Below are positions 1 through 64,000 of a stretch of 64,000 bases of DNA, in pieces. Position 1 is the stretch's first letter; each line of letters begins with the position of its first letter. The translations under genes were made by a program, and so were the position numbers. Origin of the DNA: Coniochaeta sp. PMI_546 (Eukaryota > Ascomycota > Sordariomycetes > Coniochaetales > Coniochaetaceae); assembly GCA_021432605.1 (NCBI GenBank), contig MU271148.1, positions 1,061,362 to 1,125,361 of the forward strand. Reading direction: 5' to 3'. The notes below the pieces were generated by a model that was given only the letters and a program-made list of their open reading frames with translations, did no database searches and was not told where the DNA came from.

Positions 1-3000
1 GCTTGGGAGGCTGCTGTTGGTGAGGTGCTGGTGTTCCGGGCCACCCGGCGTGTTGGTGCTGCATCGCCGACGCTGATTGTTGCTGCGGAGCGAGGCCCTG
101 GGCCTGCTGCCACGGTCCGTCGCGGCCAGCTGGTGCATCACGCCGGTCTCTCGGGGGTTGATGTGCGGAGAACGGGGGCGTGGGAGAGGCCGAGTGCGGC
201 TGCTGCGAGACCGAAGAGCCATACGGAGGATATCCGGATTGCGGCTGGTAACCCATCGGCGACTGCTGCGAGTGCTGCGACTGGCTGAGATAGGGATGAC
301 CTTGCGGCGAGTTCGTCGACTGCACCTGGTGCGCTTGGCCGTACTCGTGTCGCGAGAAATAGCCGCCCCGTTCCGGTCCTACCACGGGGCTATCGGTCGT
401 CGACACCATGGGTCTTGGGATGCTTGGATGGTGTGGCTGGGGAGACTGCGTGTTATATGGTTTGAGCGATGGTATGGCCGACGATGCGGGGCCCTGGCTC
501 CGGTACCCATATCCCGTTGGCTCGCCTTCGCGTCTCAGCGGAGTGGCGCTCGTCGGCGGAGGAGGTCGCCTTTCCATGCCCTGCGGCGGAGGAGTAGATG
601 ACGACTTCATGGCAGAGGACACGTCGGCTACTCTCTTGGGAGGCGGCGCTGGAGCTGGGTCGTCGTTCAACAGCGAGAACAAGCTGCTCTTCTTGGGCTC
701 GGCCGGACGAGTCGACGCGGGCGGCGTGGGCGCTGGTGGCGTCTGCAGAACCGGAGCCGACACACCGGCGTACGCGTCATGCATGGATACCGCCATCGGA
801 CGCGGCATTCCTGACATAGATAGGTTAGGTGTTCCTCGCTGCTGCGGCGGAACAGACTCGCCGAGAAGACTTCGGACAGGTTGCGCTTGGGCAACAGGAG
901 CAAATGGTTGAGGAGCGGGAGCGACAGCACGAGGCGGCTCTGATTGTTGTTGTTGTTGTCGCAAGGCGGTCGGTGGTTCCGCCCTGGGCGGAACGCCGCG
1001 TTGCGACTGTTGCGGATCTGCAAAAGGTGTATCGTAATGGTTCGCCATGTCGGATTCTTGCTTAAGGCGCACTGGTGTGCGGTCTGCGTGTCGTGGGGGC
1101 TCTCTGAGATGGGATTCGAGTCTGGGTGGTGCACGGTCACGAGGCTCCCGGGCTTGCGAAAACTGGGTTAACTGCTGCGCGACTTGAGAGCCCAAGTCAG
1201 CCTGCCATGTTGCACGGGACGACATGGCCTCAGTGACAGGTGGCTGTGGAACCGGAGCAGTTCCCGGCGATGACACAGACACGGCAGCAGTTGCCTTCTG
1301 AGAGTGGCGCACAGCTTGCTGGCTTGGCGCCTGCGACACAGGGGGCTCGTCTCTCTCCGGGTACGCAAAGTTGGCCACCGGCGCTCTCAGTGGCCGGTTT
1401 CCTGGTGACATCGCCTGTGTCACGACATGGCCGCTGGACTGCGGCGGTTGCTGAGCCTGCATCTGTTGTTGCGCGACAGGCTGGGCAAGAGGCGGTTGGC
1501 CAGCAGGCGCCTGTGCGATCGGCACTTGGAAGCGCGTGGTGAATGGTTGGCCCTGTGGCAGCGGAGCCCCCATGCCAGGGCCTGGACTCTCCATCTTCGA
1601 CTGCGGAGAGTCCTCCGACAGCGGTTCCGCTGCAGCGAGGATCCGATGCGTGGTCGGCGGCGCACCTGGTAGCGGGGTGTCGTACCGCTTGCGCGGCCCC
1701 GCCGAGATTACTGGCGGAGCAGGCCTCTTCTCTCCTCGCAGCTTCTTGTTGTCCGCTTCGGTCGCAAATGTTTCCCACTCTGGCTTCGCGTTGTCCTTTT
1801 GCCGCACATAGTAGTTTTTGACCTGCAAGATTGTCACGTTAGCCGGCATGTATACGTACTACAAGACATCCCCAGGACAGATACGTACCATAACAGCTGT
1901 CTTGGTCTGCATATGGGTCGCGATCGCACCCCAGTCTGTGCCGAATGCGCGAAGCAAGCCCGGGAAGTCGGTGGCTTCCGAGACGCTCCAGTAGCTCGAA
2001 GCCTGTTGCGGGGTGCGCATACGGTCCGCTCCATGACCGAGATCGAATGTCGGTACATTCGCCGGCGGCGGCGGGGGTTCCGGCCTCAAGGATGGCGGAG
2101 CCATGACCTCCGAGATCGAGGATGGCAGAGGTAGCGGGATACGCTCGGGACTAGCCAGCGATGGCTGCGTCACATGCGGCATCGGCGGCTGCATTCCGAC
2201 AGGAGGCATGTCGAACTTCATCGGGATGCGTCCGATCTCACCAACGCCCGACGGCGGCTGGACCCAGTCAGGAGGAGCTTGTGCGCGAGAATTCGACCTG
2301 GACCGGTTGGTCTTCGCGGCGGCAGGAGCCGGGGTCGGCGCAAGTGTCTGTTGAGCTGGCTTGGCAGCCTTTCCGTCCTTGTCCTTCGGCACCCGGGTGC
2401 GGCGCTTCTTGACCTCCGTCTTCTCGGCGCCGCTGTCGTTCTTGGAACCAGCTCCCCTGCGGCCAGGTGTAGCTGCTGGTGTCGTGCCGTCGGAGTCCGC
2501 TGCTGGCGTCGCCTCGTAACCCCAGGTCGGTGCTGCGGCGCGGCGCGGCCGGCGCCGCTCCCCGTTCTCTCCCGTGTCCTGCGACTCCTCGTTCTCATTC
2601 TCCGGATTACCCAGTTCTGACACCAAGGCGCTCGAACGCTGTTTCTTAGACTTCTTGCGCTTCTTAGGCTGCTTCTTGAGTTTCTCCTTCAGGTTCAGCT
2701 CCTTCTTCTTGGAATAGTAATACTGGATGCAAGCTCCGAAATCCCGCTTCGGCACTTCGCTTGCGATCTTGCCCCACTGCTTCGGGAACTCCAGATATGC
2801 CTTCTCGAATCTGGCCGCCTCCTCTTCGGTGAAGTTGACGACAGGAGGCAGGACTTGCCACGCGGCGATGAGTCTCTCCACAGGGAGGTAGCCCGTGTGG
2901 TCCAGGTAGACCTCCCTGTCGCGCTCCTCTTCAGTCCAGTACATATCGGGTATCACGGCCTCCTTTTCGCTGCGATACTTCTCCTTCTGAGCTCTCTCTT

Positions 3001-6000
3001 CCCGCTCCTGCCGCTCCTTTTCCTCGCGGATCGACTGCTGAATGGCGTACTCCACGTCGAGCTCGGTAGCGAAACGGCCGCCTCTCCGTCCACCTTCTGG
3101 CTTCGACTCGGGCGCAGCAGCGGGTTTGCCGCCTTCTGGAGCATTGCAATGGTTGAAGTGGTCTCGACTCTTGATAGCCGTAGGGTCGTTGGACATGGTG
3201 AAGCGTAGATAGTATTCGTATTTGTCGCGGTAATCACGCCTCCTCTCAGTCTGCTCCGCCAACTTGATGGTATATTCGTCGTTGATCTGGCTGATGATGA
3301 AGGAAGACAACCCTTCCGATGCCTGCTGTAATTTGCGGACCTTTTTACTCTGATACCACGGACGGACGTCAAAGTGCGGAAGGTCATCCAGAGGAGGTGT
3401 AGCCATATACTGCCGCACCGTTTCGATCGTGGCAAAGTCGACCTCCTCAATCTCGGTCTCGTCGTCGTCTTCGTCCGCATGACCAGGTGTAGTCACTCGT
3501 GATGCCTGCTCATCTCCCTCCATAGGGTATGGCGATAGCATGGAGCCTTGTACGTGTGATATGCCATTTGTAGCCGGAAGCGATTTCGGAAGAGGAGCGA
3601 GCACGTCTGCGGCCTCGCCCGCGTCAGGCATATCTGTATCGACTGCAGCATCTGGAACCGCAGGCGCTGTGATAGTCGGAGGAAGACCGGTTTCAACCTC
3701 TTCGACCTTTGGCTGACGTTCTGGCGCTGTGACCTCCGTCGACTGTATCGGGGCTTTCGGCTCGGAGGACAGAGTTGAGGTATGCTCGACAGAAGTCTCG
3801 GGAGCTGACGGCTTGGACGACGCTCCAAGGGTTGTGGTTGCGCCCACCTGCTTCTCAGAGGGCGACAGCATAGGGTGGTCAGAGTCAAGCTCTCCGCCAA
3901 CAGTCTGTCCGTTGACGGAGGGTGCAGAAGCACCAGGCTCAGCGCCAGACTGGTCAGCACTGGTGCTTGAGTCGAGAGCGGACTGCCCAGCCGCACTAGG
4001 CTTGGTGAGCCACTCGCGCACCTTATCCGAAGCGGTGACTCCGCTCTCTGGACCTGGCTGGCGTGACCTGAAGGCTTCGTTAATGCCTTCGCTCATGGTC
4101 GCCAATTCCATGCCGGCATCTGCTACCATCAGCGCCTGACGTAAAGGAAGTTCAGTGTCGGCTTCGTCTGCTTGTCTTGCAAGATTCTCAACCTCCTTCT
4201 GATGCTGTTCAATCTCCCTGTCGAGGAGGAAGCCCATATCCTCGTCCTCAGAGTCCGACTGATCCAGCGCCGGAGAGACTTTCTTCGGAAAGTACGTCAC
4301 TCTCACCGTAGGAACACGCATTCGACTCTTCTTCGGCAATAGCGATTCGGAAGTTGGTTTCGTCGATGGCTGTTGTCGGTCAGCATCTTTATGTTCAGAT
4401 GAGCGCGGCATCGAATCCTCGCGGGCAAGAGCGTGTCTGTTCCGGTCGTCGAGTGAGTGTTGGGATGGTCTCGTGTCCCTCTCGATTGACGCGCGTGCGG
4501 GATATGCGATCCTGTCCGCCTTTGACGGGCCCGCGGTAGGTCTAGAGGTACGAACGATTCTGCGATCGGCGGCCGTCGCTGGCGATTCAGGATGCCCATC
4601 GCTGCTACGAGGGCGCTGTCGCTCCGGTTCCTTGTGATCCGAATACGAAGATTCCTGCGGCCGGCGGTCGAGATCGGGATGTTGATCCGAGTGAGACGAT
4701 TGTGGTCGGAATGCAAGTTGCGGTCTGCCTTGTTGCGACACAAAACTTTGAGATCTCTGCGACTTTGGGGACTCCGGAACCTTCTTAGGAGCTATAGCCG
4801 GATTGATCCACTGCTTACTTGATCTCTGTTGTTTCTGCTGGGCTGCCACAATTTGCGCTCGAGGGGCGGTAGGGATTGGCGGGCTTCCGGGAGGCATAGA
4901 AAGTTTGTGTGATGGACCGGTCGGCGGCAGTCTCTCGTTTGCGGCGGAGAGCCCTGAAGGCCCTGGTTGCGGCACTTGTCGTTCTTCGGTCAGGGCTCGA
5001 GGTCCAGTAGGGGGGGCTTTTCCTGTCAATGACTGAAGGTCGGCATTCGAAGGCTGCCGAGTCGGGACGGACCCAAATGCAGGGGCGGATGGTGCAATGG
5101 GGGGCGGAGACATGTCCTTTGTCGTCGAAACCGAGGGTTCGCGGGTGACTTGTTCGGGTCTCTGCATGGCAACGTCTCGGGCTCTATCAGGTAGTAGTTC
5201 GCGCTCGTTACGGGATTCTCGGTGAAGCATGCGGTCAGGGTCCGGGGGATATCGATCTCCACGGTCGCGGTCTTCTCGCTCGCGGGCCCAGCCACCACGA
5301 TCGTTACTGCGGCTCCGCTGGCCGAAACGGTCGCGATCATCATAAAACCCCCCTCTTCCTCCACCCCGTCCACGATCATAGTCCCCCCGACCGCGGCCTC
5401 GGCCCCGATCACTTCCACGAGAATATCCGCCACGGTAGCCGGAGGGAGCGAACGGTGGATCCGAGTTGGAAGAGCCGGCAGACAAGGGGCCATCTCTCGA
5501 GCCGCGCCGGGCTCGTTCGACATCGACACCAAGCGGAGGATCGCGGTTGTCGCGAAAATCTCTTCCTATAGGTGACCTGCCCCTCCCAAGCAGCGGTGGA
5601 GACGGCCTGCGACCTCGAAAGTTGTCGCGGCCATCACGGTCACGATCCCTCCAGTCCCTGTCGCGTTCTCGACTTCGTTCATCTCGATATGGCGGACGTT
5701 CCCGCGGATCAAAATCTCGGTCCCTTCCGCGGTCTCTGCTGTCATCCCGCCGGTATCCCCGACCGCGTCCTCCTCGTCCACCGCGACCCAGATATCCTCC
5801 GCCGCGTGGTCCGGCCGGGGGTTCAAGAGGCCGGTCTAGCAACGCCTTGGGGCCACGTGGAGGCTCCCGTCCGGCCGGAGGGTCTCGGAAGCCATCGCGA
5901 TTGTTCGGGAAGGGCGAGCGGTTGTCGACAGTCGATCGCCTTCGGTCACCGTCGTTGTACTGGCCTCTGTCGAATGGGGAGCGATCTCTTGGCGAGCGAG

Positions 6001-6187
6001 AGCGACGATCAGGGCCGTCATATCTGCCGGTATACCTGGACCTGTAGGACTGGTGAGCAAAGTGTGGCCCGCGGGGAGACAGGTCACGCCGAGGAGGAGA
6101 CAGAGACCGCCGAGGACCCGGGCCAAAGAAGAACAAGTCGTCAGCACGGGCGTCTCGGCCGTCGTAGTTATATCGGGGCTGCCTCAT
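1..6187 (-). CDS. SNT1: Snt1-like SANT-domain corepressor (3' end cut by window edge)
   Basis: Two SANT/Myb-type modules identify a relative of yeast Snt1 and animal NCoR/SMRT, the scaffold of the Set3-Hos2 histone deacetylase complex that acts in the nucleus. Exons are 1889-6187 and <1-1822, joined over a 66-bp intron (donor GTACGT, acceptor TTGCAG). The first SANT module lies near residues 1110-1165 (core QWGKIASEVPKRDF). The second, near 1395-1440, is split by the intron and reads on as VKNYYVRQK. The N-terminal ~350 residues are very rich in RD, RG and RS dipeptides; the C-terminal part is Pro/Gln-rich and still open at base 1, so the protein exceeds 2000 residues. I start at the ATG at 6187. 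The frame stays open upstream to a TTTCAG at 6258, which suggests an intron in the 5' leader rather than more coding sequence. The protein family is secure, the exact start less so. Confidence 0.88.
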
Positions 6188-7969
6188 GTAGGGTAAGGGT
6201 TGCCGTTGTCTGGACACATGATGGTATCCAGAGCTCTGTGATGTAGACGCAAAATCTCTGAAAGAGCCGAATGAAGATATGGAGATATGGAGAGATGGAG
6301 ATGATCAAAGACAAAAACACACGTACATTGCAGCAAAACAGGGGCAAACGCCGCCCGTTTATGCCTCCACCCGAGCCTCTAGCACGAGCATTCAAGCTTT
6401 TTCTGGGTCCGGCGTCCACAGGTTGAACCTTGAATTACGCAGTGCCCGGTTTATCGCTACTAAAGACGTAAGGTAGTCAGGTACGACAACTGGACAAGTA
6501 CCGCACACCGCACAGAGCGTTAAGTTTTCGGTCAATCTCTCTTGGTGCGGTGCTGCTAAAGTCGGGATGCTGTTCCACTGTGGCGTCAAGAGTGGAGGTT
6601 CTGTTGATCTTGGATGACTGACTCGGTGCGAATGACAGTTTGTCACTTTGTCTGCCTTTTGACTCGGACGGCGCAGAGATGCAGGTTCGGTTTGTTCGCG
6701 CCGGGAGCTGCAGGTCGTGGGTTCGGACGAAAGGTAGCAAGATGTCAAAGTTCTCGCGCGCGCGCCAGGAATCTCAGGCGATGATGATGCGACGACGACG
6801 ATGGACAAAGGCAGAGGCAGGTTGGGCGGAAATAGCGAAAAGCAAAGACTGGAGACTCCCGAGCAAAGGGAGATAGATGGTTGATTGTTGAGAAGGGTCG
6901 GGGTCACTGTCGGGGTCACTCCACGGTGCACGGTACGGTAGAAGGTACCTTTGTCAAAGACGGAGAGAGACTTGAATGGTGGATTGTGGACTTGTGGATA
7001 AGGTAGTGCCCTGGAGAGTTTGTTTGTGGAGAGTTTCCGATGCCGCGAATGGATCTTAAAATCCTCACATCCTCGAATCTCTCGAATCCTCTCAATCATC
7101 AAATCTCGAATTGGCCCTTGTTTTTGGATGTAGTGTTTAACTGGCTACTACACATACTACGGACACGGTACTGGCAAGTCGTGCCTCCCGTCGGGGGGAG
7201 AAGGGGGGTGGAGTCGTGCCTGCCCTGCGGCCCTGCCTGCCAGGCCTGCCTGCCTTGCGCGTGGCGCTTAAGGGACAGGCTAGCCTAAAACCGGCCGGCT
7301 TATACCTGGCGCTAGTCCCCTTTTGAATAAGCTTCCTTTGAGACAAGATGCCGGGGCTTTTCGCTTGTTTCCATCTTGTCTCTTGTCTCTTGTCACTTGT
7401 CACACCATCAGAGCCGGAAACTGCAAAAATTAAATGTTAGTGCACTCCGGGTATCCACTATTCATTCTTCAACAAACACCAGGTACCTTAGCTAAGGAAG
7501 ACATGCTGTGTACGAGAGAAAACTCAATCTTGAAGGAGGCAATAAACATTTATTTATCTAGGAAAAGCCTAACAGACTCTTGGTGCTATACGAACCAGGC
7601 TGACACTACCTACAGTCCGGTAAGCAACATATAAGCTCATCAAGAGTTGTACCGTCTAGACGTTGAAATACGGAACTGCTTGGCTTCGTGGTGAAATCTT
7701 CAACGCGCCAAGGAGTGTACAGCGGAGTCGAACACGGCAATCCCGGACCCGAGCATCTTTCACCACCGGGAACTCATAGACTTGGGTTTAAAATACATTG
7801 GATTTTCAATCATCTAAGCCATACATATCGAGTATCGGGCGAGAGGTGATAGGGAAGGAGCATTTCTTTGCTTGCTCAGTGTCTCGGCCTCCTGCTCCGC
7901 GAGTCTCTCACTTCCACGAGAGGCCTTAACCAACACGTTGGTGATAGGCCACAAACCTAGACTCAACAC
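6188..7969. other. Divergent promoter region between SNT1 and deoxyhypusine synthase
   Basis: There is no convincing gene here. The part next to SNT1 probably holds its leader with an intron ending at 6258 on the minus strand. Around 7200-7260 there is a short run of CCTGCCTG-type repeats. The small reading frames present lack codon bias and recognisable domains. Confidence 0.6.
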
Positions 7970-9028
7970 ATGGATTCTCCAAACCAACCCCCGGCAGCGG
8001 CCACGGACGCCGTGCTGGTCAAGTCCGTCGAGATGCCCAAAGGGGCGCAGAAAGTGGAGGAACTGGACTTCAACAAATTCAAGGGCCGGCCCATAACGGC
8101 CCAAGACCTCTACGAAGGCATGAAGCACATGGGTTTCCAGGCAACATCCATCGGCGAGGCCATCCGCATCATCAACGAGATGCGCGCATGGCGGGATCCC
8201 GAGACCGGCGAGAAGACCACCATCTTCCTGGGCTACACGTCCAACATGATCTCGTCCGGCCTGCGCGGCATCTTCCGCTACCTCGTCGAGCACAAGCACG
8301 TCTCGGCCGTCGTCTCGACCGCCGGCGGCATCGAGGAGGATTTCATCAAGTGTCTCGGCGACACCTACCTGTCGTCCTTCAGTGCAAACGGCGCCGACCT
8401 GCGGAAGAAGGGGCTCAACCGGATAGGGAACCTCGTCGTGCCCAACGACAACTACTGCGCGTTCGAGGACTGGGTGGTCCCGATCCTGGACAAGATGCTC
8501 GAGGAGCAGGAGGCCAGCAGAGGCACCGAGGACGAGATCAACTGGACGCCGTCCAAGGTCATCCACCGCCTGGGCAAGGAGATCAACGACGAGCGGTCCG
8601 TCTACTACTGGGCCTACAAGAACGACATCCCCGTCTTCTGCCCGGCGCTCACGGACGGCAGTCTGGGAGACATGCTCTACTTCCACACCTTCAAGACGTC
8701 GCCGCAGCAGCTCAAGATCGACATCGTCGAAGACATCCGGCGGATCAACACCCTGGCCGTGAGAGCCAAGCGCGCCGGCATGATCATCCTGGGGGGTGGC
8801 GTGATCAAGCACCACATCGCCAACGCGTGCCTGATGCGGAACGGAGCCGAGTCGGCCGTGTACATCAACACGGCGCAGGAGTTCGACGGCAGCGACGCCG
8901 GGGCGCGTCCCGAGGAGGCCATATCGTGGGGCAAGATCAAGCTCGACGGCGACCACGTCAAGGTGTATGTGGAGGCGACTACCTGCTTCCCGCTGATTGT
9001 GGCAAATACTTTTGCCAAGGATGCGTGA
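7970..9028 (+). CDS. Deoxyhypusine synthase
   Basis: This 352-residue intronless gene encodes deoxyhypusine synthase, which moves the aminobutyl group of spermidine onto one lysine of eIF5A in an NAD-dependent reaction, the first step of hypusine formation. The full family length is present. Visible blocks include [13 protein letters not shown] (NAD/spermidine site), [41 protein letters not shown] and EAISWGKIK. The lysine in the last block (about K322) matches the catalytic lysine that forms the enzyme-aminobutyl intermediate (K329 in human). It is divergent from SNT1 with about 1.8 kb between them. It is cytosolic, with no targeting signal seen. The yeast counterpart is DYS1. Confidence 0.96.
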
Positions 9029-9708
9029 GCTCCTCACCAGGATAAGAAGAACAGGACATGCCGGCAGGACTGTGCCAGGGCAGAGGTGAAACACCAGGAA
9101 TTACCACGGCGACGTGGATTACCTGTCGTGGGCCGGTCCATGTTGCAGTGCTGCCAAGGTATCTTTTACATTGACCTGAGACAGGCATAGCACCATGCCT
9201 CCAGAAAGATCGTCTCAGACAGCCCGAGCAGACTCGACGACAACGCCACAAGAGATGAGGACATCGAGCCCGTATGGAAAGGCCCTATGGTTAGTAGTGG
9301 ATGGACGGCCTCAGTCTGCAAGGGATGACCAGACCTCAGCCATACATCTGTCCATGATTTGAGCACTTCTGCCCAAGTCTAGGAGATCAATCATGCTCTG
9401 GAAGTGGTGTCGTCCTGCTGACAGTGTCGAGCACGGGTTGATTGCCCATACATCTCGCATAGCGATTTGGCTGAGAGCAGACAGATGTTGGGCAGCGAAA
9501 GAACTTGCCATCTGTCAATTTGTAGCATCGCAGCACCACATAAGCCAGATTTCAAGATAACAAGACATCAAACACTCTTTGCAGTATTCCAATATATACG
9601 GCGTGAAACAACTATATTGTATGAACCACCCCCAGCTCAACAAACGCCCATCAATCCGTCCCACATACATACAATCATCAAACCCCTCTCCTCTCCTCTC
9701 GTCGCCTC
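9029..9708. other. Intergenic region between convergent genes
   Basis: This is 3' flanking sequence of the deoxyhypusine synthase and HMG-CoA lyase genes, which converge here. I see no coding potential beyond chance frames and no repeats of note. Confidence 0.6.
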
Positions 9709-10931
9709 TCAAGTCTGCGGCCTCGTCGCCTCCGCCTTCTCCCTCCTCCTCGCCCCCAACACCGCCTTGCCAACAGCACTATCATTACCCTTCCCAATCT
9801 CCCCCGTAATCCAGTCCCCAATATCCGCCACCGCATCCAGATCCACCCCGGTATCCATGCCCAAACTCTCAAGAAAATAAACCATATTCTCCGTCGCCAC
9901 ATTCCCCGTCGCCCCGGGACTATAAGGACAACCCCCCAGCCCCCCAACCGAGCTATCAAACGTCCTAACCCCATGCTCAAGCGCCACCGCGGTGTTGACC
10001 AGGGCCTGCCCAAAGGTATCGTGAAAATGCATCGCCACGTCCTCGTTCCGTATGCCCGCCACGCGCAGGCAGTCCAGCAGGGACTTCGTCCGCGGCGCAG
10101 TGCCCATGCCCGTCGTGTCGCCCAGGGAGATCTCGTCGGCGCCCATTTCTAGTAAGTCGCGGGCGATCTCCGCCACCCGGTGGCCGGGGACGTCGTAGCC
10201 CTCGAACGGACACCCCAGGACGACGGAGATGTAGGCCCGGACCCGCAGGCCGGCGGCCTTGGCGCCGCTCACCACGGGGTGGAAGCGCTCGAGGGACTGG
10301 GCGATGGTGCAGTTTAGGTTCTTGTGGGAGAAGGACTCGGTGGCGGCGGCGAAGACGGCGAGCTCGATGGAGGGGAGGTTTGAGGAGGGGGGGGAGGGGG
10401 AGGAGAACGGGGTGAAGGATGTCGGGTGCTGGGCGAGGATGGAGCTGGCGGCTTCGAAGCCCTTTGTGTTGGGGGCCAGGAAGGAGTAGGTTATCGGGTG
10501 CGGGGAGGGGATGCCGGGTTTGAGGATGTGTTGGAGAATTTCGCCTGATGCTTGCATCTAGAGCACAGTTAGTGGCTGGTTGCTTGTTGTTGGTGGTGGT
10601 GAGAGAGGTGGGAGAAGAAGGAGGAAAGGGAGGAGAGGGGTGTGCGAGTGTGCTGACGAACCTGGGGCACCCATTTTGGTGACACGAAGGAGCCGGCTTC
10701 GATGGTCGTGAGACCTGTCTTTGCTAGCCTCTCTATGAGGTCTATCTTTGTGGCTAAAGGTATGGACTTCTTCTCGTTCTGGAGGCCATCTCGGGGTCCG
10801 ACCTCGACGATCTTGACGCGGTTGTCGAATGACTGCTGGTGAGTGTCGGCCGCGGTTGCGAGGCCCCTGACATTTCGCAATTGCAGTCGCCGGAGGAGGG
10901 ACCTTCGAAGAATCGGAGTGAGAGCAACCAT
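9709..10931 (-). CDS. Hydroxymethylglutaryl-CoA lyase, mitochondrial
   Basis: It cleaves HMG-CoA to acetoacetate and acetyl-CoA, the last step of leucine breakdown, in the mitochondrial matrix. Exons are 10662-10931 and 9709-10557, joined in phase 0 over a 104-bp intron; the product is 372 residues. The first ~25 residues are Arg/Leu-rich without acidic residues (ILRRSLLRRLQLRNVRG), fitting a mitochondrial presequence. Diagnostic motifs are VEVGPRDGLQNEK near the N-terminus, the metal-binding HFHDTFGQAL, and the active-site signature GGLGGCPYSPGATGNVATE, which carries the reactive cysteine. A low-complexity Ser/Pro insert (FTPFSSPSPPSSNLPS) sits before the ELAVFAAATESFSHKN block. All active-site motifs look intact. 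Confidence 0.95.
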
Positions 10932-11316
10932 CTTGGGCAGCTAATCGACCAGGGACATCAGGCTTCGTCAACTCTTTGGAGAATGTGCAATTGGAGATGC
11001 GATGTGGTTGATCAACCGCTGCTTAGAGCCGAGGTGGAGGCGGAGGCCGCGATGTCGCATAGCATCGGCATTGCAGGAACAGGCATCCCTAACCCTTAAT
11101 GTTCACTTTCATACTTTAAATAGTATACTTTAAATAGTATGTGTTATGTGTCGATGATACTTAAATCTTGTTTATTGTCATCAATCGAGATTCTATGCTC
11201 TCTGAACAGTCAATTACATGATCCCCTCTAGAGAACACCGGTGTACGCCAAATGCACTTTGCCCATAAAACTCCTGCCCATGTCTATGTACAACAAAGCC
11301 CCCGACATCACATCGT
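10932..11316. other. Intergenic region
   Basis: This lies between the HMG-CoA lyase start and the phosphate carrier stop. It contains the short AT-rich tandem repeat listed separately and nothing else that I recognise. Confidence 0.6.
11111..11138. repeat. Two tandem copies of a 14-bp AT-rich unit
   Basis: The unit ATACTTTAAATAGT occurs twice back to back, followed by a partial third start. It lies in intergenic sequence. Confidence 0.9.
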
Positions 11317-12469
11317 TTAATGGCCACCGGTGGTGGGCAGACCCAGGGAGACCTTGAAAGAGTCGTACAGAAGCCATTGCATTGCTATAAATCAGTGTTA
11401 GACGCAGCTTCTCCATAAATCTTCGCCAAGGGACAAGGAATTGGGGGGGAAGAGGGGGGGGGGGGGCTCACCAGTCAGGCTACCAATCATCAGGATACGG
11501 ACGGGCAGACCGTTCCACAGCCCCCTGAAGCCGATGTTGCCGTAGATCCTGGTCACGGCCTTGACGGCGCTCTCGCCCGGCTGCCGGTCCGCATTCAGCT
11601 TCGACACCATCACGTCCGCCGGGTGCGACACGGCCGCACAGCCGACGCCCGCGATGTAGCCGGCGAGGAAGCTGACCCCGGTCTGCTGGAGCGTGGTGTA
11701 AGCCTCCTTCGGCTTGGTGCCCATGGCGTGGTAGATGGCGTTGACGGCCGACTCGAAGGTCGCGAACTTGACCATGGTGTACGGGATCTGGCGGCCCCAG
11801 AGGGGGTACAGCCCCTTGTACAGGCCGCTGAAGCCCTCCTTCCGCGTGACGTTGGTCCAGCCCTCGCGCAGCGTCTTGGCGAAGGGCGGCACGGTGGTCT
11901 GCATGCGCACCTTGATGGCCTCGAAGGGGCACAGGGCCAGGTCGGCGAGGAACTCGGCCGAGGCGCTGGCGCCGAGGTAGACGAGGGTCTTGTTGGCGTT
12001 GGGGAACAGGCGGTCGCCGTAGAGGTTCTTGAAGATCTCGTAGAAGCCGTACTTACCCGCGCCCTGGAACGAGTAGCCGACGTAGGTCGGGGACCAGCCG
12101 GTGAAGATGCCGCGGAGGCCCTCCTCGGCGAAGATCTTGCGCCACGCCTGCATGTTGGACTTGTAGAGCTTGTCGTTGACCTGGCGGCGGCATTTCACGA
12201 GATCCAGCGGCGTCACGGCTGTGTGGGTTGGACCGCAGGCTGATACGAAAGAAGCAAGTCAGAACTGTTTGTTCCGTGTTCCCGTCATGTTATGTTATGC
12301 TGTGCTGTGCCCAATTGCCCAGATTGAGCTGCAGAGCGAAGAGCTACTGACCGATGATTCCTCCCAACGTGCATGCCGCGAAGTAAGTCGGGCTGTAGAG
12401 CTCAATAGCTCCCTTTGGCCTGGGCGGCAGGGCGCGTGCCTGCTCCAGGTTGGTCCCTTGTGTGCTCAT
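11317..12469 (-). CDS. Mitochondrial phosphate carrier (Mir1/PiC type)
   Basis: This inner-membrane carrier of the SLC25 family brings phosphate into the mitochondrial matrix with protons for ATP synthesis. Three exons (12352-12469, 11472-12239, 11317-11384) give 317 residues. Introns are 112 and 87 bp, and both joins complete an alanine codon. Each of the three repeats shows the carrier signature: [16 protein letters not shown] and [30 protein letters not shown] and the C-terminal end [10 protein letters not shown] are typical of fungal phosphate carriers rather than other SLC25 members. The second intron has a run of 13 C directly after the donor GTGAG, which may be polymorphic. The start is the first ATG in frame and gives the usual short N-terminus before [13 protein letters not shown]. 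Confidence 0.95.
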
Positions 12470-13474
12470 GGCGAGAATTGGATTGGGTGTCTATCGTCTA
12501 GCAAATGGAGGGAAAGCGACAGGAAAAAAAAAAGTGAGTGAAATAATCGTCAGAGATGTAACTAGGTAGAAGAGACCATTCAATTGAAATCGCAATAGGG
12601 CCAAGAACAAGTAAATATGGCTGTCGTCTTGTCAGGCACATGCCGGTCAACCCGGCCGGGACCCCTTTGGGACAGCTTCGTTGATGATGTCACAGGAACC
12701 CCCCACCAACCACAAGAGCTAGAGCGGCTAGACTGCTATCGGAGCTATGTTGACGGTTACTCAGCGTCAACAACTCCCACTGCACGAACCACTTCAATGC
12801 CGATTTTCCACTTTTGCTCCGGCGTTACTCCCGTTGCTCAATGCATGCGAGGAGAGCTAAGGTAGTTGAAGAAGACGCTCATAATGGCAAAATGAATGCT
12901 CAAATTCTTCGAAGGGATGTCTTTTTAAATTTTTTAATTGCATTGTTTGTCTGTGGCATGGGTGCAGGGCTTAGTCTGCTCAAAAATACCGTCCTTGGCC
13001 AGCGTTTCTGTTAATCGGCCACTGTGGAACAGCGTGATGATAATGACTAACTGGAATACCTCATACAAACATGCAGAAAGCTCTTCATCGGCAAGCTGAG
13101 ATTCACCCTTTGAGACCATCAGTCAGGGCCATGACTTGCGAGGTTTTCTTCCAAGAAGCGATGAAGCTACCAAACTGAGGTGGGAAACCTGCGAAGGCGG
13201 CTCTAATCCTCTGTTCAGGGCCATGGGAGAACTTTGTGCTGCGAAAGTGGTTTCTCGGCATAGTAGATCATCGACGATAGAGCTAAGATTTTCTTGCCTG
13301 ACGGAGTAGTTGTACCGATGTCTCTAGAAGTGAGAACGGAGTTTGCCTGAGTAGTCAGCTCAGAGGTGTAGAAATTCATGGGTGTAAGGGACCGAGTGGC
13401 AGAGGGCCGACGTTTCTGATACTGGAGATAAGTGAGTGACGAACGATGGTGAACGAAGTGATGGAGAGAGGCAA
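12470..13474. other. Intergenic region
   Basis: This is upstream sequence of the phosphate carrier and flank of a decayed gene. I see no supported gene. The left part of the decayed phosphotransferase gene may once have begun within 13200-13474, but nothing recognisable is left. Confidence 0.5.
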
Positions 13475-13914
13475 GGCGGAGAGCCTTCATCGGCAGCGTC
13501 GATAACTCTTGGTGCAACGATCACTATTTCGACGATAAGCGTGGTGCATATGGACCATTTGCAAGCGAGGCGGAATTCAACCGTGGGATCAGTTAGGCCT
13601 TGAAAGAAGCGAAACCTGAAGACTAGGTCAAAATTTCCTGCGATATCTTTCAAGAAGTCATGAACGGGCACGAGATTGTCATGACACACAACGACTTCGA
13701 TCCACGGAATATCTTGGTTCAAGGCTCTCAAGTCGTTGCCCTCTTGGACTGGGAACTTTCTGGTTTCTATCCGGAATACTCGAAGTATTGCAAGGCCATG
13801 AGGCGTCCTGACGGGGAAACCAGATGGGTCCGAGACAGGGCATTGGACAAGATACTGAAACCGTACAGGAAGGAGCTGTCGGTCATATGGAACACCATGG
13901 AGATCATTTGGTAG
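13475..13914 (+). pseudogene. Decayed fungal APH-family phosphotransferase
   Basis: The frame gives a clear C-terminal half of an aminoglycoside-phosphotransferase-like kinase of the kind common in ascomycete genomes; most such fungal proteins have no known substrate. Visible pieces are SVDNSWCNDHYFDD, GPFASEAEFNRG, the catalytic loop MTHNDFDPRNILV and the metal-binding VVALLDWELSGFYPEYSKY. Two in-frame TAG codons (13594-13596 and 13624-13626) interrupt it, and no N-terminal kinase lobe with start codon is found upstream. Both stops are one C-to-T change from CAG, a pattern that repeat-induced or spontaneous deamination could give. The downstream 84 residues stay open to a normal stop, so decay may be recent. 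It is a host-type gene relic. Confidence 0.75.
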
Positions 13915-14011
13915 AGGATGTATTACTCTATACCAGATATCCGCTTGTGCCGATGAATCAATTTGCCTCATAAACACCGTTCTATTTCTCTGCGCAAACG
14001 CCACTGCAAAT

Positions 14012-14899
14012 CTAAATGCTCGCTACCTCCCAGCCAACCTTGTTGCGGATGAACTCGACGACATCGTCAATCTCATCAGGGATCTTGTACCAATGTCCAA
14101 GGCCTTGATAGCACTTCCACTCAACCTCATAACCCGCGCGTTCCACCGTTCTCCTCATCGCCTCCCCCAGGGAGCAAGGCACCTTATCGTCATTGTTGCC
14201 ATGACCCAAGAAGGCTGGTGTCCCATGCGCCGTCTGTCCGATCTCAAGCACCTCCACTCCTGGCAAGCCCAAGAGGTCTCGCTCGAAGATGGATGCTTTC
14301 ACGGCTGGATCGTGCCGTTTCGCACCCTCTCCATCATCAGCAAACGGGTTGTCGTCGTCATCGCCAATAGGAGCCCCAGCCAAAGCCTCGTCAATATCCT
14401 CCCGGAAAGGAAGATAGCCACTCATTCCAACAAATCCGCCAATATGGTAGTCTAGGCAAAGCATAACTGACAGGGACATGGCACAACCCTGGCTCAGCCC
14501 GCCCAGGATAATATTCTCCGGCGCGATACCCTTCGCGTCGCGTTCATGACGGATGAGGTCCAGGATCTCGCGAGCAGACTCCTCGAGGCCTCGTAACTGC
14601 AGATCCTTTCGATAAGAGGGGTCATCCATGCGGGCTTTGTCGAACCACAAAGTGATCATGGAACGGTTGAAGGCAGTCGAGCGGCGGCGGCGAGATGTTG
14701 GGAAGATGAATCTTGCCCCGGGGAGCAGCTGGGGTAGACGCAGGCCCTTGGACGTCATGCCACTGTCAAGAAGTACCCTGCCAAATGTCTCCCCATCGGA
14801 GCCAAAGCCATGAAGTAAAATCAGACTGTGAGTATGCGCGCCACTCGGCTCGACAATGAATGGAGCCGGTGGCTGCGAGGTAGCGTTCCGTTTTGACAT
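14012..14899 (-). CDS. Alpha/beta hydrolase, acyl-protein-thioesterase / phospholipase-like
   Basis: This 295-residue protein belongs to the phospholipase/carboxylesterase (abhydrolase_2) family that includes acyl-protein thioesterases, which remove fatty acyl groups from cysteines of cytosolic proteins or act on lysolipids. The serine nucleophile is in GGLSQGCAMS, the aspartate in LGHGNNDDKVP and the histidine in QGLGHWYKIP, in the right order. The oxyanion region LILLHGFGSDGETF precedes them. There is an extra acidic loop (GAPIGDDDDNPFADDGEGA) not seen in the smallest members. I chose the ATG at 14899 (MSKRNATS); the frame runs 15 codons further without another ATG. No signal peptide is seen. 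The true substrate cannot be told from sequence. Confidence 0.88.
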   Translation of the reverse strand: MSKRNATSQPPAPFIVEPSGAHTHSLILLHGFGSDGETFGRVLLDSGMTSKGLRLPQLLPGARFIFPTSRRRRSTAFNRSMITLWFDKARMDDPSYRKDLQLRGLEESAREILDLIRHERDAKGIAPENIILGGLSQGCAMSLSVMLCLDYHIGGFVGMSGYLPFREDIDEALAGAPIGDDDDNPFADDGEGAKRHDPAVKASIFERDLLGLPGVEVLEIGQTAHGTPAFLGHGNNDDKVPCSLGEAMRRTVERAGYEVEWKCYQGLGHWYKIPDEIDDVVEFIRNKVGWEVASI

Positions 14900-16967
14900 G
14901 TCGGATGACAACCGACGCTTATTGAAATGGTAGCAGAGGACCACGAATGTGACTTTGAAAGTGATTTTTGGTTAAGGAATCAAGCCTCTAGGATGGCCAT
15001 GGTATTTGGGTTAGTAGTCAAATAGCTGGCTGCGCCGCTTGTGTTACAGCAGCAGGTAATCGGCCTGTCTTTGTCATGGAATCTTGGGTCGAAAGAGGAT
15101 CCACCCGTTTTCTCATTGCGGGTGGTCTGCTGCAGGATGAGCGGCTACACATGCGCCAATCATAAAGCGCTGCTCCCAAGAAGCGAGTGCTGGTGAACAT
15201 AGGTTTACTAACAATTAGTGTTACAATCCAGAGCGACAAGCGCTCCCACAGCCATGGCATCGGTCAGCACCACATAATCGGTCAGATCGATGAGAAGGAC
15301 TGAAACAAACCGAAAGCCTCAGTGAAGCAGGTTTCGCCGCGAAGATGCCAAAAGTGGACTGTACAGGTTCTCCTAGACTTGGAGAAGAAAGGGCTGGTCG
15401 TGAAAGGCACGGGGAACTACTGGCATAACCAGGTCGAGAACAGTCCTTAATCGACAGATGGCGTACATGGGATCGACAACGGAGGCTCCACTTCGGCGAC
15501 TCAGGCTCAGGTCCCCTCAACGTCCCGCGGATCGAGCTCGACAGGTTAAGGGACTTCCTCTTCCACTGGAGCGAGCTGGACGGGCTCCAACAGTTGCTCT
15601 AGTGGATTAAGCTCGACGAGCTATCAACCCCCTTCGTCAAGGGGATCAAACTCGACGAACTACTACCAGGTTTCCTCATCAAGGGGACCCAGCTCGACCA
15701 GTACGATCTCGCGACAGTCTTCTAGCAACGAGCGGGAGCGGAGGTGGGACGAGCGGCGAGGAAGGCACTGTTACAGGGACGCAACAAGGAGGGAATGGTA
15801 CTATGAGTCCTAGTCCTCACATGCCACTCACTATACTGTAGAACTGTGGCCCGCGGCAAGTTGTATGTCATGTTACTGGAATGGAGGTATGAGTCAGAGT
15901 ATGCTCTGTTGGCTGGACTCCGCAAGACCGAAGAGTTTAGAACGGGCTGGTTTTCCGCGGCGCTTCGCTCCAGATATGGCCGTGGTCGGGTGAAGACAGA
16001 TAAACTGGATGATCAGTTCAAGTTTACATGGCGTTTACTGTTCCTATAACTCAACAGAATGTGGGCATTTTAAGGGACCGGGACCACTCCCTGATGATGC
16101 GACTCCTCGAGATACGGGGACCGACCTAGGTACCTTAAGGAAAACATCGAGAGCTCTGTGAGGCCCAAAGCTTGTATCATATGAATGATATTAACTTCAG
16201 GCGATGAAAAAAGCTGTTGCGGCGGAACTTGCATCGCCAGTTGTTCTGTTGGAGCAGTGTTCGATAGCGGCGGACTTTGGTCTGAAGCATTCCCAACTCC
16301 ATTCTCACTATGCACCATGTCCACCTCTGCGGACTTTGGGCATCACGGATATAAGGTGTCGGAACTCATGTGATATTGATATACCTTATCTAATCAGATT
16401 GAAATCACAACTGAATGATTATCTTCTTCAATATTTACGCGCCAAAGATCAAGTAGTCTCCGCCAGTCGTAGCAGTCTTTCAGCTGCCTCCGCCGCAGAG
16501 GGGATATCATGCTCCAAGTTCTTCACCAGATCGCCGTCTGTGTCACGAACCGGCCGATTTCAGGATCAAGCCATTTCGAGGTTCGTTCCAGGGGAAGAAT
16601 ACCCGTCGAAAATTTAGTGGACGAAGCATGTCTCGTGTTCGAAGCTCGAAGAGAGGTTCAAGAGATAGCTGCCCAGCGGGCTGAGCTCGATCGACTTGAG
16701 GAGGCAGCTTTTGGAGAAAAACGACCAGTACCAGCTCTTTGCTAGTGCGCACCTTGAGAGGGCTACCGTGTCTTCGCAAGCTGCCTCTCAGCTACTGAAG
16801 TGGCTGCCCTTGTCATTAACGAGAACGATACAGAAGGTTGGCAACAGACCCACAAACAGAAGTTCTTTCGTCATCCCTACGAGTAACATATTTGTTAGCA
16901 GGCTGAAGTAGAGGATAGTGGAGATACCGACGCGGTGGACGTTCAAGAGAAGAGAACGCTGAAAACC
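14900..16967. other. Long stretch without a supported gene
   Basis: Several short open frames exist, for example around 15846-16049 (+) and 16200-16911 (+). None has a domain I recognise and none can be joined into a convincing gene. Around 15520-15720 one frame is rich in Ser/Thr/Gly with similar short units, and the alternative frame repeats LDEL-like units. This may be a decayed low-complexity coding end. Confidence 0.4.
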
Positions 16968-18956
16968 TTACAACACAATTCGATTTGGTCGATTCACCCT
17001 ACACCCAGGGCAGCTTGAATATCTGGTATGGGGCCTATACCGGTGATGCCTCTGGGTTATACTACGATGTAACCATGGCATTAGCCTATCAGTTTCGAGT
17101 TCCCGACATATCAGTGTCCCGTTCGATTGCTCCAAGACAGAGATAAAAACGTCTGTCACATAAGGATGCCCTCCCGAGGGACGCAAAAAGACGTCTACGT
17201 AGACGCTAGGATCCGTAGCCATTCTGTATATGTTATGCTTCGACATTCTGTTCTTGCTCCCGGAGGGTCCGTCGGCAAGTTCCATGTATTGTGTGAAATC
17301 TTGCGTGATGGCGAGGGTATGTAGACGCTCCCAAGAGAAGTCATATGGCATGTCGAAGGCTCGACAGGACAATTCGTGGTACCATACTGGCCCGGGGATA
17401 TCCTTGACAGTGACTGCCTGATAGTCTAGAACAACAAGTAACCCCCCTTCGGAGAGCTGTATTTGTATCATTCTTTGTCCCTCTTCAGCGTAGTCAATCC
17501 AGTCCGCTCCGTCGCCCAGCATATCTCTGTTGGGTAGGTCATCTGGTCGTCTGAATTTTGCAGTCCATGGCGCCCTTTGTCGCGACGTAAAATCGCCGTA
17601 GGAAATGCACTGTGTCCGGACAGGCTGTGGCGGATATATACCGAGCACATCAAATCCCTCAGATGGAACTGGAGGAAGCGCTAATGCAAACGGTAATTGC
17701 CGGCGAGCTGGCATATCAACTTCATAAGGCCTTCGAATGAGCAGGTCCACTATTGTTGCATGCTTCAGGAATTCCTTCGAGACTAAGCTCGGCCGGCACC
17801 ACAAAGGCTTCCAATATTCACCGTTCTGCGGCGCCCGGTGACCAAAATCAACCACTTCGTCGTAAGCGGTAGATGTAGATATGAGGGGAATGGCCACGAG
17901 GGACTGGCTGCTTTGGAGCCGATGCGGCCCATAGTCGGCTCCACATGCCAGAATGCCGTACACGACATCTCTATGAGTCAGGTCCGCCCGTACTGGCAAG
18001 CGTAGGCGTAAACCTCGCTGGTTCATCGAGAATGAAGGCACATCAAAGCCCTCCAAGCCTTGAGCTGTAATGCCGCGACAATTCTCGAAGTATTGCGGAT
18101 GCGGCGACAAAATCGAGGTTTCACGGTGTGACATATCGATTGGACCGATGGGTAGCTTGAAACCCCAGCAAAGAATTGAGTTGTCATCGGAAAATTTCAT
18201 GATCTCCTCTTGCAGTCTCGTAAAAGCCTTGGCTCCTTCGCCATATAGCATGGGCATGTGAATATCGAAAATGCCCAGAAGACAGTAAGCGATGTCTTCT
18301 TCCCTTGTCGTCTCCCTTGACGCTGCCCAAGACATCCTCTCCGCAACACTTGCCCTTGCAAGCCGGATATAAGCTTGAGAGTTCCCCTGGTTTTGATTGG
18401 GAGCAACATAGGTCTCGTCAATGCCTGTGATGCTGTGAATCACCCGTCGCAACCTGTCTTTGCAGCCAATCATTCGCCATAGGTTGTCGAAGAAAAGCAC
18501 TATCCGTGGGGCGAGAAGCTCCTGCAGTGTCCAGCCTCTGGTGAACCAGCGAGACTCTCGGAAGGCAGACGCTGCAGCCTCTGGGTCCTGGCCTGTAGGT
18601 ACGTCTGACAAGTAGACGAAACACACCTTCGCGTTCTCGTACCAGCGAAACATAGAATTGATGGCTTCCTGGAGTTCAGCACTGCTTGATTTGTCAATAC
18701 AGCAAGTGTCGATCCAGACAAAGTCGCAAGGTTTATGAGATACCGACACCTCCTTGGCGAGGCGACAGGTGCCTTCTATTTTGTTCCAGCCTGGTTTAGT
18801 TTTCAAGCCTTTGAAGCCAGAATGGAACCCCTCCTTCATCTCTTGGAAGCTGATCTCCTCGCCCGTCCAAGTGTGAGATAAGATCGCATACCCGGGTATC
18901 TCCCCCTCGGAAATGAAATGAACGAGTTCAAATGTTTCGGTGTTCAGAAGCCACAT
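16968..18956 (-). CDS. HET-domain (heterokaryon incompatibility) protein
   Basis: This 662-residue single-exon protein has an N-terminal HET domain. In fungi that domain triggers growth arrest or cell death when incompatible partners fuse. The domain spans about residues 1-250: MWLLNTETFELVHF, YAILSHTWTGEEISFQEM, CDFVWIDTCCIDKSSSAEL, INSMFRWYENAKVCFVYLSDV, FRESRWFTRGWTLQELLAPR, and the end block AERMSWAASRETTREEDIAYCLLGIFDIHMPMLYGEG (given in part here for order). The other ~400 residues show no NACHT/WD40 motif. I set the start at the ATG at 18956, because it gives the canonical HET N-terminus. HET genes are numerous and variable in Pezizomycotina, so its specific allele-recognition role is unknown. 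Confidence 0.9.
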   Translation of the reverse strand: MWLLNTETFELVHFISEGEIPGYAILSHTWTGEEISFQEMKEGFHSGFKGLKTKPGWNKIEGTCRLAKEVSVSHKPCDFVWIDTCCIDKSSSAELQEAINSMFRWYENAKVCFVYLSDVPTGQDPEAAASAFRESRWFTRGWTLQELLAPRIVLFFDNLWRMIGCKDRLRRVIHSITGIDETYVAPNQNQGNSQAYIRLARASVAERMSWAASRETTREEDIAYCLLGIFDIHMPMLYGEGAKAFTRLQEEIMKFSDDNSILCWGFKLPIGPIDMSHRETSILSPHPQYFENCRGITAQGLEGFDVPSFSMNQRGLRLRLPVRADLTHRDVVYGILACGADYGPHRLQSSQSLVAIPLISTSTAYDEVVDFGHRAPQNGEYWKPLWCRPSLVSKEFLKHATIVDLLIRRPYEVDMPARRQLPFALALPPVPSEGFDVLGIYPPQPVRTQCISYGDFTSRQRAPWTAKFRRPDDLPNRDMLGDGADWIDYAEEGQRMIQIQLSEGGLLVVLDYQAVTVKDIPGPVWYHELSCRAFDMPYDFSWERLHTLAITQDFTQYMELADGPSGSKNRMSKHNIYRMATDPSVYVDVFLRPSGGHPYVTDVFISVLEQSNGTLICRELETDRLMPWLHRSITQRHHRYRPHTRYSSCPGCRVNRPNRIVL

Positions 18957-20490
18957 GATGACATTGGTGAGAGGCAAGTCATGAAATGGACAGAAGCAAC
19001 GAGAAGAATAATGACGGTTATGTCAAAGGTCTTCGTCGGGTTCCAGGCCTGGAGCCTGACACTGAAAGTCCTTGGCTGCCTGGATTACCAATGACTGCTT
19101 GGGACCAATCCCCGCAAAGCAGCCCTGCCTTTCCTAGACATTGCACGTGACATTGTCACATCAACCTAGCCTCTCAGCTCTGCTCTAAAGGAGCTCCCCA
19201 TCGGTCGACGGATAACTTTGCGGCCGTCAAGTCTTTGGTATCACCAGGTATAGTATAGGACGCTGAGGAGCCGTTGACGATAGGTCTATACCTTTGCGCA
19301 TGATGATCTATGACTTCATTTTCACGGCAGACACGAACCTTGGGAAGGAGCTGGTAGGGTTGAGACGACAGCATGTGTGAGGAAGATCGATAAGATCTCG
19401 CCCTGTTATTCTTGGTGTTGGGGATGGCATGATAAGGAGACGGGGCGAGATTATGCAAAGGGTGCAGTCTTGAAGAAGATTGTTGATCACTGTTTAAAGT
19501 CTCTGGCTGTCAAGCATTGACTACATCCTCTCAACCAGTTCGTTACTTACCGGTCGTTCAAAGAAGACGCTCTGCTCTTCGACTTCGATTAGATATGCAA
19601 GACCCCGGCATATTATAAGCACTATAAACTGCTGACTATATAGCGGTAGCGGTTTCGGACATTAATTATGCACTGGGGCTATGATTAGAGGCTAGGTAAG
19701 TAACAGCTTCACTGTATGTTCGTCCGTCCCCTCCCATTACTACCAACTATTGCAGTCTATTCCGAGGTATAAAAGCCGATAACAGAGTATATACTCTGCA
19801 GAGGATGCCAGTTGCCTGGTATTCTTATATTCCCGTATTTATGGCGCAACTCAGTACGTCAGCATAGCTTTGCACATGTGGGCAAATAAGCCCTTGGCTC
19901 CCTTGAGCGGATTATACTTAAGGTTCCCATCTATCGACACGTAGTATCAAAGGTAAGGAAAGCTACTACGCAGTAAGCTACCGTATCTAAAAACCTTAAA
20001 TGAACATCACGCGAGAGGCCTTCCACCCTGGGATAACCGCGATGGACTGATTCTTCGCGCTCGTTAACAGTCCATATGAGAGAATCTATTGGGGCACACC
20101 GTCGTACTGAGATCTTGTTGGAGTTCATGCCGCGAGCTCAGAGTCCATCGTAACTGCAATATTAAGGACTAAGGTCTCGCTGGGCTTACAACAGTCATTT
20201 GTGAGACAACGCCACTTTAGATGTTGCGGAGTTCCTCGAGTTCAACACGCGCGCCTCCAAAGGCCGCGATTCATTTCATCTCTTCTCGTGCTAATAACTA
20301 CCAATCAACATGTGTGCCCCGACAGTCTATACACGAACTGAACCAATTCCAGATCGACGGATGCTATACCCAATGAATACCCTCGCGCCAGTACACAGAT
20401 ATTTACCCAAAAAACGCCATCTCATGCAGATTCCAGCCCACACAGTGAACTCGTACAAACAAAGAAAACAAGGAGAAAAAAAACCTTACC
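18957..20490. other. Intergenic region, no supported gene
   Basis: This is about 1.5 kb between the HET gene and the Tvp38-like gene. Part of it (19480-20280) is richer in A/T than the flanks, with many chance stops in all frames. It could be old decayed repeat sequence, but I cannot name a family. Confidence 0.5.
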
Positions 20491-21426
20491 CTACCGCCGT
20501 GGTGGCGACCCTTCCCACCTCCCCGCTTGCCTAAGCGGCACCAACGAGCTGGTATCGCTGTCCGGCACCTCATGCTCGCTCTTGACACTAGCAACATCGC
20601 TCGGCATCTCCCTCTCCCGCCGCCTCGCGGCCTGCTCCTCGAGGAGCGTCTTCTTGATACTCCCCATCTTCCACCAGACATACACGCCCAGGGCCACGGT
20701 CGCCGCCCCGCCCACCCCGAATATGAGGCCCTTCTCCACGTTGCCCGTCTGCTGGTTCAGGAACAGCACGCCCAGGTAGACGAGGATGATCTGCTTGGGC
20801 AGCGTGAGGAAGGTGGCGACGCAAAAGTACCAGAAGTTGACGTCGCAGGTGGAGAAGACGGCCGTGGAGAAGTGGCTCGGTATGACGGAGAAGCGGATGA
20901 CGAGGACGATCCAGAAGCCGCCGTCGCGCGTCATCCTGGCCAGGGCGCCGTAGTTGAGGTTGGTGCGCTCCAGCTTGATGGCCTTCCTGCGCAGGGCGTG
21001 CTTGAAGGCGAACCAGGTGCCGACCTCGCCGAAGAAGGTGCCGGCGGCCACGATGCCGAAGCCGACCCAGAGCCCGTACACGATGCCGCACAGGACGGCG
21101 ACGATCTCGTGCCCGAAGAGGGGCGGGAAGGAGATGATGATCAGGATGGCGATGGGGATCAGCCAGCCGGCGGGGAGGTCGCGGACCTTTTCCGAGAAGG
21201 GCCGGAGGGTGGCCACGACTTCGTCGTGCTTGATGGTGATGAAGACGGTGGCGATGAGGATTAGGACCCCGAGGACGTGGAAGGGTATGTACTTGGGTCG
21301 CAGGAAGAAGCGCTTCCAGTCGATGGGCTTGTACTCCGTGTCCGCTAGGGACTCGAGGAGGGCGGCTTCTTTCTGCTGGGCGCGGGTGCGGCCCCGGGGT
21401 AGGGTGCCTAGTTCTAGGTCGGCCAT
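20491..21426 (-). CDS. Tvp38/TMEM64-family Golgi membrane protein
   Basis: This 311-residue integral membrane protein belongs to the VTT (SNARE-associated Golgi, TVP38/TMEM64) family. Hydrophobic segments are visible at YIPFHVLGVLILIATVFITI, AGWLIPIAILIIISFPPLFG, EIVAVLCGIVYGLWVGFGIV, FLTLPKQIILVYLGVLFL and IFGVGGAATVALGVYVWW. The conserved core follows the family order: FGEVGTWFAFKHALRR, then RDGGFWIVLVIRFSVIPSHF with its Arg and Pro. Tvp38 acts in Golgi membranes in yeast, and related VTT proteins have been linked to lipid scramblase activity. The C-terminal tail is charged and cytosolic-looking (EEQAARRREREMPSD). It is a single exon and the start is the first ATG in frame. Confidence 0.9.
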   Translation of the reverse strand: MADLELGTLPRGRTRAQQKEAALLESLADTEYKPIDWKRFFLRPKYIPFHVLGVLILIATVFITIKHDEVVATLRPFSEKVRDLPAGWLIPIAILIIISFPPLFGHEIVAVLCGIVYGLWVGFGIVAAGTFFGEVGTWFAFKHALRRKAIKLERTNLNYGALARMTRDGGFWIVLVIRFSVIPSHFSTAVFSTCDVNFWYFCVATFLTLPKQIILVYLGVLFLNQQTGNVEKGLIFGVGGAATVALGVYVWWKMGSIKKTLLEEQAARRREREMPSDVASVKSEHEVPDSDTSSLVPLRQAGRWEGSPPRR

Positions 21427-22975
21427 ATCCTCTTCCTTTTTTTGCTCTCTCTTTTCCTTCCTCTCCTTTCCCTGCTGAGGATTGGTGATTTGATGATAAG
21501 CTGTATTAATTATTTAGCGTTTCAATCGCCGGAGTTTAAAGAGGCGATTCAGCTAATATTTATATAATTCATTGGTTCTCCTAGTCGTAACTCATCGATG
21601 CCTTCAGGTCAGATAAGCAGGTCCGAGATAGGTCTACTTAAAGATGAAGCTGCAAACTAGGAAAAAAAGGCGAAGTAATAGCTGCGTGTGTGCCTGAGTT
21701 AATAAAACAGAGAAGGGAGACAAAGAGTTGGCGCCAAAGAAGGGGGGGGTGTCTACTTTTGCACAGCCCTTGCCAAGAACGACGTCGGTGTCGCAGATCG
21801 TGCTTCATGCGTGGTACCTGGTACTCTAATCGGTGTCTGTGTCTCTGCAGCTCTGGTCCTTGTTCTAGGTTGGGGTTGTACCGATTGGCGGCATCGCCTC
21901 GATTCCATCCGCGGCACCCACACAGAATGTTTCGTGTTGACGGGCGTGCCCCGCGTTGATTTGTCCACAGTGGCTGGCTGTAGTGCTGTACCTGAATCCT
22001 GCCTGGCTCCTTCCGGGAAAGCGCCTCCATGGCTGGGTTGGCTGGGGTCAGCAAATGACGTCGCTGTCTACGTGTGTCCGATGGCTTTTTATCCAAAGTC
22101 TGCCTTAAACTTTTCCCGTATTACTATCAAATCGGAATCAATATCGACGAACTTCCCTTTCTGTTGATGCCCTGCCGGTCTCCAATATGGCCGAATATAA
22201 ACGACAAAGCAGTTGACAATGCGAGTTGAGTGCCAAAGATGACAAGACCTGCCTAGAGTTAGAAGTGGCCGTTTAGGGCTGATTAGCGCCTTGATTGCCT
22301 TTTAGCTCCCGGATTTAGCCCCTGGCGAGTTGCGTCGCCCCTGGAGGATCAGGGTACATCCTCTTCGGAATGGGCCTGGAACCATCGCGAGTCAGCCAAG
22401 CCCTCGCATTCCTAGAATGACAACGCGAAATGATAGGTATCCCAAGGTTATGCCAGGACGACTAGTCTATGTGTAAGTGATATGTCCACTAGTTTGGTCT
22501 GAGTGCTATGATGCCAAGGACTAGGTTGCTTTTGGCTACTGGCGTGGGTTCTTTATCCTCATGGACGAGAATGGATCCATGGTTCTTCTGATAGATCACT
22601 TCATTGGTGTCTGACTGTGGCCCTTTGTGGTGAGAGTTGTCTAATCCAACGAGGAAAGATAGTCTAAATTCCGTAGCATCGACCTTGCCAGCTTGTCCCG
22701 TTAGAGAGCTCAATATGACGGATTGCATAGAAGTTCAGCGTCTAAAAAATACGAAAAAGGTCAAAAACAGCGTTTATTTGCATTGTGATCGTTTTTCTGC
22801 GTTTATTCAGTGTGCGGTATCGAAGATTGCAAGGTATCGAGTTCTGCAGACACCAGAACTACCTTACCCCTACAGATCATCTTCACCATGTCAAAATCAC
22901 CATCGCATCCAGCTCATTGGTGTCCGCGAGTGTCATGGCCGAACACTAAGTACAAGACCGATGCACCATCTGCAA
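21427..22975. other. Intergenic region, no supported gene
   Basis: This is about 1.5 kb between Tvp38-like and SDA1. It contains only short unrelated frames. I see no repeats or RNA genes. Confidence 0.5.
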
Positions 22976-25255
22976 CTAACAACCAATATTACCTCTCTTG
23001 CCACCCCTCTTGCTCCGCTCAATATGCCCCTTGAGCACCCTCCTCGTCTCCGTCAGACTCCTCTTGTTCTTCGCCTTGGCCTTGCCAATCGTCATGAGGA
23101 AGTTCTTCTTGCGCGCCTTCTCCTTGTTCGTCGTGCTCTTGCCCTCGGCGTCCTTCTTGGACCTCCTGATGGCCTGCGTCGACTTGTGCTCCCCGCGCTC
23201 CGGCTTGCCCTCCTTGGCCATCGCCACCCGCTCCTCCTTGGTGCTCTTGCGCAGCTTGGCCGGCAGCTCGATCTGCTCCGCCGTCAGGCCGTCGTCCGTG
23301 TGCCGCGCCGCCAGCGCCTTGGCGTGCTTGTTCGACCGGTTGCCCATGGCGCTCTCGAGCTTGGCCTGCAGCCGCAGCTCCTGCAGCTTGGCGAGGTCGG
23401 CCGGGGTCAGGATCGAGGTTGTCGCGAGCTCGGTCATGCGCCGTAGCGCAGCTTCTGCGTCCTCTTCGGCGTTCTCTTTGTCGCCGTCAACCAGTTCTGG
23501 AGCTTCAGATTCTGTCCTCGGCTTCTTGGGGGGCGGTGCTTCGTCCTCGTCGTCGCTGACGTTTATCCAGCCGCCCGAGTCACTGCTTTCCAGCGAGGCA
23601 ACCTCCCAACCGTCATCCTCCTCCTCCTCCTCGCTTTCCTCTCCCTCTCCACCCTCGCCGTTGGCTTCCTTGGCTTCCCGCTTCCGCTTCTTCTCTTCCT
23701 CCTTCCACTTCGCCAGAAGCTCAAGCCCCTCGATACCGCCAGCATCCTCCTCACCGAACCTCCGGTTCCTGATCTCGCCCGTCCGCAAGCCGATCGTCGC
23801 ATCCTTGCCGCGATCCCTCTTCTTCAGCAGATCGGCCCCGACCTCGCGGTAAAGCGACAGCAGGCCCTTGGCAGCCATCATGACGCCCTTGTCCTTGCTC
23901 TTGCGGTACTGCACCAGATCCTGCAGCAGCGTCTCGTTCATGGCCAGCGGTTGACGCACGCAGATCTCCCTGATAGCATTGATGCCCGCCGCCGCGACTT
24001 CTGACGCTGCAGCCTCTGACACGAACTCGTTCGCAATCTTCACAATCAGCGGCTCCAGCGCGTCGGGCGGCACGAGGTTATGCGTCCCCTGCGCCAGCGA
24101 GGCCAGAAACGACGTGACGTTCGCCTGCTTCGGGGTCAGGTACTTTGTAAACCACGAGTAGAGCGAGATGACCGTCAGCTTGTGCAGCCCGACCAGCCTC
24201 GTGACGAGCTGCAGCACCAGCAGCTTGTGCTCCAGCGTGAGCCTCGCCTTGGTGTTCTGCAGGTGCTTCTGGAACAGCTGCTCGGCGAACCCCTGCGGGT
24301 CGTGCAGCAGGTGCAGGGCCGAGAAGTTGAGCGGGTGCGGCGCGTGCTTCTTCTTCTCCTGCCGCTTGACCTTCTCCACGGCCTTCTTGTACACCTTCTC
24401 GCGCTTCTTGGACTTCTTGTTGATGCCCACCTGGTGCGCCACGCGCTTGATGTCGATGTTCTCGGCGTCGCTCTCGTCGTCCTCGAGCTCCTCGCGCTCC
24501 TTGTCGCCGCCCAGGAAGAACCGGACGCCGCCCACCACCACCTTCTCGTTGTCCGCCAGGCATGCCTCCTTCATGACGTCGACGGGCTTGGCGTCGGTCC
24601 AGATCTGGCGCTTCCAGAGCTCGCGCGTGAGCTTGACGGCCCAGATGGCCTTTGGGGAGGTCTTGTCCGAGGTGATGAGGTTGTGCAGGACGGTCTGGAT
24701 GGTGCGGTTGAGGCGGTGGTTTATGGATTTGGAGTTTGCTTCGCGGAGGTCGCTCAGGATCCGCTGGAAGAGGTGGGCGCGGAGCGACTTGCTGGGTGTC
24801 GAGACGAGGATGGGGAAGAGCGTGGTCAAGAGGCTTGTGGAGTCGATGATCTCCTTCCTCTTTATCAGGGCGAGACTGCCGACTACCTTCTCCCGCAGCT
24901 CGGGGTCGAGCGTCGCATGGTGCTGGGTGATGAGGGCCTTGAGGTCTTCGGCAAACTGGCCGGACATCTCGGGGTAGCAGTCGGCGACGTGGGCGATCAT
25001 GTCGACGAGATCGTGGAAGTTCTTGACATCTTCGGCGGAAGCGGTGGTGGGAGCGGACAGGAAGATCTGCTTCTGGGCATCGTAGGCGAGGTACTGGTCG
25101 TAGAACTCCTGCGCGTAGGATTTGGGATCGCGACGGATCTTGTACTGGAGACTCACCCTGTAGGGAGTTAGCGATGCATTTCACTGCCGATAAGTCATAT
25201 TGGCAACTTACAGGTCGGCGTCAACCTTCTCCAAGGCGGCTACTTTTCGCTTCAT
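22976..25255 (-). CDS. SDA1: Sda1, 60S ribosome assembly and export factor
   Basis: Sda1 is an essential nuclear protein that travels with pre-60S particles and is needed for their maturation and export. Exons are 25212-25255 (MKRKVAALEKVDAD) and 22976-25157, joined over a 54-bp intron inside a leucine codon; the product is 741 residues. Family blocks include SLQYKIRRDPKSYAQEF, the HEAT-like helical middle region with VRFFLGGDKEREE and EDDESDAENIDIKRVAHQVG, PHPLNFSALHLLHDPQGFAE and the basic C-terminal end KARKKNFLMTIGKAKAKNKR. Acidic stretches (EGEESEEEEEDDGWEVASL) are usual for nucleolar factors. The tiny first exon is supported by the conserved ALEKVDADL that precedes LQYKIRRDP in other fungi. 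Long antisense frames over this gene are a codon-bias artefact. Confidence 0.96.
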
Positions 25256-26381
25256 CTTGCCGGCTGTGGTGGACTGACGTCGAGACGGCCTTGATGTCCT
25301 TGTCTCGGTGAGGTTGGACAGCTCCGAAGTCCCTGATGGCAAAGAGAATTTTGGCGGGGCCATTCCTTATCTTATCGCAGATTGGACAGGGGTCCTAGGT
25401 ACAATGTACATCGTGTCCCACAAGTTTGTCACAGCCTCACTTTGGGTTACTAAGTATGTACAAACTCTACTATGGGAGACCTTCTCCAATCTACTACTAT
25501 GGTATGTATGACTGAGTCTTGAGTCGCGATCCTTGACGTACACTCGAGATTCTGTTAGCTCGTGCCTCTGGTCCTGGCGCCAATCATGGAAGCTCGGTGA
25601 TGAAATGCAACCGTTGAGCACGCACACTATCTGTCGACAATCCTGGGTCACTTGACCACAATGGACTGTTTCCATGATTTAGTGCTCTATTTTTCTCTCT
25701 CCTGCACTATAATTGTAATGTGCCCAAAAAACAGTATTGAGGTGAAATGGCAAGTTTTTCAATTTATACACACTGATGTATGGTCTACAGTATACTTTAT
25801 ATATATACCTTATACACACACACACACACGTGTAGCTAGGTAGATTTCAGATCTGTCCATGATGTGACCCCACCACCAAACTGAGCCTCTCGTCTTTTTT
25901 CAGAAACGACCCACTTTCACCCACTGTGGACAACGGCGGAAAACTACCTGGAGAAACCAACTACCTATGTTCTAGACTGTGTGTGAGATGTGAGCACGCG
26001 CTACTTTGCTTGCAGAGGAAGCCTCCGTGGCACGCTCTTCTTCAGCTCCTACTATCGCTGCTGTCCCGGATTTACGCTAGGAGCGACGGCAATTGCTGTA
26101 GAATTTGTTGGGTCAAGAGGAATCCGGGCACATGTGCATTTTCCAAACCCAGATGTCGAGGCTCGAGATCGAACTTTTCAATACCTAACTAGGGTGAAGT
26201 AACGTCGTGGTAACATGAAAATCATTCACAAAAGAGGAATGTTCCTAAACAACATTTGATGTTTCTCTCGGGCATCTCGATGTCAGTTGCGATGTCCTTT
26301 CGCTCAGCAACGCGGAGTAGAAGGGCTCGACTGAGTATTCAGGTCTCGGGTCCGTACACTCGGCCCGAGAAAACCCCTTCA
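25256..26381. other. Intergenic region at the left border of the fructan cluster
   Basis: This is the SDA1 promoter plus the 3' flank of the inulinase gene. It includes a small (AC)8 microsatellite at 25814-25829 and no supported gene. Confidence 0.6.
25814..25829. repeat. (AC)8 microsatellite
   Basis: An uninterrupted dinucleotide run lies in AT-rich intergenic sequence. Confidence 0.9.
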
Positions 26382-29300
26382 TCACAATGTAACAGAGAAT
26401 ACATCCACTTGTTGCAGCGCCACGTTGCCTCCAGTGACAGACAAATAGAGGCCATCAGAAGTCTTCGAAGGAAAGATCAAATCAGAAATCACCGCCTCAC
26501 CTGCCCCACCAAATACCTCTACCGAACATTCGTCTACCAACACCCGAAGACGCACTGTTCCACTTGCATCAGGCTGGAGATTCGCAACATGTACCCCACC
26601 CGCAGCCGGGTCGTAGCCGATGTTCCCGCTCGAACCGCGGTCGACTTGTAGTTGCCCGCTAGACTGGACGTATTTGATGATCGTCTGGTCCGACCCTCCC
26701 ACGCGGACTGCGAGAGATAGCGTCGTACCCGCGGCTGGGATAAACGAGGCGCGGATGTCTAACGCCTTGCCATGAATGTCAGAAAGCAGCTTCTGGCCCG
26801 GTGCGATGGTCTGGTTCGATAGAGTGCCGAGCAGCGAGCCTGCAGCATCCAGCTCCGACACAGGCTGCTGCAGAAAAGCCAGTTGGCCGTTGAGCTGCGC
26901 AAGCTCCAGCGTGCGGGGGAACGAGAGCATGCCCTTCCACGTATTCGTCGGGGGGTTGGTTCCGTAGCTGTTCATGACCGCGGCAAGTATCCTCCGCCCA
27001 TCGGAGGCAGGGACGTTCTCCCAGCTCAGCACGCCGTCCCAATCCCGTCCATAGTCAAGCCAGAGTGTGGAGGCAACAACTGGGCGGGCCGTGAAGACGG
27101 TTCCGTTGAACGACCCGGTGATTGCCAGGACACCATTGCCTCCGGCCGGGGACCCATTGGCGGGCGTCAGCAGCAGAACCCAGGTCTTCTGCGTGGTTCC
27201 CTTGATCGGGAGCTCGAAAAAATCGGGCACCTCCCACCCTTTGGCATCCCCGGGAAACCCAGGGATGTCACCCGACCTCAGATCGCTCTTCCACGTCCAA
27301 CTCTTCGCATCGGTGGACGTCCAAAAAGACACCTTGTCCTGTCCTCCATGAGCGAGAATCATGACCCAAGTGCTGGTTGGACTGTGGAAGAAGACTTTCG
27401 GATCCCGCGCCTCCAATCCGCCGGATATGTCGTGCGGTATCTCCTGCGCCCGCGATATAATGGGGTTACCCGCAAATTTGGTGAAGTGTGCCCCTTGGTC
27501 CAAGCTGTACGCAAGTCTCTGATCCTGCACTCCGGTCGAGGGATCATAGCCAGTGTAGAAGGCGAGGTAGGGCGGATTTGCCGTAGTACCCAGACCCGAG
27601 GCATTTGTATCGTCAAACCAGGAGGTTCCCGTAAAACATTGAAGGTTGGTTTCGGCCGCGAGCGCGACAGGTAAGTACTGCCAGTGCAGAAGGTCGGTGC
27701 TGGTGGCATGTCCCCAACTCATGTCGCCCCAGAAATTTCCATTGGGGTTGTGTTGAAAGAAGAGGTGCCACGTGGACCCGATCTTGATCAGTCCATTAGG
27801 CTCGTTCATCCAATACTGCTGGGGAGCAAAGTGGTATGTTGGGCGATAATCATATGCTGCTGTCGAGGTTGGGGAGCTGGACGATGTTCTGGAGGTCGTA
27901 GAAGAAGAGGTGGATGACGTTTTGGAGATGGAGATAGAGCTGGATGAGGGAGTGGATACAACACCGGTACTTGAAAGCGTCGACAAGGCTGTTGAAGACG
28001 ATGCCATGGACGTCTCAGAAGAGCTGAGCGATGTTGTTGATGTCCGGAAAGTACTTGAGATCGACGACGAGATTGTTGAAGCAGTGCTGGAGGACGAGCT
28101 GGAGGACGAACTCGACGAGTTCGAGGATATCCAGGCCGACCCAACTATCTTCGCATCCACGGAGACCCCGCTGGTACCGCCTCCAGTGGAAAAAAGCATG
28201 ACGTTTGTCCCAGAATCGCTTGGAAAGATTTGACAGGTCAATGTAACTTGCCCTCTGCCTCCGAAGATCTCAACAGAGGACCAGTCAAGGAGAATGCGCA
28301 TCGTCAAGATCCCATTGTCACCTGCCGTCAAGGGTGCATGGTAGACACTGGCAAATGTACCGTCAAGACCTGTATTTCCAGACTTAGTCCGGTCGACAAA
28401 GAGTTGTTTCGTGCCGAAGTCATAGCCAACGCGCGTTTGCTGAGACAGGTCGGGGGTGGCCCTGAGGATGAGACCAAACTGGGCCGACGGCGACACGGAC
28501 AAGCGGTCAGAAAAGGAGACTGTAATGTCTAGTGCTTTTCCAGAAAGCTGCAGGGTCTGAGTGCCTTCGGGCACGACGCCCCAGGAGTTTGAGTAGCCGC
28601 TCATTGTCTCTAGTGAGGCCCAATCCTCTCTTGGCTGTTGAACCAGAGTTGCCTTCTGGTTGATGGTCTGGAGCGACAGTGAACGTGGGACTGACATGGC
28701 ACTTCTCCAAGGGGTCGTGGGGATCACACCGCCGTATTGCCAATTATTCATCCACGCAATGTCGACTCGATCCGTTGACGGAAGCCCATTAAAGGTTGCG
28801 GCAGCGTAGAAATCCGGGCCCCAGTCCACCCAGTTGGTCCCATCGTCTCCGAGCCTCGTGTCAGAGAAGGTGATCTGGTCGATCAGAATATGTCCCCAGC
28901 CGCCCGTCAACAGATCAACGATTTGAAGACTTGCATTTTGCCCTACAAAGCCAGCGACATCCCAGCTTTGCCACGATAATTGTTCGCTGTTCGAGCCTGT
29001 AGCCGTACGAACCACCTGGCCTTGTACCACCAGGTTGATGCATTCCTGATTCGGGAAATTACCTCCACCGATGAGAAAGCTGATAGTCCTGTGCGTGATC
29101 TTGATGGCCTTTGATAGGGTCCCCGTGGTAGAATCTCCATTCAGGAACGTATTCACGAGACGGCTACCCAGATACCCAGTTACAGGATTCTGCCCGGCAA
29201 GCGTCCCTTGCGAAGGACTGGCCCCAATCAGGCCACCCGTAGCGTTCCAGCCGAGACTATCAAAGGTCGCAGCGCCTTCAAAATCTTGAAAAGTGATTTC

Positions 29301-30707
29301 GCTTGGGTCCGAGAAAGTGATCTGATCGATGTTGATATGGCCCCAGCCGCCTGTCAAGGAATCGACAATCTGGATGACGCCGACTTGGCCGACAAACGCG
29401 GTTACATCCCATGTCTTGGATACCAGCATCTCGTTGTTTGCCCCAGTTTCACTAAGTACAACCTGGCCACCAATGACTAGATTGATGCATTCTTGACCTG
29501 GGAAATCCCCCCCGCCAATCAGAAAGTTGATGTTTCCATGCGTTATAGTGAAGGATGGTGAGGTGAGTGTCCCAGTGCTTGCATCACCATTCAAGAAAGT
29601 ATTCACGAGACGGCTGCCTTGGTAGCCAGTGACGGTCTGCTGTCCGGGAAGAGTCCCCTGCGCAGGACTTGCACCAGTCAAGCTTCCCGTAGTGTTCCAG
29701 CCAAGGTCAGCGAAAGAGCCGCTGCCCTCAAATCCTTGAAAGACAACGCCGGTGCTCGGAGTGGGGTCCGCGACAAAGCTCGTTCCATCAAAGTCGCCAA
29801 TCACATACTGTGTTCCGGAGCCAACGGTACCGGGCGGTCCGCCAGGGTTGAGGCCGATCTGTGCTACCCATTTGATATTGGTCTCGTCCCCGTCAAGTGG
29901 CAGGGGGAAGATGCTGGGACACTCCCAAACACCTCCAATTGCATTGGTCGGCCCAAACTCGCTGACTTGAGCCCAGGATTTGAGGTTTGTGGAGGTGTAT
30001 ATGAGCAGCTTATGGAGCTGGGCTAAAGCCAGCACCGCAACCCACTTCTGGCTGGGAGTGTGCCAGAAAACGAACGGATCCCGAAAGTTATCATGCTGGT
30101 CTGCATATGCTGGCGGAGGGGTAGGAATGATAGGGTTGCCAGCATCATAGGTGGTCCATGTCATGCCGTCATCCAAACTATAGGCGATCGATTGTGCTTG
30201 CTGGCCACCAGTTACACTCTTTCCACTTGGTAGGCTCTGAGATACTGGGTACTAAAGCAAGAAACGGATTAGAGACAATAAGGCCATGCAGCTCTTTTGT
30301 ATACTTACATATGACGTATACATCGCGACGAGAGGTACAGCTCCATTGACACCGAAGCCGCTTGTGTTCTGAACGTCTGCAACGACAGAGCCCGAGAAAA
30401 ACATCTCGGTGACAGTCCCTGGATAGCCACGGGCTAGAAGTGCCACGGGCTGTTGCTGCCAGTGTGTCAAGTCACCACTGGTTGCGTGGCCCCAAGACAT
30501 GCTTCCCCAAGTAGTCCCGCCTGGATTGTACTGGTAGTACATATGATATACCCCCTTGTAATAGAGGAGTCCGTTTGGATCGTTCATCCAGTTTTTAGGT
30601 GGTGTGAAGTGATACTGAGGACGATAAGTCTCATTGTAAATCTGAGCAGATGCGCACTTGTTGAGAATGATTCCGAAGGCCAAGGCAAGTCGAACTAAAG
30701 CTGCCAT
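26382..30707 (-). CDS. Secreted exo-inulinase / endo-inulinase fusion (two GH32 enzymes)
   Basis: Exons 30309-30707 and 26382-30251 (57-bp intron, phase 0) give a 1422-residue protein with a signal peptide (about 1-21, cut near CASA|Q). Residues ~23-842 are an exo-inulinase like Aspergillus InuE: WMNDPNG with nucleophile D43, FRDPF with D191, and VWECP with acid/base E243. The spacings match Aspergillus exo-inulinase (D41/D189/E241 as I recall). Two ~150-residue beta-sandwich repeats (303-451 and 452-597) are inserted between GTSFVADP and [12 protein letters not shown] Ser/Thr linker (~843-930) leads to a complete endo-inulinase domain (~933-1422): WMNEPNG with E950, ARDPK with D1083, and GWEVPD with E1140. 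The EP variant and EVPD are hallmarks of endo-inulinase, not defects. Inferred role: one polypeptide cuts inulin internally and trims fructose from the ends. No break was found. Confidence 0.93.
28860..29744 (-). repeat. Two tandem ~450-bp coding repeats inside the exo-inulinase domain
   Basis: Each unit encodes about 150 residues with the same landmarks: FEG near the start, [49 protein letters not shown] and [16 protein letters not shown]. The DNA copies are still clearly alike, for example both contain GTATTCACGAGACGGCT (given on the + strand). Similar beta-sandwich inserts are known in bacterial GH32 levanases. A sugar-binding role is inference. Confidence 0.88.
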
Positions 30708-30873
30708 GGCTACGGTTGACAGGTCGATCGATAGCCTGGAGAGTGACTGAGGCGTTTCCGAAATACAAAAAAGATACTGAGCCAAATGAGACTGATTTAT
30801 ATGTCCTGAATCAACAAAAAGTCTAAGCTGTTATCCCGTCTTTTATATTGGAAGTCTGCCTCGCCTGTTCCAA

Positions 30874-30952
30874 GTCTGGGGAAGGGCTTCCCCAGACAAT
30901 CTGCATCCCCACGGGGAACCATTCCCATGGGGAAACGACCCCATGGGGAACC
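30874..30952. promoter_or_regulatory. Cluster of GGGG/CCCC palindromes upstream of the inulinase gene
   Basis: A perfect 11-bp inverted repeat (GTCTGGGGAAG / CTTCCCCAGAC, spacer GG) lies at 30874-30897, 167 bp or more upstream of the ATG. It is followed by three related units around 30907-30952 of the form CCC(C)AYGGGGAA. Several copies fit the SYGGRG site of the carbon catabolite repressor CreA/CRE1, so glucose repression of this gene is a reasonable inference. Confidence 0.55.
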
Positions 30953-31038
30953 ACCCATAGCCGAGACCAGGGCTTCGAGAGGAAGGGAAATTGCTCGCTA
31001 CAATTTTTACCCAGACAGCCCGCTTGGTACCGAGGTCA

Positions 31039-31052
31039 CGGAGTATGCCCGG
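31039..31052. promoter_or_regulatory. CGG-N8-CGG element in the inulinase promoter
   Basis: CGG AGTATGCC CGG lies 332 bp upstream of the start codon. CGG-N8-CGG is the element I recall for inulinolytic genes under the Aspergillus regulator InuR. A single 6-bp-information site can occur by chance. Confidence 0.4.
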
Positions 31053-31902
31053 ATCAGGTGAGGTTGACAAGCACTTGCGCTGTTCACTTACACGAAACGG
31101 CCCGACGATACTAAGCACATGGGACTGCTTAGAATTCTCCCGCTCTCCATGTGTCCTTCACAGCCGACCTTACACGCGACGACGCTACAAGTCAAACTCC
31201 GTACTGTTCCAGTAAAGATACATCATCGAACAAAAAAAGAGGGACGTTTGCCAGCCAGGGCGCACGCTAGCTCTGAGAACAATAACCATGATGGGCTGAA
31301 ACCGTCTAAGTTGAAGTAGTCTAGAATGCCTGAACATGATCCTCTGTGCCAAGCTAGTATTTCCTCCATCCCTCCTTGCTTCTCTACGGGTGGTGCGGAG
31401 TAGGCTAGGCTGTCCAAAGTGTGTAGGTAACCGAGGCCCCAGCTAACGGAAATCGTGGCGAACTCGCTTTATGACCGCGAGCTGGTCTGAATGGTCTTAA
31501 CGAGCACATCTTCCATGTATGATGACGATTTGCTCGAGCAGACTGACGCCCCTCCATGGCCAACTCATCAGAAGATGGGGTGCCATCCCCGTTCCCACGT
31601 TCTCTTGGTTGTGGCGGTGAACTCGATGATCGCGTCAGTCCTCAGGACTTGCCGGTGACTTGTGATGGTCGCCTACTCATGGTCGGACTTACTGAGTGAT
31701 AATGACAATGGGACACTCAAATCCACCAACGGCAAGACGAGTCGCAGTCGAGAAGGGTGCTCTTGCAAGACAGCGAATATTATCCGGAAGTTGTGAAGAG
31801 CTCTAGTGCCTTGTGACACTTGAGTGTCCTGATCAGGCCACGAGCACACGAACTTGGGCCTTTGGGAAGGAGTCGGCTGATCAGAGCTGAAGTTCTGGAA
31901 AG

Positions 31903-31910
<8 letters not shown>

Positions 31911-31939
<29 letters not shown>
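31911..31939 (+). repeat. 29-bp poly(A) run
   Basis: An uninterrupted run of 29 A follows GAATGGCGC and precedes CCTCCCAG. It might mark the tail of an old retroposed sequence or be simple homopolymer growth. No element body is recognisable before it. Confidence 0.85.
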
Positions 31940-31942
<3 letters not shown>

Positions 31943-32199
31943 CCCAGACTGCCGTTCAACGTCTTGAAGCAAGTCATACAGCGAGAATATACAACTGAGG
32001 CTGCTCAACTGGTATGAAAGTGCGTTGCCTGTTATTCTTGACGCCTGATCAGAGTCGATCATATGGGCTATTGTACAGTAACATTTCCCCTATCCACGGT
32101 CACCTGATATGATACCTCGTCCATAATTTGCCAATCATGTCTCCCAGGCGTCTCAATGGTGCGTATCTTGGCACTCGTCAGACCTTCACTTGCTCGCGA

Positions 32200-32967
32200 T
32201 CAAGTACGCCTTCGTGGGTACTGCATGAGGTTCACGATGCCATCCGACGTGTGACGGCGAATGAGGCCAGCGTTGGCTGTCGACAACGTTTGACGTCTCT
32301 CCCACAGTAGATGGTGGCGAAGAGAATCCGTCAATTCCGTCTTAAGCATGTTCAACCTCGTGGTCCGCGGCGACATCGCAGCTCGGTGATGTGTGCGGTC
32401 GCAATGCACTGGGATGGGTTGGGCTACGGACTGACATACCTCGCTGATGGGCTTCAGGAGCGTCGGACGGTCAGTCTTCTTCATTGTCAGGTGCTGGTCT
32501 TCGGAGCCGTTCGGAGAACCCGTCATAGCTTTACTTAGAGGTATGGCAGATGCCTGAGGAAGAGCTGAGGTCGACCGTGAAGCACCGTTACTGATTCCCA
32601 TGTCGCCGTTGTTCTGGACCTCGAGAAGCAGCGTGATCAAAGACTGACGCGTGCTCAAGCTCGCCTTGAAGTCGATGCGCCGGAAGAAGCTCTTCTCATC
32701 GATACTAGAGTCGCCACTGTCTTCCGTCGAGTCCTCCCCATCCGACGAGCTGTCGTCGTAGATGGCGCTCTCGTCGACGTAATCAGCCTCCATCTTCCAG
32801 TCTTCCATAGTGGTCGTATCGATGGTCCTTATAGTTGCGAGATCGCTCAACGAGACTTGTTTCTTCTGGCCTGTAAAGAGGCTATTCGGTCGAGGAGAGT
32901 AGCCCGTACTCTTGAGAGGGTGTTCTTCCTCAGAGTCGGCTGCGAGGAAGCTCATTTTCGGCAGCAT
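32200..32967 (-). CDS. DUF3295-type protein (areA GATA-like-domain family), short form
   Basis: This 255-residue single-exon protein matches the C-terminal half of a conserved ascomycete family (DUF3295, often paired with the short N-terminal DUF1752/areA GATA-like motif). The family end block is clear: SPRTTRLNMLKTELTDSLRHHLLWERR, TANAGLIRRHTSDGIVNLMQYP. An acidic/Ser stretch (SSSDGEDSTEDSGDSSIDE) precedes FFRRIDFKASLSTRQSLITLLL. Full-length relatives are, to my memory, roughly 400-500 residues, so this copy may be a truncated paralog, or its upstream exons may lie in 32968-34600. The function of the family is unknown. It sits between cluster genes but has no obvious link to fructan use. There are two in-frame ATGs, at 32967 and 32955. 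Confidence 0.65.
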   Translation of the reverse strand: MLPKMSFLAADSEEEHPLKSTGYSPRPNSLFTGQKKQVSLSDLATIRTIDTTTMEDWKMEADYVDESAIYDDSSSDGEDSTEDSGDSSIDEKSFFRRIDFKASLSTRQSLITLLLEVQNNGDMGISNGASRSTSALPQASAIPLSKAMTGSPNGSEDQHLTMKKTDRPTLLKPISEVCQSVAQPIPVHCDRTHHRAAMSPRTTRLNMLKTELTDSLRHHLLWERRQTLSTANAGLIRRHTSDGIVNLMQYPRRRT

Positions 32968-35546
32968 AAGTCACTTGAGGTTCCTCGATGCTCTAACCTT
33001 GGTTGCTTGGCGAGGATGAGCTGCCGAGTGCAATGGTTTATTGTCTTGTTAGACCGGACAGATTGGATGGCTGAGTTGGCTTTTGTTTGGTTGCGGCCGG
33101 CGGCATATTGTGTGGTCTTTGTACTCATCGCGGCGTCATCTTGGCCATCGAGCAGAGTCTTTGCTGTCCACAACCTTGAAGACTTCCTGAACCGCGTCTG
33201 CTCCAGGGTCAACTTGTCCGCAGATCAAATTTTCGGTGAGGATGAGACCCACGGATACGTCGAAAACTTGCCAGGCAAGATTCAACGCGATCGTGCGCCT
33301 CAGGACTGTTGAGCCCCTGAGTGTCGTTTAAGGCAACTATCGTGGAACTTGTTTCGTATCTCAACTTGGATACAAGGAGCCCGGAAAATGCTTCGCTGAA
33401 ATCACAAGCCGTGTGTAGAGATAGGACTCCCTGAAAGCCTTCATCTGAGACGAATACATACTTGATCGAGCAATTGAGTCTTTCATTGCAGGACGGCGCC
33501 CAGCACAAAGGCCGGAGCAGTTGCTGAGCTTTTTGACCGGCCCAGATACGGTCCACAGTCAGCACCTGCGCTTCATCCGGTATCTCACTCGTGCGATCAA
33601 GATGGTACATGTTACTGCGCTGGGACAATCAACCTAACTCCCCGAGTGGGAGCCCTCGTCTTGGTCTTTCTTTGTCACCACGTCATCTTAGCGCAAGCTA
33701 TCAATGCCCTCCGTGTCCATTTCCCATGCAGCTTAACAATATTGCACTATTCGGACACCGGCCATGGATGTAGTAACCATGGCCCAGGGTCTGCGAGATA
33801 TTTGTCAGTCAATGATCAGAGCTCTCCAGGCCCCTGGATACGTCAGGTTTGGGCAATTGGCTCGTCCTCGAAACCACAGATAACTAAAGTCTAGAGAGAA
33901 GAATGCTTGGCGATCAACTCGCGGCGATTTGAGCCACAAGCGCCTCGTGGAAATGCTCGGTCTTACTGCTTGGTGGGTCCCTCGCTACCACAGCCGTTGG
34001 GCAGACGATGTCTTTGTCTTCAGCATTGACCATGGCCTGCAGGGCTGAAGTGTCCAAACTGGCCATCCGAATCACTGCGTCCCCGGAACACACCGCTTCC
34101 TTACACCCTGGAACTGACTGTGTGGCAGTCTGAGTCTCGGCCACACATCCATGATCTCCTTCTCACTGGCTGTTGAGTTTCAGCGAGACATCCACTACAC
34201 GTCACCTCCACGTCCGTCGAAAAGAGGAAGTCTTCTGTACTCTTCGTCGCTTCGCGAAGAACCTCACGTAGTGATGAGTCCGTGCCAACCCATTTTACTT
34301 GGATTCCCCGTAGACTAGATGGCTGACAGTGTAGACATGTAGGCATCTACATCCATGTCTCCGAGCGTTGCAGATTCCGTCTGTGCGAGTTGACCTCCTT
34401 CGCCACCCTCGTCCAGGGACAGCACATACCAGCTTTGAGTAACCTTCGGTGATTCCGCAGTGCGGATCACTTGCAGGTTCCTGGCGATTTGGGCCATTTT
34501 CGCCTGAGTTGAGTCGCGGTAGTGAACCCCGTACCGAGCTCTATTACGAAGCCTCTTTTCGGCGCGGGGTAACAACACCTAGGCTTGGTAAAACCACTAC
34601 TCTTCCAGGATCAAGCTTCTGACTGTCATGGATTGTAGAGGTTGGGGCGAGTACGAAGTCAGGGGACGGTGCTGTGCAGCGGGCCCTGGATCTTGAGGCT
34701 GGTTCACAGGTCATCCACTTCTCTTGAATACTGCAAACCTCCTGGTGTGACATTATCTTGTACTATTGGCAGGCTTGCTGAAACCCTGTCTTTCATTGAT
34801 GTTCCTTCAGCCACCAAGCATGCGGGGATATTCGCTAGAAGTGGTAATCCGGGGTTGAGACTATCGTAGACCGGACCAGGGCTCTGACCTGACTGCTGAC
34901 ATCGTGGTACGACTTAACCCTATATGCTTGGTATGCTTGGTCAATTCGGTTAGAAAACGAGTATGGTAGTCAAACTCAAGGAAGCATAGAACGGAGGAAT
35001 CACCCAACCCGGCACGGACCCGATGAAATGTAAGGTCAGGCAAGAAGGGATAGGGGCCATGGCAAGTCAATACAATAACCAACTTTCGGGCTAGACTTCA
35101 AGGAGTTTTGGCCTATTATGGTAGCTTTTTATGATGTTAAAAAGTTGATGTTGAGTCTATGTTGTCATCATTTTATCTTTTGCCATGCCGCAGAGAACTC
35201 GAGCTCTTTTCCCATGCGATTCCAAATGATTTGACTTGATCGACGTCTCTTTCACTCTTCTCGTTCTTCTTCAAGGTTCTTTTCCCGCACATCCTTACAC
35301 AAATTCCAATCGCTTCACATCTCTTATCCCGTGCTTCAGTTCTCGATTCATCCCCAGATGTAGAGAAGAAGAAGGCTATTGCCCACCACTGATAAGGATA
35401 GAGGACATTAGACTTACTACGGCGAAGACGACACTGTCCCATTATACACTTCTGAATGGCAGCACTTCCGGAGAGAGCCAACAACTGGCCATCACACTTT
35501 CGACGCTTACTTAGAGCGACTTGACTCGTGACGTACACCATGCTAC
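32968..35546. other. Intergenic region with unrecognised minus-strand open frames
   Basis: Minus-strand frames at 33209-33610 (starting MYHLDRTSEIPDEAQVL) and a chain of three at 34315-34578, 34101-34346 and 33914-34144 have a somewhat coding-like composition and could be exons or remains of one unknown gene. I could not find consistent splice joins or a domain. The rest is the promoter of the Zn2Cys6 gene at 35547. Confidence 0.3.
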
Positions 35547-38190
35547 ATGGCTCCCTTAGTTAGTTACCGAGGCAGCAATAACGAATCGTCCACGCGAGAA
35601 ACAACAACTTCAGCACAGTGCACAATGGCTTCAGACGATTCCTCTTGCTTTCTGGACTCCGCTTCCGACTTCTCAGGCGGTTCGCCGAGTGCCACCACCC
35701 CGAAAGGGGGGGCCACCGCAGAGTCCGCACCAAGCCATGGATGGAACAACAACGGGAGTCCAGCGAGTTCGAATTGCCCCACGACAATGACCAGCACTCC
35801 GACGATGACGACAGATACAGTCGACAAAAGGAACACTGATGTCCCTGCGAAGCTTATGAGGCGGCGGGCTGCACGAGCTTGTGTCTCGTGCAGGGCTCGC
35901 AAGGTCCGCTGTGACGTTGTCGAGGGAGGCGCGCCTTGTGGCAATTGCCGGTGGGACAAGGTCGAGTGTATCGTTCCAGAAAGATACCGAGGAAAGTGAG
36001 TAACTTTACTTACGTCGTGCTCAAGACATTGCCCTGGCTAACAAAGCTCCATATTGCCGACAGAGATAGAAGCCAGCAGCAGCTATTTCTGAGTCCACTG
36101 AACCAGCCTGCCCTTCCTGATGGCCTGGGAATCACCCACTGTCTTTACTCGCTCAATGACCCCCGCTTCCACATTCATCTCCCTTCCTTTATTCGCCCGC
36201 TACCGGCCAAGATCGCAGCTGAGGATGTTAAGTACCTCCACTGCAAGGGTGCCCTAGCCCTTCCCGAACTCCCGCTGCAGAGCGCACTCATCCAGACCTA
36301 CGTCGAGTACGTACATCCCTACATGCCATCGATGCAGCTTCACGACTTTGTGAATGCCGTAAACTCCACGGACGGTTTGTGCGGTCAGATTAGCTTGTTC
36401 CTCTATCACGCAGTCATGTTTGCCGCGAGCGCCTTTGTGGACATAGAGGCTCTTAGCGAAGCGGGCTATCAAGACCGCAAAGCGGCTCGCAAAGCCTTTT
36501 TCGAAAAGACCAGGGTAAGTTAACCGATGCCTTCTCTGGCCGTTTGTCATATCAGCGATATTCACAAATTCAGTAGCTGCTCTACGAATTCGACTCCGAG
36601 ACGGATCGACTTATCCTAATTCAGGGTCTCCTGCTCATGACGTACTGGTATGAGGCACCGGAGGACCAGAAAGACCCTCGATATTGGATGGGCGCGGCCA
36701 TATCTCTAGCTTACACCGTCGGCCTTCACTGTGACCCCGCCATGATGGGTATGTCGCCTCGGAACCAGAAACTGTGGAAGAGGATATGGTGGTCCTGCTA
36801 TGTGCGAGATCGCATACTCGCTTTGGACATGAAGAGGCCGACGATGATCAAGGATGAGGACTTTGACGTCCCTCTGCTCGAGGAGGACGACTTTGAGCTG
36901 GAGATTCTCCCCCAGGAAAATACTGTCATTTCGCCACGGTGCACGCTGATGCGCGATGTCGGGATGCAACGGGAGCTTGCAATCATGAGTAGCGCCATGG
37001 CCAAATTGTGTGTCTATATCAGTCATGTGTTGAGGTTGCAGTATTCGGTGCTTATCCGCGAAGGGTTGCGCCAGGAGGACAAGGGCAACAGCATCATGAT
37101 ACTCCTCCCCAGGCAAAACTTGAGGAATGACATGGAGGCCGTCAACACAATTAACATAGCGCTACTAGCCTGGGCCGACTCGCTCCCGGCCTGCTGCCAG
37201 TACCGGCCCCTGACGCCATGGGACGTGGAGAATGGTCGAACCACCATTACCGTGCACCGGACACTGCTTCAGCTGGTATACTACAACACCCTCTCTGCTC
37301 TGCATCGCACCAGTTTCCTCCCTTCGTCACCGCATGGCACGCCGAGCGCATCCAGACCAGTGCAGGAGATTTCAAGGCTGAGGGTCTGCAACGCCGCCAT
37401 GAATACGACGCGCATGGTATCAGAGCTTCACCACCTGGGGTTGGACAGGTTCTTGCCCACCACGGGCGTGACTGTAGTTGTACCAGCGATGATTGTCCAC
37501 CTGTTGGAGATGAAGAGTCCTGTCCCCCAAGCGCGGGAAGATGCTTTGAAGCGGTTTGGACAGTGTATGAAGGTCTTGGAGGAGTTGAGCGCAGTTTACT
37601 CAGTTGCCACCTACGCCGCCGACTTCCTAGATGCAAGCTTTGGGAAGGCTGCTGTCGACATGGATGCAGTGTCGTGGTCCGCTATGCCCGGCCAGGGCGT
37701 CAAGAGTCCGCAAATCCAATTCGGCGCGAACATCCTGCACACGGAGGGCGCGCCGTACTTGGCAGCTTCGGATTGTCTGTCCGCGGAGGCCGCGACCCAC
37801 GAAGGGCCACTAATGCGACCTTTTATCATGGACTCCGACATGGAAATCGCGATGTGGCCACTACTGACCGAGAGAGATCTCGAGTCTGCGATCGGCGGCC
37901 TGATGCCGAATCCGAGTGACACGTCGAAGGAGGCACCCCACAACATGGGGCTCATGCAAGGGTATGAACAATGCGACTGGAATGACACGACTGGAACGGG
38001 TTTTCACGTCGACCAGCTGCTTCATTTCCCGTTGGAGGAAGCCAGCAACCATGACGATACGTTTGTGGGCATGGTGGATGCCGGCAACGTCGCTATGACG
38101 CCGGAGCAGGCCTGGACCTGGGCTATGGCTGCTGAGACCGGTCAGGAGTCTAACAGGGCGAATGTAAATGCCCAGATGGCAATGATATAG
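35547..38190 (+). CDS. Zn2Cys6 transcription factor, cutinase-regulator (CTF1-beta)-like
   Basis: Three exons (35547-35995, 36064-36514, 36577-38190; introns 68 and 62 bp) give about 837 residues. The DNA-binding Zn2Cys6 cluster is CVSCRARKVRCDVVEGGAPC followed by GNCRWDKVEC. The fungal-specific transcription factor domain follows: LNDPRFHIHLPSFIRPLPAK, EDVKYLHCKGALALPE, YVEYVHPYMPSMQLHDF, MTYWYEAPEDQKDPRYWMG and LWKRIWWSCYVRDRILALDM. This matches the family of Fusarium cutinase transcription factor 1 beta and the fatty-acid regulators FarA/FarB, so its family relatives act on lipid or cutin genes. Its position inside a fructan cluster is therefore notable; a role there is inference. A second ATG at 35625 has a better Kozak context and may be the true start. 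The C-terminal tail is acidic and may be an activation region. Confidence 0.9.
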
Positions 38191-39245
38191 ACTAGGATGG
38201 GCAGCATTATTGCCGCCCTGTGTCTGGGTCGATGTGAAGGCTTGACCGTGGGCGCTAGGTCGAGATGCTTAAGGAGGGATCTTGATTTGTCTTGATCATA
38301 AGAGCGAGAAAAATGGCGGGACTAGACTTTCTTTGCATTCGTTGGTATAAAAGCGTGATTGGTGTTTTGGGTGTGCGGATTCGGCGAGCACCTGCTTGTG
38401 TACCGGGGTGTCGTTCATGGGGGGTTGATATAGCCAAGCAGGCTGATGTGAAGTACCATATACGGACCAGGTCTGACCAGACAAGCCACAAAAGACATGA
38501 GCTACATTGTCGGTGTAAAGTTCCGGTCATTAAAGATTCCGTCGTTAAGCTCGCCGACCATACTGTGACAGTAAGAAGTACTTTCACCCCTGGCGGTCAC
38601 AGGCGGTCACCGACTCCGCCCCCCGCGACGATAGCCCGGGACTGGACCTTCGTTCGCTCACACGATGATCTGCAAGTCGTGGATACCAAGGGGGTGATTT
38701 TGGCTGTTCATGAAGCTGGAGTATATCGTACGCAAGCGGGGATATTGAAAGCACCTCGACCGAACTTCGGTATCAATCAAGACACGGACTTGATGCCGGC
38801 AATGGCCCTCCAGGTTTCAAGGTTTAGTAGAGTCCTCGCGCCTATACTTGGTGAATCTGTCCCTCGCCGTCAAGCTTACCACTTCTCTAGGAACCTTTAT
38901 ACGGTGACACTGGGAGCTGGACTTTGTTTCTTGTCGCTATTCATGGCTTAAAGTTACTGCGTTCAATGGCCACCTTTTTGCTGGAATGAGTGGTATATTT
39001 GCATTAATATGCTATACTATCTCTAATGCAAGTGATTGGGATCTGCGAAGCCTACTTGTCACCAGTTGGGTACCCTTGACCTGTCGGGTCTCAGCACAGG
39101 TCTGTGGTCTCGTATCTTGGAAAGACAAAATCAGTGAGTCCGTCGTTCCAAGCAAACTGAAGAGGAAGGCACTGATTCGATTGACTAATCCAATCATCTT
39201 TCCCTGTTCGCGAACCTGGGACAGTGTGTCTCTGTGACCTCACGT
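38191..39245. other. Intergenic region between convergent genes
   Basis: This is 3' flank of the Zn2Cys6 gene and of the GH172 gene. One open frame of about 220 codons (38292-38951, +) has no domain or codon bias and is probably chance. I see nothing else. Confidence 0.5.
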
Positions 39246-40622
39246 TTAGTCTTTCAAACTCTCAAGGAATCGCTTCCTGATATCCTTGGCGATCTCGATG
39301 TTATTCAGCGCTCTCTTCCTGGACGCTTCAGCCCTCCTCTCCAGCCACTTCTTTCGATCCTCCAAGAATGCCTCGAGCCTCTCTTCTCGCTGCTTGATGT
39401 GCTGTTGTTGCAAGTCCGTCAGAGGCCTGTCCGCGGCTGGCTCTGGAGGGACCTTGATCGTGGGCCTGTTCGGAAGTCTCTCCTCGACAGGTTGAATCTG
39501 TAACTTAGGTCCCGGAAGCGTCTGGTACCAGTATGCAGTAGTAGACCAGTCGTCCCTGAGGTGGTTCGCGTGTCCATGCTCCAGCTTGACCGTGATCTTC
39601 TTGTTGAATCTCACCGGGTCGGCCAGGTGCCATCGGTAGGAGACTTGATGGCCCGGAACATCCTCTTCGTGGATGATGGTTCCGCAGAAAGGATAGGCAT
39701 TCTTCTGCATGCCCCAGCCTTGGCTGAAGTAATCCTCGCCGCCCGTTCCGTGCATGCTTGGCGGCCAGGTATCATCGTCAATGAAGATCATGTCGTCGCC
39801 TTCGCCCCACCAGGTGCCTTGGTGGTGAAGGACAGAGTGGTTGCAGCCGATGAACGTGCCGGAACCTGTGGTCTCTAGGATGGTATAGCCGTCGCCGGTA
39901 AGATTGGGAATTTGTGTTTCGAGGCTGTTGGTCTGCATAGAATTGGGCGCCCAGCCGGCGGTGGGGTTCTCCCGCCGCCAGTGCGCGTGGAAGTAGAGCA
40001 TTTGCTTCGGATCGAAGGGCGCGGGGAGAAGTTCGTAATCGATGTAGAAGTATTGAAAGTACGCATGCTCGCCTTGGTTCTCGATCTCGATACGTGCTCG
40101 CTTGTTGAATGGCATGGTCAGGTAGCAGTTGAAAGCCGCCGACCCGCCGTATTTCTTCTCCTCTGATGGCTTGACGGAGACGGTGAAGGGGAGGGACTGA
40201 AAATTCGCAGCCATGGAATGGCCGAGACAGAAGAAATCACCTATTGGCGCGATGACGCTGGGGGTCTCGGAGTCGTCCCAGTACATCTTGATGATCACCT
40301 TGCGATAGTAGTCCGGGTCACTGTCCTCATAGCTGAGACCCAGCGCATTGTGGATCTCAAGCATGGCAACGCCGGACTTGGAGTAAGGAATAAGGCCAGG
40401 CCCGAGGATACGACGGCATGTTTGCACAAACCAAAGGTGGGTAATCTTTCCGGGGCCCTCGATGTCTGCTAGGACGGCCGTCTCACCTGGCAGCACCACA
40501 AATGCATCCTCATTGAGGCCGGACTGGTCCCAGCTGGAGATTCGAGCGCTACGTGCTACTGTGCGCTGTGCGAGGGACAGCAACAAGTCGCCTTGGAGGG
40601 AAGCGTTGGACGTGGCTGACAT
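39246..40622 (-). CDS. DUF2961 / GH172 glycoside hydrolase, predicted alpha-fructofuranosidase-type
   Basis: The 458-residue intronless protein is a DUF2961 member, now glycoside hydrolase family 172. Characterised members include a bacterial difructose dianhydride I synthase/hydrolase (alpha-D-fructofuranosidase) and D-arabinofuranosidases. Family blocks seen: GETAVLADIEGPGKITHLWF, KMYWDDSETPSVIAPIGDFF, MPFNKRARIEIENQG, YFYIDYELL, GTFIGCNHSVLHHQGTWWGE and HGTGGEDYFSQGWG. E274 (in WGEGDD) and E296 (in GTGGED) match the two catalytic glutamates I recall for the bacterial enzyme (E270/E291). There is no signal peptide, so it should be cytosolic. The last ~70 residues are a charged helix, probably coiled coil (QQQHIKQREERLEAFLEDRK), beyond the usual domain. 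It is divergent from the intracellular GH32 gene, which supports a fructan role. I start at the ATG at 40622. Confidence 0.87.
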   Translation of the reverse strand: MSATSNASLQGDLLLSLAQRTVARSARISSWDQSGLNEDAFVVLPGETAVLADIEGPGKITHLWFVQTCRRILGPGLIPYSKSGVAMLEIHNALGLSYEDSDPDYYRKVIIKMYWDDSETPSVIAPIGDFFCLGHSMAANFQSLPFTVSVKPSEEKKYGGSAAFNCYLTMPFNKRARIEIENQGEHAYFQYFYIDYELLPAPFDPKQMLYFHAHWRRENPTAGWAPNSMQTNSLETQIPNLTGDGYTILETTGSGTFIGCNHSVLHHQGTWWGEGDDMIFIDDDTWPPSMHGTGGEDYFSQGWGMQKNAYPFCGTIIHEEDVPGHQVSYRWHLADPVRFNKKITVKLEHGHANHLRDDWSTTAYWYQTLPGPKLQIQPVEERLPNRPTIKVPPEPAADRPLTDLQQQHIKQREERLEAFLEDRKKWLERRAEASRKRALNNIEIAKDIRKRFLESLKD

Positions 40623-41654
40623 TCTGAGGCGGATATATCGTGGCAAGAGGGAGGAGAGCTGGCCTTGTCGGAAGATGATGGAGTGAGCATGTCACGATCG
40701 CCGTGTGCGTAGACATTTATAGAGCGACACGCCGGGACAGCGCAGAGAGATATTCAACGTGCTCCACGAGCTATTCCGAGCCCGCAAATCTCAGTAACAG
40801 TACGCATTGGCTATGCGATACCGCAATGAGTCCATGTGCTTGTTCTGGGGGGTTCTGGGGAAATGGAGAACGTCTGCCGACAGTCCACTCGGCCAACACT
40901 GTCGCGAAGCTTTGCAACAAAAGTCGGCGTCGTGATGATGCTACACGTAGCTTGGCATCCTTAGAAGAACCCCAAGAGGAAAGAAATGAGTGAATCATTT
41001 CGGGGCTTCTGGACATCAGCTTAGCATTGGCCAGGGGCCCTTCATTCCGTCAAACACCTTGCAACTCCAGTCATCGCGGAGTTTCTTGTCATCGCGGAGT
41101 TGCGATCAGCTCCGCGGCTGATCCCACACACCCGTCCCAAGCGATGCGCCGTTGATTGGACGACCGCTACCAGACAAATTCACGCGTCTTTGTGCATAAG
41201 ATACACAGGGGTGTCTCATGTCTTAGCAGTTTCGAGATCACACGTGTAAGTCCCCCACAGCCAGGCCATAATGCCCGAGGCTATCTGACATGGACCTGTC
41301 AGCTGCACCTTACTTGGTCTCCCTACACATGGCAGACGTTCCAACGACGCAAAGCTCCACGCCGTACTGAACCGGCAAGCGAACACCATGCCGCTTGTCA
41401 GAAAGCTTCGGAAAAGCGTAGACGTGTATTTTGCCTTGCAGGTGGTGATTGCGCCGATCGTATACGAGCAAGTTGAGTCCTCGAATCGACTGCTCCTCAA
41501 TGCGGAGTCCAGCTAGGAAAGGTAAAGTAGGTCGGGGCAGCGTCTCGGGAAAGAATTGACCAAATTGTCTCTAAACTCCCACAACTGGACATTTTCCTTA
41601 TTGTGACTCCTGGTACATTGCGAGTCAACTTGGCTTGTCACCGTGATATCGAAC
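40623..41654. promoter_or_regulatory. Shared promoter of the divergent GH172 and GH32 genes
   Basis: This 1032-bp region separates the two start codons and holds no supported gene. It contains the repeated CGCGGAG elements listed below and short GGGG runs (TTCTGGGGGG, TTCTGGGGAA near 40840-40862) that fit CreA-type sites. Confidence 0.6.
41070..41115. promoter_or_regulatory. Direct and inverted CGCGGAG repeats in the GH172/GH32 promoter
   Basis: GTCATCGCGGAGTT occurs at 41070-41083 and again at 41088-41101. The second copy pairs with CTCCGC at 41110-41115 to form GCGGAG-N10-CTCCGC, that is CGG-N14-CCG. This is the form of a site for a Zn2Cys6 dimer. The same core (TCGCGGAGTT) recurs at 45548-45557. 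Confidence 0.6.
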
Positions 41655-43569
41655 ATGAACTCGACAATGAGATCCCTTACCCGGCCGAAGATTCATTTCA
41701 CAGCAAACTCCTGGATCAACGATCCGTGTGCCCCTGGCTACGATCCACGGACCGAGACGTATCATCTTTTTTATCAGTGTAAAGACCATTCTGTGCGTGT
41801 CCTTTCCTACGGTGCTCACGAAAAGCTTACGCAGGTACGCAGGTAATCCGACCGGTTGCGAATGGGGCAACATGTCGTGGGGACACATAGTATCGAAAGA
41901 CATGTTGAGCTGGACGCAAGCTGCAGTTTCGCTAGCACTAGTACCGGATCAAACATACGACTCTGAAGGCGTGTTCACCGGTTGCTGGATACCTCCAGTC
42001 GACGAGCTCGATGAGTCCTTGAGGGTCGCTTACTCCTCGGTCAGGTCGCTGCCGTTCCACTGGAGCATGCCAGTGTACCCTCGCGACGCGGCAGGCCTGG
42101 CGGTAGCAGTATCACGCGACGGCGGCGGGGTTTGGACAAAATCTGCGCGCAATCCGATAATCGCGGGGGAACCGCCCGGCCTGAAGGTCACTGGCTTTCG
42201 TGACCCTTACATCACGGCGCTGCCATCCCTCGACAACGCTCGAGGAATCACTGGGAATGTGCTCTACGGGCTCATATCTGGCGGTATCCAAGGTTCGGGC
42301 CCAACAACCTTTCTATACGAGATCCAACGGGGCGATCCCGAGGACTGGAGATACCTCGGTCCTCTCGTTGATCTGCCAGTGAGGTTCCAGCCCTCCAACA
42401 AGTGGAGTGGCAACTACGGTATCAATTGGGAGTGCACCAACCTCGTGACGCTGCAGGCAGGTCCGGATGTTCGAAAATTCCTGATAATCGGGGCCGAGGG
42501 AGATGTGGAGAAAGATCATGTGAGGTATCACCACAGTTCCGCTGTGGCTCCTTCGCGGACCGTGAGGGCTCAGCTATGGATGTCGGGTTCCCTCGACGCC
42601 ACTGGTGACGATGTCCGATTCCGTTACAAACACGGGGGTTACCTAGACCACGGACCGTACTACGCCGCGAACTCGTTCCTGGACCCCCGGTCTAGCCGTA
42701 CTATCGTGTACGGTTGGATCCCGGAGGAAGACCTGACTGTCCAAGCCGCCAAGGAAAAGGGTTGGAACGGTTCTCTTGCCGTCCCTCGCGAGATCTTCCA
42801 CCTTCGAATACCGAAAGTCCTCGGAGCGCTCCAAAGTGCACTACAAGATATAGCGCCTTTCGAGCTCAAGAGAGAATCGGATGGTTCGACTACGGTTCTC
42901 ACGTTAGGCGTGAGGCCAATCAGTGAACTGGACCAGCTGCATGAGGCAAGTAAGCAGGTGCTGAAACATACGGCTGCCGTGGCACTGCCGAAACCAGACT
43001 CGATCACACGATGGACTATTCTGCAGACCTGCTGGACAGCTTGGGAGCTCGAAGCGACAATTTCCATAAATCCTGGATGTAACGAGGTTGGCTTCCACTT
43101 GCGCCACAACGAGGATCTATCTGTTCGTACAACTGTGACATTCTCCGTCACGACAGAGACCATAGTCGTCGACCGCGACGCATCAAATAACGACCCTACA
43201 ATCAACAAATGTCCGGACGCTGGGCCCTTTACTCTGCTGGCAATGCAAGACCCGAATGGGAATTGCGAACCGGTCTTAGAGAAGCTCCACCTCCGGATCT
43301 TCTCAGATGGTGACATCCTTGAGGTGTTTGCTAATGACCGTTTTGCACTGGCGACCATGGTATATTCTGGCGAACACGGCCTGGGTTCTGGGGGTCTGAC
43401 TGCATTTGCGACGGGGAGCGTGAGCAGCGCAGTCTTTGAATCTGTGACGGTATGGGATGGGCTGGACTTACAGAGTCGGAGACACAGAGACGGGTCCGAC
43501 TTTAACAAGACACAAGCATCACAACCAGAAGACTCTAGCTCAGTCCGGGTCTTAGGTTCCGCCGAGTGA
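41655..43569 (+). CDS. Intracellular GH32 beta-fructofuranosidase
   Basis: Two exons (41655-41778 and 41843-43569, 64-bp intron) give 616 residues without a signal peptide, so the enzyme should be cytosolic. It would release fructose from sucrose or imported fructo-oligosaccharides. GH32 landmarks are SWINDPCAP (nucleophile D23), NMSWGHIVSKD, GFRDPYI (transition-state stabiliser D162) and INWECTNL (acid/base E238). DPCAP rather than DPNG places it in the divergent intracellular fungal branch. The C-terminal beta-sandwich ends in LRIFSDGDILEVFANDRFAL, a standard GH32 block. The splice junction restores FYQCNPTGCEWGNMSWGH, which supports it. Its last 18 bases overlap the end of the convergent Zn2Cys6 gene. 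It shares a promoter region with the GH172 gene. Confidence 0.92.
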
Positions 43570-45430
43570 AGAACAGGCACCTGTCAACCGCTCGGCAAGG
43601 GTGCTGTGAAGTAGCGATAGCGACGCACTGGCCTGCACGATCCGGATGTCGACGGATCTTGTCGACTCCAAGCATGCCATGAGACGCAGCCAGTCCACTG
43701 CGCAGCGATCTCTCAGGCACGGCGTTTCAGCTGCCTTTATGGCCGCCATCGACGTTGTGAATATAGTGGCATAGAGCGTCCAGCGGTTGACGATACAGTC
43801 GCGGATGGATAGTAACATGCTAGGAATTGCTTGAATATATGCGTGAAAGAACCTCTCGCAATGCCTGATCACTTCAGCCGTCGCTGTACCGTCTTGAATG
43901 CACTGGTATACCGCCGGCCAGTATATCGATATCTTGCAACAGTAATACTGCACGCGGAGGAACTGGTGAGGCGGATCCATTGACGTAAGGCTCTGAGGCA
44001 GAGAAAAGATGTCGGGGGTCAGATGCCGGAAGTGAAACATGTCTGGGAGGTAACCGTGCCATTCGTCAAGCTGTAGCTCTAGCTCCAGCGCGACGCCTGG
44101 TGCATATGCGATTTCGCCCTGAGGCGTTCTGCGTATGGCAGTGTAGCAGCGGTGTAGCATACGCCTCATGGCGATCTCGGCGAGGAAGTATGCCGGGCCT
44201 TTATCGGCAATGACACTATCTGTTGATAGATTGCTACCAGGTGAAGCCGTCGTGGCGCTTGCGGGAGAGCCGCCATCGAATTCGAAGTGCCAGGTACGGC
44301 GGCTGTCGGGCAGTGCCATCTTGTCATCGTGGTCCCATATGCCGCTGTCGACCATATCAAGCTGATCACGAAGTTCACTCTCCAGGAGTAGGACCGCCCA
44401 GTAGCACCGCTTGATCTGTTCGTAGAGCTCTCCGGTGCTGTTGTCCGCGCATCTCAGCAGGTTCTGCACCTTGAATGAGGCGATCATCGCATAGTCGTAA
44501 GCCTGGCAAGGTCTAGAAATGCAACAGTGATAGAGGCTCAGAACGATCAACGATTGGACGCTCTCGATGCTGTAGTCGATGATCACGGCCGGCAACGAAG
44601 CGACGGCAGCTTCCAGATAGAGGTCGCTGCTGTTTTCGGAGCGCGACGTGCCTAGCGCATGGTCTTGCTGGACGAGGGCGCCCACTGCAGCGACTGACAG
44701 CACCAAACACGATTCGGGACCTGGTGCCAGAGGCCCCGACATGACGCGAATGTAGCGATCCGAGAAGCCTGGGCGGAACAATGGATACCACACATGGACA
44801 TGCTTGGAGAAGGCACCCAGCGCGGCGAGCGCATTCTGCTGCTGTATGAAGCGGAGCCTCGGCGCATCGCCGCCGCTTACCTGCGGGCTGCTTCTTTCGA
44901 GCCTCACAAGCTCCTGAGCAAACCCGGACCCGAGACCGAGGACGGCCATCATGCAATCGGTCAATAATAGTTGGAAGGGGGATCTCTCCTTGCCAGTAAC
45001 GGCTTGGCCATCCTGGTTGGAGCCCGGATGTACTCCATTCTCCGCGCCAGCGGAAGAAGAAGGCTGGTGTGTTGCAGGCAGAGAGCCGGCGATAAAGTCC
45101 AGCCGGCGATTGATTGCAGCGAGCTCTGCTTCGACTCTGTAGCTGGCTGTGTCAGCAAAAGCAGGATCCGAATCGAGGATCTTGATGAGGAACCTGCCTA
45201 GATGCGGAGCTGGAGTGGTTCTGCTCGTAATAGCACTCAAGTCCGCGGTCGCGACAGTAGGCACACGCAGGTTTCTGCCTATCGCATCTTGTTCTCCTCG
45301 CCCTGCAAGCGTTGCAGGCTGTAGTTGTTCGACTGCGGCTCTTTCTTCGAGGAGTGTCGGGATTATCGGGATTCGAAGTCAATGGACTCATGTCACCCCC
45401 GACCACAAAGGGAAGACCCACCTCTTGCAT
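43552..45430 (-). CDS. Zn2Cys6 transcription factor of the fructan cluster
   Basis: Exon 1 (about 45198-45430) encodes the complete Zn2Cys6 cluster CNACRARRTRC, DRQKPAC, AYCRDRGLEC. Exon 2 (43552 to about 45142) encodes a fungal-specific regulatory domain with VRLERSSPQ, HVHVWYPLFRPGFSDRY, SVAAVGALVQQDHA, YDYAMIASFKVQNLLR and RCYWAVLLLESELRDQLDM. The result is about 607 residues. The two parts lie in different frames, so an intron is required. The best fit is a 55-bp GC-AG intron at 45143-45197; no GT donor keeps the frame and the last cysteine. The gene is divergent from MFS1 with 833 bp between starts and converges on the intracellular GH32. That position makes it the leading candidate for the pathway regulator. 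It is not AmyR/InuR-like in its zinc cluster. A second ATG is at 45391. Confidence 0.85.
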
Positions 45431-45740
45431 ACTGCATGAGCCCCTAGAGTCTGTACTCCAGATCTCAGACTTCTACCTGCATGCGTGTCCGGATGCTGAG
45501 GGGTGAGAAGGAGGAGGAGACGAGAGAAGTGTCGGTCAAGACCAGCGAACTCCGCGACAGATAATCTCCACCTGGCTGAGACCAAGTTCGTGGAGTTCTT
45601 GGAAGCGCCGGACTGTGGGTTGGGTCCCCCCTGCCTTCGAGTCTAGACTAGTCAAGCGAGAGAGTGGAACCGTGGCCACGTGCAACCAAGGGGGGCCAGT
45701 GCACCGCTGCTAGTGTAGTGAAGAAGATTTACAATCATAA

Positions 45741-45766
45741 TCGCGGATCAAGCTCGAAATCCGCGA
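45741..45766. promoter_or_regulatory. Inverted repeat TCGCGGAT-N10-ATCCGCGA
   Basis: Perfect 8-bp arms with a 10-bp spacer give CGG-N14-CCG. The GH172/GH32 promoter has the same spacing at 41094-41115. It is a likely site for a dimeric Zn2Cys6 protein, perhaps TF2 controlling itself and its neighbours. Confidence 0.6.
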
Positions 45767-45853
45767 AGTCTGAGACAACACTATTGACGGGACTTCCCAC
45801 TGCTGCTGACATGGGGTCCGTTGCGAGTCAAGCATCGCAAGCGTCGCGACGGG

Positions 45854-45867
45854 CGGCCCCATCACGG
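45854..45867. promoter_or_regulatory. CGG-N8-CGG element upstream of MFS1
   Basis: CGG CCCCATCA CGG lies 397 bp upstream of the MFS1 start. It has the same form as the element in the inulinase promoter at 31039-31052. Confidence 0.4.
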
Positions 45868-46263
45868 CAGTGGTGACAAGGACTAACCGCCCCACGATCT
45901 TGCAGAGCACGTGCACACGACACGGTGGTCACATCGTTGGATCGATCAAGCTCCCAACGATCTAGGGTTTCTGCGTGAGATATCCACAGTCCCATGGGGT
46001 AGAGGCCTTTACCCCAGAGTCCCCCAGACTGCTCGCACAAGACGCTCGATCCAGCCTTGGCTGACACCCTCCTCATTGGCCTCATCGCCCAGAAACGATG
46101 CTGTCACGCATGCTGCCCGCCTTATAAATTGCACTAGAAGTCCCCATGATAGACTACCCCGAGGCTCCAAGCTGGAACAGATCTCCGTCGGCTTGTGCTC
46201 ACTTGATCAAAGAATCACGAACGAGAAAAAAACTCACATTGGTGACTCTCGTCAGTCTTCACC

Positions 46264-48071
46264 ATGCCGCTCATACACGGGTAAGCATAACCCGAGAAAT
46301 GATGACAACCCTGACCGTGGACTGACTATCTTACTGTAGCGTCGACTACTCTGTTGTAAACCCTGACAACAAGTGGAAGATCCTTAGATCGCAATGGCGG
46401 TTTGCTCTCTGGGGTAAGCTAGCGTTGCCTGCCCCCACGGCTCGCGATAACGCTCTCTGACAGACTGGGGAATAGCACTCTTGATATCGTCGGGCGTTGT
46501 GATGCAAGGCTTTGACATTGTGGCCGGTGGCCAGCTGGCCGCACTGCCTGCCTTTAGGGAGAAGTTCGGAGTGCCGCAACCGGATGGCAGCTACCTGATC
46601 CCGGCTCACTACCTCTCCGCCTGGAACTCCATCGCCCCCGCTACTGAGATCGTCGCCACCTTTATCTTCGTGCCCCTGCTCGAGAAGTTCGGCCGTAAGT
46701 GGGGTATTCTCGCTGCGTCCCTGATCTCGTGCGCCGGTGTTCTCCTGCAACAGCTGGCACCCGAATGGCGGATGCACTTGGCAGGCAGAGGCGTCAACGG
46801 CATCGCCATAGGCATGATGTTCACCATCTCGCCGCTCTGGATCGGTGAGACCTGCCGCCCGGAGCTCCGTGGCTTCTTTCTTTGCTTCTTCAACACCAGT
46901 ATCGTCTTTGGCCAGTTTGCCATCGTTGTCGTATCCCAAGGCAGCAGCCACATATCCGGCCGATGGCAGTGGTGGCTACCAGTCGTCGCCATGTATTTTT
47001 TCCCTCGTAAGCTCCTCGCGCCTCTGCCACACAGGGGCGACCGGAACACTAACAGCGTCCCTCGTAGTGCTCCTGACAATGATGTGGCCCTTCTTCCCCG
47101 AGTCACCATACTGGCTCGTCCGCCGCGGCCGGCGCGCGGAGGCCAAGAGAGCGCTGCACCGCATACACGGCTTCAAGGACGATGAATACTATGAGATCGA
47201 GGTATTACGCATGGAAGAAGAGATTCGCATCACAAGCGATCTGCATGGGCACATCGACTCCAGACCTCCTCGCAGGCTCCTCGGTATCAACGTGGAACTG
47301 GAAGCCGAATGCTTCGAGGCGACCAACCGCAAGCGCACCTTGACTGCGATCTTCGCTGCTTCGGCTCAGCAGATGATCGGCGCCACCTTCGTGATCGGAT
47401 ACGCGACGTACTTTTTCGAACTCATCGGGATCAGCGACTACTTTGCGGCCTCCATTGCCCTGTACGTCGTCATGCTCGTAGCCAGCATGTCGGCATTCCC
47501 GCTTACCGAGATCTACGGCCGCCGGTTCTTGATCGTCGTCCCTCAGTTCGTGCTATGCTTCATGCTCCTGATCATCGGCATCCTGGGGTGCGTTCCCGAC
47601 AAGACCAAGGCCAGCTGGGGGATCGTTGCCCTGCTCTACGTCTGGGCGCTCATCTACCAGCTCTCCATCGGCGCCACTGGCTTCGTGCTGGCTTCGGAAA
47701 TCGCGACCATGCGGCTCAGGGCGACGACGCAGGGTCTCATCACCATCACCAACTCGGTCTGGGGCCTGATCATGCAGTTTACCGTCCCTTACATGATCAA
47801 CCCTGACGCCGGGAATCTGGGCGGCAAGGTCGGGTTCATATTCTTGGGTACCGGACTGATCGCTGCCGTGGGCGGCTGGTACTTATTCCCCGAGACAAAA
47901 GGCCTTTCCTTCGAGAAGTTGGACGAGCTGTACGCGATGAAGGTGCCTCCGAGGCTGTTCAAGAGGGCCGCAAGCGAGGTTGCTAGCAGGATAAATACTG
48001 TGGATCTTGCTGGCCCGCCAGAGTTTGACTCTACCAAAGAGGGGGTTGTTCGAGTCGCACATGTTGGATAG
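46264..48071 (+). CDS. MFS sugar transporter 1, alpha-glucoside/oligosaccharide permease type
   Basis: Four exons (46264-46280, 46340-46413, 46464-47006, 47068-48071) with introns of 59, 50 and 61 bp give 545 residues in frame. It is a 12-helix sugar porter of the plasma membrane. Landmarks are [104 protein letters not shown] and [20 protein letters not shown]. The overall pattern is closest to fungal maltose/alpha-glucoside permeases (general oligosaccharide-proton symporters) rather than hexose carriers. Uptake of sucrose or short fructo-oligosaccharides for the intracellular GH32 is the natural inference. It is divergent from TF2. The first exon is only 17 bp but has good splice sites. Confidence 0.9.
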
Positions 48072-48625
48072 AATTATTTCAGGTCGTCAATTATATATTT
48101 CCTGATTTTGAGTGTGGGTGTAGACTCTGTCATTTGTGAACTCTCATTTGCCTGGTCTTGTTATCGGCATCTCCGTACTTCGTGTGTTGCTGTTGGAGCA
48201 TCCACAATCTCAACCACTTCCGCTTTGTTGAGCTGCCAGGGCCTTTGCTCTCAGCAAGTGCCGCCGGTCTCCCAGGTTGGGGTGCATCTTAAGTTGCGGC
48301 GTATTGAGGAAGTCTCGCGGGGCTTGATATAGACGACGGATCCTCATGAGTCTTGAGACTGATATTGGTGTCTTCGACCGAGGTCTTGGAAAAAGGCTGC
48401 GAGTGAACTTGGAATTTACAAGGCCTGATTTATTCTTTACCCAGTAGTGGATTTTAGATATCCAGGAAGACTTGACCTAAAAGTCGCTCATCCTGAAACT
48501 TCCACTTCAATACATGGAACCTCTCTTCCACGATCAAGCTAGCATACTTGGACAGGACCACCAACCAATACCTCGAGCACAACCCCTCAGGTGATCTTCA
48601 GGTCTCACCAACATCAAGACCCATC
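48072..48625. other. Intergenic region between the two convergent MFS genes
   Basis: This is 3' flanking sequence of both transporters. I see nothing of note. Confidence 0.6.
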
Positions 48626-50503
48626 TCATGCAGACACCTCCGCCGTTTCAACAACCGGTCCCCTGACTCCCTTCTCCTCCCTGATCTCCCGGAAAGTAAT
48701 GGTCGGCACCCAGCCGATACTGTTCCTCGCGTCCGAGACCTCGTCGTACAACTCATCGACCTGCTCCAGTGTAAGACCCTTCGTCTCGTAGATCATGAAG
48801 TAGACGAACGCAATGCAGACGAAGCAGCATCCGCCCCAGATGAAGAAGATCTTGGACTGCAGGTTCGCATTGCCCGGGCCGTAGTTCACGAGGTACGGAG
48901 TGCTGTATGCGATGGCCCAGTTAAGCATCCAGTTCGAGGCCGTGGTCATGGAGAGGGACTTGGCGCGGACTTTGAGCGGGAAGATCTCGCCGGTGACGAC
49001 CCTGAGTACCAGAGATATTGTTGTTTAGCTACCGATGCGAACTTTTTATTGACAGGGGACTTGGAAGAAGAGATTTGAAGGTTGCTTACCAGGCAATCGG
49101 ACCCCAGGAAGCGGCGAAGAAGAAGATGTAAATGCAGATAAACGCAATCGCTGCCTTCTGTGCGGGGAGGTTGTGCACAATGATATTCCCGGCAGCATCT
49201 TGACTCGTGGTCGTGGTTCCTAGAATGGCGACGATGAACTGCGAGACACACATGCCGACCGCTCCCCAAAAGAGAACAGGTCTGCGGCCCCATTTGTCAA
49301 TGGCGTACAGTCCAGGCAAGGTCGAGGCGACATTGACGCAGTTGGTGATCAAGCTGATGACAAACGAGTCTTCGAATCCGGAGTTCTTGAAGAATTGCGT
49401 GCCGTAGTAGAAGATAAAATTGATACCAGTGAGCTGCTGCAGAGATTGAAGCAGGCAGCCGGTGAGAAGGCGCTTGAGCAAGTTGCCCTTTAGGCAGTCT
49501 AGGTAAGTTGCCTGCCCGAGACTCTGCTCGTACTCGTGGTTTGCTTGGATCTCGGTGAGCTCTTCGATGATGGCCGGGTGGTTCTCGTCGAGGCGGCGGA
49601 TCTTGGCCAGGGATTTGGTGGCGGCCGGGAGGTTGTCTTGCTTGATGTAGTAGCGCGGCGTCTCGGGCAGGATTATCATACCGGCGATGAGAATTATCGC
49701 CCACGCGAATTGGACGGCTATTGGGATGCGGTAGCTGCCGGTGTTGTTTAGGTCATGTGTGGCATTGTTGACAATAGAGGCCAGAAGAAGACCGATGGTG
49801 ATGGCCAATTGGTAGGAACCGACAATGACACCGCGGATCCATTTCGGGGCAGTTTCGGACTGATAGAGAGGGACTAAGATGGAGTTAGTCAGTGTTGATG
49901 GACTACTCGGCTCTCTCTCATGGCTCAAGGTTGGGAGGAATGTGCTTCAACAACAGGGGCTGGAGAAGGTGACTGATTCTTTTACTTACTGATGGCAGAG
50001 ATTAAGCCAACTCCGAATCCGGCAAAGAACCGACCAGCCAGAAAGAGAGGAATACTGACGGCTGCCGTTTGCAGTATGACTCCGAAGATGAACACGACGG
50101 TGGATGCAATCAGACCCAAACGACGACCGATAGCGTCGGCAAGGGGCGCAGCAGAAAGGGCTCCGAAGAAGGTTCCAGCTGACAGGATAGAGACAATGGT
50201 GGCTGATTGAGATGCAGTAACATCCAGATGACCTGTCGAGTTTCTAAATCCCGTGGAAAAGAGGTCCTGCCAGTAGGGCATTGCAAGTATACCGCCAATG
50301 GTGCCAGTGTCGTATCTGTTATATTGTCAGCCTACCTCAATGGCAAGAAGCAGAAGCCAGCAAGTTTCGAGAGCCTGGTAGTCTAGAGTCTAGGTGTAGA
50401 CATACCCAAAGAGCACACCGCCAAAGGCGACAAACAGCCCAATGGCAATGGCAGGCCATGACTTCCCCGAGATGTCTGTCGGCTTCTTGAGTTTCAACCC
50501 CAT
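48626..50503 (-). CDS. MFS sugar transporter 2, hexose type
   Basis: Four exons (50406-50503, 49990-50315, 49090-49873, 48626-49001) with introns of 90, 116 and 88 bp give 527 residues. Joins restore standard motifs: GGVLFGYDTGTIGGILAMPY, then SAIIPLYQSETAPKWIRG, then WGPIAWVVTGEIFPLKVRAK. Other sugar-porter signatures are DAIGRRLGLIAS, PETPRYYIKQ, QSLQQLTGINFIFYYGTQFF, DKWGRRPVLFWG and YETKGLTLEQVDELY. It belongs to the fungal hexose-proton symporter branch (HXT/MSTE-like). It could import fructose and glucose released by the secreted enzymes. It is divergent from the levanase-like GH32 gene, with 1.66 kb of shared upstream sequence. The start used here (MGLKLKKPTD) has no in-frame ATG between it and an upstream one at a poorer context. 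Confidence 0.92.
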
Positions 50504-50696
50504 ATTGGAGGCTTGGACTAATTCTGAGTTGAGAAAGAATTGGAAGTTTCTTGTGTGAAGAACGGCTGAGAGACTCAATGCCCGAGTCTCTTCAACATGT
50601 TACGCCGAAGGAGTCCTGGCCTTTATGTGAGCCAGAACTACAAGGAGCACTTTGACAAGCTCCAAGAATGTGATCGCTTCAGTACCTAAAATCTAC

Positions 50697-50748
50697 CTCG
50701 GATCTGCGGGCACTCACGGAAAGTCCGTGAAGCAAGACGTGATCCGAG
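50697..50748. promoter_or_regulatory. Nested concentric inverted repeats upstream of MFS2
   Basis: Outer 8-bp arms CTCGGATC (50697-50704) and GATCCGAG (50741-50748) enclose inner 7-bp arms TCACGGA (50714-50720) and TCCGTGA (50724-50730). Their centres agree within one base. Both carry CGG/CCG triplets, as expected for Zn2Cys6 sites. It lies about 195-245 bp upstream of the MFS2 start. Confidence 0.5.
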
Positions 50749-51337
50749 CCGGTGTTGGGAGAGCATTGTTGTGATGATTCTTCACACATGATTGGGCTTC
50801 GTTTGAATCGACAAGATGAATCCTCGCTGAAATCCTCGCTCTGAACCTTTTATGTTGAGGCTGGGGGTGATAATGGGCATGCAGATTCGTGTCGCTTGTT
50901 CTTTCATCCCATGCGAAAAATCGTCCATGCACCAAGCATCTCATCGTCGGACCGATACCAACGTCTAAGTCTAGTCTAGGGTCTAGGGGGCAGCTCCTCC
51001 ACATGCTTTCTCATGCGGGATCTCCGCATATTCCTCACGCGGGGTAAATGCTTGGTCCCCTAACGCTTGGCGGCGTCGTCTTCGCGTATATCGTGAGGAC
51101 CACTTTGGAGCGAAGATTCAAGCGAAGGTCAATCGCCTGACGAAAAGCCACAGGATAGCACAACGCCCGCTCGGAACATTCCTTCTTCGTACCGTTTCTC
51201 AGTGATCCGAGCGCTCTGACGCAATTACTTGACTTGAGTTTATGACATCATGAGCTTACTTAGACCTTAATCCATAGTTTATCTGTGTGGAGATCATGTT
51301 CTCCAACAAATATTGGGAGACACGCTTCCAGCCCAGT

Positions 51338-51651
51338 CGGAGAAGATATGCGGAGAAGCCCCACGACTCGAGTACCGATCTAGGAATGGAAGCTCTAGAC
51401 TGCAGTTTAAACCACCTTTGACTTAGAACCGCGCAGTTCGTTGAGCCCGCTCGTCGCGCTGTTGCACCCAAGCTCCGCTAACACCGATCCACTGGTACTG
51501 ATTCCTCCTCCTGCATGAAAACACGCCTCGGAAGCACGACCATCGCTGAAAGCCATCAAGCAACGACATCTCTATCGGAGTCAGCACACTTCTTGCCGAC
51601 ATGCACACGCCTGCACCCCAGATCAAGAGACCATTTTGGGAAGCTTCTCCG
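51338..51651. promoter_or_regulatory. Three CGGAGAAG octamers upstream of the levanase-like gene
   Basis: Two direct copies (51338-51345 and 51351-51358, CGG-N10-CGG) and one inverted copy (51644-51651) lie 0.5-0.8 kb upstream of the start codon at 52165. They may be regulator half sites. Chance is possible. Confidence 0.35.
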
Positions 51652-52164
51652 AGGTTACATGCAACATCGAGAGCGGGGAAATCCACAATATCCCTGGATG
51701 CGTGAAAGATCTGAACCGCTAACAGAGTACCAGTTGCGCTCGAACCGAGCTCTTGGTATGGGTGATGGACAACGGCAAGTAGAATGTACCTTGGTCGGAT
51801 CCGAAAATATTCGTTTTGCAGCTTTAGCCTCGTGGATATGAAAACTCGCCATCCAGGGGACCCTCTGGTTGATCATGGCTACCTCGGTTTTGGTACACAT
51901 GAGCATCACTAGCGCTCGGGATTTCGTCGATGCCAGAGCTGGGTGTAAGATAGGGACTATTGAGCGATTTCAGACTTCTCATTCGACTCAGCGTTGTTGT
52001 AGATGACTGGAGAGGATAGCGAAGATTCTTTCTTATTAACCTCTATGTTGAAGTATAAAGATGACCTTCCATCTTGCTCCGTTCCCTCTTCTGCTATAGC
52101 CAACCTCACCTCCTCTTGTTTTCTATCAGCCTTCTCACAAGTGTTGTTCCGTTTAGTTTACACG

Positions 52165-54243
52165 ATGAAGCAACTTTCACCTTACAAGAATTTGCTTCTC
52201 AGCTTGATATCATCGGCATTACTCCACCCTGCTGATACTGCGGCTGCGTTGCTTCCTCGTACAACAGACTGCCACAGCCGTCATTATGCTGGCCCAAAGA
52301 ACCCAAGCTTCGAGACTGGGGACTTGACCGGCTGGACAGTCGTCAGTGGAACCGCCTTTGGTAACGCCTCAGTTACCGCCACTACCTCGTACTGGGGCGG
52401 CCCATTCAATCAGGTTGACAAGCAATTCTTGTGGGGAATCCTGGAAGACGGCGAAGCGGCAGTTGGAGAGCTCCGCTCTAGCACGTTCCAGGCAAGCTCC
52501 GTCATGAGTTTCTTAGTCGGCGGTGGTTATGATCCCGTGAACCTATACGTTGGACTTGTCAGAGAGAAAGACGGCACCCTCCTATTCAGCCAGACAGGGA
52601 CGAACGACGAGGCCCTGATCCGCATCATCTGGGACACCAGTGCTTATGCTGGTCAGAATGTCTACTTGGTTGTGGTTGACAGCAGCAATGTTACGTCTTG
52701 GGGTCACATCAACCTGGACGACGTCCGAACCGGATGTGACGCCCTCGCAGATGGTGGGCTTTCCTTCAATGTTCTTGGGCAAAGCAACCAGCCACCTCAG
52801 AGTCATACTGCTCTCTCCGCTGCTTCCTTATATGCTCTTGATCCGATCCGTCCGCAATTCCACTACTCCCCTTACCAAGGCTGGATCAACGACCCTTGTG
52901 GTCTGATCCAATGGGGCGGCAAGTACCATCTCATGAGTCAGTTCAACCCTGCAGCTCCTCTCTGGGGCCCAATGCACTGGTCTCATGTCGAAAGCACGGA
53001 TGCCGTACACTGGAGCGAACTGCCAGTCGCGTTGTACCCACCATACCCGAACAACCCACTTGACACCAGTGGTCGCTTTACCGGCAGCGCACTCCTAGAC
53101 AAAGACACGGGTGCTCTGCAAGTCATCTTCACCGACGCCAGCGATACAGGCCTTCACCCGAATTCCAGACCAGAAGTTGTATCATCAGCAGTGAGCTCCG
53201 ATGGCATCAACTTCAACCTCTACTCAGGGAACCCCATCATCGCGGCGCCGCCACCCAACTCTCCAAGTGGATTCCGTGATCCCAAGGTATTCTGGGACAC
53301 AACGGACAACACCTGGAAGATGGTCCTCGGTTCGGGTGATAACAACAGCGGTAAAGTCCACCTATACCAGTCGACCAGCTCTCCGACCTCTGAACTCATC
53401 TCTTGGGAATATGTCGGAGTCCTATACGAAGGTGACGGAAGCACGGGGACAATGTGGGAATGTCCCAATTTTTTCCCCATCGGCGGGAAGTGGGTGCTTT
53501 TCTACGGAGGCAATGGTGTAGGCTGGTACGAAGTCGGAACGTACAACGGGACGACCTTCACCTCAGAGAAGCGAGGACTGCTAGATGCCGGTCCAGACAG
53601 CTACGCCATGCAATGGTTCACGGACAGCTCGGGGCGCAATCTCGCCATCACCTGGATGGGCAATTGGGGGACGTCAAAGTGGCCAAGTCGGGTGAACGGC
53701 TGGGCTGGCACTCAGTCCATTATGCGCGAGCTTTTCATCCGCGAAGATGGGGGACTGGGTAGCAAGGTTGTTGACGAGGTGTCTTTGTTGGCAAGCGGTG
53801 CTGCCAAGTCGTTGGGACAGACTAATGTCCACGGCACCATAACAGTTGGATCTTCCAACACTGCGCGGCTCCAAGCTTCAATTGATCTGGCCGCCAGTAA
53901 TGCCCCGGCTTTCACCATCAAGCTCTTTGCCTCGAGCGCGGAGTCTGTGTCCCTTGTCTATACTTTTGCCAATCGATCGTTGACGTTGGACACCACGCAA
54001 GCGGGATATGGGCAGGCTGGCACGTGGAATGCGATCATCGCTAAGCCTGCTAGCAACACTCTCACCTTGGATATCTTGATTGATCGTTCGAGCTTGGAGG
54101 TGTTTGTCGGTGATGGAACTGTCATGACTGCAACGGTATTTCCACGCTATCAGGAGTCAAAGGATATCCAAATCGTCTCTCATGGAGGCAAAACTGTGTT
54201 TGGGAGCATTGTTTTGACCCCCTTGGGATCTGCCTGGGTATAA
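52165..54243 (+). CDS. Secreted GH32 fructanase (levanase-like) with N-terminal beta-sandwich
   Basis: The 692-residue intronless protein has a signal peptide (about 1-28, hydrophobic LLLSLISSALL). An N-terminal module (~46-190) begins NPSFETGDLTGWTV and ends with SWGHINLDDVRTG. Its FLVGGG and WGHIN blocks resemble the modules inserted in the inulinase fusion. The GH32 domain follows: GWINDPCGLI (nucleophile D243), MHWSHVESTDAVHW, FRDPKVFWD (D372) and MWECPNFFP (acid/base E432). The C-terminal sandwich has LDILIDRSSLEVFVGDG. All catalytic residues are present. DPCG and the N-terminal module favour a levan- or fructan-degrading exo-enzyme over a plain invertase, but substrate is inferred only. 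It is the right-hand end of the cluster and divergent from MFS2. I used the ATG at 52165 because it starts the signal peptide. Confidence 0.92.
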   Translation: MKQLSPYKNLLLSLISSALLHPADTAAALLPRTTDCHSRHYAGPKNPSFETGDLTGWTVVSGTAFGNASVTATTSYWGGPFNQVDKQFLWGILEDGEAAVGELRSSTFQASSVMSFLVGGGYDPVNLYVGLVREKDGTLLFSQTGTNDEALIRIIWDTSAYAGQNVYLVVVDSSNVTSWGHINLDDVRTGCDALADGGLSFNVLGQSNQPPQSHTALSAASLYALDPIRPQFHYSPYQGWINDPCGLIQWGGKYHLMSQFNPAAPLWGPMHWSHVESTDAVHWSELPVALYPPYPNNPLDTSGRFTGSALLDKDTGALQVIFTDASDTGLHPNSRPEVVSSAVSSDGINFNLYSGNPIIAAPPPNSPSGFRDPKVFWDTTDNTWKMVLGSGDNNSGKVHLYQSTSSPTSELISWEYVGVLYEGDGSTGTMWECPNFFPIGGKWVLFYGGNGVGWYEVGTYNGTTFTSEKRGLLDAGPDSYAMQWFTDSSGRNLAITWMGNWGTSKWPSRVNGWAGTQSIMRELFIREDGGLGSKVVDEVSLLASGAAKSLGQTNVHGTITVGSSNTARLQASIDLAASNAPAFTIKLFASSAESVSLVYTFANRSLTLDTTQAGYGQAGTWNAIIAKPASNTLTLDILIDRSSLEVFVGDGTVMTATVFPRYQESKDIQIVSHGGKTVFGSIVLTPLGSAWV

Positions 54244-55832
54244 GCTGTTCAGAGGCCGGTGTCAGTTGATAGATGGACTTCAGCTGTTTGTTTGTCTCAG
54301 ATTGACCAGAGCACTCAGAGTTCTGAATCTCGAGGCTTTTGCTAGTTAGCCTTGAGGCTCTTAGTCTTATACCTTCACTATACCATTAGCGGGTCGAATA
54401 AGAAGTTCCTCTTGCCTCATCGCAAAATGTGCAACTTTACCTTTGCTTCCCTCAGTCCCGGGTAGACAAAACCTTCCGCAATACATGTCCAGCCCTCGAG
54501 AGGCGGAGAGCCGGCGGCATACATCTTTGTCCTCCCCGAAACTTCTGGCACCTCCGACACCTCACCTTTATCCCGACTTTTGGAAGTTTTCTGATCTGCA
54601 CACAATCTCACAACTCCACCAGTATATGGCAGCTCGTTAGTTACGCGACGGTGCACAGCGGCGTCTAGAAAGGCACAACCGCAACCCAGGTGGCCCGGCG
54701 CGTGTCCGCAGTCCTTGTCCTGCAGCAGCGGTTGAGCAGTGATATTAGCATGGCATTGGCAATCTGATTCCGAACTGCGTGGCTAGTGAGTATCAATCCT
54801 TGGCGGACAACATATCCCACCTCTACACTAATGACGATAAATCCGGAGGTATCGATGAAGACCCCTAGTGTGAGCTGTGCACAGACCTGCGGCACTGGGC
54901 ATCTTGGACGATCTCATCAAGGTTGGGTTTGACCTACCTTGGGATTGGATTTACGTCAAACCCATCCCCTGTCCAATAGTTGCTGCTGCTAGTCTACATT
55001 TTCCAGGGTTGGATAATCGCAGCGACCAGACTGGTCTACTATTCAGTCGCGATATCGTCGGGAGCGACCTCGTCGAGAAGCATCAGTTTCCGGCTTCACA
55101 GGCCGTGCTCATGAAGAACCTTTTCAGGCTTTCACGAAGCTTGAGACGTATCAATCTAAGACGGTAGAGCTTCAGAAGAGCTTCGTTCTCAAGTTTAGAA
55201 TTGATTTCATTCGATGATACTGTCCCCGACATCGAAGTTTTCTGGAAGAATGAGTTTCTTCCATCATCCATGCCGGTGTGCATCATTCCATCGCACTGAT
55301 GGCACTCCAGGCGGGTGATCGGCGATGCGACCAAACTTCTCTTGGAAGAAGAGGCCGCTAAGGCGGTGCTCAGACCCCGTACCCGCACACCGTGACGTTC
55401 CCTGTCTCGTCTCAGCGAGTCAGCCGTCTATCTTTGCAAGCTTCCAACATCTTTTCCTTGCCGGAGGCTGATTGCCCGTCCGAGCGGCACCCTGCCAAGA
55501 TGCAGAGTGGTGCAATTAATCCTGCATAGTGTAGTCGATGCAGCCGCCCCTGGTCCATGGCGATCGCAACCGCTGTTTGAGCCTGCTGGAAATGTCGTTT
55601 AATTTAGTTCTACCGCTTCATTTAACCCCTCTTCCCCGCTGGCGGAGAACATGGGCTTTCCATCTCGCTGTTTCAATGTGTCTTTTGCTTCCTTTGTGCT
55701 CGTTATCCTGAATGTCCTGGAATCAACAATCTCAAGGGACGACATGCAACTAAGTGTTGTTATGTCTCCCATACATCGCTCAGGAGCATTACCGTATACT
55801 CCTACTTACCGTTATCTCATGCGTCAACATTG
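54244..55832. other. Intergenic region, right border of the fructan cluster
   Basis: This is about 1.6 kb without a supported gene. One plus-strand frame around 54877-55167 and a neighbouring frame just downstream look faintly coding-like and could be remains of an unknown gene. No domain is recognisable. Confidence 0.4.
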
Positions 55833-58157
55833 ATGGCGTCTCCCACCTCACTCACTGCCAAAACCTCCCCCAGCGGTAGTGCTCGAATCGGGCGTCCGCC
55901 GCAATGGACCGTCTCGCGATCCAGGAAATTGGCCAGGCTCTACGTCTATACCACGCTTTCCATCGAAAAGATCATAAAAGTGCTCGAAGACGATGTCTTC
56001 CGGCCGCGGTGAGTTGTCGCCGCTCAGCATTCCGTCGCTTAAAGTGAGTAGCCCCATTGACAGACGGTGTCAAGCAAAAACTCGGCCCAAAAGACGATAC
56101 ATAACATGCTAGACAATGACCCTCGATACCTGCGTCCAGACTCGCGGTCAGAAATGGATCAACGGATCTCCAGTCTGTCAGTGTCACCAAATCGACGACG
56201 GGGCAAGAAGAAAAAGAAGGCCAGCCCGTTACCGGCTGGGTCAGACTTTGACACAGTGGCCGGGATAAAGGAAGAATTCACCTGTGACACAAGCCGTAAT
56301 GCTAGTGTGTCTGTTGATGATGCGGACAGTATTGATCAGCTCAAGGAGGCCATCCTCCAGCGACCTGACCTCATTTTCTCCTCGGAGCTGTGTACCATGC
56401 CGTCTGGCTTTGAGCCATCAATCGATTACTCACTTCCAATCAGTGCGCCACCGACACTGACACCCCCGAGCGTGGTTGAAGGATACAGCATGTACCGGCC
56501 GTCAGGAGGACAGAGTACGATGTTCTCTGGGTCAGCCGCTCCGAGCACATCGAGCATCCGAGATTTGAGACGACGTGTCTCCGGCTGCTCGACTCGATAC
56601 GCACAGCAAATCTCGCAGTTGTTGAAGCACTTCACCATCTCAAGCGCTTCAGACACTACGCAACGGCCAGCGGTGTCAACAAGGCGTCCTTCTATCTGCT
56701 CGACAGACGCACTCCCTCTCGAACCTGAGGTCTTCGAGGCCTTCCCCGAGGTGGGGTTTGCGCTCCCCGGCGATTTCATTAAAGTTCAGAATCTGAGTTG
56801 TGCTGGTTTCCCCGGACAGGACCACTTTGGCGGAAAGTGCTGGTGCTCAATCGCTGAGGCTGTAGCAACCGAGCGGACTGCGTGGCTGCTTCCGACAGGG
56901 GAGCTGTCCAACAGAGCTCTCCAAGTGCTCGCCGAACCATCCCAATACAACCTTGCTTGTTGTGACTGCTTCGGTAACACGCCACTACATCTCTTTGCGG
57001 CTTTAGAGGGTTATCAGGAACCCTTGTTCGGGATGGTCCTGAATAGCCCTGATGTGAGAGCAACGAATAATGCTGGCCAGACGTTCTTACACATCCTGAA
57101 TATCGAGTGGTTCTCTGATCTCTCGAGTCCCTCGGCACCTCTGAAGCAATTGTTGGCTTATCTGCGCGATACCGCGCCTGATATGGTATACGCAAAGGAT
57201 GTATATGGCCGGACATTCTTCCACCGCGTCCACTCTCTCATACGGGATTCGGAAATCCTAGACGGGATTCTCTCACCTTTTAATCCAGCCATATCCTCAC
57301 GCCGCGATGCTTTTGGGTTCAATCCCTTAGCAAACACGAGTTTAGGTGGAGAAGGGCCCTTCATACCTCCTCGACGGGTCGGTCTCCTGACACCATTACC
57401 CGAGGAGAGACCCAACAGCTCCAAAGAACGAAGTGTTCCATGGACTTCAAACGAAGAAGATGCCTTCGTTGCATACCACACCCGCCTGCTCCAAATCATC
57501 CAAGCATCCTACGACAACCCTCGCATCGAGGACGAAGACGGACGCAACGGTCTGCACTGCCTAGCAGAAGTAATACTCAACCCGCAAACAATGGACGAGC
57601 AGCGTACAGCCGTGTCGAACGGCCGCCCTCTCAAACGGAAATACGACCGCCACAGCCCGGAAGGCGGCGCGGAAGGACCCCTAGCCTCACGCCTCAGACA
57701 CCTCCAGGGACTCCTAAAATCCCCCCGCCCGCTGGACGTGAACCACTACGACAAGCTGGGCAACACCGTCCTCGGGGCCTTCATAACCCACCTCTCAGAC
57801 GACCAAGACGACAAGGCAAAGTCTCTAGCGACCATCATCGAGACGCTCATCCGCGCCGGGGCGCGCGTCGAGGGCCGCAACCGGCGGGGCGAGACGCCGC
57901 TGCTGGTTGCTGCGCGGTTGGGGAGGAAGATCGCGCTGACGACGCTGCTGGAACGCGGCGTTAATGTACATGTGCGTGATGTCGATGGGAAGGGGGTGCT
58001 GCAGGTCATCGACGCCACGTGCCGCGCGGCTAAGGACGATGTGTCGCTTTATGCTCGGCTTGAGGCGTGTCGGGTCTTGCTGACGGGTCGGAGGGACTGG
58101 GGGGTCGTGCAGTACCCTACTGTGCTTCAGGAGTGGAGGACTAGGGGGTTTGAGTGA
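55833..58157 (+). CDS. Clr5-like N-terminal domain and ankyrin-repeat protein
   Basis: Exons 55833-56008 and 56075-58157 (66-bp intron, acceptor TCAAG) give about 752 residues. The N-terminus (PPQWTVSRSRKLARLYVYTT, then KNSAQKTIHNMLDNDPRYL across the intron) resembles the helix-turn-helix-like Clr5 domain found at the start of many Pezizomycotina ankyrin proteins. A basic stretch RRRGKKKKKA may be a nuclear signal. Ankyrin-type units are seen later: DCFGNTPLHLFAALEGYQE, NNAGQTFLHILNIEW, DVYGRTFFHRVH, DEDGRNGLHCLAEVIL, YDKLGNTVLGAFI, NRRGETPLLVAARLGRKIAL and VRDVDGKGVLQVID. Several are spaced further apart than the standard 33 residues. Function is unknown; a protein-interaction role in the nucleus is a guess. 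The acceptor choice is supported because it keeps the RPRKNSAQK block. Confidence 0.8.
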
Positions 58158-58467
58158 TGAAGCCGGGGCGGGGCGGACTCTGATGTTGCTATGTATGATG
58201 ATGCCAATGACTAGTTTGCCTACGTGTTTGGCCATACGCCATGTTGTCTTGTATATTGTACCTCGAATTTATTGTTGGGATGTTCGATGCCATCTTGTGG
58301 TTATCCCTTCCTGGTTCTAGCGTCGTCACTCACTCTTCTGTCGCGAACCTCATGTCTGTCTTGAGCATGACAACTCCTAGTCTTGCGTCCTCTGCCAAGC
58401 TTTCAGGTAGCCATCAGAACATCGCTGTCGGTCCGACCATTCACGGAAACGAACGTTCAGGAACAGA
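58158..58467. other. Intergenic region
   Basis: This short gap lies between the ankyrin gene and the decayed transporter. I see nothing in it. Confidence 0.6.
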
Positions 58468-60236
58468 ATGGCAGATATCGAGCCCGGCACAGGGCACACA
58501 GCCCCGGTTACGTCTCTATTTGAGCGTCTCAAGCATTTCAATGGGGTGCTTGTCTTCATCATGATGTATGTCTCTAAATCCAGATTCTAGTCTAATGAGG
58601 ATGCACCATGCTGACTATTGGTGAAATGACATGGCAATGTGTGCCTTCAATTTCGGAGACTACGTCGGCACCCTTGGTGGCGTCCAAGCTATGAACAGCT
58701 TCGGAAAGAAGTTTGGAGAATACAACGAAAAGAGCGGCCGTTGGGCCTTTCCTGCATGGGAGTCTTCTGTCATGACAGCTACACCATTCATCGGGAAAGC
58801 CATCGTAGGTTGAATTGGCAGATGTTCTATGCTTGACCACCAGGCAGCTGACAAGTTCTTTAAGTCCTTTAGGGGTGCATGTGTTGTGGCTGCATAGCTG
58901 AGAAATATGGTCGTCGTGCTGCCATACTCGCTCTCTGCCACGTTTCCCTTGTGTGAGTGGTTTCCGTCATGTCATTTTGAACTGCTTCGATGCTGTCGTT
59001 TGGCTAACGTCTCTGGATCAAATCTAGGTGTCGTAATACAAATTGCTGCCGTACATGCGGCCATGTTCACCATCGGACGCATCATTGTGTTCGGTATGAC
59101 TGGCATGGCTATTTGTAGTCTGCCAATCTACCAGGCCAAGACCGCTCCGTATGTGCTGCGTGGCATGTTCGCTTCGACAATTCAGCTCATGATTTTTCTT
59201 GGCCAGCTGGTAGCCACTTGTGTCACGTACGGCACCAAGAACATTGGTAGCGATGCTGAATGGCGGATCCCAATCGCTCAACAACTGGTCATGCCTACGG
59301 CAATCGTTCTTCTGCTACCATTCCTCCCTGATCGCCCAGATGGCTCCTCAGTCAAGATCGACCTGAGTACGCCAGGAAGACTCTCTGCAAGTTGAGGAAA
59401 CAGGCCAGCGAAGAGGAGATACAGACTGAGGTCGAAACGTTTTTGTTCGCCCATGTCAACGAGCACAAAGGGACCTGGTCCGAGGTGTTCAGCTGCGCAA
59501 ACAGAGTATGTTGACTAAATCGGCCCGTACTCACTCATTTTGCCCGATGAAGTACAACACTAACAAGTTGTCACTAGGTCCGCGCCGCCGTTGCAGTCCT
59601 CGCAATGTTTGGACAGCAGATTACCGGACAAGCTATCCCGTCGCAATATGGTGTCATCTTCCATCAGTCTCAAGGCTTCGGTGATAAGTCCTTTCTCTTC
59701 AACATCGTTGCCAGTGTCTTGTCATTAGGCGCGATCGTATTCACCTGATTCTTCATTGATGGTGTCGGTCGACGTCCCCTATTGATAATCGGCGGCTCCC
59801 TCACGGCAGCATCCTGGTTTTTTTCTCGCAGCCACGAGCTCTATCGACCAGAGCAGTCTCAACACGTCCGAGAAGAACCTGATGGTTTCGTCCCTCATGC
59901 TCTTCCAGTTCCTTTACAACCTCTCCTGGGCACCCGGGTAAGTTATTAAAGTTTCAAAGGGTTGCCACACATTCTGATGTTTTGTTTTCTCGCAGATCAT
60001 ACGTCGTTATCTCGGAGGCCGCGACTCTTCGCGTAAAGGAGAAGACAAATCTGGTCGTCTGCGTTATCTCGGTTCTTACTACCTTCGTCACATCTTTCAC
60101 GATCCCATATCTCATCAACGAACGATATACAAACCTCGGGGGTAAGGTCGGCTACATCTATGGTGTTATCAACGTTATCATGGTGGTCATTGTATTTTCA
60201 TACCCGAGCTCAAAAGCCGCACACTTGAAGAAGTAA
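58468..60236 (+). pseudogene. Decayed MFS sugar-transporter gene
   Basis: Sugar-porter segments follow in the correct order across all of this stretch: FNFGDYVGTLGGVQAMNSFG, IAEKYGRRAAILALCHVSL, IGRIIVFGMTGMAICSLPIY, YVLRGMFASTIQLMIFLGQL, MFGQQITGQAIPSQYGVIF, DGVGRRPLLIIGGSLTAASW and ERYTNLGGKVGYIYGVINVI. Several typical short introns can still be seen, for example starting near 58806 and 59502. It is broken in at least three ways: the first intron (after 58562) has no usable acceptor, there is a frame change near 59340 in the PESPRWL region, TGA at 59746-59748 stands where W is usual, and the T run near 59820 shifts the frame again. It is a host gene relic of the sugar-porter family, 4 kb from the cluster. 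Confidence 0.8.
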
Positions 60237-62613
60237 CCAGCTGTTCTCGGGTGGGGCACCCCTTCAGAAGTTCTCCAAGATAAAGACAGCAAGCGCAGAG
60301 GAGATGTACGAACAGGAGGTGGTGCTGGGGCACCGTAGCGCGGTCTCTGAGAAAGGGGTTGTGGAAGTCGAAGTGGTGTAAGACTGGAGAAAGAGAATTT
60401 CCCTGAAATTGCTCAACGCAACGCCGAGGTTATAGCAGGTTATCAAGGTATACCCACAATGCTTAAAAAGACCGCAATATTGTGAGGGGTCGTGGGGTTT
60501 CCGTGATACCTCGAAGGCTATTAATTGAGGTCTAACGTAGATCGCTAAGGATACATGTAGGTACCTGTACCGTGGTAGCCACCTGGTCAGGGGTATGCTG
60601 GTGCGGCAGTGAACCATTCTTATGCATATCCACGCGCTCGGGCACATGACAACGGGCAGCAGGAACACGCCAATTTCGGCATAATGATATATTCTTACTA
60701 GGCCGTGTCGTCATGGCTCGTCTCATGAGCTTCATGATTTCGATTGCCTTGTATCTGCGAGTGTTCACAACTTGACGAGTGCCAACAGTGACTCTGGTGC
60801 CCCAAAGTCATCGTCAATACCTCGCATAGTTTGATGAATTCCCAGCGGCTAAAGCGGGTTGTGCGCCAATGGATACTCTACCTTGTGGAACGAACGGGGT
60901 AGGAAAGAAAGAAGGAAAAGAGACACAGTGAAGGAGGATGAAGGGGAAAACACATCTCTTACAAGGGTCTCAAAGAGCTACAGGGACACGAAAGCGCCCC
61001 CACCGCGGGTCTGAAGATAGGTACTACTAGCCTTTACCTTTTTCCTAGGCCAGACCAACTGCCGGACCGCCATAGCGCGGGATGAAAGTGCGAATTCCAC
61101 CTCCTCCTACCCGAACTCCCCATCATTATAAACTTGGAGCTGGATGGCGTGAAACGGCTCCCGCGGAAGCGCCGACAAGTTACACAGTAATTGCCAACGG
61201 TCTCCGAGTTACCTATAGCGGGCGAGCGTGTGCTACATTCGCACCTTGAATTTGACCGTTTGGACGCCTCGTAATTCTCAGTGGCAAAAACTTTTAAACC
61301 ACGACACCTCTAATACCTGCCTAGCAAGGCAGCAGCGTCATTGGTGAATGGCAGTTGCCCTAAGGCCGCACAGGAGACTGGTTGCTGCAAGAATGTTCCC
61401 CGCATCGCAGATTCTTGAAACAGCCTTATCCTTGATTACACGACCAACATGGACGGAGCCACCAGGAACAATGACTCTAACCCTGACAGGTCAGGTCTCG
61501 TCGGTTGACACGAACCCCAAAAGTATTGAACAGATTTAATTATGAATACATGCGTCTGATTTCAGTTTGACCGCCTCCTGCTAATGACTTCCAGCAAGTT
61601 CGCAAGGCGCCTCCTGATCTGCGATGCGCTCGATGGAGCCGGGTTGAGCACTGGCTCCACGACGTATGTGGCAGCAAGCGTGGTCGCTAAGGCGAGGTTG
61701 TCACAGTAAACGAGCTGTCATCGAGATCCCGCCCGGCCACGTTCCAGGAAATCTGGTAAGAACAACCAGGTGGTAATTAACTCTCGAGATGACGAACTAT
61801 ATGACAGGTCCATTATGCCTGCACACTAGCAACGATTCGCCAATTCTTCCGATTCGGCATTGAGTCTTATGCAAGTTAGCCACGTCAACGGTCAACCAGC
61901 ACTCCGGGTTCATTATTCAGAATCCGGGGTCATTATCAATAAAACAACCGCATAAGACACCCATGTTTCCTTTTTTCCACTGTCCGTCACCGGTTTACAA
62001 GCGCAGTCGAGACTGCTCCTGTTAGCACAAGTTAGTGTCCTTGCTCGCACGTCGGGATGGCTGTCCACTCATAAACTCCCCAAAGGAGAATCAAGATTCG
62101 GTGAGCGTCCCAGTTTGTGTAGACCGCCGGTGGTTATATCGTGCCGGTGGTAAACCTTGCACGGGTACTGTAAATGCAGAAGGAAAAGCTTCTCCCCCCA
62201 GCCTTGGGAAACACACAGGCCCCTGGCGACGAGCAACCTGCCCCGGCCTGCGTACGAAGGTGCTGTATAAGATCCAACGACGCAACACGCCGCAACAAGC
62301 TTGAGAGGTCGTCTATACATATCCTTATCTTCTCGTCGGTTTCTGATTGCTATTGCACTCATCGTACACTTATTATCATTCAACTTTCTCCACCCTCCCA
62401 GAGAATCTTCAGATACAGACTTTGTATCTCGGTCGAACCTGCCACCCTTTGAAGTCCTGACTGTGCTAGGTTAGAACTTAGGTCCCGGGTCGCGGAATAT
62501 CAAGAGACACTTCCAGAGGTATCCATGTGCTCTTGGATCTGCGTTCATTGTATATCCACTCACAGTATCTACGTTTGTAGTATCTGATTATCCTCCCAAG
62601 CCTCCAACCCCAC
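60237..62613. other. Long intergenic region, no supported gene
   Basis: This is about 2.4 kb with only short, unrelated frames. Purine-rich stretches occur near 60900-60960. I see no RNA gene or recognisable repeat. Confidence 0.5.
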
Positions 62614-62917
62614 ATGACATCGACCTCGGCTGTTCACTACTTGAACAGCACTGGCACTGGCAAGTAAGCCACTACCGCTGAAGATCCTGTTGAGTAAAGC
62701 TGATGTGCTTAGTTTCATCTACTAATCTCCCTCGAGCAGCTGTGATAATGTGCAAGCTTCTCCAAGACCGACCTTCGATGTGCCGTCCGACTACTCGTAC
62801 ACCATTCGGCAGTATTTGGAGGAGCCCACCGAACCCCGCAGACAGGGGTTGACTCCAAGTCTGGCTCGAGAGCGGATGGCGGCGATCATCGACCCACTGG
62901 TTGCCCAGGCTCAGTGA
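62614..62917 (+). CDS. Small spliced gene of unknown function (75 residues)
   Basis: Exons 62614-62663 and 62740-62917 are joined over a 76-bp intron with good donor (GTAAGC), branch-like TACTAAT and acceptor (GAGCAG). The joined frame reads MTSTSAVHYLNSTGTG, N, CDNVQASPRPTFDVPSDYSY, TIRQYLEEPTEPRRQG and so on to a TGA. The splice removes stops that close both frames otherwise, and both exons have ordinary ascomycete codon use. There is no signal peptide, membrane segment or domain I know. The middle part (SDYSYTIRQYLEEP) looks helical and soluble. It lies in a gene-poor tract next to AT-rich sequence. I do not recognise a function. Confidence 0.5.
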
Positions 62918-63319
62918 TTTGTCTTGGTGTGATTTATTAGAAACTATACTATCTCGTTTAATTCCTTTATTTCTAACGTGTTTATAAAGTAATTAATAAT
63001 AATTCTTTATCTACGCTCTTAAGTTCACTAGATCTCACAAGTATCATTACGCGAACTTTAAAATGATTATGATCGGACCCGGATCTGATCAGAGAATGAA
63101 GAAGGAACCCCAGGATAGCGTTACGATTTGAGGCCCTGCATCGCAAATCCGACCCTCTAATTAATATCCGTCCTTTCAGCTCCCATCGAAGAAGTCATCG
63201 AGGATACGCATGGACTACATGTCGTGACGCTCAATATCACTGCGCTGCGGTTTCGAGACTAGACAAAATAATAATCAGCACTTATATCTTGCTGAACCTT
63301 GGATTGGTTTTAAACTGAC
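62918..63319. other. AT-rich intergenic stretch
   Basis: The part at about 62930-63070 is clearly richer in A/T than the rest of the window, with runs such as TAATTAATAATAATT. It may be decayed repeat sequence. I see no gene. Confidence 0.6.
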
Positions 63320-63957
63320 ATAATACCAGGAATCGGACGTGAGTCGAGGTTCACCGGTGAGTCTGCGCCCAGGGCATCTACTGCTGTCAGCTCTGTCATT
63401 TGCTAACAACTTCCAAGTCTGAAGAGCAGGGGCTGTTACGGTATGCCATTCGATATAGACAGATGAATGCATATTTTCCAAACCGCGTCTACAGATACCC
63501 CAGGCCTCACCATACTCCCAGGTCCATCTAGACCTGGAAGGCCACGTTATGGACTCTAAGTTCCGCGCCATTCGCGACCGTCACTTACGACTGGTCTACC
63601 GCTATCTACAACGGTGAGTTCTCCACCCGCGCTCTGCCAAATCTGAACACCCGGACCCGTAAATTAGGCATGTACTTCACGGCCGAGCGTGAGTTTGTCG
63701 AGCACGCTATAAAGTTCTCGCAGCATCAGTTCGAGGGCAAGGTCGACCTCGTCGCCTACAAGGGGCTGCGCCTACGTCGTCGGCCGCTCTAGCGCGACCT
63801 CTAACCTCTATTCCGAGGACGAGAGCAGCATGGACACGCTTGATATGAACTGGACGCCGCAGGACACCACCGGTTTTATCGCGATCCAGGGCATCAGGAT
63901 CCAGAAGTACGGCGAGCGCAAGATCAAGGATGGCGAGCCTCGGCACATGAAGACTTG
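63320..63957 (+). pseudogene. Broken argininosuccinate synthase copy (C-terminal part)
   Basis: Pieces of argininosuccinate synthase, the arginine-pathway enzyme that joins citrulline and aspartate, appear in order but in shifting frames: GIGRESRFT, KSRGCY, TPGLTIL, HLDLEGHVMDSKFRAIRD, WSTAIYNG, GMYFTAEREFVEHAIKFSQH, KVDLVAYKG, AYVVGRSSATSNLYSEDESS and DTTGFIAIQGIRIQKYGERK, ending at a TGA at 63955-63957. At least two intron-like gaps keep fungal splice signals (near 63354-63415 and 63608-63667). Frames change near 63530, near 63580 and again near 63763, so this copy cannot make a normal enzyme. The N-terminal ATP-binding half is missing. It is most likely a decayed second copy of a host gene. 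Confidence 0.75.
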
Positions 63958-64000
63958 ATTCTCCCAGGGCCTGTTGGGTGGGTTCCTCACGTAGTTCATA

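Follow-up and report, generated by a model that had tools for sequence, protein, structure and literature searches.

A fungal gene that probably encodes a secreted fusion of an exo- and an endo-inulinase

The window, a 64,000-nucleotide stretch of DNA from Coniochaeta sp. PMI_546, contains a gene for which a first-pass annotation had proposed an exo- and an endo-inulinase on one secreted polypeptide. The coordinates proposed for it, 26382 to 30707, were correct; the strand had been left unstated and proved to be minus. The gene runs from 30707 to 26382 and encodes 1422 amino acids (aa) after the splicing of one intron. Its features, all on the minus strand, are listed here.

26382 to 30707, minus strand: whole gene, probably for a secreted exo-/endo-inulinase fusion (1422 aa; about 151 kDa before any glycosylation)
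30309 to 30707, minus strand: exon 1 (133 codons; signal-like peptide and exo nucleophile motif WMNDPNG, D43)
30252 to 30308, minus strand: intron (57 nt, GTAAGT...CTTTAG)
26382 to 30251, minus strand: exon 2 (1289 codons and a stop in a single open frame that crosses the linker)
29748 to 30644, minus strand: first part of the exo-inulinase GH32 propeller (aa 22-301, spanning the intron; D43, D191, E243)
29298 to 29747, minus strand: inserted module 1 (aa 302-451; modelled as a jelly-roll, probably inulin-binding by analogy with InuD)
28851 to 29297, minus strand: inserted module 2 (aa 452-600), sharing 66% identity with module 1
28116 to 28850, minus strand: exo-inulinase, remaining propeller and C-terminal beta-sandwich (aa 601-845)
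27855 to 28115, minus strand: Ser/Thr linker (aa 846-932, 87 residues; no dibasic site)
26385 to 27854, minus strand: endo-inulinase GH32 domain (aa 933-1422; WMNEPNG, RDP and WEVPD, with E950, D1083 and E1140)

The only internal stop of the minus-strand frame falls inside the intron. Although 22 in-frame introns are formally possible, the one at 30252-30308 was picked for its consensus ends. The residues previously proposed as the two catalytic triads (D43, D191 and E243; E950, D1083 and E1140) are all present under those numbers in the spliced protein. The N terminus is a hydrophobic signal-like peptide of about aa 1-21, as judged by hydropathy with the cleavage site placed by eye. No comparable start was found for the endo half: within aa 822-960, Met occurs only at 882 and 948, neither followed by a signal-like stretch, and hydropathy reaches a maximum of 1.24, versus 2.37 for the N-terminal signal. 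A scan of aa 841-950 for splice donors of the form GTRWG found none. In a Pfam search, PF00251 (Glyco_hydro_32N) matched with 405 bits in three stretches, its exo copy being interrupted by the inserted modules, and PF08244 (Glyco_hydro_32C) matched with 206 bits in two. The GH32 propeller and sandwich are each present twice, which places both halves in GH32.

The N-terminal half carries the exo motifs WMNDPNG, RDP and WECP and is 59.9% identical to Aspergillus awamori 1Y4W over 504 aligned residues; its exon-2 part alone scores 491 bits against that enzyme. The spacing within its triad, 148/52, equals that in the 1Y4W sequence. The C-terminal half is 68.0% identical to Aspergillus ficuum 3RWK over 487 aligned residues (770 bits). 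It has the endo motifs, including WMNEPNG, whose Glu we take to be the nucleophile, and its spacing of 133/57 is likewise that of the 3RWK sequence, so the agreement with Aspergillus enzymes that had been proposed earlier holds for both triads. On these motifs and spacings, and on the grouping of each half with a characterized enzyme (see below), the N half is an InuD/InuE-type exo-inulinase predicted to release fructose from the nonreducing end, and the C half is an Inu2-type endo-inulinase predicted to release inulo-oligosaccharides from the chain interior.

A second fusion gene with the same domain order lies in L001, a stretch of fungal DNA inside a bacterial metagenome-assembled genome (MAG). 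The L001 contig was taken as fungal because the fusion gene there is adjoined by a Zn_clus/Fungal_trans gene, because flippase, ferric reductase and WSC proteins were found among the 10 frames scanned, and because the MAG holds an excess of Fungal_trans matches (25, 24 of them over the cut-off, versus none in the 14 control genomes). The two fusion proteins are 65% identical over 1398 aligned residues, both triads are kept, and the L001 gene shows a GH32N/GH32C pattern in Pfam like that of the window gene. Its intron, of 53 nt, follows the same codon as the window intron, exon 1 being 399 nt in both genes. Since L001 encodes the same layout, two separate genes or an assembly accident would be an unlikely explanation, and we regard this second copy as the best evidence for a single protein. 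With the frame open through the linker and both layout and intron position recurring in a second fungal gene, the proposal that exo and endo halves share one polypeptide stands. The Pfam score and the bit scores against 1Y4W and 3RWK, taken with this second gene, indicate that the fusion is more than a chance resemblance.

We then placed the halves of both fungal genes in trees, which were small (13 to 15 rows). Exo halves grouped with 1Y4W and endo halves with 3RWK, each at 100/100, so the two halves belong to two clades and not both to the exo clade. An arrangement with all four halves in one clade was rejected (p-AU 0.000226). The window endo half sat next to 3RWK and not next to the L001 endo half (89-93/87), an order whose alternative was not rejected (p-AU 0.142). 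Viral contigs scanned with the endo alignment yielded no relative, as none of the 29 stretches that matched a pattern was confirmed.

Inside the catalytic propeller of the exo half, aa 302-600 form two tandem modules of about 150 residues each, a feature absent from the first-pass annotation. Structure prediction gave a module model with a pLDDT of 88.7; the model of the exo half including the modules had a pLDDT of 42.8, too poor for placing them relative to the active site. Foldseek with the module model returned a MAM domain first and CBM35 jelly-rolls among the best matches (E about 1e-4), with reelin and gingipain adhesin domains also high and TM scores of about 0.4-0.57 across the top rows. 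The separate modules matched no curated family in Pfam (E up to 5) or NCBIfam (E up to 1). When the whole exon-2 protein was searched, a subthreshold Imm5 match overlapped module 2 (E 0.029, 15 bits, cut-off 25), and a PDB sequence search with the modules gave one match (E 0.032), an entry whose name resembles that of a designed protein. Module identities are 66-68% within a gene and, between the window and L001 genes, 61-63% at the same position and 66% across positions. In the module tree the two L001 copies joined (98/94, from a bootstrap that had not settled), and a tree uniting the first modules was not rejected (p-AU 0.0685).

PMC7959777, citing Moriyama and Ohta 2007, reports that InuD of Penicillium sp. 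TN-88 contains an inulin-affinity region in its interior, and the literature offers CBM38 as a lead for the name of inulin-affinity modules. Matched by description, the modules are probably the counterpart of this region.

Module relatives were found at 43 loci. Two GH32 domains in the module frame occurred at one of these, the fungal L001; 37 had one GH32 domain and 5 had none at the cut-offs used (L024, L032, L041, L042 and L043). Leaving L001 aside, 34 of the remaining 42 loci have the module relative between the two parts of the exo-like GH32 domain. These 34 loci are from Streptomyces, Lentzea and Actinomadura, with one from Bacteroidota and one from Verrucomicrobia. When 100 genomes sampled from the phylum to which one Streptomyces genome belongs were searched with the endo profile, 6 of them gave 10 matches at E 1e-40 or better, and none of the 10 had two GH32 domains in one frame.

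The fusion gene likely sits in a fructan neighborhood, with two further GH32 genes, a GH172 homologue, sugar transporters and regulators.

36577 to 38187, plus strand: fungal transcription factor domain gene
39246 to 40622, minus strand: GH172 (DUF2961) gene, difructose dianhydride I synthase/hydrolase homologue (no signal peptide by eye)
41655 to 43569, plus strand: second GH32 gene, head to head with the GH172 gene (apparently a single intron; by eye, no signal peptide)
43555 to 45378, minus strand: fungal transcription factor domain gene (scoring 29 bits against a cut-off of 23)
46451 to 48068, plus strand: sugar transporter (MFS; two open frames that overlap and probably form one gene)
49089 to 49946, minus strand: sugar transporter (MFS) frame
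52003 to 54243, plus strand: third GH32 gene (N-terminal module resembling the inserted modules)

The product of 39246-40622 has the DUF2961 fold and the catalytic and subsite residues of alphaFFase1, which assign it to GH172: 11 of 12 checked residues are identical, including E270 and E291, the exception being Asn272, which is Asp here, and 203 of 398 aligned residues are identical over four of the five alignment blocks. The closest PDB entries to the second GH32 gene are named extracellular invertase, beta-fructofuranosidase and fructosyltransferase. The motif CGGN8CGG, which we take to be InuR-like, gave no signal, with 38 sites in the window versus 38.8 expected. The neighbors are not shared with the second fusion gene: of the 15 queries from the window, just two matched on the L001 contig, the fusion and the third GH32 gene, and both of them hit its fusion gene. 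GH172 gave no match in the L001 MAG, in a search without a positive control of a MAG whose fungal part may be incomplete.

We consider it probable that the gene product is one secreted, two-headed inulinase, consisting of the exo head with its modules, the linker and the endo head behind one signal-like N terminus. The inserted modules would keep the enzyme attached to inulin. Internal cuts by the endo head would create new nonreducing ends close enough for the tethered exo head to reach, and the exo head would strip fructose from these ends before they diffuse away. Fructose, inulobiose and other inulo-oligosaccharides could then enter the cell via the neighboring transporters, and inside it the neighboring GH32 and GH172 enzymes may process the sugars, the latter interconverting inulobiose and difructose dianhydride I. 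That one protein would both make and consume chain ends is a sound prediction. PMC7843476 describes work by Liu et al. 2016 in which separate exo- and endo-inulinases acted synergistically.

It is also conceivable that a single precursor is made and its linker is cut after secretion, which would yield two ordinary inulinases at 1:1 and would make the fusion a device for co-expression, not for tethered catalysis. Secreted fungal enzymes can undergo proteolysis in long unstructured linkers, and the linker of the window protein, put at about 90 residues by the first-pass annotation and in fact 87, is poorly conserved: the L001 linker, also Ser/Thr-rich, is 37% identical to it over 67 aligned residues. 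However, neither linker contains a dibasic (Kex2-type) site, and because the window linker is so dense in Ser and Thr (46 and 18 of its 87 residues), it is presumably O-glycosylated, which is usually protective. We consider such cleavage unlikely.

Still less probable is that one head has changed its job, for instance with sucrose or levan as the main substrate of the exo head, or binding as the main role of the endo head, so that there would be no true exo-plus-endo inulin system. Activity is predicted here from similarity, and exo-inulinases often take sucrose and levan as substrates too; against this, both fungal copies retain intact triads, motifs and spacings, and their halves are 57-68% identical to solved exo- and endo-inulinases. 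The idea that two adjacent genes or transcripts, or a misassembly, merely look joined has a precedent in the separate A. niger genes inuE and inuA/inuB and in the separate exo- and endo-inulinase proteins of P. lanosocoeruleum (PMC7959777), but it is very improbable, being largely excluded by the open linker frame, an endo half with neither a Met followed by a hydrophobic signal nor a nearby GTRWG donor, and the same fused layout on an independent fungal contig.

If the product is indeed a single two-headed inulinase, one could speculate further that it is an old, selected, tethered fructan machine, with gripping modules in the exo head and the endo head on a flexible leash. Such a machine may feed a fungal fructan cluster that stores or carries part of the inulobiose as difructose dianhydride I via GH172, and some standalone Aspergillus endo-inulinases could be split-offs from it, in line with the position of the window endo half beside 3RWK in the tree, an order whose alternative was not rejected. 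We put this forward as a tentative idea.

Each half has a well-known counterpart. The N half shares catalytic motifs, triad spacing, 60% identity (1Y4W) and a 100/100 grouping with InuE/InuD-type exo-inulinases, but differs in its two tandem modules and in the whole endo-inulinase that follows beyond the 87-residue linker. The C half has WMNEPNG, RDP, WEVPD, the 133/57 spacing, 68% identity and a 100/100 grouping in common with Inu2/InuA-type endo-inulinases (3RWK/3SC7); unlike them, it has no signal peptide of its own and forms the C-terminal half of a larger protein. The internal inulin-affinity region of InuD would correspond in kind to the insertion in the exo half, as judged from its description. 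The bacterial GH32 proteins of the 34 loci have the module between the same two GH32 stretches as in the window exo half, but a single GH32 domain in the module frame. Instead of a tandem pair, 33 of the 43 loci (each with an actinobacterial title) have one module interrupted by another, and in five frames from four loci (L021 twice, L038-L040) the module lies ahead of the GH32 domain.

The Bifidobacterium dentium difructose dianhydride I operon combines GH32, GH172, an ABC transporter and a LacI regulator (PMC8605356). Like the window, it has GH172 beside GH32, with sugar transporters and regulators near; in contrast, the fungal genes lie on both strands and form no operon, they include a secreted fusion inulinase, and the GH172 identity is 51%. 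The A. fumigatus GH172 protein AFUA_5G00510 is proposed, in PMC8605356, to be the difructose-anhydride synthase studied in that fungus in the 1980s. By placing a secreted inulinase near a GH172 gene, the window suggests a physiological setting for fungal GH172 enzymes.

The first-pass annotation knew of no described fungal enzyme with the exo-endo layout, and the open-access literature agrees: among the matches listed, none described a natural exo-endo inulinase fusion. For the conversion of inulin, engineers have mixed or co-immobilized exo- and endo-inulinase, as in Chen et al. 2022 (a reference in PMC10992622) and Liu et al. 2016 (described in PMC7843476). The window gene makes it testable how a tethered end-maker and end-eater compare with the same two enzymes free in solution. 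Like those engineered systems, the window fusion brings endo and exo activity together; they are man-made mixtures or scaffolds, whereas the window protein would be a natural covalent fusion, a single chain with both inulinases and probable binding modules that is kept in at least two fungal lineages.

The fusion of an exo-inulinase-like N-terminal half and an endo-inulinase-like C-terminal half is encoded by two exons. Among the 22 in-frame splice pairs formally possible, we chose GTAAGT...CTTTAG because its ends match the consensus; L001, a second fusion gene described below, has an intron at the same position. The resulting layout, read directly from the DNA, is as follows.

30707 to 26382, minus strand: fusion gene, 1422 aa after splicing
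30252-30308: its sole intron, 57 nt
To about aa 21 (cleavage placed by eye): hydrophobic N terminus, maximum hydropathy 2.37
aa 22-301: exo-inulinase propeller, first part
aa 302-451: module 1, in tandem with module 2
aa 452-600: module 2, 66% identical to module 1
aa 601-845: exo-inulinase, remainder
aa 846-932: Ser/Thr linker
aa 933-1422: endo-inulinase

Both halves gave Pfam matches to GH32N and GH32C. The first-pass annotation had placed catalytic triads at D43, D191, and E243 (exo) and at E950, D1083, and E1140 (endo), on either side of a Ser/Thr linker of about 90 residues. All of these residue numbers are correct for the spliced protein, and the linker is 87 residues long, with 46 Ser and 18 Thr.

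In the N half, the portion encoded by exon 2 had the exo-inulinase 1Y4W as its best match (491 bits), with the modules inserted between positions 274 and 280 of the 1Y4W chain. The best match of the C half was the endo-inulinase 3RWK, with a 770-bit alignment that spans the full query. The PDB table names these entries "exo-inulinase" and "Inulinase"; we take them to be the A. awamori enzyme and the A. ficuum endo-inulinase, consistent with published statements on the sister entries 1Y9G and 3SC7. The exo half is 59.9% identical to 1Y4W over 504 aligned residues and the endo half 68.0% identical to 3RWK over 487, compared with 38.3% between the two halves over 478. Spacing within the triads, 148/52 (exo) and 133/57 (endo), equals that of 1Y4W and 3RWK, respectively, as had been claimed. 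Phylogeny had been set beforehand as a possible refutation of these assignments. In a small GH32 tree of 15 sequences, comprising PDB entries and loci of this analysis, the exo halves grouped with 1Y4W and the endo halves with 3RWK, both at 100/100. The same values were obtained with 13 rows, after two long ones (a yeast invertase fragment and the window's third GH32) were dropped. An arrangement with all four halves, from the window and L001, in one clade was rejected (p-AU 0.000226).

The fusion appears to be one protein rather than two, judging from its open linker region and from the layout and conservation of L001. Exon 2 is a single open frame of 1289 codons that includes the linker, while the other two forward frames of the coding sequence contain 46 stops each. 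In aa 841-950 no GTRWG-type splice donor was found, and neither of the only two methionines within aa 822-960 (882 and 948) leads into a signal-like stretch. When the genome_contigs collection was scanned with an alignment of the modules, 43 loci were obtained, one of which, L001, has the complete fusion layout. It is 65% identical to the window fusion over 1398 aligned residues and shares its intron position and both triads. By part, identity is 76.4% and 62.3% for the first and second exo parts, 60.0% and 60.8% for the modules, and 72.0% and 60.5% for the endo-inulinase, against 37.3% over 67 aligned residues for the linker. The L001 linker (72 residues, 25 Ser and 15 Thr) is nonetheless Ser/Thr rich; such a composition, kept despite sequence drift between conserved enzymes, is what one would expect if a genuine linker joined two enzymes under selection. 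An additional Ser/Thr stretch precedes the first module in L001.

The L001 contig (NYXK01000007.1) is fungal, despite belonging to a metagenome-assembled genome labeled deltaproteobacterial. A Zn2Cys6/Fungal_trans gene adjoins the fusion, and 10 other frames scanned on the contig include a phospholipid flippase, a ferric reductase, and a WSC protein; the others are less informative or have no family assignment. Fungal_trans matched 25 times (24 above the cutoff) across many contigs of this genome and in none of 14 control genomes. The record is therefore strongly contaminated or misbinned.

The modules matched no family in Pfam or NCBIfam; a subthreshold Imm5 match overlapping module 2 was taken as chance. 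A module relative separates the two parts of an exo-like GH32 domain at 35 of the 43 loci, including L001, and lies ahead of the GH32 domain in five frames at four loci (L021, L038-L040); the cutoffs used placed no GH32 domain at five loci. One module copy is split by another at 33 loci (L002-L015, L017-L020, L022, L023, L025-L031, L033-L037, and L043), and at 32 of these the nested pair is itself inserted in a GH32 domain, L043 being cut by the contig end. Within a fusion gene (28851-29747 in the window), the two modules resemble each other about as much as cross-position pairs between the two fusion genes do, and slightly more than same-position pairs. An AlphaFold model of module 1, built from a 20-sequence alignment, was all-beta (pLDDT 88.7). 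Foldseek matched it first to a MAM domain and next to CBM35 (E about 1e-4, TM about 0.5), from which we read it as a probable jelly roll. An internal region of Penicillium sp. TN-88 InuD is described as an inulin-affinity region in PMC7959777, and CBM38, a candidate family for the modules, is mentioned as inulin-binding in fungal and oomycete genome papers. By analogy with InuD, we take the modules to be putative copies, two in number, of the InuD region. That region reportedly goes back to a study by Moriyama and Ohta in 2007.

We infer that the endo head would cut inulin inside the chain, each cut creating a new nonreducing end, and that the exo head, on its long flexible linker, would strip fructose from such ends while the two modules probably hold it on the polymer. 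Free exo- and endo-inulinases have been documented to act synergistically (Liu et al. 2016, as described in PMC7843476), so a tether would raise the partners' local concentration.

The catalytic families are already known; what may be new is their layout. No natural exo-endo inulinase fusion was found by title or abstract opening among the open-access matches listed, in keeping with the first-pass claim that no fungal enzyme of this layout had been described. The sole open-access match for two, tandem, double, or dual GH32 concerned gene order, not a protein, and the terms "two catalytic," "bifunctional," and "fusion" are absent from the main text of a 2026 review of microbial inulinases. Since the literature covered was open access only and the sequence scan covered genome contigs rather than fungal protein collections, public fungal genomes probably contain copies that have not been annotated.

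Eukaryotic families encoded nearby, among them Fungal_trans, HET, and SDA1, show the window to be fungal. A Myb DNA-binding domain occurs in a frame of 1442 codons (1862-6187, minus strand) that has, by coincidence, the length of the unspliced fusion frame. Further genes are as follows.

39246-40622, minus strand: GH172 (DUF2961) gene, matching at 474 bits, and 51% identical to, Bifidobacterium alphaFFase1, a difructose dianhydride I synthase/hydrolase
41655-43569, head to head with the GH172 gene: second GH32 gene
52003-54243, plus strand: third GH32 gene, with an N-terminal module similar in look to those of the fusion
Between 36 and 60 kb: sugar-transporter frames in three places
Between 36 and 60 kb: two transcription-factor genes

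The nearest entries to the second GH32 carry the names extracellular invertase, beta-fructofuranosidase, and fructosyltransferase, and no signal peptide was seen on this GH32 by eye. The third has a catalytic domain whose nearest PDB entry is 1UYP "beta-fructosidase," presumably a Thermotoga protein, and its N-terminal module is only 38% identical to the nearest module relative, on a very long branch. When 15 window queries were run against the 106-kb L001 contig, only two GH32 queries matched, both at its fusion gene. Of 12 catalytic and subsite residues of alphaFFase1, the GH172 product shares 11, with the equivalents of E270 and E291 conserved. PMC8605356 places 16 fungal GH172 proteins in a tree, including a proposed candidate for the A. 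fumigatus difructose-anhydride synthase, and describes a Bifidobacterium dentium operon of GH32, GH172, ABC transporter, and regulator genes. Since GH32, GH172, transporter, and regulator genes occur together both there and in the window, 36577-59392 is probably a fructan-use neighborhood.
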